Below, one piece after another: positions 1-43,997 of a DNA stretch of 43,997 nt. This DNA comes from a virus: the IMG/VR virus record IMGVR_UViG_3300025880_003256, positions 1 through 43,997 of that record; one strand, written 5' to 3'. The notes beneath the pieces were generated by a model. The model saw only the letters and a program-made list of their open reading frames with translations, was not told where the DNA came from and searched no databases. The stretch's first letter is position 1, and each line of letters starts with the position of its first letter. Position numbers and translations under genes: made by a program.

Positions 1-279
1 TTAAAAGATATTAAATTTCATTTATTAGGTTGTTCAATACCACAAGAATTTGGTTGGTATGATGATCAAGACTTTGTTAAAAGAATTGAATCAATTGATA
101 CTTCAAATCCTATAATGGCAGCTTTGGATGGAACACGATATAGTAGTAATGGTATGAATTACAAACCAAATGCTAACATGAATGATTTTTTTGATATTAA
201 ATTTGAAGATATTAAATACGAAGATATTATTTATAATACAACTAAATTTAGAGAAATTAATAATTTAAAAACCAAATAG
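1..279 (+). CDS. DpdA-like 7-deazaguanine DNA transglycosylase, C-terminal part
   Basis: The reading frame is open from the first base and ends at a TAG, so only the last 92 residues are present. They begin with a FHLLGCSIPQEF stretch and continue with IDTSNP. In the TGT/DpdA barrel family a strand carrying HLLG is followed by an acidic/SN-containing segment near the substrate site, and phage DpdA proteins have an HLLGC...SIDTSNP-type pattern. DpdA exchanges guanine in DNA for a 7-deazaguanine such as preQ0. The match is from memory of the family and only the C-terminus is visible. The support that matters most is context: queC, queD, queE and folE follow within 5 kb on the same strand. Alternative: another TGT-like phage protein of unknown substrate. 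Confidence 0.62.
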   Translation, partial: LKDIKFHLLGCSIPQEFGWYDDQDFVKRIESIDTSNPIMAALDGTRYSSNGMNYKPNANMNDFFDIKFEDIKYEDIIYNTTKFREINNLKTK

Positions 280-281
280 TT

Positions 282-488
282 ATGATGTCACTTTACGATT
301 ACCAAGGCCACCCAGATAAAGATGGAACAGGTCTAAAAGTTAATGCTTATGCACAACTTAAAAAACAACCTTATAAAAAAAGGTTATTAGAATTTAATAA
401 TACAGAAGTATTTTTATATACTAAAGAATTTTTAGATGAATATTTTGAAATAGCAAAAATTTTTGATACAGAACTTATAGTAGAATAA
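282..488 (+). CDS. hypothetical protein (68 aa)
   Basis: Short ORF starting 2 nt after the DpdA-like stop, with two adjacent ATG codons (282 and 285). The product is soluble, with a Lys/Tyr-rich middle and an acidic C-terminal helix. I do not recognise a family. The tight packing between genes on the same strand supports it as a real gene. Confidence 0.6.
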   Translation: MMSLYDYQGHPDKDGTGLKVNAYAQLKKQPYKKRLLEFNNTEVFLYTKEFLDEYFEIAKIFDTELIVE

Positions 489-489
489 T

Positions 490-687
490 ATGGCAAAGTT
501 AACAAGGAATGTAAATTATTGTAATTACAGATGGGAAGAATATATACTAACAGAAGAAGAATTAGCAAAATGGAAAACAGGTGATGAAGATCTCCAACAA
601 GAGATTATAGATGATGCTGATTGGGATCTGGTAAGAGATAAACCGATTGATGATTACGGTGATGTAGAATTTAAAGAAGAAGATTAA
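490..687 (+). CDS. hypothetical acidic protein (65 aa)
   Basis: Small ORF one nucleotide after the preceding stop. The product is strongly acidic in its second half (many Asp/Glu, ending KEED), with Trp/Tyr-rich patches near the N-terminus. No family recognised. It sits in a run of three tiny genes between the DpdA-like gene and queC. Confidence 0.6.
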   Translation: MAKLTRNVNYCNYRWEEYILTEEELAKWKTGDEDLQQEIIDDADWDLVRDKPIDDYGDVEFKEED

Positions 688-688
688 T

Positions 689-874
689 ATGGCAGAATTT
701 ATAAGACATGCATTAGGACTTTGTGGAGAGCACTATCATCCAAATTTATGGACACTTCTTATAGGAGGGGTTGGATTTTCTACTCTCTTTTCGTATGTTC
801 GATCATATATAAAATGTAAATTTAATCAAGCGTTAGCCTATACGCGTAATACCTGGCAAATATTAAATAAATAA
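689..874 (+). CDS. small membrane protein (61 aa)
   Basis: Starts one nucleotide after the preceding stop. The N-terminal FIRHALGLCGEHYHPN segment is followed by one hydrophobic stretch (about residues 20-37, LWTLLIGGVGFSTLF) and a basic tail, so it is probably a single-pass inner-membrane protein. I recall similar HALGLCGEH.HPN proteins in T4-like marine phages, function unknown. Confidence 0.6.
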   Translation: MAEFIRHALGLCGEHYHPNLWTLLIGGVGFSTLFSYVRSYIKCKFNQALAYTRNTWQILNK

Positions 875-877
875 ATT

Positions 878-1666
878 ATGGCACATTGTGTAGTAAGTTT
901 AAGTGGTGGAATGGATAGCAGCACCCTATTGTTAAGAGCTATCGAGAAGTATGATACAGTAACAGGTATCTCATTTGACTATGGTCAAAAACATAGAGTT
1001 GAACTTGAAAGAGCTCAACAATTAATTGATTACCTTGCAAGTAAAGGTCACAAAGTAAATTATCGTCAAATCAAATTAGATGGGTTAGTAGATTTACTAG
1101 ATTCAGCTTTGGTTTCAGGTGGAGATGATGTACCAGAGGGACATTACGAACAAGATAATATGAAAGAAACAGTTGTTCCTAATAGAAACAAAATGTTTGC
1201 TTCAATTACACAAGCAGTAGCATTATCAATAGCAAATCGAACAGAAGATGTTTGTGATATTGCTTTAGGCATTCACGCTGGTGATCATGCTGTTTATCCT
1301 GATTGTAGACAAGAATTTAGAGATGCAGATGATGCAGCTTTTAGAATCGGAAATTGGGATGCTGATAGAGTAGGTTACTTTACACCTTATTTAGATACTG
1401 ATAAGTTTGGTATTCTACAAGATGGAGAAAAATTATGTGAAAAACTAAAAATTGATTTTGATGAAGTTTATAAAAGAACAAATACTTCTTATAAGCCTTA
1501 TCCTTCGGGAAATAGTGATTATAAGTCTGCTTCTTCTGTCGAGAGGATTGAGGCTTTTATTGCTTTGGGGAGAAAAGATCCTGTACAATATGAGGATGAG
1601 ACTGGAGAAGTTGATTACGAGGTAGCAAAATCTCATGTTAAAAAAGTTCTTGCTGAATACGTATAA
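878..1666 (+). CDS. queC: QueC-like 7-cyano-7-deazaguanine (preQ0) synthase
   Basis: QueC turns 7-carboxy-7-deazaguanine plus ammonia and ATP into preQ0 in the cytoplasm. The 262-residue product has the N-type ATP-pyrophosphatase P-loop SGGMDSS at residues 9-15, the DYGQKH segment near 34-39, VPNRN at 100-104 and GIHAGDH at 131-137, all typical of QueC; the length is slightly above the usual 220-240. The oddity is the C-terminal zinc site. Where the family has a Cys-Tyr followed by CGxCxxC, this protein has Ser204-Tyr and then Asp214, Ser217 and Ser220, so all four expected cysteine ligands are missing while the following Arg and Phe are kept. The ATP-binding half looks intact. The fold and pathway call is secure; whether it is active without zinc is not. 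Confidence 0.9.
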   Translation: MAHCVVSLSGGMDSSTLLLRAIEKYDTVTGISFDYGQKHRVELERAQQLIDYLASKGHKVNYRQIKLDGLVDLLDSALVSGGDDVPEGHYEQDNMKETVVPNRNKMFASITQAVALSIANRTEDVCDIALGIHAGDHAVYPDCRQEFRDADDAAFRIGNWDADRVGYFTPYLDTDKFGILQDGEKLCEKLKIDFDEVYKRTNTSYKPYPSGNSDYKSASSVERIEAFIALGRKDPVQYEDETGEVDYEVAKSHVKKVLAEYV

Positions 1667-1694
1667 TTACAAATAAATTTTTAAATTAAAAGTA

Positions 1695-1832
1695 ATGAAT
1701 GCAACACAAAACGGCAATACTCAGTTAAATTCTGAAAGAAATAACTTAAATAAAAGAGTTGATAATTTTAGATTACTAAGTAAAACTAAAAAGGTACAAT
1801 GGGATAGTATGAGAAGACATCGTACTATTTAA
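1695..1832 (+). CDS. hypothetical protein (45 aa)
   Basis: Short ORF between queC and the tRNA gene, ATG preceded by an A-rich stretch (aaaagta). The product is polar and basic, rich in Asn, Gln, Arg and Lys, ending RRHRTI. No family recognised. It stops 6 nt before the tRNA. Confidence 0.5.
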   Translation: MNATQNGNTQLNSERNNLNKRVDNFRLLSKTKKVQWDSMRRHRTI

Positions 1833-1838
1833 AGGACT

Positions 1839-1911
1839 TGTCTCATGGTGTAACTGGTAACACGTCTGTTTTTGGTACAGAAGAGTCTAGGTTCGAAACC
1901 TAGTGAGACAA
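1839..1911 (+). tRNA. tRNA-Gln (anticodon UUG)
   Basis: A complete 73-nt cloverleaf can be drawn. The acceptor stem pairs TGTCTCA (1839-1845) with TGAGACA (1904-1910). The D stem is GTG/CAC. The anticodon stem pairs TCTGT (1865-1869) with ACAGA (1877-1881), around a loop with anticodon TTG at 1872-1874. The T stem pairs CTAGG with CCTAG around TTCGAAA. The discriminator is A1911 and CCA is not encoded. It reads CAA, a common codon in this AT-rich phage. Although it lies in a queuosine-type gene cluster, a UUG anticodon is not a substrate for queuosine (which needs GUN), so the cluster does not act on this tRNA. Confidence 0.93.
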
Positions 1912-1921
1912 CTAAAATTAT

Positions 1922-2164
1922 ATGAAAAAGTTTTTAATTTTTTTATTAATATGGATTAGTCAAAATCTAGCTATACCATTTTGGGTTGTAGGACATATTC
2001 ATCTTTCAATTCATAACTTTCATGATTTAGTAGAAATAGGTTCTTCTATTGGAATGAATTTAATAGTATTAATAGGTTTTATAATAGATTTTAAAAAAAC
2101 AAATAGTTATGAAAAAACAAGAGTTACCCGATGCCAGAAAACACCAACAAATCAGCTTCATTAA
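1922..2164 (+). CDS. small membrane protein (80 aa)
   Basis: Begins 10 nt after the tRNA. Two hydrophobic segments are visible (about residues 4-24 and 43-57) separated by a His-rich loop, then a basic polar tail. It overlaps the next small gene by 56 nt, so the tail may not be conserved. No family recognised. Confidence 0.5.
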   Translation: MKKFLIFLLIWISQNLAIPFWVVGHIHLSIHNFHDLVEIGSSIGMNLIVLIGFIIDFKKTNSYEKTRVTRCQKTPTNQLH

Positions 2165-2273
2165 ATCAGGAATTCGTATTTTAGGGTATGGAGCTTTATG
2201 GTATAGTTTGGATATTGCAGTTATTTTACTTATATTGAGTGAAGTAGTAGGAATAGGAGAAGAGTTAGTATAA
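2109..2273 (+). CDS. small membrane protein (54 aa)
   Basis: ORF in another frame overlapping the end of the preceding one. It has a polar basic N-terminus (KKQELPDARKHQQ), then a hydrophobic segment from about residue 22 to 46 and a short acidic end. It fills the space before the thioredoxin gene. No family recognised. Confidence 0.5.
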   Translation: MKKQELPDARKHQQISFIKSGIRILGYGALWYSLDIAVILLILSEVVGIGEELV

Positions 2274-2289
2274 TAATTAAAAATTAAAT

Positions 2290-2532
2290 ATGAGTAAAAT
2301 TTATTATTTTAGTGCACCTTGGTGTGGTCCATGCAAAATGTTAGGACCTGTAATGGATAAAAGTGGGTTACCATTCCAAAAAATTAATGTAGATAGTGAT
2401 TCAACTTTATCCGCTAAATATGGAATTAGAAATGTTCCTACTTTAGTAAAAGTAGATGCTAGTGGAAATGAAATTAGTAGGTTAGTAGGTAATAATCCTT
2501 TAGATAAAATTAAAAATTGGTATAATGGGTAA
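2290..2532 (+). CDS. thioredoxin-like protein
   Basis: An 80-residue thioredoxin fold protein with the redox motif WCGPC at residues 11-15 and the cis-Pro loop NVPTLV near residue 55. It is shorter than host thioredoxins (about 105), a size common for phage thioredoxins/glutaredoxins. Likely role: reductant for ribonucleotide reductase or other phage enzymes. It overlaps the start of queD by 8 nt, so the two are probably translated together. Confidence 0.88.
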   Translation: MSKIYYFSAPWCGPCKMLGPVMDKSGLPFQKINVDSDSTLSAKYGIRNVPTLVKVDASGNEISRLVGNNPLDKIKNWYNG

Positions 2533-2989
2533 ATTTCAATCAACAAAAGTATTTGACGGATTCAGTACAGTGTTTCGTCAATGGAAAGCAGAAGATACAC
2601 ATTGTAGATTTATTCATGGATATGGGGTTTCATTTAAAATTTGGTTTGAAGGAGAATTAGACGAAAGGAATTGGGTCTGGGATTTTGGAGGAATGAAGAG
2701 AGCAAAAGGTACTATTGACGGTATGTCTCCAAAAGCATGGATGGATTTTATGTTTGACCATACTATGATTGTAGCCGAAGATGATCCTCATGCAAAAGCT
2801 TTCGCCCAGATGCATGAAGCCGGAGTAGCACAAGTAAGATTTATACCTGCTACTGGTTCTGAAAAATTTGCTGAATATGTATACGATAAAGTAAACCAAT
2901 TTATTTTTCCTGAAACTGATGGAAGAGTAAAAGTTGTAAAAGTAGAATTTAGAGAACATGGGAAAAATAGTGCTATTTACATCCCCTAA
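2525..2989 (+). CDS. queD: QueD-like 6-carboxy-tetrahydropterin synthase
   Basis: QueD converts dihydroneopterin triphosphate (the FolE product) into 6-carboxy-tetrahydropterin. The 154-residue product matches the QueD/PTPS family: Cys27 followed by IHGYG (His31), a WDFGGMK segment (family: DF..LK), Phe-Asp78-His79 (family LDH) and a C-terminal Glu in VEFREHG. Cys27 and His31 fall at the same numbers as in E. coli QueD. Two expected zinc ligands are absent: the His of the family's AAHRL motif is replaced within FSTVFRQW, and HGH has become HGY (Tyr33). This could be a family variant with a different metal site or altered chemistry. Placement directly before queE supports the pathway role. Confidence 0.8.
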   Translation: MGKFQSTKVFDGFSTVFRQWKAEDTHCRFIHGYGVSFKIWFEGELDERNWVWDFGGMKRAKGTIDGMSPKAWMDFMFDHTMIVAEDDPHAKAFAQMHEAGVAQVRFIPATGSEKFAEYVYDKVNQFIFPETDGRVKVVKVEFREHGKNSAIYIP

Positions 2990-3027
2990 ATGATTATAGT
3001 GAATAAAAAACCACTTAAAAAAATTAT

Positions 3028-3816
3028 ATGGAACATAAAAAATTAAAACGTATTGAGGATTACGATAAAAACCTCCCAATTGTAGAAATATATACAGCAG
3101 TACAATCAGAAGGATCTAGAGCAGGATACCCTACAGTTGTAATAAGAACTACAGGATGTACTCATAGATGTTATTTCGGTGAAGGAGGTTGGTGTGATAG
3201 TTGGTACACAAGTATCCACCCAGAAAAAGGACATTTTAATTTTAAAGATATTATTGCAATGTATGAGAAAAATCCTCATATAAAAGAAATGATGTTAACT
3301 GGAGGATCTCCAACTATGCATCCAGCTTTAGTAAATGAATTAACACATTTTGCACATGAAAACAATATATTCATTACTATTGAAACTGAGGGATCTCATT
3401 TTCTTCCTACCGATTATCCTATTAATTTACTTAGTATTAGTCCCAAGTTTAGTAACTCTGTCCCCGTTGTTGGTGTTGAAACACCTCAGGGAGCAATTAC
3501 CGACGAGAGAATGGTAAAACGTCATAATAAGTTTAGACTTAATTATGATGCAATAAAACAATCAATATCATACCATTCAGATTACCATATTAAACCCGTA
3601 TGGGACGGAAAAGATCAAGATGCTTTGGCTGAAATTATGGATTGTATAAAAACCTTGGATGTTAAATCTGAAAAAGTATGGTTTATGCCTGCAGGAGATT
3701 CTAGAGAAGCGTTATTTAAATCTTACCCTGTTTTATTTGATTGGGTTAGAGATAATGGTTATAGGATGACTTGGAGGCCTCATATTATAGCATTTGAAGA
3801 TCAAAGAGAAGTATAG
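3028..3816 (+). CDS. queE: QueE-like 7-carboxy-7-deazaguanine synthase (radical SAM)
   Basis: QueE is the radical-SAM enzyme making 7-carboxy-7-deazaguanine from the QueD product. The 262-residue protein shows the QueE N-terminal pattern EIYTAVQSEG...G.P..VIRTTGC, then cysteines at 44, 48 and 56, giving CX3CX7C instead of CX3CX2C. A glycine-rich TGGSP motif at 91-95 replaces the usual GGEP, and IETEGS (near 118) and SISPK (near 136) are typical. Length and order fit QueE well. The 5-residue longer spacing between the second and third cluster cysteines is unusual (other QueE proteins have variant spacings too). The next small gene starts inside its stop codon. Confidence 0.88.
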   Translation: MEHKKLKRIEDYDKNLPIVEIYTAVQSEGSRAGYPTVVIRTTGCTHRCYFGEGGWCDSWYTSIHPEKGHFNFKDIIAMYEKNPHIKEMMLTGGSPTMHPALVNELTHFAHENNIFITIETEGSHFLPTDYPINLLSISPKFSNSVPVVGVETPQGAITDERMVKRHNKFRLNYDAIKQSISYHSDYHIKPVWDGKDQDALAEIMDCIKTLDVKSEKVWFMPAGDSREALFKSYPVLFDWVRDNGYRMTWRPHIIAFEDQREV

Positions 3817-3950
3817 TGGATAAGCAAGAAGCCTTTCGTATATTAGAAGAAATAGAAGAAAAAGTAAATGTCTGTTGTGCCATAACAATGGAACCAGATG
3901 AAGTATTAATATTAATAGATAAACTAAAACAACAAATTAATGAAATTTAA
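3816..3950 (+). CDS. hypothetical protein (44 aa), GTG start
   Basis: The GTG start shares its first base with the queE stop (taGTG) and the ORF overlaps the following oxygenase gene by 11 nt. The product is a short amphipathic, Glu/Lys-rich protein with a CC pair in the middle, predicted mostly helical. The overlaps on both sides and the open frame argue for a real gene; no family recognised. A TTCGTATATT-like string at 3835-3844 lies inside this coding frame. Confidence 0.5.
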   Translation: MDKQEAFRILEEIEEKVNVCCAITMEPDEVLILIDKLKQQINEI

Positions 3951-4563
3951 AGACACCATTGGGGTATTTCCAAATGCTTTTACATTAAAAGAATGTAATG
4001 AAATTAAAAATTTATTTGATAAAAAAATAGATTTAAAAGAGGCCGTAGCTGGATATTCTAGCTCTGGTCAAGACAACAAAATGAAAAAATCAACTGATTA
4101 TAATTTATATAATGACACTTCACATGAGGGTATAACTCTTAGAGATAAAATTATTTCTAGGTTTAATGATACTTTAAGTGATAAGTATTTAAGCAAATTC
4201 CCTCATAATAGTGAATTTTCTCATGGTAGTATTATAGAGGGCAAATGTCATTACCCAGCTTTAAACTTACAAAAGTATGATAAAAGTGTAGGACATTATA
4301 ATGCTTGGCATTGTGAAAAAGATCATTTTGGAACAGCTCCAAGGCAATTTGTTTTCATTTTATATTTAAATGATGTTCCAAAAGGAGGAGAAACTCAATT
4401 TTTATTTAAGGAAGAAGGTTCACAAGATTATTTTAGTGTAAAACCTGAAGTAGGTAAAATGATTATACACCCAGCAAGTTGGCCTTATATTCATAAAGGG
4501 GCTATGCCTATAAGTAATGATAAATATATTGCTACAACTTGGTTACAATATGGGGATTGGTAA
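3940..4563 (+). CDS. 2-oxoglutarate/Fe(II) oxygenase, prolyl-4-hydroxylase-like
   Basis: A 207-residue protein with a double-stranded beta-helix oxygenase signature: AWHCEKD near residue 125 (metal-binding H-x-D/E), then FILYLNDVPKGGETQF, and a second His in PYIHKGA near residue 186, with KYIATTWLQY at the end where P4H enzymes bind 2-oxoglutarate through a basic residue. Such enzymes hydroxylate proteins or bases. It lies between queE and folE, so action on the modified base or on a phage protein are both possible; the sequence does not decide. Confidence 0.78.
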   Translation: MKFKDTIGVFPNAFTLKECNEIKNLFDKKIDLKEAVAGYSSSGQDNKMKKSTDYNLYNDTSHEGITLRDKIISRFNDTLSDKYLSKFPHNSEFSHGSIIEGKCHYPALNLQKYDKSVGHYNAWHCEKDHFGTAPRQFVFILYLNDVPKGGETQFLFKEEGSQDYFSVKPEVGKMIIHPASWPYIHKGAMPISNDKYIATTWLQYGDW

Positions 4564-4590
4564 AAAATAAAGTTATAAAAAATAAGTTAT

Positions 4591-5289
4591 ATGTCAGAAA
4601 ATAAACGTAGAAAAATACATGAAGAATTAGAAGTAGTAAAAGTAGGCTATGCAAATGGTGTTGCTGAAGGGTTTCCCTTCACTAACATAGAAAAAAAAGC
4701 AATGATTGATAACGCCGAAGAAGCTTACGGTAAATTTTTAGATGCTTTAAAATGTGATTGGAGAGAAGATCCCAATTCAATGGAAACACCTCGTCGTGTA
4801 GCTAAAGCTTATGTAAATGATCTATGGGCTGGTAGGTACACAGCAATGTCTCCTATAACATCCTTTCCTTCGGATGGGTATGATGGAATCGTTATTGAAA
4901 GAAACATCCCTCTTACCTCAATGTGTTCACACCACCACCAAACAATTGGGGGTGTAGTACACATTGGTTATATTGCAGGAGAAGGTGGTCAAGTAATTGG
5001 ATTATCTAAATTAAATAGAATTGTAGAATTATTTGGTCGTAGAGGAGCAATACAAGAACAATTAACATCAGCTATCCATAATGCCGTAAATAAAATTACA
5101 GAAGGTAATAAAGGTGTTATTGTTACTATAGTTGGAACACATAATTGTGTTAGTTGTAGAGGAGTAAAACATCAAGGAGCAGCAATGGTTACAACTAAAG
5201 CATCAGGTGTATTTAAAGATAATACCAATTTAGCTCGTAAAGAGTTTTTTGATAGTTTAAAAATAAATAACGGAGGACATAATATATAA
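4591..5289 (+). CDS. folE: GTP cyclohydrolase I
   Basis: FolE opens GTP to dihydroneopterin triphosphate, the first step towards preQ0 (and folate). The 232-residue protein shows the family core: METPRRVAKAY near 64, zinc ligands Cys112 and His115 in MCSHHH, GLSKLNRIVELFGRR at 137-151, QEQLT, then H184-N-Cys186 and CRGVKHQGA. The E of the usual CEHH is Ser here; otherwise the active site looks complete. It closes the four-enzyme preQ0 set with queC, queD and queE. Confidence 0.95.
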   Translation: MSENKRRKIHEELEVVKVGYANGVAEGFPFTNIEKKAMIDNAEEAYGKFLDALKCDWREDPNSMETPRRVAKAYVNDLWAGRYTAMSPITSFPSDGYDGIVIERNIPLTSMCSHHHQTIGGVVHIGYIAGEGGQVIGLSKLNRIVELFGRRGAIQEQLTSAIHNAVNKITEGNKGVIVTIVGTHNCVSCRGVKHQGAAMVTTKASGVFKDNTNLARKEFFDSLKINNGGHNI

Positions 5290-5293
5290 AAAT

Positions 5294-5689
5294 ATGGCAT
5301 TAACAGTTAATAATAAAATGTTTGTTAGTTGGGCTGATATTGAAGATTTAGTTCAAGAGTTATGGAAAAAAGTAGTGATAGGTTCAATGCCTGTTAATTC
5401 AATACATGGTTTAAAAAGAGGAGGTTATATTCCTGCAGTAATGTTATCCCATCAATTAAGTTTACCTTATTCTGAAATAATATATCCTGATACTTTAGTA
5501 GTAGATGATATATGTGATTCAGGTGAAACATTAAAAAATGCACCTGGGGTATATCATGCTGTATTACATTATAAACCTCATACATCATGTGTAATTCCTA
5601 CTATTTGGGCTAAAGAAGTAGGGGATGATTGGATTGTATATCCATGGGAAAAGAATGATAGTAGAGCTATACAAGATTATAAACTATAG
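5294..5689 (+). CDS. phosphoribosyltransferase (type I, purine-type)
   Basis: The 131-residue product has the PRPP-binding motif LVVDDICDSGET at about 68-79, an upstream GLKRGGYIPA loop typical of purine PRTases (xanthine/hypoxanthine-guanine type), and a WIVYPWE end as in Gpt-like enzymes. It would join a purine base to PRPP. It starts 4 nt after folE, so it may raise guanylate/GTP supply for the FolE pathway; that link is inference from position. Substrate is not predictable here. Confidence 0.8.
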   Translation: MALTVNNKMFVSWADIEDLVQELWKKVVIGSMPVNSIHGLKRGGYIPAVMLSHQLSLPYSEIIYPDTLVVDDICDSGETLKNAPGVYHAVLHYKPHTSCVIPTIWAKEVGDDWIVYPWEKNDSRAIQDYKL

Positions 5690-5709
5690 CTTGTCTTCCC
5701 CAAAATAAA

Positions 5710-5719
5710 TTCGTATATT
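5710..5719 (+). promoter_or_regulatory. TTCGTATATT promoter-like motif
   Basis: Exact copy of the recurring 10-bp motif, in the short gap after the phosphoribosyltransferase gene and 25 nt before the next ATG. Read as a phage-specific promoter element because exact copies fall in intergenic gaps before genes. Confidence 0.65.
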
Positions 5720-5744
5720 AAAATAAATAAATAAATAATAAAAA

Positions 5745-5912
5745 ATGACAAAACAAGAAATTTTTGAGATTATTGAAGAAAACTTCAATATCTTATCAGC
5801 AGAAAATAGTGGGACTACTAAAGCAAGTCAAGCACGAGCTAGAAAAGCAGCACAAGCTATTAAAAGAGTAATTACAGACTATAAAAAGGCATCAGTTGCC
5901 GAAAGTAAATAG
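5745..5912 (+). CDS. small Hc1-like histone-like protein (55 aa)
   Basis: A short basic helical protein. The stretch TTKASQARARKAAQAIKR followed by VITDYKK resembles the GTRARKALQEIKKLA core of the 55-60-residue Hc1-type histone-like proteins that many Bacteroidetes encode. Such proteins bind DNA non-specifically. The N-terminal half (EIFEIIEENFNIL) also fits the acidic amphipathic first helix of that family. It has its own TTCGTATATT motif upstream. The match is by pattern only; a generic basic phage protein is the alternative. Confidence 0.6.
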   Translation: MTKQEIFEIIEENFNILSAENSGTTKASQARARKAAQAIKRVITDYKKASVAESK

Positions 5913-5920
5913 TTAAAATA

Positions 5921-6460
5921 ATGAGTAAACAATTAGAATTATTCAACAAATCCGACGTGCCTTTTGTTAATGAAGTAGAAATATTTAATAGCACGTTCGG
6001 AAAACCAAATAATTATGAACCGACAATACCAGAAAAAAAGGAATGGGAGTTCGTATATGACTTTGTACTTGAAGAATTGGAAGAATATAGACAGGCTTGC
6101 GAAAACGGAGACATCGTGGAAGTTTTGGATGCTTTGTGTGATATTGCTTATGTTTCCCTTGGGAACGGTACTATGTTACATGGCCTTAAAGATAAGATAT
6201 GGCCCGCGTATCAAGAAGTACAAGGTAGTAATATGTCGAAGTCTTGTAGCACTAAAGAGGAAGCCATGGAAACTGTCACCCTCCGCTCTAAAGAACAAAA
6301 TGAGTCATGTCACTTTGAACAGGTCAAAGATAGATTCGTAGTATACAGAACGCGTGATCGAAAAGTAATGAAATCAATTAATTACTATAGACCTGACTTA
6401 TTTCAATTCTTTACAAATGAAGAGTTAGCTAAAAATAAAGTAGCAGAAACCATTATTTAA
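5921..6460 (+). CDS. MazG/HisE-like NTP pyrophosphohydrolase
   Basis: A 179-residue protein with an all-alpha NTP-pyrophosphatase core: FVYDFVLEELEEYRQA then GDIVEVLDALCDIAYV (about residues 45-82), the E-x3-E...E-x2-D metal-binding pattern of MazG and phosphoribosyl-ATP pyrophosphatase-like enzymes. These hydrolyse nucleoside triphosphates and may shape the nucleotide pool. The C-terminal third (from about 110) is an added domain I do not recognise. Residues 4-8 are QLELF, close to the bacterial sliding-clamp binding consensus QL[SD]LF. A terminator-like hairpin follows. Confidence 0.72.
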   Translation: MSKQLELFNKSDVPFVNEVEIFNSTFGKPNNYEPTIPEKKEWEFVYDFVLEELEEYRQACENGDIVEVLDALCDIAYVSLGNGTMLHGLKDKIWPAYQEVQGSNMSKSCSTKEEAMETVTLRSKEQNESCHFEQVKDRFVVYRTRDRKVMKSINYYRPDLFQFFTNEELAKNKVAETII

Positions 6461-6465
6461 AACTT

Positions 6466-6484
6466 AGGCTCCTGTAAGGAGCCT
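6466..6484 (+). terminator. terminator-like hairpin before DNA polymerase gene
   Basis: AGGCTCC (6466-6472) pairs with GGAGCCT (6478-6484) around a 5-nt loop, followed by a short T run that merges with a promoter-like motif. Confidence 0.65.
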
Positions 6485-6493
6485 TTGTATATT
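6484..6493 (+). promoter_or_regulatory. TTTGTATATT promoter-like motif (one mismatch)
   Basis: Variant of the TTCGTATATT motif directly on the 3' side of the hairpin and 23 nt before the polymerase ATG. Confidence 0.55.
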
Positions 6494-6516
6494 TAAGTTA
6501 AATAAAAGTTATATAA

Positions 6517-8259
6517 ATGTATACAAAATGTTATCAAGGTAAAAAATTAGGACATAATGTATGGGAAATGCATCTTTGGGAAGAAGATAAAGGTCATCAA
6601 GTTATTCCTTATGAAAATATAGCATATCAAGAGTGTAATGTAGAAGATCATACTAATATTGGATTAAATGGTGAACATTTAAAACATACTAATAATTGGT
6701 ATTTTTCTAAAAACCCTAATTATAGTGATAAGAATACCCCTGGCCTTCATTTCCATGATATGAAAGTTCACCAAAAATTCCTAGTTGAAAGATACGGAGT
6801 TAATGATGTACCTTCTACAGGTCATAGGGAAGTATTTTTTGATATCGAATGTGAAATTGGGGGGGCATTAACCGAAGATTATATTGAAAGTGCTCCAATG
6901 CCTATTACTTCAATTGCTTGGTGGGATAAAACACCTGATACTTGGCATATTTTAATTCTTGATAAAAAATCACAACTTAAACATACTAAAGCTAAAAATA
7001 AGGAAATTATACCTTGTAGTACTGAAAGTCAATTATTAGCTAAATTTATTGAAACCATCAGAGATATAGATCCTGACATATTAATTGGTTATAACTCAGA
7101 TTACTTTGATATACCTTATTTATATTACAGAATGTGTAATACAATAGGTAAGGAATTTGCAGATCATTTATCTCCCTTAGGTAAGGTAGAATCTAAAAAG
7201 TTTTCAAAATATTTTTTTAAACAAAACCAATATGTAGATATTGTAGGCATCGAATCTTTAGATTATATTCGTTTACATAAAAAGTATAGTTGGAAAGATG
7301 AACCAAGTTGGAAATTAGATGCAATTGGGGCCAAATATGTAGGTATGAATAAAATTGAATATGATGGGAATCTAGATCAATTATTTGAAACAGATATCCA
7401 TAAATTCATCCAGTATAACTTTGTTGATGTTGAAATTTTACAAAAATTAGATGAAAAACTACAATATATAGCATTAACTAAAAATATTTCACATAAAGGA
7501 AAACATAATTATAGTGAAGTATATGCTAATAGTATATCCCAAGATGGGGCTATATCTGCTTATTTATTATCCCAAAATATAATTCCACCACCTAAAGAAG
7601 CTTTTCCCCAAAAGAAAGATAGTTATGCCGGAGGATACCTTTTTTGCCCTAAAGCAGGATTGTATAAGTATATGTTTGATGAAGATTTAACATCGCTATA
7701 TCCATCTATAATAATGTCTATAAACATAGGTAAGGAAACATTTGTGGGGCGTATTGTAGATGCTAATGAGCGTAATAATAGATTGGGTCTTAACGATTTG
7801 AAAGAACGTGATCCTGAAGAGGAATTATTAGTTGAAAATAAAAAACGACAACAAACTAATGTAAATGTTGGTAGACTAATAACTATGATTGAACAAAGCA
7901 ATTTGTCAGTAGCAGCTAATGGTTCAATGTTTAGAACAGATAAAGAATCAGTTTTATCTACTATTCTAAAGAAATGGTTTGAAGAAAGAGTTGTGTACAA
8001 AAACCGTATGAAAAAAGCTTATAAAGCTGGGGATAAAGAATTAGGTGAATATAACCATTTAATGCAGTATACAATGAAAATTTTACTTAATAGTTTATAT
8101 GGAGCTACAGCCTTACCTTCATTTAGATATGGTATGAATTTTCAAACATTAAGCGAAGCTATTACCTTATCAGGACACAGAATAATCCAAGAATCAGCTC
8201 TTTGTGCTAACAGACATATGAATAAAGTTATGCGTGAAGAAATAAAATTAGAAATATGA
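6517..8259 (+). CDS. family B DNA polymerase, N-terminal part (exonuclease and half of palm/fingers)
   Basis: The 580-residue product is the first two thirds of a T4 gp43-like polymerase. The 3'-5' exonuclease site is visible as FFDIECE (Asp109, Glu111), GYNSDYFDIPYL and YNFVDVEIL. The polymerase has motif A as DEDLTSLYPS near 388 and motif B as KILLNSLYGA near 528. It stops about 50 residues after motif B, before the catalytic YxDTDS motif, which lies in a separate gene starting at 8931. The stop overlaps the next ATG (ATGA). No intein junction residues are seen at the break. It is probably active only with the second part. Confidence 0.93.
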   Translation: MYTKCYQGKKLGHNVWEMHLWEEDKGHQVIPYENIAYQECNVEDHTNIGLNGEHLKHTNNWYFSKNPNYSDKNTPGLHFHDMKVHQKFLVERYGVNDVPSTGHREVFFDIECEIGGALTEDYIESAPMPITSIAWWDKTPDTWHILILDKKSQLKHTKAKNKEIIPCSTESQLLAKFIETIRDIDPDILIGYNSDYFDIPYLYYRMCNTIGKEFADHLSPLGKVESKKFSKYFFKQNQYVDIVGIESLDYIRLHKKYSWKDEPSWKLDAIGAKYVGMNKIEYDGNLDQLFETDIHKFIQYNFVDVEILQKLDEKLQYIALTKNISHKGKHNYSEVYANSISQDGAISAYLLSQNIIPPPKEAFPQKKDSYAGGYLFCPKAGLYKYMFDEDLTSLYPSIIMSINIGKETFVGRIVDANERNNRLGLNDLKERDPEEELLVENKKRQQTNVNVGRLITMIEQSNLSVAANGSMFRTDKESVLSTILKKWFEERVVYKNRMKKAYKAGDKELGEYNHLMQYTMKILLNSLYGATALPSFRYGMNFQTLSEAITLSGHRIIQESALCANRHMNKVMREEIKLEI

Positions 8260-8519
8260 CATTAAAAAAACAATCTATTAGAAAAAACCAAATAATTACT
8301 GTAAATGGAACACCAGTTTCTAAAGAAGATTTAATCGCCAGAAGTGAAGAATGGAGTGATATCCAAGAAAACTTTTTTAGAAAAATGTTAAAACAAGGTG
8401 GAACTTTTAAAGTTGCAGGGATTAAATATAAAATTGAATTGTTAGAAAGAAATGATTTAGATTCAAATGGTAATAAACCGGTTAACCTTCCTCCAATACC
8501 TGGAGAAAGATCATTTTAA
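8256..8519 (+). CDS. hypothetical protein inside the split polymerase locus (87 aa)
   Basis: Starts in the ATGA overlap with the polymerase N-part. The product is charged and soluble, with a TVNGTPVSKEDLIARSEEW segment and a central FKVAGIKYKIELLER beta-like stretch; the end is Pro-rich (VNLPPIPGERSF). Not a homing endonuclease by any motif I can see. Its position between the polymerase halves suggests either an insertion or a partner protein; function unknown. Confidence 0.7.
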   Translation: MTLKKQSIRKNQIITVNGTPVSKEDLIARSEEWSDIQENFFRKMLKQGGTFKVAGIKYKIELLERNDLDSNGNKPVNLPPIPGERSF

Positions 8520-8529
8520 ATAATATAAA

Positions 8530-8934
8530 ATGAATTATAAAAAAGGAGTTATAGCTGGTGCTTTTGATGTATATCATCCTGGATATGTTCAAATGCTAAA
8601 AGAAGCAAAAGGGCAATGTGATTGCTTAGTAGTAATGTTACATACAGATCCTTCTAAAGAACGACCTGAAAAGGTTAAACCTATATTAACTGTTGATGAG
8701 CGTAAAGAAATGTTATTAAGTATTAGATATGTTGATGATGTTATTAGATATACTTACGAAGGACAATTATTAGATTTATTAAAATATGGTGAATTTAATA
8801 TTAGATTTTTAGGTGATGATTATAAAAATAAACCCTTTACTGGAGATAATTTAAAACTTCCTATTTATTATATTAATAGAAATCATGGATGGTCAACAAC
8901 TAAATTTAAAAAATTAATATCACAATCTATATGA
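8530..8934 (+). CDS. TagD-like cytidylyltransferase
   Basis: The 134-residue protein fits the glycerol-3-phosphate/ethanolamine-phosphate cytidylyltransferase family in length and layout. It has GAFDVYHPGY at 11-20 (family GTFD..HxGH), PEKVKPILTVDERKEML (family KP..s..eR..ml) and NRNHGWSTTKF near 118 (family RTxGISTT). The second His of the HxGH signature is Tyr here, which could weaken catalysis. It would make a CDP-activated small alcohol phosphate. It sits between the two polymerase parts, overlapping the second by 4 nt (ATGA). Confidence 0.78.
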   Translation: MNYKKGVIAGAFDVYHPGYVQMLKEAKGQCDCLVVMLHTDPSKERPEKVKPILTVDERKEMLLSIRYVDDVIRYTYEGQLLDLLKYGEFNIRFLGDDYKNKPFTGDNLKLPIYYINRNHGWSTTKFKKLISQSI

Positions 8935-9866
8935 AACATTTAGAAGAAACACCTTGGTGGATTTGTGACGAAGGAGATGAGAATTATTGTGCCTATGTAG
9001 ACACTGACTCTAATTACTTTAATGCAGAACCCTTACTTCTTAAGTTATACCCTAACTTTGAAGAATTACAGGCTGAGGAAAAAGATGATATTTTAGAAAA
9101 AGTAGCAATGAAATATCAGGATGTAATTAATGAAGATTATGATAGATTAGCTAAAGAATGTTTTAATGTAACTGAACATAGACTTGAAATGAAAACAGAA
9201 TGTGTTATCCGTTCAGCTTATTTCAGAGCAACTCGCCGTTATGCTCAGTGGATTACTAAACAAGAGGGAATTGCTAAAGAATCTTTAGATATTAAAGGTT
9301 TAGAGTTTATGAAAGCAAATTTTCCACCTATTTTAGGATCATTCTTTAATGATATTTTACAACAAGTATTAAAGGGTGAAGAAAAAGCTAGTATTTTAGA
9401 TCAAATTAAAGTATTTAAAAAACAAATACTAGATGGTACAATACCACTCACTAAATTAGGTAACCCATCAGCAGTTAAAAAACTAGAAAAATACTCGGGT
9501 AAAAATGCTAGGGCAGGAGAAATGTTTACAGAAATACTTAAAGGAGCTCCTGCACCCGTACGTGCTACAATCCGTTATAATGATTTACTAAGATTATGGC
9601 AATTAGATAAAAAGTATAATTTAATTACTCAAGCAGATAAAGTTAAATGGATATATTTAAAAGATAACCCTTACAAAATAGAAGCACTAGCCTTTTTTGA
9701 CTATGAAATGCCAGAAAAAGTTAATGATTTTTTAAATGCTTATGCTGATAGGCAAAAAGTATTTAATTCAATATTATTAAATAAATTAGAAGGATTTTTT
9801 AGTGATTTACAATGGTCATTAGATTTAAATCCTTACACAAATGCATTAGCATCCTTTGAGATATAA
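8931..9866 (+). CDS. family B DNA polymerase, C-terminal part (catalytic motif C and thumb)
   Basis: The 311-residue product starts about 20 residues before the catalytic motif CAYVDTDSNYF (near residue 22-31). It continues with the palm segment KTECVIRSAYFRATRRYAQW, a thumb region and KGAPAPVRATIRYN, then WIYLKDNPYKIEALAFFD, which match the C-terminal domain of T4 gp43. Joined to the product of 6517-8259 it makes a polymerase of about 890 residues, the usual gp43 size, with no obvious missing or repeated segment. The Phe-containing C-terminus (ALASFEI) is where gp43 contacts the clamp. Confidence 0.92.
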   Translation: MKHLEETPWWICDEGDENYCAYVDTDSNYFNAEPLLLKLYPNFEELQAEEKDDILEKVAMKYQDVINEDYDRLAKECFNVTEHRLEMKTECVIRSAYFRATRRYAQWITKQEGIAKESLDIKGLEFMKANFPPILGSFFNDILQQVLKGEEKASILDQIKVFKKQILDGTIPLTKLGNPSAVKKLEKYSGKNARAGEMFTEILKGAPAPVRATIRYNDLLRLWQLDKKYNLITQADKVKWIYLKDNPYKIEALAFFDYEMPEKVNDFLNAYADRQKVFNSILLNKLEGFFSDLQWSLDLNPYTNALASFEI

Positions 9867-9873
9867 AATAAAA

Positions 9874-9883
9874 TTCGTATATT
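9874..9883 (+). promoter_or_regulatory. TTCGTATATT promoter-like motif
   Basis: Exact copy, ending 6 nt before the clamp ATG. If TATATT acts as a -10 box, transcription would start at or very near the ATG, giving a leaderless or near-leaderless mRNA. Confidence 0.6.
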
Positions 9884-9889
9884 ACAATT

Positions 9890-10612
9890 ATGGTAAATAA
9901 AGCAACACTAACATCAGTCATTTCAAAATATTATTTAAATGGATTAAATAATCAAGTAAAATGGCGTATTAAAGATAATCAACTAACAGTTTATGCTGGT
10001 GATAATGGTAGAGTATGTAAAGTAGTACATAATAACTTTAACCTTGAAGACGCAGAATTAGGTGTATTTGATACCCATAAACTGAGTAAATTACTTTCTA
10101 TTACTAATGGTGAATTAAGTATTTCACTTGAAAAAATCAAAGCCGTTTATACTAAAATGAATATAGCTGATTTAAATTTTGATTTAACTTACTCATTAGC
10201 TGATATTCTAATTTTAGGTAAAAATACTTATTATGAAGATCCTGAAGAATTTGAAATACAAATAGATTTAACAAGAGAAGATATTGATCATTTAATTAAA
10301 GCAAAAAGTGCTTTAGCTGATGTTAATAATATGTTAATTACTACAACAACGGATTTTGATGGTATAAATGTATGTGAAATTATATTTGGTGATAATACTG
10401 GGTTTTCTAATAAAATCACTTACCAACTTAGAGGTAATATTACTAAAGGAGATATCCAAATCCCATTTGATTCAGATATATTTAAAGATATATTAAATGC
10501 TAATAAGGATATGGAAAGTGGTACACTAAAAATATCAGAAGTAGGAATGTTAAAAGCCAACTTTAAAACATCAGAAACAGAAAGTGAATATTTTATCGCG
10601 AGAAATGAATAA
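9890..10612 (+). CDS. DNA polymerase sliding clamp (gp45-like)
   Basis: The 240-residue product has the length of T4 gp45 (228) and the repeated clamp beta-strand pattern, with FDTHKLSKLLSI near 62 and QIPFDSDIFKDILNAN near 197 as the two most recognisable segments. It would form the ring that tethers the split polymerase. Position next to the polymerase and ahead of gp44/gp62 loader genes supports the call. Confidence 0.85.
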   Translation: MVNKATLTSVISKYYLNGLNNQVKWRIKDNQLTVYAGDNGRVCKVVHNNFNLEDAELGVFDTHKLSKLLSITNGELSISLEKIKAVYTKMNIADLNFDLTYSLADILILGKNTYYEDPEEFEIQIDLTREDIDHLIKAKSALADVNNMLITTTTDFDGINVCEIIFGDNTGFSNKITYQLRGNITKGDIQIPFDSDIFKDILNANKDMESGTLKISEVGMLKANFKTSETESEYFIARNE

Positions 10613-10640
10613 TCATATATGTATAATAGAACATAAAATT

Positions 10641-10688
10641 GTAGCTAGGGCACGATGTTATGTTTAAATTAAATTAACCGAGAGCTAC
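10641..10688 (+). promoter_or_regulatory. inverted repeat in the hsp20 leader
   Basis: GTAGCT at 10641-10646 is complementary to AGCTAC at 10683-10688, enclosing 36 nt of AT-rich sequence in the 97-nt gap before the hsp20 gene. It could fold in the mRNA leader; a heat- or phase-responsive role is only a suggestion. Confidence 0.35.
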
Positions 10689-10709
10689 GGCCTCACAAAA
10701 CTAAATGAT

Positions 10710-11129
10710 ATGAGTACATTATTTAATGAACGTACACCGTTCGACTTATTATTCCGTAACCTATTTAAGGCAGACGGCGTTTTCCAACCAACAACGTTTG
10801 AAAACAAACAACCACACCCACTAGATATTTTTTATGACGATGAAGGACTTCACTTTGAAGTTGCCTGTACTGGTCTAACTAAGAAAGACATCAAATTAGA
10901 AATTGATGGAGATCTTTTAAAAATTATTTATGATAAACCCAATGACGACGAATTTGATTATAGTGGCTACATCTATAAAGGATTAGCTAAAAGATCTTTT
11001 AACTTAGGTTATAAAGTAGCAGCTAAATTTGAACTTGAAAGTCTAACAGCAGAAATGAAGAATGGCTTACTTCATATTTTTATTCCAATTGCCGAATCTA
11101 AAAAGCCAAAATCAATTAAAATAAAATAA
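10710..11129 (+). CDS. Hsp20-type small heat shock protein
   Basis: The 139-residue protein has an alpha-crystallin domain from about 38 to 130, with FEVACTGLTKKDIKLEIDGDLLKI and the conserved late segment AEMKNGLLHIFIP (family A.l.nGvL.i.iP). The C-terminal I-x-I (SIKIK) is the usual oligomer contact. It holds unfolding proteins in the cytoplasm. T4-like marine phages often carry one; here it precedes a GroES/GroEL pair. Confidence 0.92.
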   Translation: MSTLFNERTPFDLLFRNLFKADGVFQPTTFENKQPHPLDIFYDDEGLHFEVACTGLTKKDIKLEIDGDLLKIIYDKPNDDEFDYSGYIYKGLAKRSFNLGYKVAAKFELESLTAEMKNGLLHIFIPIAESKKPKSIKIK

Positions 11130-11166
11130 AAGTTTTACCAAAAAAGCGTGTCCTAGCGCATTTTAT

Positions 11167-11176
11167 TTCGTATATT
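11167..11176 (+). promoter_or_regulatory. TTCGTATATT promoter-like motif
   Basis: Exact copy 24 nt before the ATG at 11201, after hsp20 and ahead of the groES-groEL genes. A weak GC-rich hairpin (GCGT/GCGC near 11147-11160) precedes it. Confidence 0.65.
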
Positions 11177-11200
11177 TCGGTCTAAATAGATAAGTTATAT

Positions 11201-11521
11201 ATGGCAAGAAAAGCAAAATCACTCACAACAATCTCAGATCCTTCAATGGAACCTTATTATATTACTAAGGATGAGCTCTGTTACACAGTAAATGAAAGAA
11301 TTATTCCAAATAAAGACCATTTTAGGTCAAAAGGGAATGGAACTGAATATGCAAAACCCCAGGGTTATTATCCTGAATTTAGACAAGCACTTCAAAAAAT
11401 TGCTAAAGAAAAAATGCATACTCGAAAAGATTATGAAACTTTAAGTAAATTCATAAATGAATATAAATTAATAGAAACTAACATTAAAAATTACACAGAT
11501 GGCCTTAGAAGCACTATTTGA
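11201..11521 (+). CDS. hypothetical protein ahead of groES (106 aa)
   Basis: Soluble, basic protein with a central Gly/Tyr/Pro segment (KPQGYYPEFRQAL) and a long C-terminal helix. No family recognised. It is the first gene after a promoter-like motif and overlaps groES by 23 nt, so it shares its transcript with the chaperonin genes. Confidence 0.7.
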   Translation: MARKAKSLTTISDPSMEPYYITKDELCYTVNERIIPNKDHFRSKGNGTEYAKPQGYYPEFRQALQKIAKEKMHTRKDYETLSKFINEYKLIETNIKNYTDGLRSTI

Positions 11522-11867
11522 TGCGGTTATAGTTAAACCGATCGAAATTGAAGAAACCACTTTTGGAAATATTATAGTCCCAGATTTAGGTAAAGAAAAA
11601 AATGAAACAGCAGAAATTATTTCTGTAGGACCTGGTAGAATGCTACAAGATGGTACTATGAAACCCCTTCCACTTAATGTGGGAGATAAAGTAGTTTTAC
11701 CAACAATGGGTTTTACAAAATTACCATATGATGGAGAGGAATATTATGTAGGTCCTGGAAATCAAATTTTAGCTAAAATTACTGAAACCGTTGATGTTTC
11801 GGAAATATTAGAAGAAACAAAAGAGTCATTAACCAAAGAAGAAATTAAAGATCTATCAAATGAGTAA
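11499..11867 (+). CDS. groES: GroES-like co-chaperonin
   Basis: A 122-residue protein with the GroES beta-barrel: ALFDAVIVKPIEIEETTFGNIIVP (start and mobile loop), ETAEIISVGPG (near 37), LNVGDKVVLP (near 59) and QILAKI (end of barrel). The mobile loop carries the hydrophobic IIVP that docks GroEL. An acidic tail of about 25 residues extends past the usual GroES end (about 95). It caps the phage GroEL encoded next door, the stop overlapping the groEL ATG by 8 nt. Confidence 0.92.
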   Translation: MALEALFDAVIVKPIEIEETTFGNIIVPDLGKEKNETAEIISVGPGRMLQDGTMKPLPLNVGDKVVLPTMGFTKLPYDGEEYYVGPGNQILAKITETVDVSEILEETKESLTKEEIKDLSNE

Positions 11868-13476
11868 ACAAGTTATTTTAGGTTCTGAAGCAAGAACCAA
11901 TTTAGTTAAAGGAATTGATATATTAGCTGATGCTGTAGTATCAACCTTAGGACCAAATGGTCGAAATGTAGTAATTGCAAATGAACAAGGAGCACCACAA
12001 TCAACTAAAGATGGGGTTACAGTTGCTAAATCAATTAATTTAAAAGACCCAAATCAAGAATTAGGGGTACAATTAGTAAAACAAGCTGCAATAAAAACAG
12101 CTGAAAAAGCAGGAGATGGTACTACTACTTCTACTTTATTAGCAAGAGAAATGATTAAAGCAGGTTTAACAGCTTTAAATAATAGTGAAAATGCAGTACA
12201 AATAAAAAGAGATATTGATTTTACAGTTAAAGAAGTTGTAAATAATCTAAAACAAATATCAGAAGATATTTCAGGGGAGGAACAGTTAGAACAAATTGCT
12301 ACTATATCAGCTAATAATGATCCTGAAACGGGGAAACTAATTGCTACTTCTATTGAGAAAGTAGGAATGGAAGGAGTTGTTCATATTGAAGAATCTCGTA
12401 CTGGAGAAACATATCTTGAAACTGTTGAAGGAATGCAATTTGACAGAGGGTATAAATCTCCTTATTTTGTTACTGATAATAATTCAATGACTTCTACTTT
12501 AGATAATCCTTTAATATTAATTGCAGATCAAAAATTAACACAAGTTAAAGAATTATTACCTATTTTAGAAAGTGTATCAACCCAAGCAAGATCTCTTCTA
12601 ATTATAGCTGAAGATATTGATAATGAGGCTTTAGCAACTCTTATTGTTAATAAAATGAGAGGTACTATGAAAGTATGTGCTGTTAAAGCTCCTGACTTTG
12701 GTGATAGAAGAAAATTAATTTTAGAAGATATTGCTATTACAACAGGTGGGCAAGTATTTGATACTCAAAAAGGAATGAAGTTAGATAAGTTTAGCTGGGA
12801 TTGGTTTGGAGAAGCTAGAACTGTGACTATAGGAAAAGAAGAAACAACTATTGTAGATGGAAAAGGAGAAGTTGGGCCTATTGAATCACGTATTGAAGAA
12901 TTACAACAACAAATTGATAAAGCAGCAACACCATTTGAAACAGAAAAACTTCAAGAAAGGTTAGCAAAATTTGTAGGTGGGGTAGCAATAATTCATGTAG
13001 GTGGTAATACTGAAACCGAAATGAAAGAAAAGAAAGACCGTGTTGATGATGCATTACATGCTACTAGAGCAGCTATAGAAGAAGGAATAGTACCAGGAGG
13101 AGGTTCAGCATTATTGTATGCTTCATCAGGTATAGAAGCTAAATCAACAGGAGCTGCAATCGTAATAGAGGCATGTTCAAAACCATTTAATCAAATTTTG
13201 GTTAATGCTGGGTTTGATGAAGTTAAAGGTCAAATATTAGCTGATAATTTAGTTAATTCGGGTAATGATACTTGGACAGGATTTAATATTAAAACTGAAG
13301 AAACAGTTAATATGAAAGAAGCAGGTATTATTGATCCAACTAAAGTAGCTAGAACAGCATTACAAAATGCTGCATCAGTAGCAGGTACTGTTCTATTAAC
13401 AGAATGTACAGTAGTAAATGAACTGGAAGAAAGTAAAAACCCACAAATAGACCCATCAATGATGGGGATGATGTAA
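11860..13476 (+). CDS. groEL: GroEL-like chaperonin
   Basis: A full-length 538-residue group I chaperonin (E. coli 548). ATP-site residues are visible: LGPNGRNV near 30, TKDGVTVAK (Asp51), GDGTTTSTLLA near 86, and PGGGSALLYA near 405; the end carries MMGMM as in the GGM tail. The apical-domain segment RGYKSPYFVTD is conserved. It should form the double ring with phage GroES to fold phage proteins in the cytoplasm, instead of or beside the host machine. No disrupting change seen. It shows the same AT-rich codon use as its neighbours. Confidence 0.96.
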   Translation: MSKQVILGSEARTNLVKGIDILADAVVSTLGPNGRNVVIANEQGAPQSTKDGVTVAKSINLKDPNQELGVQLVKQAAIKTAEKAGDGTTTSTLLAREMIKAGLTALNNSENAVQIKRDIDFTVKEVVNNLKQISEDISGEEQLEQIATISANNDPETGKLIATSIEKVGMEGVVHIEESRTGETYLETVEGMQFDRGYKSPYFVTDNNSMTSTLDNPLILIADQKLTQVKELLPILESVSTQARSLLIIAEDIDNEALATLIVNKMRGTMKVCAVKAPDFGDRRKLILEDIAITTGGQVFDTQKGMKLDKFSWDWFGEARTVTIGKEETTIVDGKGEVGPIESRIEELQQQIDKAATPFETEKLQERLAKFVGGVAIIHVGGNTETEMKEKKDRVDDALHATRAAIEEGIVPGGGSALLYASSGIEAKSTGAAIVIEACSKPFNQILVNAGFDEVKGQILADNLVNSGNDTWTGFNIKTEETVNMKEAGIIDPTKVARTALQNAASVAGTVLLTECTVVNELEESKNPQIDPSMMGMM

Positions 13477-13482
13477 AATAAT

Positions 13483-13492
13483 TTCGTATATT
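13483..13492 (+). promoter_or_regulatory. TTCGTATATT motif abutting a start codon
   Basis: Exact copy directly followed by the ATG at 13493. A -10 box here would place the start of transcription inside the gene, so this copy either serves downstream genes or is not a simple promoter. Confidence 0.45.
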
Positions 13493-13774
13493 ATGGATAA
13501 TAAATTAGAAATAATTGAAAGTAAAAGATTAATAGCTAACAGACAACCACCTGGAGACAGGTGGAAGTTAGTTGATGAACCTAATGGTAAAATATATACA
13601 AGCATAACTGATACTTTAGAAGCATATATGCGTAAAACAGGATGGGAAGGTCATTATAGATTAGAACCATTAGAAAGCAAATTATATTCTATAGGAATTG
13701 AAGAAGTAGAAATAAAACCAGAACCAATAAAAACATATAGTTTATATGGCGAATATTCAGACCCAGGACAATAG
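13493..13774 (+). CDS. hypothetical protein (93 aa)
   Basis: Soluble protein with a Pro-rich segment NRQPPGDRWKLV near 16 and a Trp-Glu-Gly core; no family recognised. It overlaps the clamp-loader gene by 29 nt. The ATG follows immediately after a TTCGTATATT motif. Confidence 0.65.
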   Translation: MDNKLEIIESKRLIANRQPPGDRWKLVDEPNGKIYTSITDTLEAYMRKTGWEGHYRLEPLESKLYSIGIEEVEIKPEPIKTYSLYGEYSDPGQ

Positions 13775-14684
13775 TTTATTAGTAGAAAAATACCGACCAT
13801 CTAAATTAGAAAATTATGTTGGTAATGAAAATATCAAAAATTCTATTTCTAAATATTTAGATCAAAATGATATTCAAAACTTAATATTTTATGGACCAGC
13901 TGGTACAGGAAAAACTACTTTGGCAAAACTTTGTGTTCAAAACCTTAATTGCGATCATCTTTATATTAATGCCTCTGATGAAAGGGGTATTGAAACGATT
14001 CGTGATAAAGTACAAGGATTTGCAAGCGTTGCTTCTTTTAAACCACTTAAAGTGGTCATTTTAGATGAAGCTGATTTTCTTACTATACAGGCGCAGGCTT
14101 CACTTCGTAATATCATCGAAACTTTCTCGCGTACGACGCGTTTTATTATGACTTGTAATTTTGTAGAGCGCATTATTGATCCTCTACAATCAAGGTGTCA
14201 AGTACTTAAAATTGTACCACCAACTAAAAAAGATGTTGCTAAACATTTAAATTGGATACTACAACAAGAGTCTATTGAACATGATATAAATGATTTAGTA
14301 CCTTTAGTTAACCAATACTATCCTGATTTACGTAAATGTATCAATACTATACAGTTATCTACACAAGAGAACACATTAAAATTAGATAAATCAATATTAG
14401 TATCATCTAATTATATAGATAAAGTTATTAATGCTTTATCCGAGGGATCTAAATATAACAAAATAGATTGTTATAACGATATACGTCAAATTATAGCTGA
14501 TGCTAATGTAGATGATTTTGATGAACTATTTAAAGCATTATATGAACGTGCATCTGAATATTTACAAAACAAAGAAGGTACAGCATCTATTTTAATAAAT
14601 GAACATCAATATAAAGCAAATTTCCGAATCGACAAGGAAATAAATACAATGTCGTTAATCCAAAATTTAATAAATAATAAATAA
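13746..14684 (+). CDS. clamp-loader ATPase subunit (gp44-like)
   Basis: A 312-residue AAA+ protein of the T4 gp44/RFC type: VEKYRPSKLENYVG at 13-26, Walker A GPAGTGKTT at 50-58, Walker B VVILDEAD near 106, and the SRC motif (LQSRCQ near 149) that gives the arginine finger. It loads the gp45-like ring together with the gp62-like product encoded 0.25 kb downstream. Length equals T4 gp44 (319). Confidence 0.93.
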   Translation: MANIQTQDNSLLVEKYRPSKLENYVGNENIKNSISKYLDQNDIQNLIFYGPAGTGKTTLAKLCVQNLNCDHLYINASDERGIETIRDKVQGFASVASFKPLKVVILDEADFLTIQAQASLRNIIETFSRTTRFIMTCNFVERIIDPLQSRCQVLKIVPPTKKDVAKHLNWILQQESIEHDINDLVPLVNQYYPDLRKCINTIQLSTQENTLKLDKSILVSSNYIDKVINALSEGSKYNKIDCYNDIRQIIADANVDDFDELFKALYERASEYLQNKEGTASILINEHQYKANFRIDKEINTMSLIQNLINNK

Positions 14685-14690
14685 TTAATT

Positions 14691-14933
14691 ATGCAACAAC
14701 AAGCCCAACAACCACAAATTGATTTAAAAAATACTACTGAAGTTAAAAACTTTAATGGTGGATCAATTTTTCAACAAGGAGTTATTTTACGTAAAGTATC
14801 TCGTTTTGTAGCAGGTACAGATGAAGATGCTTTACTTCCAATTCCTGTATTTTATGATCCTGAGACAAATAAAATTTTAGGAGAATCAGTACCAAAAGAA
14901 TTAAGAGAAGAACTTAAAGATGAAATCTGTTAA
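14691..14933 (+). CDS. hypothetical protein between clamp-loader genes (80 aa)
   Basis: Gln-rich N-terminus (MQQQAQQPQ), then a compact segment with GGSIFQQGVILRKVSRFVAG and IPVFYDPETNKIL. No family recognised. It lies directly between the gp44-like and gp62-like genes with no spacing to the second, so a role linked to replication is possible. Confidence 0.7.
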   Translation: MQQQAQQPQIDLKNTTEVKNFNGGSIFQQGVILRKVSRFVAGTDEDALLPIPVFYDPETNKILGESVPKELREELKDEIC

Positions 14934-15347
14934 ATGAAAAATATCTTTGATTGGTTAAAAGCAATTAATTCTACCAAACCCCCAGTTGAATCTTTTACAG
15001 ATAAAGATTGGGAGGTTTGGAATAGTTATATGATACATAGGTTTTTATCTATGAATCCCGATTATTTAGAAATTGTAAATTATGTTCAAGATTTTCCACC
15101 ACAGGAAAAAAGAATGATTTACAATATATATAGGGAATTTATTCCTAAAAATAATAAATGGAGTAAATATGTTAAATCTAAGGTAAAACAACCTAATAAA
15201 GATTTAATAGACCATATTAAAGATTATTTTCAATGTTCAAGTAAAGAATCAAAAGAATATATAAATATATTGGCTACCACAGAAATTAGTCGTATATTAT
15301 ATAAAAGAGGATTAAATACAAAAGAAATAAAACCATTATTAAAATGA
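14934..15347 (+). CDS. clamp-loader small subunit (gp62-like)
   Basis: The 137-residue protein has the WNSYMIHRFLSMNPDYLEIVNYVQ pattern (about 29-52) seen in gp62 proteins of T4-like marine phages, with helical content throughout. T4 gp62 is 187 residues; the marine forms are shorter, as here. The position just after gp44 is the usual one. It overlaps the next gene by 4 nt (ATGA). Confidence 0.78.
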   Translation: MKNIFDWLKAINSTKPPVESFTDKDWEVWNSYMIHRFLSMNPDYLEIVNYVQDFPPQEKRMIYNIYREFIPKNNKWSKYVKSKVKQPNKDLIDHIKDYFQCSSKESKEYINILATTEISRILYKRGLNTKEIKPLLK

Positions 15348-15568
15348 ACAAATTAGTAAAAATGTTACGTACATCTGCAGAAGCAGACAAAGCAAAAGCA
15401 CTGTTATCACTTGAATTATTAGGTGATAGAGCAGTTGGTATCGGAGATCATTCCACCGGAGATTTTTATAAGAATGCAGAAGAAGCACTTACTATGTTAG
15501 TAGATGCAGATGATAGATTATCTGCTCTATCTAAATACTTTGATGATAAAAGTCAAATCAATGGGTGA
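15344..15568 (+). CDS. hypothetical protein (74 aa)
   Basis: Ala/Leu-rich helical protein, starting MNKLVKMLRTSAEADKAKA. Found between the gp62-like gene and a DUF1599-like gene, overlapping both. I recall similar short proteins in T4-like marine phages but no function. Confidence 0.65.
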   Translation: MNKLVKMLRTSAEADKAKALLSLELLGDRAVGIGDHSTGDFYKNAEEALTMLVDADDRLSALSKYFDDKSQING

Positions 15569-16004
15569 TTCAGTTAAAAAATACTTTACAGATATGAGTG
15601 ATAGAGAAATTATGGATTCTAAATATCCAAGTAAAAAAATCCAAGAATTTATGGATGATGAAGCAAACCAAATCATAACTATTTTTGAAGAAGAATATCC
15701 TGAATTAGCAGAAGAATTTCAAAACATACAAGAAGAAATGTATGAAATGTTTGCTCGTAAACATATGGATTATGGGTTAAATAATATTGCTTTAGGTGGA
15801 GATATCGTTAATAACAGCGATGATAAACAATTTTCACTAACTGGATTATGTATTAGATTAACTGACAAAATATCACGTTTAAAAAACCTATTAGTAAATG
15901 GTAGATCATTTGTTAAAGGTGAAGGTATGGAAGATACCTTTATTGATATAGCCAATTATGGCATAATCGGTCTTTTAGTAGGTCGCGACAAATGGAAAAA
16001 ATAG
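15561..16004 (+). CDS. DUF1599-like protein (nucleotide modification associated domain 1)
   Basis: I take the start at ATG 15561, which overlaps the preceding stop by 8 nt, rather than the ATG at 15504, which would bury 65 nt in that gene. The 147-residue product has the pattern MFARKHMDYGLNNIALGG...LCIRLTDKISRLKNLL...EDTFIDIANYGIIGLL, which fits the DUF1599 (Nmad1) family. That family has been linked by genome context to modified nucleotides in phages; its biochemical role is unproven. Its presence fits the deazaguanine genes at the left end. Confidence 0.7.
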   Translation: MGDSVKKYFTDMSDREIMDSKYPSKKIQEFMDDEANQIITIFEEEYPELAEEFQNIQEEMYEMFARKHMDYGLNNIALGGDIVNNSDDKQFSLTGLCIRLTDKISRLKNLLVNGRSFVKGEGMEDTFIDIANYGIIGLLVGRDKWKK

Positions 16005-16005
16005 T

Positions 16006-16977
16006 TTGGCAAAGAAAATCCCAAAAATAGTAAAGGAGATTAGAAATAATCCTCCATCACCCATTAATTATGCTTATCAAAAGAATATATCTTATTCCCA
16101 GATGTCCATATTTAGAGGGTGTCCTCATAGATGGAAACTTCAGTATAAAGATAAAATCAAACGATTTACGTCTTCTATTCATACTGTATTTGGAACTGCT
16201 ATGCATGAATCAATGCAATATTATTTAGATTATGCTTATGAAAAATCATTTGCTGCCGCCGATAGAGATATAAACTTAAAAGAAGATTTCCAAGATAGAT
16301 ATATAAGTGAATACGAAGTACAGTATAAAAAGAATAATGATTCTCATTTTTCTGATGCCGTGGAAATGAGAGAGTTTTTTGAAGATGGGGTTGCTATTTT
16401 AGAATGGTTCAAGAAAAAACGTAGCAGATATTTTAGCAAAAAAGGTACCTATTTAGTTGGTTGTGAAATACCTATTGTAGTAGCACCAAATAAAATGTTA
16501 AATAACGTATTATATATGGGGTATCTTGATGTTGTCACATACCATGAAGCAACAGAGACATTTAAGATAATCGACATTAAAACCAGTACTAGTGGGTGGA
16601 ATGATTATGCTAAAAAAGATGAAGATAAACAATATCAATTATTACTGTATAAACAATATTTTTCTGAACAATATGGGATACCATTAGATAAGATTGAAAT
16701 TGAGTTTATGATATTAAAAAGAAAAGTGTTAGATATAGATGACGAAAATATAATGTCACCTTACCAAGCATATAGGGTTCAACAATTTATCCCTCCAAGT
16801 GGAAAAATTAAATTAGGAAGAGCAAAATTAGCAATTAATAATTTTATTAATGAGTGTTTTTCATCTAGTGGGGAAATAAAAGAAAAAACTTACCCAAAAT
16901 CCCCATCAAAATGGAATTGTAATTTTTGTCCCTATAAAGAAGATAAAGAAAATTGTGGAGAAGGTATAATTTACTAA
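16006..16977 (+). CDS. PD-(D/E)XK nuclease with Fe-S cysteine cluster
   Basis: A 323-residue protein starting at TTG 16006 (2 nt after the preceding stop). Motifs: SQMSIFRGCPHRWKL with Cys39; FGTAMHE at 62-68 (metal-binding His); MGYLDVV and FKIIDIKTS (catalytic D and D-x-K); QYQLLLYK (motif IV Q-x3-Y). C-terminal cysteines are at 305, 308 and 317, which with Cys39 match the Fe-S staple of AddB/Cas4-type nucleases. Probable 5'-3' or end-processing exonuclease in phage recombination or replication. Similar genes occur in T4-like cyanophages. TTG as start codon is assumed since no ATG is near. Confidence 0.82.
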   Translation: MAKKIPKIVKEIRNNPPSPINYAYQKNISYSQMSIFRGCPHRWKLQYKDKIKRFTSSIHTVFGTAMHESMQYYLDYAYEKSFAAADRDINLKEDFQDRYISEYEVQYKKNNDSHFSDAVEMREFFEDGVAILEWFKKKRSRYFSKKGTYLVGCEIPIVVAPNKMLNNVLYMGYLDVVTYHEATETFKIIDIKTSTSGWNDYAKKDEDKQYQLLLYKQYFSEQYGIPLDKIEIEFMILKRKVLDIDDENIMSPYQAYRVQQFIPPSGKIKLGRAKLAINNFINECFSSSGEIKEKTYPKSPSKWNCNFCPYKEDKENCGEGIIY

Positions 16978-17022
16978 ACTCCTAATATATGTATATAAAA
17001 TAATGTTATTAAAATAAAGACT

Positions 17023-17211
17023 ATGAGTGCAAAAAAAGACATGACACTAACAAGTGTTAAAATTAAAAGTGATTTATTTGAGAATTTTAAGATTGAGTGT
17101 GTAAAACGAAAGTTTTCATTCCAAAAACTTGCTGACCGAGCTATTTATTTGTATCTTACAGATGAAGATTATCGTAAAGCAATTACCAATCAAACAAATC
17201 TTGAACTATAA
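17023..17211 (+). CDS. ribbon-helix-helix DNA-binding protein
   Basis: The 62-residue product has the RHH layout: a beta strand TLTSVKIKSDLFENF, then helices KIECVKRKFSFQKLADRAIYLYL. Similar small proteins occur in T4-like marine phages. It would dimerise and bind DNA as a regulator. It is the last gene before the glycan cassette. Confidence 0.72.
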   Translation: MSAKKDMTLTSVKIKSDLFENFKIECVKRKFSFQKLADRAIYLYLTDEDYRKAITNQTNLEL

Positions 17212-17223
17212 ATCATATTTTAA

Positions 17224-18663
17224 ATGAAACAAAATTTTAAACATCTTCCTTTAAAAGACAGGAAGAAAATCTTACTTATTTGTGATGATATCAGAGTTCA
17301 TTCTGGGGTAGCAACAGTAGCAAAGGAAATTGTATTACATACTTCTCACCATTTTAATTGGGTACAAATGGGAGGAGCTATAAAACACCCGGATAAAGGA
17401 AAGTTATTTGATTTAAGTTCTGAGGTAAATAAACAGCAAAAAATAGAAGATTCTTATGTTAGGTTATACCCCCAAGATGGATATGGAACACCTGATATTC
17501 TTAGGGAAGTAATAAAAATAGAAAAACCTGATGCTATAATGTTATTTACAGATCCTAGATATTTTACTTGGGTATTTAATATGGAACAAGAAATTAGAAA
17601 AAATATCCCAATTACTTATCTAAATATATGGGATGACTATCCTGCACCTATGTACAATAGACCTTATTATGAGGCATGTGATTTATTAATGGGTATATCT
17701 AAGCAGACTGTTAATATAAATAAATTAGTATTAAAGGATAGAGAAAAAAATAGAATTTTTCAATACTTACCACATGGATTAAACCCAGAAGTATATTTTC
17801 CATTAGATAAAGAAGATAAAGGATTTAAAGATTTTAAAAAACAGTTATTTCCTAAAGGAAAACCTAAATTTACTATGTTTTTTAATTCACGTAATATCAG
17901 GAGAAAACAAATCCCAGATGCACTTTTAGCATTTAGATCCTTTTTAGATAGTTTACCCCTAGAAGAAGCATTACAATGTAAATTTATTTTACATACTGAA
18001 TTATTAACAGAAGCAGGAACAGACCTATCAGTAGTACATGAATACTTATTTGGGGAAAAATATCATGATTGTGTAGTTTTTTCTACTAATAAATTAACCC
18101 AACAACAATTAAACTACTTATATAATGCAGCTGATGTTCAAATATTATTAACATCTAATGAAGGGTGGGGGTTATCTATAACTGAAGCTTTACTTTCTGG
18201 TACACCTATAATAGCTAATGTAACTGGAGGTATGCAAGATCAAATGAGGTTTGAAGATAAAAATGGAAAATGGTTTACACCTGATAGTAATATTCCATCT
18301 AACCATAGAGGAACATATAAAAAACATGGTGAATGGGCATTTCCCGTTTTTCCAACTTCAAGATCAGTTCAAGGTTCACCTCAAACACCCTATATCTATG
18401 ATGATAGATGTGCTTGGGAAGATGTATGTGAGAAAATTAAAGAAGTATATTCTTTAAGTGATAAAGAACGTAAATCTAGAGGATTAAAAGGTAGAGAATG
18501 GGCTATGAGTAATGAAGCAGGATTTACTGTAAAACATCAAGCAAATACCTTTATGAAAACTTTCAATACCTTATTTGATACTTGGAAACCAAGAGAAAAA
18601 TATGAAGTAATTAATACTAATGAGTATAAAGGTAAATTTTTAAATCATAAAATAATATATTAA
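17224..18663 (+). CDS. glycosyltransferase, GT-B fold (GT4-like)
   Basis: A 479-residue protein with a GT-B layout: an N-terminal Rossmann half with ILLICDDIRVHSGVATVAKEI, a linker LPHGLNPEVYFP near 182, and the C-terminal sugar-nucleotide site TSNEGWGLSITEALLSGTPIIAN near 317-339 (E-x7-E motif). Donor unknown. First gene of a 12.6-kb sugar cassette; its last base is the first base of the next gene. Confidence 0.85.
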   Translation: MKQNFKHLPLKDRKKILLICDDIRVHSGVATVAKEIVLHTSHHFNWVQMGGAIKHPDKGKLFDLSSEVNKQQKIEDSYVRLYPQDGYGTPDILREVIKIEKPDAIMLFTDPRYFTWVFNMEQEIRKNIPITYLNIWDDYPAPMYNRPYYEACDLLMGISKQTVNINKLVLKDREKNRIFQYLPHGLNPEVYFPLDKEDKGFKDFKKQLFPKGKPKFTMFFNSRNIRRKQIPDALLAFRSFLDSLPLEEALQCKFILHTELLTEAGTDLSVVHEYLFGEKYHDCVVFSTNKLTQQQLNYLYNAADVQILLTSNEGWGLSITEALLSGTPIIANVTGGMQDQMRFEDKNGKWFTPDSNIPSNHRGTYKKHGEWAFPVFPTSRSVQGSPQTPYIYDDRCAWEDVCEKIKEVYSLSDKERKSRGLKGREWAMSNEAGFTVKHQANTFMKTFNTLFDTWKPREKYEVINTNEYKGKFLNHKIIY

Positions 18664-19979
18664 TGAATAAACCAAGATTTGTTATAAGTTGCCCTTTCGA
18701 TACCTACTCAGGATATGGGGCAAGATCAAGAGATATAGTTAAAGCTATTATTGAATTAGATAAATATAATGTTCAACTTTTACCACAAAGGTGGGGAGCA
18801 ACTGCATGGGGTTTTTGTAAAGATCACCCTGAATGGGAATTTTTATTAAATTATAAAGTTTCACAAGATTGGAATAAAACCCAACCTGATATTTGGATGC
18901 AAATTACAATCCCAAACGAGTTTCAAGCCGTGGGGAAATATAATATTGGATGTACCGCAGGTATAGAATCTACAGCTTGTAAACCTGAATGGGTAGAAGG
19001 ATTAAATAGAATGGATATGAATTGGGGCTCTTCAAAGCATACAAAGGAAGTATTTAAATCTATGGCTTTTGAAAAAAAAGATAAAAATACAAATCAACTT
19101 ATAGGTAAAGTAACTTTAGTTAAACCCATGCATGTTGTATTTGAAGGAGCAGATTTAGATGTTTATAAACCTATTAAATCAAAAAATACTATAGATTTAA
19201 GTAATATTAAAGAAAATTTTAATTATTTATTTGTAGGTCATTGGATGCAAGGAGAAATAGGACATGATAGAAAAAATGTAGGGTTTTTAATTAAAGCCTT
19301 TTTTGAAATATTTAAAAATAAAAAAACTAAACCTGGATTAATTCTAAAAACTTCCATAGGAGTAGATTCTTATATGGGAAGAGATACTATCCTTAAAAAA
19401 ATTAAAGATATTAGAAAAAGTGTTAATTCAACAGACTTACCTAATATATATTTAATTAGTGGAGAATTTAATAATAGTGAAATGAATGAATTATATAACC
19501 ATTCAAAAATCAAATCTATGGTTAGTTTAACTAAAGGAGAAGGATTTGGAAGACCTTTATTAGAATTTAGCTTAACAGGTAAACCTATTATAGCAACTAA
19601 CTTTTCAGGTCATACAGATTTTTTAAATAAAAATTTTACTACACTTTTACCTGGTGAATTAGAACCCGTTCATAAAAGTGCAGCAAATCAATGGTTAATA
19701 CCTGAATCACAATGGTTTAAAGTAAGTTCATCTCATGTAGGTCATTCATTTCAAGATATGTATCAAAATTATAAAAAATTTAAAGTTAAATCTAAACAGC
19801 AAGCTAAATATTCTGCCTCTAATTTTAGTTTTGATGGAATGAAAAAACTGATAAATAATATTTTAGAAGCTAATATCCCAGAATTTCCAAAACAAATGGA
19901 TTTAAATATTCCCACTTTAAAGAAAAAATACGGAAATATACCTAAATTAACTTTACCAACTTTAAAAAAAAATAATTAA
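18663..19979 (+). CDS. glycosyltransferase, GT-B fold (GT4-like)
   Basis: A 438-residue GT-B protein: SCPFDTYSGYGARSRDIV at the start, VGHWMQGEIGHDRKNVGFLIKAF in the middle, and LTKGEGFGRPLLEFSLTGKPIIATNFSG (E-x7-E motif) near 285-312. It differs clearly from the gene before it, so the two are not a simple duplication. Joined to the preceding gene by TAATG. Confidence 0.85.
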   Translation: MNKPRFVISCPFDTYSGYGARSRDIVKAIIELDKYNVQLLPQRWGATAWGFCKDHPEWEFLLNYKVSQDWNKTQPDIWMQITIPNEFQAVGKYNIGCTAGIESTACKPEWVEGLNRMDMNWGSSKHTKEVFKSMAFEKKDKNTNQLIGKVTLVKPMHVVFEGADLDVYKPIKSKNTIDLSNIKENFNYLFVGHWMQGEIGHDRKNVGFLIKAFFEIFKNKKTKPGLILKTSIGVDSYMGRDTILKKIKDIRKSVNSTDLPNIYLISGEFNNSEMNELYNHSKIKSMVSLTKGEGFGRPLLEFSLTGKPIIATNFSGHTDFLNKNFTTLLPGELEPVHKSAANQWLIPESQWFKVSSSHVGHSFQDMYQNYKKFKVKSKQQAKYSASNFSFDGMKKLINNILEANIPEFPKQMDLNIPTLKKKYGNIPKLTLPTLKKNN

Positions 19980-19981
19980 TT

Positions 19982-20425
19982 ATGAATTTTGATGAATTGA
20001 GAATATGTACTCGCTGTGGTTCTAATGCTTGCTACAAACAAGAAGTTACAAAAGATATCAATATAGAATTATGTTATGGTTGTGGGTTCCAATCTAATTC
20101 TGTAATGACTAAGGGATCAGATTTTTTTAATGAACAATTTGAAATATTACCTGAATTATATAAGGTATTAATGGATGAAGAAGAAGATACTGGTAAAATT
20201 TGGATGCCTACTACCGTTAATATAAAAGAGCAAGGTATGGTATTTGCAAATGGGGTATCAAGAGATAATTGGTGTTGGTCAGCTGTAAAATCAATTCCTG
20301 TTAAGGAAGATGAAAAAGAAAAATATAATGGAGAAAGTTTTAGAGTTGATATGTCCACTGTTGAAAATTTTAGAGAACGTGACTTTATGGATGCTTTATC
20401 ATATATTGGGGTATTACCAAAATAA
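19982..20425 (+). CDS. zinc-ribbon protein of unknown function (147 aa)
   Basis: N-terminal four-cysteine pattern CTRCGSNAC...CYGCG (about residues 9-33) suggests a zinc ribbon; the rest has a WCWSAVKSIPV patch and no known motif. Placed between glycosyltransferases, 2 nt after one and 9 nt before the next. Confidence 0.7.
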   Translation: MNFDELRICTRCGSNACYKQEVTKDINIELCYGCGFQSNSVMTKGSDFFNEQFEILPELYKVLMDEEEDTGKIWMPTTVNIKEQGMVFANGVSRDNWCWSAVKSIPVKEDEKEKYNGESFRVDMSTVENFRERDFMDALSYIGVLPK

Positions 20426-20434
20426 TAAAATTAT

Positions 20435-21058
20435 ATGAGAATAAGTTATGCAATAACAGTCTGTAACGAATACGAAGAAATTCAAAAGTTACTTTCATTT
20501 CTTTTATTAAATATTAGAGAAGAAGATGAAATAGTAGTATTGTTTGATAAAAAATCTGGCACAGCAGAAGTATGGGAATATTTAATAGAATTACGAAAAC
20601 ATGAATATATTAAATTAACCTCTAAGACATTTAAAAACCATTTTGCTGATTGGAAAAATTATTTAAAGGATCTATGTATTGGGGATTATATTTTCCAAAT
20701 AGATGCAGATGAAACCCCAGACGAATCTCTAATAAACAATTTACCTTTAATCTTAGAAGCAAACCCAAACAATGAAGTTTATTTAGTTCCTAGAATTAAT
20801 ACAGTAGAGGGGTTAACTCAAGAACATATTAATAAATGGAGATGGAATGTAAATGAAAAAGGATGGGTTAACTGGCCAGACTATCAATGGAGAATTTGGA
20901 AAAATAAACCAGAGATTAAATGGGTAAATAAAGTCCATGAAAAATTAGAAGGATTTAGAACTTACGCTACTCTTCCTGCTGAAGAAGGTGTGGCTTTATA
21001 CCACCCTAAAGACATTAAAAGACAAGAAAAACAAAATAATTATTACGATACTTTGTAA
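20435..21058 (+). CDS. family 2 glycosyltransferase (GT-A fold)
   Basis: A 207-residue GT-A domain: ISYAITVCNEYEEIQKLL at the start, DEIVVLFDKKSGT, and the metal-binding DADE near 92 in FQIDADETPDE. A VNKVHEKLEG segment near 166 with a conserved H-E follows, as in WaaE/KdtX-like glycosyltransferases. Acceptor unknown. Confidence 0.82.
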   Translation: MRISYAITVCNEYEEIQKLLSFLLLNIREEDEIVVLFDKKSGTAEVWEYLIELRKHEYIKLTSKTFKNHFADWKNYLKDLCIGDYIFQIDADETPDESLINNLPLILEANPNNEVYLVPRINTVEGLTQEHINKWRWNVNEKGWVNWPDYQWRIWKNKPEIKWVNKVHEKLEGFRTYATLPAEEGVALYHPKDIKRQEKQNNYYDTL

Positions 21059-21062
21059 AAAT

Positions 21063-21764
21063 ATGAAAGAACATATATTAAATAATTTAAATAATGTAGG
21101 CATATGTGTAGTTGAAGATTACTTTACACCTGAATTTTGTGATCAAGCTGTTGAAGATATAGAAGAGGGTTTGATTAAATATAAATCTAAGATACAATCC
21201 TCTTCCCATGAGGGAACATCAGGTGATTTTAGATTATTTAAAATGGAAAACCATTATAATACAGCTAAAGAATTTGCAAATGATCCTTTATTATTAGAAG
21301 TATGTAGTTCTTATTTTGGTCAAGAAATTAATAGTCATTTTGTTTTAGGCGGAAAAGTTAAACATAACCCCAAACAAATTACTAACAGTGGAGGTGGATG
21401 GCATAGAGATAATAGAGCTAAACAAATTAAAACTTTAGTATACTTATCAGATGTTGAAGAAGAAAATGGTCCCTATTTATTCCTTCCTTCATCAAATCAA
21501 TATGATTTATCTACTAGAGATGGGATTGGAAGAGCAACTAGATATGAAGATAAAAGTATAAACTCATTTTGTAAAGAAAATGATTTCACTCCTTTTAAAG
21601 TTATAGGTAAAAAAGGAACAGTAATATTTGCAGATACATCTTTTATTCATAGGGGTGCTAATATACAAGGAGGTACACGTTACACTTATACTAATTATTA
21701 TTTTGAAAACCATCCTCAACGTATTCAAATGAGTAAGGATAAATGGGGTAAAATGTATATTTAA
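21063..21764 (+). CDS. PhyH-family 2-oxoglutarate/Fe(II) dioxygenase
   Basis: I choose ATG 21063, just after the preceding stop, over 20988, which lies inside it. The 233-residue product has the phytanoyl-CoA dioxygenase pattern: WHRD with His114 and Asp116, FIHRGAN with His196, and Arg206 in GGTRY for 2-oxoglutarate binding. Members hydroxylate small molecules, including sugar or lipid precursors. Inside a sugar cassette, oxidation of a glycan or its carrier is plausible. Its last base is the first base of the next gene. Confidence 0.85.
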   Translation: MKEHILNNLNNVGICVVEDYFTPEFCDQAVEDIEEGLIKYKSKIQSSSHEGTSGDFRLFKMENHYNTAKEFANDPLLLEVCSSYFGQEINSHFVLGGKVKHNPKQITNSGGGWHRDNRAKQIKTLVYLSDVEEENGPYLFLPSSNQYDLSTRDGIGRATRYEDKSINSFCKENDFTPFKVIGKKGTVIFADTSFIHRGANIQGGTRYTYTNYYFENHPQRIQMSKDKWGKMYI

Positions 21765-22828
21765 TGGCTCATATATTTAAAAACCCAACACTCGATAGTA
21801 AAGGTATCATAGTATTTACTCATAAAGAATGGCCCTTTTTATTAGATAATGCTTTATCTAGTATACAAGAATTAAAAGAATATTATTATTTAGGATGGAA
21901 TCAAGGAACATATTTTGGTAATTTACAAAATTTTCCTTCTATTATTGATTTTACTTTAGCTTCACCTACAGCCCTCAATTACCCAGATAATGGTTCTACC
22001 CAAAAAATAGATCTTATGGATAGAAATTTTTTGTTAAGTGACTATAAAAATATGGGTATTAAAGATAGATTTTATGATATAATAAGTATAAGTAGAGCTA
22101 TAAAAATTAAAAATGTACCTTCTTTATTACAGGCTGTAAGAAAATTAAATGATAAGAAAATATATCCTAAAACATTAATAATAATCCCAGTTTCAGAAAT
22201 GGAAGCTAACATCCCTGAAAAATATGATTTAGATATAGTAAAGCAATATGAAGAACTATTTAATTATGAGGAACGAAAAAATATAACACTATTAAGATTA
22301 TCTCCTGAATTAGGATTTTTAGGTGTTTCACCTCAAACTATAAACTGGTTGTATAATAATTCTAAAGTATTATATATTGGGTCTAAATCTGAAGGAGGTT
22401 GTAGAGTAACACATGAAGCTTTATTATGTGGTTGTGATATAGTATACTATAAAGACCACCAAGGACCTATGGTAGATTATTTAAATTCTAATAATAGTGT
22501 ACCATTTAATGATTATAATACTATTGATGAAGCTTTGGATAAAGCATATTCAAAATATTCATATAATGAATCTCAAACTCTTAAATTTGAAGAATTATTA
22601 AGCGAAAGACATGCTTTAAAAAATTTAACACCCCATTTTAATAAATTATATAAGAAAAATAATCAAGTATTTGATGGTAAATTAATTAATTGTGATAATT
22701 TATCAAATAGACTCCCAGCACATCATATAGAAGTTCCTTGGAATGATGATGAATTCCCAACAGCTGATATATTAAGTATAGGAAGACTTACTAAATTTAT
22801 AACATATTTGAATGAACAAACACATTAA
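21764..22828 (+). CDS. putative glycosyltransferase (GT-B-like)
   Basis: A 354-residue protein. The C-terminal half holds [23 protein letters not shown] (near 209-231), the E-x7-E-like donor site of GT4 enzymes, followed by GPMVDYL. The N-terminal half is divergent. The start overlaps the preceding stop (TAATG) and the end overlaps neuB by 17 nt. Confidence 0.68.
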
Positions 22829-23852
22829 AATAGCAAATAGAAAAATAGGATTAGATTATCCACCCTTAGTAATAGCTGAAATTGGAATAAACCACAATGG
22901 GAAATTATCAATTGCAAAAGAACTTGTTGATGCCGCTTATGAAAGTGGGGCTGAAATAATTAAACATCAAACCCATATTGTTGAAGATGAAATGTCATCT
23001 GAAGCTAAAAAAACAATACCTGGTAATACAACAGAATCTATATATGAAATTATGGAACAGTGTGCCTTAAATGAAGATGATGAATTTAAGCTAATGAAGT
23101 ATGTTGAGAGTAAAGGAATGATTTTTATCTCAACTCCATTTTCTAGAGCAGCAGCCGATAGATTAGAAAAATTTAATGTAAAAGCATATAAAATAGGTTC
23201 TGGTGAATGTAACAATTATCCTTTAATTGAACATATATGTAGTTTTGGTAAACCTATAATATTATCTACAGGAATGAATGATATAAAATCAATTCAACCT
23301 TCAGTAAATTTAATGGAAAAATATAATATCCCTTATGTTTTATTACATTGTACAAATATATACCCAACACCAGCTAATTTAGTACGTTTAGGTGGGATGC
23401 AAGAACTAAAAAAATCATTTCCTAATGCTATAATTGGTTTATCAGACCATACAGTAAATAATAATGCTTGTTTAGCAGCTACTTCATTAGGAGCGTGTGT
23501 ACTTGAAAGACATTTCGTAGATTATAAATCAAGGGTGGGTCCTGATATTTTATGTTCTATGGATAAAAATGAGTTAAAAGATTTAATTATATCATCAACT
23601 GAAATTTCTCAAATGAGAGGTGGATCAAAAGAGCCAGCAAAAGAAGAACAAGTAACTATGGATTTTGCATTTGCAACAGCAGTAGCTATTAAAGATATTA
23701 AGATAGGAGATATTTTAACAGAAAAAAATATTTGGGTTAAAAGACCAGGCACTGGAGAGATTTTTGCTAAAGATTATCATAAAATTTTAGGTAAAAAAGC
23801 TTTATTAAATATTAAAAATGATCAACATTTAAAATATAGTGATATAGTATGA
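22812..23852 (+). CDS. neuB: NeuB-like sialic (nonulosonic) acid synthase
   Basis: Condenses an N-acyl-mannosamine-type sugar with phosphoenolpyruvate. The 346-residue protein has the family motifs in order: AEIGINHNG near 22, FISTPFS near 99, KIGSGE near 121, STGM near 142, HCTNIYPTP near 167, GLSDHT near 197 and ERHF near 220. A C-terminal SAF (antifreeze-like) domain runs from about 285 (WVKRPGTG...GKKA). All catalytic segments look intact. Neu5Ac, legionaminate and pseudaminate synthases share these motifs, so the exact sugar is undecided. Overlaps neuC by 4 nt. Confidence 0.92.
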
Positions 23853-24958
23853 GAAAAATATTTCTAGTTACAGAAAGAAGAGCAGATTATTCTAGGTTTA
23901 AACCAATTTTAGAATTAATTAAAAATGATCCATTATTAGATTATGATTTAGTAGTAACCGGTCTTCATTTAAAAGAAGAAAATGGGTTAACTATTAATGA
24001 AATTAAAAATGATGGATTTAAAATATTTTCTACCTTTGAAATGTTTGAAGAAAATAAGGATACTGGGGGGGCTATGGTTAGGTCTTTAGCAATTTGTCTT
24101 AAAAAAATTACATATGCTTTAGAAGAATCAAAACCTGATTTAATACTATCTGGGTTTGATATAGCGGCTAATATGTCTGTTACTATAGCTGGTGCACATA
24201 TGAATATTCCTGTTGCACACATTCAAGGAGGAGAGGTAACTGGTACAATAGATGAATCTATTAGACATGCAATGAGTAAATTTTCACATTATCATTTTGC
24301 AGCTAATGAAGATGCTAAAACTAGATTAATTAAAATGGGGGAGAAACCAGAAACCGTTTTTAATGTAGGATGTCCTTCAATAGATGCTTTATTAGAAGTA
24401 AAACACAATAAGGAAGCATATAAAAAATATAATTTAAATAAAAATTATTATTTGATGATACAGCATCCTGTTACATCAGAAATAAATGATTCTTATAACC
24501 AAATAACTCAAACTTTAGAAGCTATTAAAGAAACTAATATAGAAGTTCTTATTATATTACCTAATAATGATGCTGGTTACTTAAAAATAGTAGAAAAAAT
24601 AGAATCTTCTAATATAAAATATGTAAAAACACTTGCCATAGAAGAATACACAAGTTTACTTAAATATTCCCAAGGTTTAATAGGTAATTCTAGTAGTGGG
24701 ATACATGAAACATCTTTATTTAACATCCCCACTATTAATATTGGAACTAGACAACAAGGAAGATTAAGTTCTAATAATGTTATAAATACAGGATATAATA
24801 AAAATGAAATAATAAATGCTATAGAATTAACCAAAACACTACAAAACTCAGAATTTGATAATTTATATGGAGAAGGTAATTCATCAATACAAATAGTAGA
24901 TTTATTAAAAAAAATAGATATAACTCCATCAATAATTCAAAAACAAATAACATACTAA
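23849..24958 (+). CDS. neuC: NeuC-like UDP-GlcNAc 2-epimerase (hydrolysing)
   Basis: Makes ManNAc from UDP-GlcNAc for NeuB. The 369-residue protein has the family start [35 protein letters not shown] near 125-142, FNVGCPSID near 171 and the C-terminal site [12 protein letters not shown] near 273-284. Length is standard (about 370-390). LegG, the analogous enzyme for legionaminic acid, is the main alternative. Its last base is the first of the next gene. Confidence 0.92.
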
Positions 24959-25914
24959 TGAAAAAAATATTTATAACAGGAGGATCAGGGACTGTAGGGA
25001 CAGCTTTTATAAAAAGATATTATAATGATTATAAATTTTATTCTTATAGTAGGGGTGAAAAATCTCAAGTAGCCTTAAAAAGAAAATTTCCTAATATAGA
25101 AATTTTAATAGGAGGAATAGAAGAAAAAAATTACTTAACTTCACAAATAATAAAAATTAATCCTGATATTATAATACATGCAGCTGCCTTAAAACACGTT
25201 GACACTGCAGAAAAACAACCCATTAAAGCTATTACTAGTAATATTATGGGGAGCTATAATATTATGGAAGCAGCTAAGGAAGCAAATACACCTTTAGTAG
25301 TAGGTATAAGTACAGATAAAGCTTGTGAATCAGCTAATGTGTATGGTAAAACCAAGGCATTAATGGAAAAGATGTATTTAGAAGCAGATAATTCAAGAAA
25401 TAAATTTGTATGTTGTAGATTTGGTAATGTAGCAGGGAGCCATGGTTCTGTTATACCTTTTTGGCTTAGAAGTTTTGACTCTAATAAACCTTTATTTTTA
25501 ACCCATCCTAATATGACAAGACTAATGTTCTCCCCAGAAGAATCTGCTGAGCTTATTCATAATTGTATTACTTTATCATCTAAAAGGTCAGGTTTTATAA
25601 TGTCCAAAATTATGAAAACTGTAACTATGAGTAAGTTAGCTAAGTTAATATCTGAAGATATAAAAATAGTAGGATTAAGACCCGGAGAGAAAATGAGTGA
25701 AGACCTAATTTCAGAGATTGAAATACCCCATTCTGAAATAGTAGGAGATTATGTAATCTTAACTAGAGATGAAAACCCTAATATTTTAACAAGATTAGAT
25801 ACACCTATAAACAGTGACACATCATTAGAAATGACACGAAAAGAAATGATAAAGTTAATTAAAGATGTAAAGAATTTACAAAGCGTAACTTCTCATTCTA
25901 AAAATGAATATTAA
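24958..25914 (+). CDS. nucleotide-sugar dehydratase-like SDR (PseB/CapD type)
   Basis: The 318-residue extended SDR has TGGSGTVGTAF at 7-17 (NAD(P) loop), AAALKHVDTAE near 79 (as in UDP-GlcNAc 4,6-dehydratases), STDKA near 120, YGKTK (catalytic Tyr-Lys) near 131 and LRPGEKMSE near 240. Probably acts on UDP-GlcNAc. It is not needed for plain Neu5Ac, so it may mark a legionaminate-like product or serve another sugar; the aminotransferase and acetyltransferase that path also needs are not in the cassette. Confidence 0.85.
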   Translation: MKKIFITGGSGTVGTAFIKRYYNDYKFYSYSRGEKSQVALKRKFPNIEILIGGIEEKNYLTSQIIKINPDIIIHAAALKHVDTAEKQPIKAITSNIMGSYNIMEAAKEANTPLVVGISTDKACESANVYGKTKALMEKMYLEADNSRNKFVCCRFGNVAGSHGSVIPFWLRSFDSNKPLFLTHPNMTRLMFSPEESAELIHNCITLSSKRSGFIMSKIMKTVTMSKLAKLISEDIKIVGLRPGEKMSEDLISEIEIPHSEIVGDYVILTRDENPNILTRLDTPINSDTSLEMTRKEMIKLIKDVKNLQSVTSHSKNEY

Positions 25915-26546
25915 TGTTAAGAATATTAATCCCTGCTAGAGGAGGTAGTAAAAGAATTAAAAATAAAAACCTACTAAAGGTTAATGGTCAATCTTTACTA
26001 TCTAGGGCAATTAAAGTATCTTTACAAGTTACAAATGAAGTATATGTTAGTACTGATTCTTATGATATAGAGAAAGAAGCAATATTAAATGGAGCTAAAG
26101 TCCATAAAAGACCTTCAATATATGCTACAGATATCTCACCTACCAAAGAAGCTATAACAGATTTTTTACAATCTTATAAAGATACTACTAATATGGTCTT
26201 AGTACAATGTACTTCTCCTTTTATTGAACTTGATCATCTTAAACTATCAATAGATAATCTCCATACTTTTTCTAGTTCAATTTCAGTTTATAAGGAAACA
26301 CCTTTTTATTGGGAAAAAGAAGACATAGGGGCTAAACCCAATTATGACCCTTTTAATAAACCTCGAACACAAGATATGGTTCCCCGTTATAAAGAAACAG
26401 GTGCTTTTTATGCTTTTAAGGTTAATAAATTCCTAGATGAAGGATTAATAACACCCTCTCCAACAGCTTTAGTTGAAGTAAATTTAAAAAGTAGCTTTGA
26501 TATTGATACCATAGAAGAATATGAATTAATAAAAAACATTACATAA
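25914..26546 (+). CDS. neuA: NeuA-like CMP-sialic acid synthetase
   Basis: Activates a nonulosonic acid with CTP. The 210-residue protein has the nucleotide loop IPARGGSKRIKNKNL at 5-19, VYVSTDS near 43, VQCTSPF near 97, and the ending SFDIDTIEEYE (metal-binding Asp). Short but complete for the bacterial NeuA/PseF/LegF class. It sits between the SDR and the sialyltransferase, linked by 1-nt TAATG overlaps at both ends. Confidence 0.9.
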   Translation: MLRILIPARGGSKRIKNKNLLKVNGQSLLSRAIKVSLQVTNEVYVSTDSYDIEKEAILNGAKVHKRPSIYATDISPTKEAITDFLQSYKDTTNMVLVQCTSPFIELDHLKLSIDNLHTFSSSISVYKETPFYWEKEDIGAKPNYDPFNKPRTQDMVPRYKETGAFYAFKVNKFLDEGLITPSPTALVEVNLKSSFDIDTIEEYELIKNIT

Positions 26547-27205
26547 TGATCCCAGAAATACAAATAAATAATATTAGTTTCCCTATTTTTTCAAACAAAA
26601 ACACTAATATAAACTTTAATAAGATTAAAACTGCTGCTTTAGTAGCTAGCAGTGGTACATTATTAGATAATGAATTTGGTAAAAAAATTGATAAAAATGA
26701 TTTAATAATTAGATTTAATGCCGCTAGAGTTAAAGGGTACGAGAATCATGTAGGGTCAAGAACAGATATTAGGATATTAAATGGACACTCATTTAATGGT
26801 TCAACTAAAAAAGAAATATGTTTAGGACATGATCCTAATTTTTTATCTAATTTAGATAACGAAACTTTTTTAGTTAAATCCTTTAATGCCCAAGAATTTA
26901 TAGAAGGTGTAATGTTATATATTAATAAAACTCCAATAAATTTCTTACATTCTAATTTTTTAATGTATTGTAATAGTTTAGTTTCAAAACCTGAAGCTAG
27001 TGCGGGGTTAGTAGGAGTTTTATTGTTAGTAACTTTAGGTATAAAACCTGATTTATATGGTTATGGGTTTTATTCTGAATCCAATGATAGGGTACATTAT
27101 TGGGAAGAAGTGGATCCTAATTGGTCTAGTGGACATGGATTTAATGAAGAAAAAGATATAATAGATAATTTAGTTAGTCAAAACTTAGTTAATATAATAA
27201 AATAA
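26546..27205 (+). CDS. GT29-family (animal-type) sialyltransferase
   Basis: Transfers sialic acid from CMP-sialic acid to a glycan. The 219-residue product shows sialyl motif L at about 30-79 (VASSG, then GKKIDKNDLIIRFNAA and VGSRTDIRILN), motif S at about 149-172 (ASAGLVGV...TLGIKPDLYGYG), motif III HYWE at 184-187 and motif VS His197-x4-Glu202. These are the four defining motifs of GT29, best known from animals, and their order and spacing agree. There is no signal anchor or stem region, so it is a bare catalytic domain likely to act in the bacterial cytoplasm. The cysteines that animal enzymes use to join motifs L and S by a disulfide are absent at both ends (Ala30, Gly165). It follows neuA directly. 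Confidence 0.85.
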   Translation: MIPEIQINNISFPIFSNKNTNINFNKIKTAALVASSGTLLDNEFGKKIDKNDLIIRFNAARVKGYENHVGSRTDIRILNGHSFNGSTKKEICLGHDPNFLSNLDNETFLVKSFNAQEFIEGVMLYINKTPINFLHSNFLMYCNSLVSKPEASAGLVGVLLLVTLGIKPDLYGYGFYSESNDRVHYWEEVDPNWSSGHGFNEEKDIIDNLVSQNLVNIIK

Positions 27206-27834
27206 TGTACGAAATAGTTCATAACAACCCAGATTATCCTTTAGTAATAAGTTTTCAGGGAATGAGTGGGGGAGTTTATCCTAATGCTAAAGATAAATTG
27301 CCTTATTTATATTATAATTTATTTGTAAAATCTAATTTGAAAAACAATTATATTTTTTTTAAAGATAACGAACAAGTATATTATCATGGTTTATATAATA
27401 AAATAACAAATATAATAAACCAATATGTAGCTTTACATAATATTAAAAAGGTAATAACTATAGGACAATCTGCAGGGGGTTTTGCTTCTTTATTAGTTGG
27501 GGAGTTAATAAAGGCAGATAAAATAATAACAATTGCCCCTCAAATCAATTTAAAATATTATAGCTCAGGTTCACCAGCTAAAGAACACATAAGATTATTT
27601 AATTTACAAAACAAATTTAATATCCCAGAAACAAATTTGGGGAATTTACAACCTTTTAAATGTCAAGTAGAATATTGGCGTCCTACAATTGGTCATTTTG
27701 ATAATTACCATTTTGATTTTATAAATAGTTTGGATCCAAACTTAAATCTCATTAACTTTAAATCAGGACATAATATAGGTAATACTATAGGTAAAGAAAA
27801 ATTTAAACAATTAATTTTAAATTCAATAAAATAA
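27205..27834 (+). CDS. alpha/beta hydrolase-fold protein
   Basis: The 209-residue protein has a nucleophile elbow GQSAGG near 88-93, an early VISFQGMSGG strand/oxyanion segment near 14, and a late KSGHNIG with the likely catalytic His near 192. It is probably an esterase or deacylase. Next to a sialyltransferase, removal or transfer of an O-acetyl group on the sugar is one possibility, not shown by sequence. TAATG overlaps on both sides. Confidence 0.72.
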   Translation: MYEIVHNNPDYPLVISFQGMSGGVYPNAKDKLPYLYYNLFVKSNLKNNYIFFKDNEQVYYHGLYNKITNIINQYVALHNIKKVITIGQSAGGFASLLVGELIKADKIITIAPQINLKYYSSGSPAKEHIRLFNLQNKFNIPETNLGNLQPFKCQVEYWRPTIGHFDNYHFDFINSLDPNLNLINFKSGHNIGNTIGKEKFKQLILNSIK

Positions 27835-29018
27835 TGAAAATATCACTAATACAACCAGGAAGAAATAATTTAAAATACCTTAAATGGTCTTATAATTCTA
27901 TAAGAAAAAATCAAGGAGAACATGAAGTAGAAATTTGTGTTGCAGATGATGCTTCAACAGACGGGACTTGGAATTGGTGTTTAGAAATGATGTCTAAAGA
28001 TCCCTTATTTAAAGCACATCGTAATGAAGGACCAGATAGATTAGGACATACTATATTATATGATACATTAATAAATGATGTTGCTACAAATGATATAGCA
28101 ATGATTTACCATGCTGATATGTATTTGTGTCCTAATGCATTAAATTCAATTGAAAAACATATTAAACCTGGTGTAATTGTATCTTTAACTCGAATTGAAC
28201 CACCTTTACATCCTGAAGGACCTGAAAAAGTACTATGGCATGGTGGAGTAGAACCTGATGAATTTAAAGAACAAGAATTATTAGATAAATTAAAAGAATT
28301 TACTAATGAAGAAAAAATTACTTATGGCATTTTTGCACCTTGGGCCTTTTATAGAAAAGATTTTCAAGAAATAGGTGGACATGACCCTTTATATGCTCCT
28401 CAATCTAAAGAGGATTCTGATATATTTAATCGTTTCCAGTTGAATGGAATAAAATTTATCCAAACTTGGGAGGGATTTGTATACCATATGACTTGTAGAG
28501 GTAGTAGAAGAAATACTTTAGACAAAGCTAAAAATATATACGAAGATAGCCCAGAATGGTTAGCACAAAATCAAAGATCAACACGTAATTTTATACGTAA
28601 ATGGGGCCATTTTGTAATGCATAGTCCTACTTTAGTACCTATTGTTCCTCCTAAATATGATATAGGATTTATAGTTAAAAATTGTAATTCTCAATTGTTA
28701 ACTGCTTTAGAACCTTGGTGTAGTACTATTTATATTGATGATGATATGGACGTCTTAACAACTCATTACATAGATAAAGAGCAAAAAAACACAGATTATT
28801 TATTAAAATACAAAATAAGACCTTTTGATAATGAGAAAATGAATGAAATATTAGTTGAAATTGATGGTCATACTTTTAATCAGAGTGATTTTGTAAATAT
28901 ACAAAGGCTATCTCAAATTATTGAAAGTAGTGGAGAAATAGGTAAATTTGAATTAGAAAATTTGAGTATAGAAATTATTCAAATAAATGAATATACTAAA
29001 GACTTAATTAAGTTATGA
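27834..29018 (+). CDS. family 2 glycosyltransferase with C-terminal extra domain
   Basis: The first about 230 residues are a GT-A domain: ISLIQPGRNNLKYLKWSYNSI, VEICVADDASTDGTW, and HADMYL as the DxD-like site near 93, then APWAFYRKDFQEIGGHD. A further segment from about 275 to 394 has a VKNCNSQLLTALEPWCSTIYIDDD stretch and is unrecognised. Overlaps the next gene by 4 nt. Confidence 0.8.
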   Translation: MKISLIQPGRNNLKYLKWSYNSIRKNQGEHEVEICVADDASTDGTWNWCLEMMSKDPLFKAHRNEGPDRLGHTILYDTLINDVATNDIAMIYHADMYLCPNALNSIEKHIKPGVIVSLTRIEPPLHPEGPEKVLWHGGVEPDEFKEQELLDKLKEFTNEEKITYGIFAPWAFYRKDFQEIGGHDPLYAPQSKEDSDIFNRFQLNGIKFIQTWEGFVYHMTCRGSRRNTLDKAKNIYEDSPEWLAQNQRSTRNFIRKWGHFVMHSPTLVPIVPPKYDIGFIVKNCNSQLLTALEPWCSTIYIDDDMDVLTTHYIDKEQKNTDYLLKYKIRPFDNEKMNEILVEIDGHTFNQSDFVNIQRLSQIIESSGEIGKFELENLSIEIIQINEYTKDLIKL

Positions 29019-29833
29019 TAGGAATCATAGGACAAGGTTTTGTAGGTAATGCTATATATCAAAAGTTTAAAAACTACTTTGAAGTAAAAACTTATGATAT
29101 AATAAAAGATAAAAGTAACTCGGAAAAAAAGGTAGCCATGAGTCAAAATGTGGTATTTGTTTGTTTACCTACTCCTATGAATAGAAGAGGTAGATGTGAT
29201 ACTAGTTTAATTGAATCTACAGTAAAAGAAATTTTTACAACCTTCAAATGTAAAACCGTAGTTATTAAATCTACGGTACCACCTGGAACTACAGCAAAAA
29301 TAAATTCATTATATCCTGATATGGATGTAGTATTTAACCCTGAATTTTTAACTGAAGCAAATGCGGTAGAGGATTTTAATAATCAAAATAGAGTAATTTT
29401 AGGAGGACCTAGAAAATCTACTACTAAATTAAAAACTATATATAGAAAAATATTTCCTGATATTGATATTATAAAAACTGGATCTACTCATGCTGAAATG
29501 GTAAAATATCTTACAAACACTTTTTTAGCTACTAAGGTAGCATTTGCTAATGAAATGTATCAAATATGTGAGGGATTAAAACTAGATTATGATAAAGTAA
29601 TTGAATATTCAACTTTTGATAAAAGATTAGGAAAATCACATTGGGCAGTACCTGGACCTGATGGAGATTTTGGTTTTGGAGGCCATTGTTTTCCTAAAGA
29701 TCTTTCAGCAATGTTACGTTTAGCAGATGATTTAGAAACAGTAGATAATGTCCTAAATGCGGTACAATCAACAAATGATTTAGTTAGAAAAAACCGAGAT
29801 TGGGAAAATATGAAAGGAAGAGCTATAGTTTAA
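29015..29833 (+). CDS. UDP-sugar 6-dehydrogenase-like protein, short form
   Basis: Oxidises the C6 of a UDP- or GDP-sugar to a uronate. The protein has GIIGQGFVG (NAD loop), VFVCLPTP near 47, KSTVPPGT near 85, FNPEFLTEA near 107, Lys164 in KYLTNTFLA and the catalytic Cys225 in FGGHCFPKD. At 272 residues it lacks the C-terminal UDP-binding domain of the usual 390-450-residue enzymes. Either it is a reduced functional form, as some phage versions are, or a degraded one. Last gene of the sugar cassette. Confidence 0.85.
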   Translation: MIGIIGQGFVGNAIYQKFKNYFEVKTYDIIKDKSNSEKKVAMSQNVVFVCLPTPMNRRGRCDTSLIESTVKEIFTTFKCKTVVIKSTVPPGTTAKINSLYPDMDVVFNPEFLTEANAVEDFNNQNRVILGGPRKSTTKLKTIYRKIFPDIDIIKTGSTHAEMVKYLTNTFLATKVAFANEMYQICEGLKLDYDKVIEYSTFDKRLGKSHWAVPGPDGDFGFGGHCFPKDLSAMLRLADDLETVDNVLNAVQSTNDLVRKNRDWENMKGRAIV

Positions 29834-29858
29834 TATGTATACCATAAAATTATAAAAA

Positions 29859-30116
29859 ATGACTATGAAAATGATTCCATGCCCTAAATGTGGCGAAGAC
29901 TTCCCAGAATTAAGAAAAACTAAATATGGGTATAACTTTTGTGTTAATTGTTCAGAAGTAGGAGCTAAAAGAGGAGTTCCTATGACCTTTGGTATTGGAG
30001 ACCATACTTGGACTGAAACTTTAATATTAGATGAAAAAGATTATTTAAAACATATCAATCCAGAAGGCAACCCAGAACTTACTTTTGGTATTGAAACTGA
30101 AAGTAAAAAGAAATAA
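29859..30116 (+). CDS. zinc-ribbon protein (85 aa)
   Basis: CPKCGEDFPELRKTKYGYNFCVNC gives a C-x2-C...C-x2-C zinc site at about residues 8-31, similar to the DksA/TraR zinc finger but without the rest of that fold. The remaining part is acidic. Function unknown; a nucleic acid or RNA polymerase contact is possible. Confidence 0.68.
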   Translation: MTMKMIPCPKCGEDFPELRKTKYGYNFCVNCSEVGAKRGVPMTFGIGDHTWTETLILDEKDYLKHINPEGNPELTFGIETESKKK

Positions 30117-30734
30117 ATGCCTCAAGCAAAACCCTTATCTAAAGAACAAATCGTAGCTGCCCAAGCTAAAACAAAATCTAATATGGCAGCTGCCCGTTAT
30201 CTTCATGTGTCATATCAACACTATAAAAGGTATGCTAAATTGTATAAGTTATTTGAGGGACATAAAAACCAAAGTGGTAAAGGTATACCTAAATTTTTAA
30301 AGGGACCTAAAAAAATGCCTCATATGTTAGAAATAATTGAGGGTAGAATAGCTGCATCTTCATTTGATCCAAATAAACTTAAATATTCTTTAATAGAACA
30401 GGGATATTTATCAGAGGAATGTACTGTATGTAAATTTAAAGAACGTAGAGTACTTGATTATAAAATTCCTTTATTACTACATTTTCAAGATGGTAATAGT
30501 AATAATTATAGTTTAGATAATGTCCAATTATTATGCTATAATCATTATTTTCTAACCGTAGGAGATATTTTTAATGATAAAGATGTTAAACAAATAGAAT
30601 CTAAACAGGAACATTTTGGTACAAGCGAAAAGGTAGAATGGGAAGTTGATGATTATCATTTACAACGTTTAAAAGAATTAGGTTTAGATAGTGATAACGA
30701 AGATGATCCTAACCAATACATAAGCAGAATATAA
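30117..30734 (+). CDS. HNH-like endonuclease with N-terminal HTH
   Basis: The 205-residue protein has a helix-turn-helix-like start (SNMAAARYLHVSYQHYKRYAK) and an HNH-like region: CTVC near 102, LLLHFQDGNSNNYSLDNVQLLCYNHYF near 119-145 (H, N and H/C positions). The second zinc-type CxxC is reduced to LLCYNH. Homing-type HNH proteins of T4-like phages have this plan. Whether it cuts is not certain. Confidence 0.68.
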   Translation: MPQAKPLSKEQIVAAQAKTKSNMAAARYLHVSYQHYKRYAKLYKLFEGHKNQSGKGIPKFLKGPKKMPHMLEIIEGRIAASSFDPNKLKYSLIEQGYLSEECTVCKFKERRVLDYKIPLLLHFQDGNSNNYSLDNVQLLCYNHYFLTVGDIFNDKDVKQIESKQEHFGTSEKVEWEVDDYHLQRLKELGLDSDNEDDPNQYISRI

Positions 30735-30907
30735 TGGCTAAAAAAATAAAATTATTAAATAAAAAATACCATAAAATTACTAAAGATTATGGTAAACAAA
30801 AAGAACGTCACCTTGAAAAACTTGCATCAAAAAGTTTGGATAACGATGAAAAGTTTCGTAAATTAAAGGATAAGAAAATCAAGGGAGATTTCTTAAAAAA
30901 TTTTTAA
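30734..30907 (+). CDS. small lysine-rich protein (57 aa)
   Basis: Not in any longer ORF: starts in a TAATG overlap with the HNH gene. Nearly a third of residues are Lys; helical, ends KIKGDFLKNF. Could bind nucleic acid through charge; no family recognised. Confidence 0.55.
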   Translation: MAKKIKLLNKKYHKITKDYGKQKERHLEKLASKSLDNDEKFRKLKDKKIKGDFLKNF

Positions 30908-30909
30908 TT

Positions 30910-31233
30910 ATGGAATTTGAACATAAATGGAATTTTGATACTGAAGATGAAGTTGCAGAAACTTTTAAAGGTGGTGATCAAAAATTACATAACTTAATTG
31001 TTGACATAGCACTAGATAATTTACATACAGATATTAATGAAATTCCCGTGGTATCAATTCATGCTAAAGACACTGGTATGTTTTATGATATTATGATTGA
31101 TAGAGATGATATGCTAGAGACTTTAAGTCAAAATCTTGAAACTATGGAACAATATGAAGATTATGACCGATGTCAAAAAATATTTGAAGCAATTAATTAT
31201 TTAAAATTAAAAATTAAAAATACAAAGAAATGA
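30910..31233 (+). CDS. hypothetical protein (107 aa)
   Basis: Acidic, helical soluble protein with a VVSIHAKDTGMFYDIMIDRDDM stretch and a C-terminal Lys-rich end. No family recognised. Overlaps the next gene by 4 nt (ATGA). Confidence 0.65.
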   Translation: MEFEHKWNFDTEDEVAETFKGGDQKLHNLIVDIALDNLHTDINEIPVVSIHAKDTGMFYDIMIDRDDMLETLSQNLETMEQYEDYDRCQKIFEAINYLKLKIKNTKK

Positions 31234-31880
31234 AAAAAGTAGATAGTATAACAGTAGTATTATTATTTGGTATAACCTTATTTTCTATAATATTTTTATC
31301 CTCATTTAAATCTGAAGGAATTACTTTAAAAATTATATCTAAGGAAAATAAAGTAATTAATACTGATTCTTTAAATAATAATCCTGATGAAGGCAATATT
31401 ATTACATATACTAAACAAGATTCAATTTCAGATGCTAGTGAAAGATGGGATCAGTTTAAAACTCAAAGTCGTAATAATTTTTTAGATGCTATGGGTTATC
31501 AAGAATCAAGAAATAGATATCATATAGTAAATAAATATGGTTATATGGGTAAGTATCAATTTGGTAGTTCTACACTTAAAACTTTAAAAATAAAAGTAAG
31601 TAGATCTGAATTCCTTAGAGATACTTTATTACAAGAAGAAGCAATGTTAAAATTACTTCTACATAATAAAAAAAGACTACAGAAATATATAGACAAATAT
31701 GAAGGTCAAGTAATTAATGGCGTATTAGTTACAGAATCAGGTTTATTAGCTGCTGCACATTTAGGGGGACAAGGTAGCGTAAGAAAATGGTTTAGAAATG
31801 GTAAAGTTAGGAAAGATGGGAATGGAATAAAGATAACAACTTATATGAAGCGATTTTCTGGGTATGATCTATATTTATAA
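31230..31880 (+). CDS. membrane-anchored lysozyme-like (transglycosylase-type) protein
   Basis: The 216-residue product has an N-terminal hydrophobic signal/anchor at about 6-26, a polar linker, then MGYQESRNRYHIVNKYGYMGKYQFG (near 88-112), where Glu92 sits like the catalytic Glu of SLT/goose-type lysozyme folds (E-S...G.YQ.G). A GLLAAAHLGGQGSVRKW segment near 173-189 matches the later part of that fold. Likely cuts peptidoglycan from the periplasmic side, in lysis or in entry. It is the only cell-wall enzyme seen in the window. Confidence 0.7.
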   Translation: MKKVDSITVVLLFGITLFSIIFLSSFKSEGITLKIISKENKVINTDSLNNNPDEGNIITYTKQDSISDASERWDQFKTQSRNNFLDAMGYQESRNRYHIVNKYGYMGKYQFGSSTLKTLKIKVSRSEFLRDTLLQEEAMLKLLLHNKKRLQKYIDKYEGQVINGVLVTESGLLAAAHLGGQGSVRKWFRNGKVRKDGNGIKITTYMKRFSGYDLYL

Positions 31881-31889
31881 TAAAAAATT

Positions 31890-32024
31890 ATGTCAAAGCT
31901 AGTTACAGGAAATTATGTTTCTAATGGTGGTAAGAAAAGACCAGGTATTCATGCAAAAAGTAAATCATCTAAAATGAAAAATAGTAAAAATTATGTCAAA
32001 GCGTATAGGGGACAAGGGAAATAA
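31890..32024 (+). CDS. small basic protein (44 aa)
   Basis: A Lys/Ser/Gly-rich micro-protein starting MSKLVTGNYVSNGG and ending YRGQGK. I recall very similar short proteins in T4-like cyanophages, function unknown. Its stop is 1 nt before the next ATG. It resembles in style the product at 40314-40442. Confidence 0.6.
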   Translation: MSKLVTGNYVSNGGKKRPGIHAKSKSSKMKNSKNYVKAYRGQGK

Positions 32025-32025
32025 T

Positions 32026-32178
32026 ATGGAATTAAGTACATTAGCTTTATTTAATCATATGACAGATGAAGATTTTATAGCAATCCACAATGCTGGCCAG
32101 CTAAAAAAACTATGTCTTGCACTAAGCTTAGATATAAATTCAAAATATAATGAAAAAAACAAAACTTACACAGCATGA
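32026..32178 (+). CDS. hypothetical protein (50 aa)
   Basis: I choose ATG 32026, just after the preceding stop, over 31993, which is inside that gene. Acidic first half, helical, ends KNKTYTA. No family recognised; the next ORF overlaps its end by 29 nt. Confidence 0.5.
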   Translation: MELSTLALFNHMTDEDFIAIHNAGQLKKLCLALSLDINSKYNEKNKTYTA

Positions 32179-32299
32179 ATGGTTTGATGCCTTAAAAGTT
32201 CCCACACCTCATAGGAATAAGAAAAAATATTATCGTAAAGATAAACACAAAAAGGCTTGGATCTCCAGGCCTTCTTTCGTATATTCATGTATAAAATAA
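32150..32299 (+). CDS. small basic protein (49 aa) overlapping a hairpin and promoter motif
   Basis: ORF rich in Lys, His and Tyr (HRNKKKYYRKDKHKKAW). Its 3' end runs through a perfect hairpin (32252-32273) and a TTCGTATATT motif, so that DNA has either two jobs or the ORF is not real at its end. No family recognised. Confidence 0.45.
   Translation: MKKTKLTQHEWFDALKVPTPHRNKKKYYRKDKHKKAWISRPSFVYSCIK
32252..32273 (+). terminator. terminator-like hairpin before a promoter motif
   Basis: AAGGCTTGG (32252-32260) pairs with CCAGGCCTT (32265-32273) over 9 bp (one G-T) around a 4-nt loop, two nucleotides before a TTCGTATATT motif. Confidence 0.6.
32276..32285 (+). promoter_or_regulatory. TTCGTATATT promoter-like motif
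   Basis: Exact copy directly after the hairpin and 19 nt before the ATG at 32305. The run ATAAAGGTTATG at that start matches the starts at 32758, 34389, 36741 and 40897. Confidence 0.65.
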
Positions 32300-32304
32300 A
32301 GGTT

Positions 32305-32748
32305 ATGCTATACGAATTTTCACACCACAACAAACATGGTAATATTAGAACAAGAATAATACCTTGGCCCAATGGTAAAGCATTTGGAATTAATCCAAAG
32401 GGTTTAGGGGGGTATATTGGTGTTAAAATATTTAAATATGAATACCATCACGAAATTAATCCTCCAAGTTTAGCTAACATAGGTGGAAAAAAATATTTAC
32501 TTCCTACTTGGCAGGAGGTATTACCCGAAACTGAATTAAATGATATAAATTGGATCAAACCAAAACCTAAAGTAAAACAAGAACCAATAGTTGTAATGAC
32601 TGCTAGCAGTAGTAACAAAGACAAAACGTATAAAACGGTATATTACCCAGATTCAGGTAAGTTTCATTGTAATTGTCCAGGTAGGTGGAGAGCGTTTGAT
32701 GGTAAATGTAAACACATAAAAGCATTAGAATTAAAAATAAATAAATAA
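32305..32748 (+). CDS. SWIM zinc-finger protein (147 aa)
   Basis: I place the start at ATG 32305 after AAAGGTT; the upstream TTG at 32257 lies before the promoter-like motif. The C-terminal FHCNCPGRWRAFDGKCKHIKAL matches the SWIM zinc finger (C-x-C-xn-C-x-H), used for binding DNA or protein. The N-terminal part, with FSHHNKHGNIRT and IPWPNGKAFG, is unknown. It starts the unit leading to DNA ligase, 9 nt downstream. Confidence 0.72.
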   Translation: MLYEFSHHNKHGNIRTRIIPWPNGKAFGINPKGLGGYIGVKIFKYEYHHEINPPSLANIGGKKYLLPTWQEVLPETELNDINWIKPKPKVKQEPIVVMTASSSNKDKTYKTVYYPDSGKFHCNCPGRWRAFDGKCKHIKALELKINK

Positions 32749-32757
32749 ATAAAGGTT

Positions 32758-34023
32758 ATGACAGAAATAAATAAATTCATTGAAGAGATGAGAGCTACAA
32801 GTAGTTCAACTGACAAAATAGCAATAATAAAACGTAGTTCTACATTTATACATAATGTACTTGAAGCAACATATAATCCATATAAACAATATTATGTTAC
32901 AAGTAAAACGTGTAAAAAAAACCATGATAAAGTTGCAACTACTCATCATACTTTATTTGAAACATTACATTTATTAAGTTCAAGAAAAGTTACAGGGCAT
33001 GATGCTATTAAATTGGTAAATAAATTTTCTCAAATTGATATTAATTATGATTTAATTTATAAAATTATAGACAAAGATTTAGGTATTAGAGTAGGTGATT
33101 CAATAATTAACAAAGCAATCCCAGGATTAATACCTACATTTAAAGTTGCATTAGCTAAAGAATATGATGGTAAATGTGATTGGCAAAATGATAATTGGTG
33201 GGCATCAAGAAAATTAGATGGTGTTAGGTGTTTAGCTGTAGTTAATTATGAAGGAGAATGTACACTTTATTCTAGAATGGGTAAAGAATTAACTACATTA
33301 AATAAAGTTAAAGAAGCGATTGAAGCAACAGGTATTATTAATACTGTATTTGACGGTGAAATTTGTTTAATTGATGAAAATGGAGATGAAGATTTTCAAG
33401 GTATAATGAAACAATTAAGACGTAAAGATCATCAAATCGAAAATCCTGCTTATATGATTTTTGATATGATTCATAAACCTAATTTTGATAATCAAAAAGG
33501 TGGTCCTATATTGAGTGAAAGATTAGCAGCATTAAGAGGATTCTTAACAGGTAGATTTATTACAACTAATATTTTACGTTATACAGATCAATTCCAAATA
33601 ACAGATGGTAGACATTTTGATAAATGGGGTCAAATAGCAACTGATAATAATTGGGAAGGATTTATGTTACGTAAAGATGTTAGCTATGAAGGTAAACGTA
33701 CTAAAAATTTACTTAAAGTAAAGAAATTCTATGATGCTGAATATGTTGTAGTTGATTATGATAATGACGATCACGAAGTAGTTAGAGATGGTAGATCAGA
33801 AACAATTAAAATGCTAGCTCAAGTATGGATTGAACATAAAGGCCATAGAGTAAAAGTTGGTAGTGGTTGGAGTCAAGAACAACGTTTACAATATATGGAT
33901 GGTTCAATTGTAGGTAAAGTTATCACAGTACAATACTTTGAAGAAACTAAAAATGATAAAGGTGGTATTAGCTTACGATTCCCAACTGTAAAAGTTGTTC
34001 ATGGAGACAAACGAGAAGTATAA
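32758..34023 (+). CDS. ATP-dependent DNA ligase
   Basis: Seals nicks in phage DNA. The 421-residue protein has the nucleotidyl motif I SRKLDGVR with Lys152, motif III VFDGEIC near 199, YMIFDMIH near 230, motif IV NWEGFMLRK near 298 and motif V LLKVKKF near 319; an OB-like end follows. Size is close to T4 gp30 (487) and typical of phage ligases. Start at ATG after AAAGGTT. Confidence 0.93.
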   Translation: MTEINKFIEEMRATSSSTDKIAIIKRSSTFIHNVLEATYNPYKQYYVTSKTCKKNHDKVATTHHTLFETLHLLSSRKVTGHDAIKLVNKFSQIDINYDLIYKIIDKDLGIRVGDSIINKAIPGLIPTFKVALAKEYDGKCDWQNDNWWASRKLDGVRCLAVVNYEGECTLYSRMGKELTTLNKVKEAIEATGIINTVFDGEICLIDENGDEDFQGIMKQLRRKDHQIENPAYMIFDMIHKPNFDNQKGGPILSERLAALRGFLTGRFITTNILRYTDQFQITDGRHFDKWGQIATDNNWEGFMLRKDVSYEGKRTKNLLKVKKFYDAEYVVVDYDNDDHEVVRDGRSETIKMLAQVWIEHKGHRVKVGSGWSQEQRLQYMDGSIVGKVITVQYFEETKNDKGGISLRFPTVKVVHGDKREV

Positions 34024-34035
34024 AGTAATAGTACG

Positions 34036-34058
34036 TCATTTGGAATTAAGACAAATGA
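34036..34058 (+). repeat. hairpin after DNA ligase gene
   Basis: TCATTTG (34036-34042) pairs with CAAATGA (34052-34058), 7 bp with a 9-nt loop GAATTAAGA. First of three hairpins in the 125-nt gap between 34024 and 34148. No T run follows, so a terminator role is unsure. Confidence 0.5.
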
Positions 34059-34087
34059 AAAAGTAAGCCGAAAGAGTGCGAGTAAGC

Positions 34088-34106
34088 AGGATATCTTTCA
34101 TATCTT
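34088..34106 (+). promoter_or_regulatory. hairpin overlapping a degenerate promoter motif
   Basis: AGGATAT (34088-34094) pairs with ATATCTT (34100-34106) around CTTTC. The right half holds TTCATATCTT (34097-34106), two mismatches from TTCGTATATT and at the same distance from the conserved leader stem-loop as the exact copies at 36687 and 40842. Confidence 0.42.
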
Positions 34107-34112
34107 ACACAC

Positions 34113-34132
34113 GTTGAGCGATTAAGCACAAC
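34113..34132 (+). promoter_or_regulatory. conserved leader stem-loop (copy 1)
   Basis: GTTG and GC pair with GC and CAAC across an A-A mismatch, loop GATTAA, preceded by CAC. Same plan as 36700-36725 and 40858-40878. Lies 17 nt before the ATG at 34149. Confidence 0.58.
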
Positions 34133-34148
34133 ATTAAAAATAAAGTTT

Positions 34149-34367
34149 ATGTTTTATCAAGTACAAAATCAAAAATTAAAAAGAAACAATCAATTTAGAG
34201 TCCAAACAATCCCAGCTGGTTTAAAAGAAATTAAAGCTAAGGGATGGGATGTTGCTGACTGTAAATTTGAGCAGTTAAGAGACGAATTAGTTACTAACAA
34301 GTATAAAGAGTTAGATGGTCGTATGAATAAACGTGGTAAACAATTTGCAATGAGAGCAGGAATATAA
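34149..34367 (+). CDS. hypothetical basic protein (72 aa)
   Basis: Basic protein with a LKEIKAKGWDVADCKFEQLRDEL segment and a GKQFAMRAGI end. No family recognised. It has the conserved leader stem-loop and an AAAGTTTATG start. Confidence 0.65.
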   Translation: MFYQVQNQKLKRNNQFRVQTIPAGLKEIKAKGWDVADCKFEQLRDELVTNKYKELDGRMNKRGKQFAMRAGI

Positions 34368-34388
34368 ATTTAAAAATAAATAAAGGTT

Positions 34389-34946
34389 ATGAGTAAATTA
34401 AGAGAAGGTAAAGGAGCTATCCAATTCCTTAATAATTATTCCCATTATTGGGTAAAGGCTAATCCTAATGGTATAGGAGGTAGTTGTGGTAGTTTATTAG
34501 AACCAGTTATAGCTGATGTTTTTGGATGGAAACAAGAAGACGGAACTGGTTACGATTTTATTACTGAGGAAAAAAGAGGATACCAAGTTAGTGGGGTACC
34601 ACAATTATCTAGAGATATTACTTGTGGTAAACAAATAAAAATTGAATTAAAACACTGGAATGATTCTACTAAGTCTAATATAATTGATGTGGGAGAATCT
34701 AAAAAGGATGGTAATGATTATATTTTTGATTATTTAGCTATTGTTGTTATTGAATTTAATAATTTTAGATTTTCTTTAATACATAAACAACAAATTGTAG
34801 ATATGAAATCTAATAGTTTAAGCCTAAACCTAAACCCAGGTTTAAAACATAATCACACTATTCCAGTTTACTCTGAGTTTACTACATTATTTTTAGATAA
34901 TGAAGTTAATGGGATTAATGAAATGATATTAAATAAACTAATATGA
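34389..34946 (+). CDS. possible PD-(D/E)XK-type nuclease-like protein (185 aa)
   Basis: Starts at ATG after AAAGGTT. The segment GTGYDFITEEK (near 52) followed by QIKIELKHW (near 83) has the D...E-x-K spacing of the PD-(D/E)XK nuclease fold, and LLEPVIADVFGW resembles its first helix. The rest is unremarkable. If a nuclease, it might cut unmodified DNA or process ends; other folds with D and ExK are possible. No partner methylase is nearby. Confidence 0.45.
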   Translation: MSKLREGKGAIQFLNNYSHYWVKANPNGIGGSCGSLLEPVIADVFGWKQEDGTGYDFITEEKRGYQVSGVPQLSRDITCGKQIKIELKHWNDSTKSNIIDVGESKKDGNDYIFDYLAIVVIEFNNFRFSLIHKQQIVDMKSNSLSLNLNPGLKHNHTIPVYSEFTTLFLDNEVNGINEMILNKLI

Positions 34947-35326
34947 CAGAAAATAGAGGTAGACCAAGTGAAAATGTAATTAAACCTACAAAATGGAATA
35001 TAGATACAGATGATTCCATATGGAAATACGATATGGGTAAATTTGCTAATGGTCCTTATTCAGTAGAACAAAAATTCCAAGCTGGTAATAAACCAGAAAA
35101 ATTTAAGATTGATCAAAAACCTTATGGTAAACACCCAGTGGTAATGGTATTTAAAACATCAAATCGTTCTAATGCTAAAACTAAAATTAAAGTATTTAAT
35201 AAAAATATAGATTATATTATTAGTGCTAAAAAATTACCTGGTGTTCCTGAAAAGGCAGAAATAATTGAATTAGGGGTAGGTAAATCCTTTATATCTAAAT
35301 ATAAGCAAAAATATAATTTAGCTTAA
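34943..35326 (+). CDS. hypothetical basic protein (127 aa)
   Basis: Overlaps the preceding gene by 4 nt (ATGA). Basic protein, probably beta-rich in the middle (GKHPVVMVFKTSNRSNAKTK). No family recognised. Confidence 0.6.
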   Translation: MTENRGRPSENVIKPTKWNIDTDDSIWKYDMGKFANGPYSVEQKFQAGNKPEKFKIDQKPYGKHPVVMVFKTSNRSNAKTKIKVFNKNIDYIISAKKLPGVPEKAEIIELGVGKSFISKYKQKYNLA

Positions 35327-35366
35327 TTTTTATATATTTATAATAAACATTTAAACAAATAAAATT

Positions 35367-35666
35367 ATGAAATTATTGTTATTTATTTTAGTTGTAATAT
35401 TATTAGGAGCAGGTGCTGTAGTTTATTACATTAAAAAAGGTAAAATTGCTGATCGAGATGGTGATCTAATTCCAGATGTAGTAGAAGATACTATTGAAGA
35501 TGTAAAAGAAAAAACCGCCGAGGTAAAACGTAGAGCTAAAGCAGTAAAAAAAGAACTTAAAGATGTTGCTGATGCAACTAAAGAAGTAATAGAGCAGTCT
35601 AAAGATGTTGTTGCCGCTGTTAAAGGAAAAAAACGTAGAGGTAGAAAACCAAAAGCAAAAAAATAA
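35367..35666 (+). CDS. membrane-anchored helical protein with basic AT-hook-like tail (99 aa)
   Basis: One N-terminal transmembrane segment (residues 2-22), an Asp-rich DRDGDLIPD segment (28-36) like calcium-binding thrombospondin-type repeats, a long charged coiled-coil (about 40-85), and a KKRRGRKPKAKK end close to the AT-hook core (RGRP). The Asp-rich motif and basic tail are in the cytoplasmic or periplasmic part depending on orientation; a link between membrane and DNA is only a suggestion. Confidence 0.68.
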   Translation: MKLLLFILVVILLGAGAVVYYIKKGKIADRDGDLIPDVVEDTIEDVKEKTAEVKRRAKAVKKELKDVADATKEVIEQSKDVVAAVKGKKRRGRKPKAKK

Positions 35667-35669
35667 ATT

Positions 35670-36629
35670 ATGAGTAAATATAACTTAACAGATATTTTAG
35701 AACAATATAAAATAGGTTCAGGTTGGACTACAGATTTTGATTATGATGGAATGTTAAAAGCAGGACTTAAAACAGGTGTTGATACCGATATTGAAGTTTT
35801 AAAGAAAATGGCTGAGGACTATACTGATGTTAATTATCATAGAGAAGCATCTCACTTATATAATGCTATTGAAGCATTAGAAGAGGGTGCTACTAAAGAA
35901 GCAAGTATGTTTTTTGGAGATTTTCATGCTGAAATCGAAACAACAATTAAGGACCAAGGTATGGATATTGAACCATCAGTAGGACAATTTATGGCTTCTA
36001 AAATGGATCAAATGGAAGCAGAAGAAGAAAAAAAATTACCAATGGATGAAATAGCTGGATACGATAGAAAAGGAAATAAACAACAAGATACAGATGGAAG
36101 TGATGCTACTAAATTCAAAATGGCTGCTAGAGATGTAAAAGAAGGAAGATATGCTTCTATTGATAGAGAAGTAGCTGATCGAATTGAAGGTTTTCTTAAT
36201 ATTCCTATGAAAAAGAAATTATTAGATGCTTGGGAAGATTTATTTTATGATTTAGTTGACGATGAACCATTTAATATGGAAGATGTACTTGCTCATTTAA
36301 GTAATGAAATGGGTAAAGTAATAGATGGTAATCAAATGGCTGGTGATAGATTAGCATTAGGTATGGATGACTTTGAACAAGAAGAATTTACAGCTATTGA
36401 TGAAGCATTACCTAAATTTAAAGGTGTACCTGAAAAACCATCTATTATTAGAGCTCTTAAGGTTGATGGAAACGGAACTAAAATGGAAATCGATTCATAT
36501 ATGGCATCCTTAAAACGATCAGGTGATGAATTTGATGAGGTAGATGATTATGTTGAAGATTTTAAAAATTATGTTGCTGATAAATCATTACAAGAACACT
36601 TTGGTCGTTTCATGAAAGACTATCAATAA
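35670..36629 (+). CDS. hypothetical acidic protein (319 aa)
   Basis: Largest unknown in this part. Strongly acidic, mostly helical, Asp/Glu/Met-rich; segments WTTDFDYDGMLKAGLK near 19 and KMAEDYTDVNYHREASHLYNAIEAL near 46. No catalytic motif seen. It ends its unit: a strong terminator lies 28 nt downstream. A structural or scaffold role is possible but unsupported. Confidence 0.68.
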   Translation: MSKYNLTDILEQYKIGSGWTTDFDYDGMLKAGLKTGVDTDIEVLKKMAEDYTDVNYHREASHLYNAIEALEEGATKEASMFFGDFHAEIETTIKDQGMDIEPSVGQFMASKMDQMEAEEEKKLPMDEIAGYDRKGNKQQDTDGSDATKFKMAARDVKEGRYASIDREVADRIEGFLNIPMKKKLLDAWEDLFYDLVDDEPFNMEDVLAHLSNEMGKVIDGNQMAGDRLALGMDDFEQEEFTAIDEALPKFKGVPEKPSIIRALKVDGNGTKMEIDSYMASLKRSGDEFDEVDDYVEDFKNYVADKSLQEHFGRFMKDYQ

Positions 36630-36656
36630 GATAAATTAAAATAAATTAAAGATAAG

Positions 36657-36688
36657 CGCGGTAACATTTGGTTACCGCGTTTTTTTTT
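36657..36688 (+). terminator. rho-independent terminator
   Basis: CGCGGTAAC (36657-36665) pairs perfectly with GTTACCGCG (36671-36679) around a 5-nt loop, followed by nine T residues. The clearest terminator in the window; a promoter-like motif starts in its T run. Confidence 0.9.
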
Positions 36689-36696
36689 CGTATATT
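36687..36696 (+). promoter_or_regulatory. TTCGTATATT promoter-like motif
   Basis: Exact copy beginning within the last two T of the terminator and leading into the stem-loop leader before the gene at 36741. Confidence 0.72.
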
Positions 36697-36699
36697 CAC

Positions 36700-36725
36700 G
36701 TGTTGTTATGATTAAGTAGCAACAC
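36700..36725 (+). promoter_or_regulatory. conserved leader stem-loop (copy 2)
   Basis: GTGTTGTTA (36700-36708) pairs with TAGCAACAC (36717-36725) over 9 bp (one G-T), loop TGATTAAG. Stem sequence differs from the other two copies while the fold and loop TTAA are kept. Confidence 0.66.
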
Positions 36726-36740
36726 TAAAAAATAAAGGTT

Positions 36741-36884
36741 ATGACAGATCAATTTATTCAAGGATTAAATTTAGCAGTAGAAAAAAAATTCATTACTATG
36801 AGTCAAGCATTTGAGATCATTAGGGATGTAAATACACCTGAATCAGGTGATAATAAATCAATAGGTTTTAATCAAAATAGATAA
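36741..36884 (+). CDS. hypothetical protein (47 aa)
   Basis: First gene after the leader stem-loop, ATG after AAATAAAGGTT. Short helical protein, starts MTDQFIQGLNLAVEKKF. No family recognised. Confidence 0.62.
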   Translation: MTDQFIQGLNLAVEKKFITMSQAFEIIRDVNTPESGDNKSIGFNQNR

Positions 36885-36886
36885 TT

Positions 36887-37183
36887 ATGAAAACATTTAA
36901 AGACATTACATTTAAAAAACATAAGGTAGGTAAGGGAGCAATTCAGGGGTTACTTATGTTAGATAACGGTATTGAATTTTCAGTTGTAGCAGGTGAAGGC
37001 ATGTACAGCACAGGTAAAGGTGGTGTTAGAGAAGCAGTTAATAAAGTTGAAGATGCTTCTTCATTCGAGGTAGCTATATTTGATCAAGCAGGAAATTTTA
37101 TTGGTGCTGATGATGATGATGATTTAGTTTTAGGTTGGCAATCAAGAGAAGATATTGATACATTAATTCAAATACACTCATAA
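36887..37183 (+). CDS. hypothetical protein (98 aa)
   Basis: Beta-rich protein with GIEFSVVAGEGMYSTGKGG and a run of five Asp near 75-79. Similar short proteins occur in T4-like marine phages as far as I recall; no function. Follows the preceding gene by 2 nt. Confidence 0.65.
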   Translation: MKTFKDITFKKHKVGKGAIQGLLMLDNGIEFSVVAGEGMYSTGKGGVREAVNKVEDASSFEVAIFDQAGNFIGADDDDDLVLGWQSREDIDTLIQIHS

Positions 37184-37184
37184 G

Positions 37185-37424
37185 ATGGATAAGGAAAACA
37201 AAAGATATGTAGTAAAAATGGAAATGTATGTCTATGCTGATAATGATTACATGGCTAAGAAACGTGCTAATGATTTAAGATTATCAATTGAAAATAGAAG
37301 ACATTCAGATTGTATTGAAGTAGTAGAAATGGGTGAACAACCATTTGCTAGTTTTGAATATCGAAAAATAGATGATCCTAAGTTTTATCCTAAAGGTTTA
37401 GTCGATGAACCATTACCATTTTAA
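37185..37424 (+). CDS. hypothetical protein (79 aa)
   Basis: Small protein with a beta-alpha start (KRYVVKMEMYVYADNDYMAKKRANDL) and a Pro-rich end. No family recognised. One nucleotide after the preceding stop. Confidence 0.62.
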   Translation: MDKENKRYVVKMEMYVYADNDYMAKKRANDLRLSIENRRHSDCIEVVEMGEQPFASFEYRKIDDPKFYPKGLVDEPLPF

Positions 37425-37425
37425 T

Positions 37426-37566
37426 ATGATAAAACAAGGAGATAGAATTCGAATTTACGATGATAAAGTTAAAGTGGTATTTGGTTTTCATAAAAATGGT
37501 AACCCATTAATAAAAAATGGAGACACTTTATGTCAAGTACCTTTAGATAAATGTAGAAAATATTAA
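37426..37566 (+). CDS. hypothetical protein (46 aa)
   Basis: Small beta-rich ORF, begins MIKQGDRIRIYDDKVKVV, which looks like a KOW/SH3-type strand pair. One nucleotide after the preceding stop. No firm family. Confidence 0.55.
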   Translation: MIKQGDRIRIYDDKVKVVFGFHKNGNPLIKNGDTLCQVPLDKCRKY

Positions 37567-37579
37567 TAATTAAATAAAT

Positions 37580-37810
37580 ATGAAAAAAATAGAAAGACAA
37601 GTTTTACATCATTGTTTTGATAAGGCAAAAGAATTTCGTACATTAGGTAATGATGATAAAGCTAGAGATTACCTTGATATGGGTATAGGTTTTTGTGCCT
37701 CTAAAAAAGAAAAGGGAATGAATGGAGAAGATTTAATTGAAGGAGTTAAAATTAACCTTTGGTTAGAGCGCTTTTGGATGAAATTAGAAAATTGGAATTT
37801 AATGTTATAG
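37580..37810 (+). CDS. hypothetical protein (76 aa)
   Basis: Helical protein with HHCFDKAKEFRTLGNDDKARDYLDMG, similar in style to a helical repeat unit. No family recognised. Confidence 0.6.
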   Translation: MKKIERQVLHHCFDKAKEFRTLGNDDKARDYLDMGIGFCASKKEKGMNGEDLIEGVKINLWLERFWMKLENWNLML

Positions 37811-37811
37811 T

Positions 37812-38015
37812 ATGGGAAAAAACAAATTAGATTTAGAAGAAGACAAATGGTGGGAAATTTCATTAGCTTGGAAATGGCCCCACGAAGGATTTACAGTTGG
37901 TTATGATTTAATTGAACCAATAGAAGAAGATACATTTAAATATTGTAGTTTTATTTTATATTTAGGCCCAGTATCACTAATTATTAACTGGGGGAAACAT
38001 AGTTGGGATGAATAG
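37812..38015 (+). CDS. hypothetical protein (67 aa)
   Basis: Trp-rich (six Trp), begins MGKNKLDLEEDKWWEI. Follows the preceding gene by 1 nt and overlaps the next by 8 nt. No family recognised. Confidence 0.58.
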   Translation: MGKNKLDLEEDKWWEISLAWKWPHEGFTVGYDLIEPIEEDTFKYCSFILYLGPVSLIINWGKHSWDE

Positions 38016-38367
38016 TATTAAGTTTTACGAATTATTTTTAGGAATTGGTTGGTTTCTTTTAGCTCATATAGCTGTATTTTTCCAACTTAATGGTCAATTT
38101 AAATGGGAATGGTTTAAAAATAATGAATTTTTAGTTGCAGCAGCGGGTTTAATTATTTCATATTTTTATATATGGGGAACTAAATCAACAGTAGCTGGGT
38201 TTGATGGGTTATTATGGCCTGCTAGGTTTGTTGGTTTTGGAGTTGGTATGATTATATATGCCCTAGGTGTAAGTTACTTTTTTAAAGAAGGAATAACTAC
38301 AAAAACTTTTGTTAGTTTATCTTTATGTTTATTACTAATATTTATACAAATATTTTGGAAAAATTAA
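38008..38367 (+). CDS. multi-pass membrane protein (119 aa)
   Basis: Four hydrophobic segments at about 8-26, 41-57, 70-92 and 99-116, with short polar loops. An inner-membrane protein of unknown role; too large for a typical holin but one is not excluded. Confidence 0.62.
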   Translation: MNSIKFYELFLGIGWFLLAHIAVFFQLNGQFKWEWFKNNEFLVAAAGLIISYFYIWGTKSTVAGFDGLLWPARFVGFGVGMIIYALGVSYFFKEGITTKTFVSLSLCLLLIFIQIFWKN

Positions 38368-38371
38368 AAAT

Positions 38372-38995
38372 ATGTTTAAATTAATCAATGCTATACATTA
38401 TTCGGAACATGATTTAAATTTAGATCATGATAAAATTTTACAAGAAGTAGTAGATTCAAGATTGAAACCAAAAAATAGTTTACATAAAAGTAGACCTCAA
38501 CAAGATGAGGTTGATAAACAACATACTTTTTATGAGGATACTAATTTATATGATGAGACATATAAAATTATGGATGAGGCTGTAAGTAAAGTTTTATTTA
38601 ATATTTTTGGACCTAATTCATTTCAAGCTGAAGAAATATGGGGGCACATTATACCTCCAAATGAACAAACTATGATTCATAACCATGATGGAATGATTAC
38701 AGATAATGAAATATCACTATCATGGGTTTATTACCCCCATGCCTCAAGGTTAGCTGGAGATATATGTTTTTTATCATCAATAAATGGAAAACAACATTTT
38801 GTTAATGCACCTCAACAAAAAGGTAAATTATTTATATTTGCTAGTGATATGATGCATTTTACTCCTAGGAATGGTAGTGGTGTAGATAGAATATCTATAA
38901 GTGGAAATCATATAGCAACCACTAAATTAAAATATCAATTAATAGAAGACCAATATTACCAAAATCCTTATTGGATGTACACAGGAAAAAGATAA
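38372..38995 (+). CDS. 2-oxoglutarate/Fe(II) oxygenase-like protein
   Basis: The 207-residue product fits the phage '2OG-Fe(II) oxygenase' group: IPPNEQTMIHNHDG (near 93-106, H-x-H/D site), LSWVYYPH, then KLFIFASDMMHFTPRNGSG with the second His near 165 and Arg in DRISISGN. Substrate unknown. Third oxygenase of this fold in the window. Confidence 0.75.
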   Translation: MFKLINAIHYSEHDLNLDHDKILQEVVDSRLKPKNSLHKSRPQQDEVDKQHTFYEDTNLYDETYKIMDEAVSKVLFNIFGPNSFQAEEIWGHIIPPNEQTMIHNHDGMITDNEISLSWVYYPHASRLAGDICFLSSINGKQHFVNAPQQKGKLFIFASDMMHFTPRNGSGVDRISISGNHIATTKLKYQLIEDQYYQNPYWMYTGKR

Positions 38996-39008
38996 TAATA
39001 TCTATAAA

Positions 39009-39596
39009 ATGAAACGAGAAATAAAACATTTAATAATAATAGGACACCCAGATCAAAAGTCATTCTGTTATAATGGTATATATAAAACTATAATTAGACA
39101 GATGAATAAGTATAAATCAGATTATAGAGTTATTGATTTATATGAAGACAAATTGCATAGGGATAAAGTGGAACTGATAAAAAGTTATAAAGATTTAGTT
39201 ACTTGGTCTACCCATATCTATTTTGTATCACCCGTTTGGTGGTTTAGGTTAACTCCAAAGCTAGAAATGTTCTTTGATGAAGTATTTACACCCGGATTTG
39301 CATATAAGTTTGTTCCTATTATAGGTAAGTATGCATATCCAAAACCATTCTTTAAGAATAAAAAAGTACGTACTTATATTACCCATGGAGCACCAAAATT
39401 ACCAGTTATTACTTTATATCTTAATTCAGTTAAATTGAGATTAGTTATGGGTGTTTATACTTTTGTTTTTGGATGGAATCTTAACAGATGGACTAAGACA
39501 AAACAGTTTTGGTCAGTACCATTTGTTTCTAAAGAAAAACGAAGAAAATATCTTAGGGTAGTTAAAGAAGATATCAGAAAAGATTTAGGATTATGA
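39009..39596 (+). CDS. NAD(P)H quinone reductase-like flavodoxin-fold protein
   Basis: The 195-residue protein has the Flavodoxin_2 pattern: IIIGHPDQKSFCYNG (near 9-23, FMN phosphate loop), FVSPVWWFRLTPKLEMFFDEVFTPGFAYKF near 72-101, and THGAP near 124. Likely a flavin reductase of the NQO/KefF type. Unusual cargo for a phage; overlaps the next gene by 4 nt. Confidence 0.82.
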   Translation: MKREIKHLIIIGHPDQKSFCYNGIYKTIIRQMNKYKSDYRVIDLYEDKLHRDKVELIKSYKDLVTWSTHIYFVSPVWWFRLTPKLEMFFDEVFTPGFAYKFVPIIGKYAYPKPFFKNKKVRTYITHGAPKLPVITLYLNSVKLRLVMGVYTFVFGWNLNRWTKTKQFWSVPFVSKEKRRKYLRVVKEDIRKDLGL

Positions 39597-39865
39597 AAAA
39601 GGTAAATAATAGTTTTTGGAATTACTACCTTAGAAATATGGTAAGGGAACGTAAATTAACTCCTTTAGAAAGACTTTCTAGCAGAATAGGTTATATGGGA
39701 GCAGGATTATTAATAGCAGGTCAATGGACATTAAATCCTTGGCTATTTATAATAGGATTCTTATTTGTTATGATACAAACAATAGTACGAAGACAATGGA
39801 ATCTAGTTGTATTACAATTAAATGGGCTAATAGCCTGGACTATTCACTTAATAAATTCACTATAG
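39593..39865 (+). CDS. small membrane protein (90 aa)
   Basis: Basic N-terminus followed by two or three hydrophobic segments (about 34-45, 47-63 and 72-88). No family recognised. ATGA overlap with the reductase gene. Confidence 0.6.
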   Translation: MKKVNNSFWNYYLRNMVRERKLTPLERLSSRIGYMGAGLLIAGQWTLNPWLFIIGFLFVMIQTIVRRQWNLVVLQLNGLIAWTIHLINSL

Positions 39866-40003
39866 ATGGAAAAAAATCAAAAATTTTTACAAATTAAAGA
39901 ATTAAGTAGTATGATAGTAGATTTAAAAAAAAATAAATCTATAGATTCTAAAAAGACTATCCAAAAACTACAACAACAAATAGATGAATTAACTAATGAT
40001 TAA
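39866..40003 (+). CDS. small coiled-coil protein (45 aa)
   Basis: Short ORF directly after the preceding stop. Helical, with a Leu/Ile heptad-like pattern (FLQIKELSSMIVDLKKNK...LQQQIDEL). No family recognised; overlaps the next ORF by 8 nt. Confidence 0.5.
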   Translation: MEKNQKFLQIKELSSMIVDLKKNKSIDSKKTIQKLQQQIDELTND

Positions 40004-40211
40004 TATATATTCAAATATTATTTATAAGAATAATATTGCCTATAAAATATTAGACGCTGTAAGTATACAAAATTTTTTAAATAGCAATAATACTGTAAAT
40101 ACAAAAGTATTAGGAATGTATGTACATGAAAAAAATGGGGACCATGTTTTACAAGTTGAAAACCAATTTTTAATATGTGAGACAATAGAAGACGCAAAAA
40201 TTATAGAATGA
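39996..40211 (+). CDS. hypothetical protein (71 aa)
   Basis: Asn/Ile-rich small protein with a beta-rich middle (KVLGMYVHEKNGDHVLQVENQFLICET). No family recognised. Ends in an ATGA overlap. Confidence 0.55.
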   Translation: MINIYSNIIYKNNIAYKILDAVSIQNFLNSNNTVNTKVLGMYVHEKNGDHVLQVENQFLICETIEDAKIIE

Positions 40212-40321
40212 GTTTAAAACATTTATTTATTACTGAGTTAAAGGTAGAAAAACTAAACATAGCAAAACATCAAAAGCTAATAGATTTAAATCATCAAATC
40301 AAAAATAATATTTATGAGTAG
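40208..40321 (+). CDS. hypothetical micro-protein (37 aa)
   Basis: Helical, Leu/Lys-rich ORF, begins MSLKHLFITELKVEKLN. Overlaps neighbours on both sides by 4-8 nt, which supports it, but it is very short. Confidence 0.45.
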   Translation: MSLKHLFITELKVEKLNIAKHQKLIDLNHQIKNNIYE

Positions 40322-40442
40322 TAAATTTTTCGGAAATAAAAATAATAAAATAAATAAGAACTCAAAATCAAAACCATCAAAGCAAAATCAAAGAGGTAGT
40401 AAAAGCTCTGGTGTAATGAAAAAAAGTGGAAGGGGGAAATAA
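40314..40442 (+). CDS. small basic Ser/Lys/Asn-rich protein (42 aa)
   Basis: ORF with NKNNKINKNSKSKPSKQNQRG and a KKSGRGK end. Like the protein at 31890-32024 it is short, basic, low in hydrophobics, ends in G-x-GK and is followed by TAATATGGA. Function unknown. Confidence 0.55.
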   Translation: MSSKFFGNKNNKINKNSKSKPSKQNQRGSKSSGVMKKSGRGK

Positions 40443-40443
40443 T

Positions 40444-40818
40444 ATGGAACCAAAAAAAATATTACAAATAGCAAATAAAGTATACCCTAATATTAGATCA
40501 CATTATGGTTTAGGTAAAAAAGAATTTCCACCAATTGAGGTGTACAAAAATATTTTAGTTAGACTAACAGGAGAACCAGAAGCTGAGGGCGAACCTGCTG
40601 ATGCTGAATATGATCGTAAATTAAATAAGTTATTTATATATTCAGATTATAATAATAGTGTTGAAGATGTAATACGAAGTATTATTCATGAGTATATTCA
40701 TTATTTACAATCTGGTTCTTGGATGAAAAGGTATTATAGTATGGGTTACAAATATGGTAATCACCCATATGAAGTAGACGCTAAAAAAGCTGAAGAAAAT
40801 TGGAAGATGTTCGCGTAA
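40444..40818 (+). CDS. small HExxH putative metallopeptidase
   Basis: I choose ATG 40444 one nt after the preceding stop over 40426, which lies inside that gene. The 124-residue product has SIIHEYIHYLQ (His82, Glu83, His86), the zinc-protease signature, and a later Glu110 in HPYEVDAKKAEE as a possible third ligand, as in SprT-like or ImmA/IrrE-like minimal peptidases. Target unknown; possibilities include a prohead, host or anti-defence target. Confidence 0.7.
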   Translation: MEPKKILQIANKVYPNIRSHYGLGKKEFPPIEVYKNILVRLTGEPEAEGEPADAEYDRKLNKLFIYSDYNNSVEDVIRSIIHEYIHYLQSGSWMKRYYSMGYKYGNHPYEVDAKKAEENWKMFA

Positions 40819-40841
40819 AAATTTGGTTACCCGGGCTAGGG

Positions 40842-40851
40842 TTCGTATATT
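40842..40851 (+). promoter_or_regulatory. TTCGTATATT promoter-like motif
   Basis: Exact copy 6 nt before the conserved stem-loop leader. A short GC-rich inverted repeat (ACCC/GGGT near 40829-40842) precedes it. Confidence 0.7.
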
Positions 40852-40857
40852 TACCAC

Positions 40858-40878
40858 GTTGATGCAGTTAAGCACAAC
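40858..40878 (+). promoter_or_regulatory. conserved leader stem-loop (copy 3)
   Basis: GTTG and TGC (with one bulged A) pair with GCA and CAAC, loop AGTTAA, preceded by CAC and followed by an A-rich stretch and AAAGGTTATG. Confidence 0.66.
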
Positions 40879-40896
40879 ATAAAAATAATAAAGGTT

Positions 40897-41643
40897 ATGC
40901 CAAATACAGAAACAATGCAGTTAGATTTATTTCATGGAGTAGTATTAACTACTAAACAACAAGAAGAAATTGATAATTTTATAAATAAGCAAGCTGAAAG
41001 AGCTGTTAAATCTCAAGATGATGTTAATAAAACAATGTTATTACTTGATGAAGCAGGTTTTGTTCAAGGTGTTGATTATGATAGTAATTTTGAGATTTAT
41101 GAAGTTACTAAAGAAAGAGAATTTGGTTATTCTTATAATAATACAAATTATGATCATGAAGTTACTTATATGAATGCTGTAGGTGGTGTTTATCTTAAAG
41201 TTAATACTGTTAAAGATGGTACAATTAAAACATATAAGGCTTCAATTAGTAGAGAAGGTAATAAATTAATGTGTACTAGTATTACTTCACAATACAGATA
41301 CTATAAGCCAAGTTCATTATATGTTAAACTTTATGAACATAATGAGCGTAAAATAAATGAATTAGCTCAAACCAAAGCAGCAACAATTGCTTTAAATATA
41401 ATAGTTGCTAAATATCAGAAATTATATCCAAAAGCTGAGGTTACAATTAGTTCTGATTATTATAGAAGATCTTATCAAGATTTTCCAACAGTTATAGTTA
41501 AGTTTAAATCAGGTAGTTCAGTTACTTTTACTTTAGGTTATGGTAATGAGATGGAAAAAGAAAGATTTCATAAAAAATATGATGCTCAAACTGAAACAGC
41601 AAAAGATTTATTAGATAGATTTAACAACCAAAAAGCTAAATAA
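40897..41643 (+). CDS. hypothetical protein with clamp-binding-like motif (248 aa)
   Basis: The largest product in this part after the oxygenase genes. Residues 8-12 are QLDLF, an exact match to the bacterial sliding-clamp binding consensus QL[SD]LF, in an exposed N-terminal tail. The rest is a helical start then a beta-rich region with many Tyr; no family recognised. It has the full promoter plus stem-loop leader, so it is probably well expressed. Confidence 0.7.
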   Translation: MPNTETMQLDLFHGVVLTTKQQEEIDNFINKQAERAVKSQDDVNKTMLLLDEAGFVQGVDYDSNFEIYEVTKEREFGYSYNNTNYDHEVTYMNAVGGVYLKVNTVKDGTIKTYKASISREGNKLMCTSITSQYRYYKPSSLYVKLYEHNERKINELAQTKAATIALNIIVAKYQKLYPKAEVTISSDYYRRSYQDFPTVIVKFKSGSSVTFTLGYGNEMEKERFHKKYDAQTETAKDLLDRFNNQKAK

Positions 41644-41644
41644 T

Positions 41645-41956
41645 ATGGTAAGGTACAGAAATAGATATGGAGATGAATATACATTCACTAAACAAAAAGA
41701 TGGTAATGTATTGTGGGAAGGTGATTTTGAACATATAAGAGCCGGAGATGATTTTATAGACCCATCAGGTGGACCATTTATTAGAATAGGGCAAATGTTA
41801 TCTCATGTCATTCATGGAGAAGATGAAATGAATGTTATAGTAGAAGGATTTACCAACACCAAGAAAGGTATATTAATTAATACAAAACCTCATGATTATG
41901 ATCCTAATGATATGAGTCATTTAGAGGATAGAGATATTATTGGAGGAATAATTTAA
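41645..41956 (+). CDS. hypothetical protein (103 aa)
   Basis: Soluble beta-rich protein with VLWEGDFEHIRAGDDFIDPSGG and a C-terminal acidic stretch. No family recognised. One nucleotide after the preceding stop. Confidence 0.6.
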   Translation: MVRYRNRYGDEYTFTKQKDGNVLWEGDFEHIRAGDDFIDPSGGPFIRIGQMLSHVIHGEDEMNVIVEGFTNTKKGILINTKPHDYDPNDMSHLEDRDIIGGII

Positions 41957-41968
41957 AATAATAGTAAT

Positions 41969-42244
41969 ATGGGAAGTGTATTAACATACGATATGGAATG
42001 CCCAGAATGTAAACAAGAGACTGGATTTCATGATTTTTATTATAAGAACGATGAAGAGTATTTCTTTTGTGAAAATGGTGATTGTATGTTTAGTTACAAA
42101 TATGAATGGAAAAGAGATGAAGATAATAAGTTAGTTACTAGAGATGGGACAGATAGTCGTAAATTTGACAATTTAATAATGATAGAAACAGTATACAAAG
42201 ACGGAGTAGAAGCAGTTACGGAATTAACAAGTAAAATAAAATAA
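41969..42244 (+). CDS. zinc-ribbon-like protein (91 aa)
   Basis: CPECKQETGFHDFYY...FFCENGDCMF gives four cysteines (near 11-39) in a zinc-ribbon arrangement, followed by a charged beta-rich part. Role unknown. Confidence 0.6.
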   Translation: MGSVLTYDMECPECKQETGFHDFYYKNDEEYFFCENGDCMFSYKYEWKRDEDNKLVTRDGTDSRKFDNLIMIETVYKDGVEAVTELTSKIK

Positions 42245-42247
42245 GAT

Positions 42248-42394
42248 ATGAATCATTGGTTAAACGAAGGTAAAGAAATATTGAGACAAGGTAGATCCAA
42301 AAAACAAGTAGAAAATTCTAATAAGGGTTGTTTTGTAAGTGGAGTAGGGTTGTTTTTAGTAATAATGATATTAATAGTAGTTAATCTATTATGA
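42248..42394 (+). CDS. small membrane protein (48 aa)
   Basis: A basic polar half and one C-terminal hydrophobic segment (about 29-48, GCFVSGVGLFLVIMILIVV). Ends in an ATGA overlap with the next ORF. Confidence 0.55.
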   Translation: MNHWLNEGKEILRQGRSKKQVENSNKGCFVSGVGLFLVIMILIVVNLL

Positions 42395-42531
42395 GTGGAG
42401 AAGATATAATAGAAAGAGTTAATGAAATAAAAGAAATAATAATTAGGAATCCCGATGGAGGTGATTTAGCTTTAAAATATTGTGATTACCTAATTGATGA
42501 TATCTACTTATATAGAAAACAATGCTTATGA
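42391..42531 (+). CDS. hypothetical protein (46 aa)
   Basis: Acidic helical ORF, begins MSGEDIIERVNEIKEII. Part of an ATGA-linked run of three. No family recognised. Confidence 0.52.
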   Translation: MSGEDIIERVNEIKEIIIRNPDGGDLALKYCDYLIDDIYLYRKQCL

Positions 42532-42635
42532 TTAATAGTGAAAAAGAGTGGAGATGGATGGATGATGAGTTGTTAGAACAAGGTATAGATGATTTAATAT
42601 CAATTTCAACAGGAAGTGGAGCAATAGAAGATTAA
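42528..42635 (+). CDS. hypothetical micro-protein (35 aa)
   Basis: Acidic ORF with a Trp-rich start (MINSEKEWRWMDDELL). ATGA overlap with the preceding ORF supports it; very short. Confidence 0.42.
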   Translation: MINSEKEWRWMDDELLEQGIDDLISISTGSGAIED

Positions 42636-42636
42636 T

Positions 42637-42792
42637 ATGAGAAAGAAAAGACAATATTATGGGTGTGAAATGGAATCACCAATTTATAGACAAATAATAG
42701 CAGAAAAAAAGGACAATAGTAGATTACATTCCACAATAAGCATGCCAATTAATGAGTATAAAACGAAAAGAGGCAAACGAAGCTTTTCATAA
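42637..42792 (+). CDS. hypothetical basic protein (51 aa)
   Basis: Basic ORF, begins MRKKRQYYGCEMES and ends KRGKRSFS. No family recognised. One nucleotide after the preceding stop. Confidence 0.48.
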   Translation: MRKKRQYYGCEMESPIYRQIIAEKKDNSRLHSTISMPINEYKTKRGKRSFS

Positions 42793-42810
42793 CACACATC
42801 AACAATTTAA

Positions 42811-42820
42811 TACGTATATA
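42811..42820 (+). promoter_or_regulatory. TACGTATATA promoter-like motif (two mismatches)
   Basis: Followed by CAATT and the ATG at 42826, nearly the same arrangement as the clamp promoter-like motif at 9874 (motif, ACAATT, ATG). Confidence 0.42.
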
Positions 42821-42825
42821 CAATT

Positions 42826-42990
42826 ATGAGTAAATCAAAATGGTACATAGTTAGAGTTTCACCTATAGATGAGGTAAGGGAGCCATATAAATTTAAAATC
42901 GAGACGAGTAATCTTCAGTTGACAATGGGTAAGTATACCCATAATAAGGAGGGTGAAGTAATCTCTACGTGGGAGATAATTTCAAGGTAG
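42826..42990 (+). CDS. hypothetical protein (54 aa)
   Basis: Starts MSKSKWYIVRVSPIDEV; a short beta-rich protein. No family recognised. From here the + strand becomes visibly richer in G. Confidence 0.52.
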   Translation: MSKSKWYIVRVSPIDEVREPYKFKIETSNLQLTMGKYTHNKEGEVISTWEIISR

Positions 42991-42992
42991 TA

Positions 42993-43328
42993 ATGGCAAG
43001 AAAAAAAATGGATATAAACCATTGTACTTGGTGTGGAGCATCTACATTAATGGAGCGTATGCTGTTGCCTCAAACACCTATACTTGAGTTCTTGGAGGTT
43101 AAAATAGATCTGATAGGGAGAGAAGAAGTGTGGGGTGATAGAGCTGATTGGAGTAGATTAAATTTAGATTCAGACGTGGAGGCAGAATTATTGGTGTATG
43201 ATGAGATGTTAGGACAAGTTGATTTAAAGCATGTGTGTGAGAGATGTTTGAGTGAGGATGATCGATTGTGGGATAAGTATTATGGTAAAGAAAGAGATGG
43301 ATACATTGATTTTGACCTGGAATTTTAA
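42993..43328 (+). CDS. zinc-binding-like protein (111 aa)
   Basis: I take ATG 42993 right after the preceding stop, not 42969 inside it. HCTWCGAS near 10-17 and HVCERCLSED near 80-89 form two CxxC pairs, a probable zinc site. Acidic between them. More G-rich than most of the window. Confidence 0.62.
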   Translation: MARKKMDINHCTWCGASTLMERMLLPQTPILEFLEVKIDLIGREEVWGDRADWSRLNLDSDVEAELLVYDEMLGQVDLKHVCERCLSEDDRLWDKYYGKERDGYIDFDLEF

Positions 43329-43388
43329 AGCAATTCATCTAATAAGATAAATTTTAAATAAATTAATAATTAATAAATAATAGAATCT

Positions 43389-43568
43389 ATGAGTAAAAAC
43401 AGTCACAAACAACGGTACGAGCAATTGATGCAATGGATGTCTACATTGAGTAGTAAACGTAATAAACGCGTTAAATCTAGGGATATGAGACAACGTGATA
43501 GGGTAAAACCAAGAGGTATTAGTAGTGATGATGTTCGGATTAAAAATGGACCAAATGGGAGACGATAA
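43389..43568 (+). CDS. small basic Arg/Lys-rich protein (59 aa)
   Basis: Very basic (KRNKRVKSRDMRQRDRVKPRG), ends NGPNGRR. Could bind nucleic acid by charge. No family recognised. The 60 nt before it hold only AT-rich sequence. Confidence 0.52.
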   Translation: MSKNSHKQRYEQLMQWMSTLSSKRNKRVKSRDMRQRDRVKPRGISSDDVRIKNGPNGRR

Positions 43569-43701
43569 TAAACAATTAAGTAAACAAGTAGTGGGGTTAT
43601 TTGGTGATACGTTATTTGCTTTGACTGTAGGTGTAGTATGTCTGTTTATATTTGGAGCAGTGGTTGCTGTAATCTGGGATTTAGTAAATAAAATATTATG
43701 A
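43546..43701 (+). CDS. small membrane protein (51 aa)
   Basis: One hydrophobic segment (about 24-44, LFALTVGVVCLFIFGAVVAVI). Start uncertain: ATG at 43531, 43546 or 43555; 43546 has the A-rich upstream run most starts have. Ends in an ATGA overlap. Confidence 0.5.
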   Translation: MDQMGDDNKQLSKQVVGLFGDTLFALTVGVVCLFIFGAVVAVIWDLVNKIL

Positions 43702-43811
43702 GACTCAAACGCGATTATACAAAGTTGATAGTGTGGGTTGTAATATTGATAATTACTTATACTATTTGGTTTAGGATGGTGCCTAATGCATTTAGATACA
43801 TAATGGCTTAG
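43698..43811 (+). CDS. small membrane protein (37 aa)
   Basis: Short ORF with one hydrophobic segment (about 9-24, KLIVWVVILIITYTIW) and a basic start. ATGA overlap with the preceding gene. Confidence 0.45.
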   Translation: MRLKRDYTKLIVWVVILIITYTIWFRMVPNAFRYIMA

Positions 43812-43869
43812 TGCAAGTGTAACCAACCATATACAAAGTGTGGAATACAAATATAATAATATTTAAATG

Positions 43870-43879
43870 TCCGTATATT
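43870..43879 (+). promoter_or_regulatory. TCCGTATATT promoter-like motif (one mismatch)
   Basis: In the 186-nt gene-free end of the window. TATATTTG here also matches the Bacteroidetes -7 box TAnnTTTG. The gene it would serve lies beyond the window. Confidence 0.5.
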
Positions 43880-43966
43880 TGGTTATAGTGGGTGACAAAT
43901 GTTGGTAGTGGTATGTGATTTAGAGTGGAGGTGGTATTAACCCATTCACATAGGCAACCACGCCTC

Positions 43967-43996
43967 TTCGACTTACCTTAAAGTATATACGTCGAA
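43967..43996 (+). repeat. inverted repeat at window end
   Basis: TTCGAC (43967-43972) and GTCGAA (43991-43996) enclose 18 nt. May be a hairpin in the leader of the next gene; cut off by the window edge. Confidence 0.35.
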
Positions 43997-43997
43997 T

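Follow-up and report, generated by a model that had tools for sequence, protein, structure and literature searches.

A T4-type family B DNA polymerase probably made of two subunits, and a gene-accepting junction between its genes, in a group of uncultured phages

Introduction

The replicative DNA polymerase of a group of uncultured, mostly marine phages is very probably an enzyme of two subunits, in which a polymerase B (PolB) of the T4 type, broken once in an ancestor, is encoded by two adjacent genes whose junction acts as a coupled boundary that accepts other genes. The window, that is, the whole stretch of DNA analysed here, is IMG/VR record IMGVR_UViG_3300025880_003256, an entire virus contig of 43,997 bp. 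A first-pass annotation had described in it a PolB split just before the DTDS motif, with two unrelated genes between the parts, and both the coordinates and the gene content proved correct.

From the sequence comparisons described below we infer a single origin of the break, assembly of the subunits in trans, translational coupling and an exchange of cassettes driven by recombination. In particular, a single break in the group's ancestor would have cut the gene in the loop of the palm that connects motif B and motif C, and the two cistrons would have stayed adjacent and translationally coupled via an ATGA stop/start overlap. The upstream product (N) would supply the exonuclease, motifs A and B and the fingers, the downstream product (C) motif C and the thumb, and the active site would arise only through their assembly in trans. 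The junction would then be an ordinary coupled boundary, so that an 87-aa gene without assigned function (O87), a changing set of cargo genes and occasional homing endonucleases could enter it, and recombination in the flanking polymerase halves would exchange the junction genes.

Split replicative polymerases have so far been isolated curiosities; here the split is, on the evidence of the junctions collected, fixed in a large group and has a new position, in the palm. It provides a naturally occurring place at which to divide a polymerase into two parts, and it is a caution to annotation pipelines, in which a search for an intact gp43 can overlook this kind of polymerase or cut it short. No published description of the split in this group was found in an incomplete coverage of the literature.

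Organization of the polymerase locus

All of the features of the locus are on the forward strand. The N subunit (580 aa, 6517–8259) matches Pfam DNA_pol_B_exo1 and DNA_pol_B, the full-length phage polymerase family phrog_262 (1.6e-108) and T4/RB69 gp43 in the PDB, and contains the N-terminal domain, the 3'-5' exonuclease, the first part of the palm, the fingers and motifs A and B. The C subunit (311 aa, 8931–9866), which is recognized by phrog_262 (3.1e-46), by RB69 gp43 and through an AF2 model, contains motif C, the rest of the palm and the thumb; the catalytic motif C, YVDTDS, is read at 8994–9011 and is preceded by 21 residues of the subunit. The exonuclease motifs and the polymerase motifs A, B and C of a gp43-type enzyme are thus all present when N and C are taken together, but they are never in one polypeptide, two ORFs being found in 215 of the 215 junctions described below. 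The halves rebuild a gp43 of about 890 residues, as had been annotated: their summed length is 580 + 311 = 891 aa, and they cover complementary shares of the 856 positions of phrog_262 (38–569 for N and 565–842 for C).

Between the halves lie O87 (8256–8519), defined by its ORF, its relatives and a model with a small alpha/beta core, and a cytidylyltransferase-like cargo gene of 134 aa (8530–8934; PF01467, 8.5e-12; phrog_7878, 1.5e-32). The sequence ATGA joins the stop of N to the start of O87 in a 4-nt overlap (8256–8259) and, in the same way, the stop of the cargo gene to the start of C (8931–8934), while 10 nt separate O87 from the cytidylyltransferase gene; the four genes are therefore joined by ATGA overlaps or short gaps, in agreement with the first-pass annotation.

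Downstream of C follow, in this order, a probable clamp gene, an Hsp20-like gene, groES, groEL and the clamp loader. The first of these (240 aa, 9890–10612) is named a probable sliding clamp (gp45-like) from its position and resemblance, and Pfam and PHROG searches gave no significant match for it. The Hsp20-like, groES and groEL genes (10710–13476) stand within the replication block, in an order that is kept in most of the relatives examined.

A search of the 43,997-bp window for a further match to PolB or to an exonuclease domain gave none, and relatives of 158–173 kb carry PolB only as the same N and C, apart from a weak match to the exonuclease alone in two of the records that were searched; a second complete polymerase, whose existence elsewhere in the genome had been raised as an objection to the split, was seen neither in the window nor in these relatives. 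A split intein was ruled out: a Pfam scan of the window found no intein domain, and the overhangs at the break, of about 7 and 13 residues, are too short to hold intein halves. A group I intron at the break was also rejected, the Rfam scan of the window yielding only a tRNA.

The split in related phages

Relatives were collected from five protein searches, one DNA-pattern scan of viral contigs and one scan of genome contigs, and the results were collapsed to 215 distinct IMG/VR junction sequences. In this comparison with related phages, which had been proposed as a check, the split has the same position in all of the 215 distinct junctions, among which a fused copy of the polymerase was sought and 0 were found; the identical break in so many distinct junctions rules out an assembly error, the other objection foreseen. 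In a sample drawn from the sequences closest to a few C or N queries and from one pattern scan, whose proportions are not population frequencies, 126 of the 215 junctions contain O87, alone or with others, 75 contain no gene, 13 contain other genes only and 1 has a 43-nt spacer. In the insert-free relatives the same ATGA links N straight to C: the overlap is ATGA in 63 of the 75 gene-free junctions and TAATG in nine, and short spacers occur in the other three. Since 75 distinct relatives lack any inserted gene and yet stay split, the split is independent of insertion, and the inserted genes occupy a pre-existing gene boundary.

The pattern scan required the end of N to be followed by the start of C within 22–52 nt and ignored the frame, so that a fused gene keeping both motifs would also have been caught. 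It returned 60 loci, with a stop and a frame shift in all 60 and the 4-nt ATGA overlap in 57. Indels of whole codons beside the junction (the 70-nt and 64-nt forms) keep the ATGA overlap, as would be expected if the stop and the start were under selection.

In the nearest lineages outside the group the polymerase is a single, unsplit ORF, and a tree with three unsplit outgroups sets the split sequences apart as one group, whose deepest subgroup has O87 in the gap. An apparent single frame of 977 aa in three basal records was examined and discarded: N and C share the frame there, but stops intervene. As for the host, MAG contigs from metagenomic data hint at Flavobacteriaceae.

Position of the break and state of the two halves

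By alignment, the break falls at about residue 609 of T4 gp43 (898 aa), nine residues before DTDS (618), in the loop of the palm between motif B and motif C. The C subunit begins with a head peptide of 13 residues (MKHLEETPWWICD, 8931–8969) of the pattern MKH[LI]E[DE]TPW[WF]ICD, which is nearly invariant among 200 distinct C proteins and absent from unsplit relatives; a counterpart was sought by alignment in Microcystis phage Mel-JY01, in the locus L224 and in T4, and none was found. The head may serve as a docking element in place of the original loop. The AF2 model of the C subunit matches T4/RB69 gp43 over about 175 residues (E 2e-6). When the subunit is folded alone, the thumb is predicted with confidence and the palm, including the region of motif C, poorly, which at most hints at a palm sheet that needs N, shallow alignments also giving poor models. 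The C subunits end in tails of the SFEI, FFNF or FFKF type, a candidate clamp-binding peptide.

By their pattern of conservation both halves are working genes under purifying selection. DTDS is retained in 200 of 200 C proteins, and the exonuclease and motif A/B patterns in 156–159 of 159 N proteins; in the pairs compared, dN/dS is about 0.02–0.13 for both N and C, and the distances of N and C are correlated across loci (r = 0.83–0.92).

Gene content of the junction

The genes found in the gap, all on the forward strand, form about 29 clusters in 35 arrangements, and the cytidylyltransferase of the window is one of these interchangeable clusters. The types of cargo include DUF6165, a cupin of the mannose-6-phosphate-isomerase type, cytidylyltransferase, DegT aminotransferase, GNAT, formyltransferase, glycosyltransferase, FkbM methyltransferase, a PLP-dependent enzyme, an epimerase, an Smr-like domain and DUF2452, the last being the main exception to the rule that, in the loci fetched, cargo clusters are nearly all confined to the junction. 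Junctions bearing O87 often add sugar-modification cargo. The cargo turns over, the gap content being identical in just 41% of the pairs whose polymerases are 2–5% apart. Insertions longer than 500 nt reach 43% at the junction, a figure inflated by sampling near the subgroup of the window itself, against 17–22% at other operon boundaries; because these other boundaries also take insertions of this size, the junction is one insertion site among several, and the most frequently used. Direct repeats flanking the insertion were sought and none was found.

The window shares its junction with one contig (L003), and the closest non-identical relative found is L004. Between the window and L004, dS is 0.26 for N and 0.21 for C, against 1.16 for O87 and 0.64 for the cytidylyltransferase, and nucleotide identity falls from about 0.95 to 0.71–0.85, the drop being confined to the junction; this pattern fits a replacement of the gap content, which would have taken place via recombination in the flanks. 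A more elaborate view would make the junction a dedicated cassette-exchange site, with the halves as homology arms, the ATGA overlaps as universal adaptors and resident homing endonucleases driving conversion, and with O87 retained there as a bridging third subunit; we hold this combination to be improbable. If it were true, phages would swap glycan-modification and other cargo genes at the N|C junction.

One locus, L125, has no gene between N and C (2960–3060), and its N carries a 28-residue tail (GLDENIEYAEEPNDPKIERNISPRPYGI) that may be left over from an earlier insert.

O87 is single-copy where it is found, either in the gap (126 loci) or, in some phages with an empty junction, elsewhere, near queC or a membrane-protein gene; some empty-junction contigs, which are fragments, showed no O87. 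Its core is strongly conserved in the alignment. Its C-terminal tail (...PGERSF, 8445–8516 in the window), recognized by alignment and modelled with low confidence as unstructured, is common to the junction copies (PGERTF / PGEDSRF) and missing in four copies read elsewhere in the genome. Searches in Pfam, PHROG, phage tblastn, PDB folds and viral folds gave no match for O87.

Origin of the break and alternative explanations

The first-pass annotation had proposed an old insertion that had since lost its endonuclease or had it replaced. The junction does harbour homing endonucleases, in 4 of the 215 and each time between N and O87 (GIY-YIG in L455 and L456, HNH in L470 and L510), and in these four loci the last 200–240 nt or so of N are replaced, the altered N ending in ...KDPKFKEEFLNSL and ...KSPEATKDFLENL. 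The N of L470 is 92–100% identical to that of L477, which lacks an endonuclease, until the last 240 nt or so, where identity drops to 64–72%, while C is 95–98% identical; a comparable fall at the N end separates L455 from L449. A replacement of this kind is what homing with an altered target would be expected to leave, and homing elements visit the junction, because the four junctions have both the endonuclease and, alongside, the replaced stretch of N. A further locus, L488, has the motif B stretch of the L470 type without the endonuclease. These data, with the presence of O87 in the gap of the deepest subgroup, which leaves room for an early insertion, speak for a homing-endonuclease insertion that made the split, as suspected for phage 25, and was then lost or replaced; we nevertheless consider this origin unlikely. 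A gene split in this manner should be whole where the insert is absent, but the 75 insert-free junctions are still split, and the part of the proposal that saw the break as the scar of the present insertion is not supported. Moreover, endonucleases are rare, Pfam and PHROG searches found none between the halves of the window, and the loci that have them are close to loci that do not, so that the endonucleases appear to have come to a gene that was already split. An ancient endonuclease is a possible source of the break. Empty, O87-only, multi-gene and endonuclease-bearing junctions can here be compared side by side, which makes testable the debated question whether mobile elements split genes or invade genes already in pieces.

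The other explanations concern the product rather than the origin of the break. O87 could be a third subunit that bridges the halves, in an N-O87-C operon to which only the remaining genes are cargo: it is the only gene found in most of the occupied junctions (126 of 140), it is already there in the deepest subgroup, and it has the conserved core and the junction-only tail described above. We think this quite improbable, since N and C persist in phages without O87 in the gap, which makes such a role possible but unneeded; furthermore, some phages keep a tail-less O87 elsewhere, O87 alleles swap more freely (r = 0.54 for the gene against C, as compared with 0.92 for N against C), and no fold similarity was detected. 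That the ATGA overlap is instead a programmed frameshift signal, from which a fused polymerase is still made, would suit the empty junctions, where the reading frame changes between N and C, which overlap by a few nucleotides, but it is very hard to reconcile with the lack of a conserved slippery sequence (TTATGA, ATATGA, TAATG and spacers of 2–16 nt are all found), with the 140 loci whose intervening sequence could not be bridged by a frameshift, and with a C that has its own start and near-invariant head. Least credible of all, and scarcely to be entertained, is the idea that N and C are relics of a defunct polymerase whose place another enzyme has taken: nothing was found in its favour, and against it stand the catalytic motifs retained, the low dN/dS and the absence of a second PolB in the 158–173 kb relatives. 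The two-subunit enzyme with a single ancestral break is thus the reading that we prefer.

Comparison with known split polymerases

In the review PMC2988022, the gp43 of Aeromonas phages 44RR2.8t and 25 is described as split into 43A and 43B (Petrov, Ratnayaka and Karam 2010), the parts of phage 25 gp43 are reported to co-purify with polymerase activity, and it is argued that the endonuclease of phage 25 may have invaded a gene already split. As in the group described here, a T4-type PolB is made from two adjacent cistrons, which in phage 25 have a homing endonuclease between them. The break of the Aeromonas phages, however, is in the fingers, at about T4 residue 510 (measured on 44RR), whereas the present one lies about 100 residues downstream, in the palm, at about 609 and before motif C, so that the initial suggestion that T4-like phages are known to be split at this same site did not hold. 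In addition, the present split is a fixed feature of a large group, the cistrons are mostly joined by ATGA and the cargo genes are many. The nrdA of phage Aeh1, split by mobE, is a gene in pieces produced via a homing endonuclease (PMC2988022). It resembles the present case in that an enzyme essential to the phage comes as two pieces and that some members carry endonucleases at the site; here, in contrast, 75 distinct relatives are split without an insert and the cargo is mostly other than endonucleases.

Family B replicative polymerases made as two polypeptides are also found in Archaea, in Methanobacteriales and, with a split intein, in Nanoarchaeum equitans (PMC4104785), but those are associated with inteins, for whose halves there is no room here. 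Likewise, the PolB of jumbo phage MIJ3 is interrupted between two ORFs, with a split intein and an HNH gene (PMC6892783), and its parts bear intein blocks for splicing, none of which is seen in the present halves. The closest annotated phage polymerase is that of Mel-JY01 (33.5% and 32% identity), a single 848-aa protein without the insert and without the MKHLEDTPWWICD head. In an uncultured phage of 484 kb (LR756508.1, 9938–17874), PolB is interrupted at almost the same position; other genes lie in the gap, and there are apparent inteins at motif B and motif C. The same site may have been split independently in this phage, and a search for relatives of its split polymerase confirmed none.

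Other features of the window

A glycan cluster at 17224–29833 of the window comprises several glycosyltransferases, NeuB, a UDP-GlcNAc 2-epimerase, a cytidylyltransferase similar to CMP-sialic acid synthetase and a protein similar to GT29 sialyltransferases (PF00777, 6e-25), a family known mainly from eukaryotes. The content of the cluster suggests that the phage makes or alters surface sugars similar to sialic acid. Near the polymerase, at 878–5289, homologues of queC, queE and folE were recognized by eye from their translations, which suggests a deazaguanine modification of the phage DNA.
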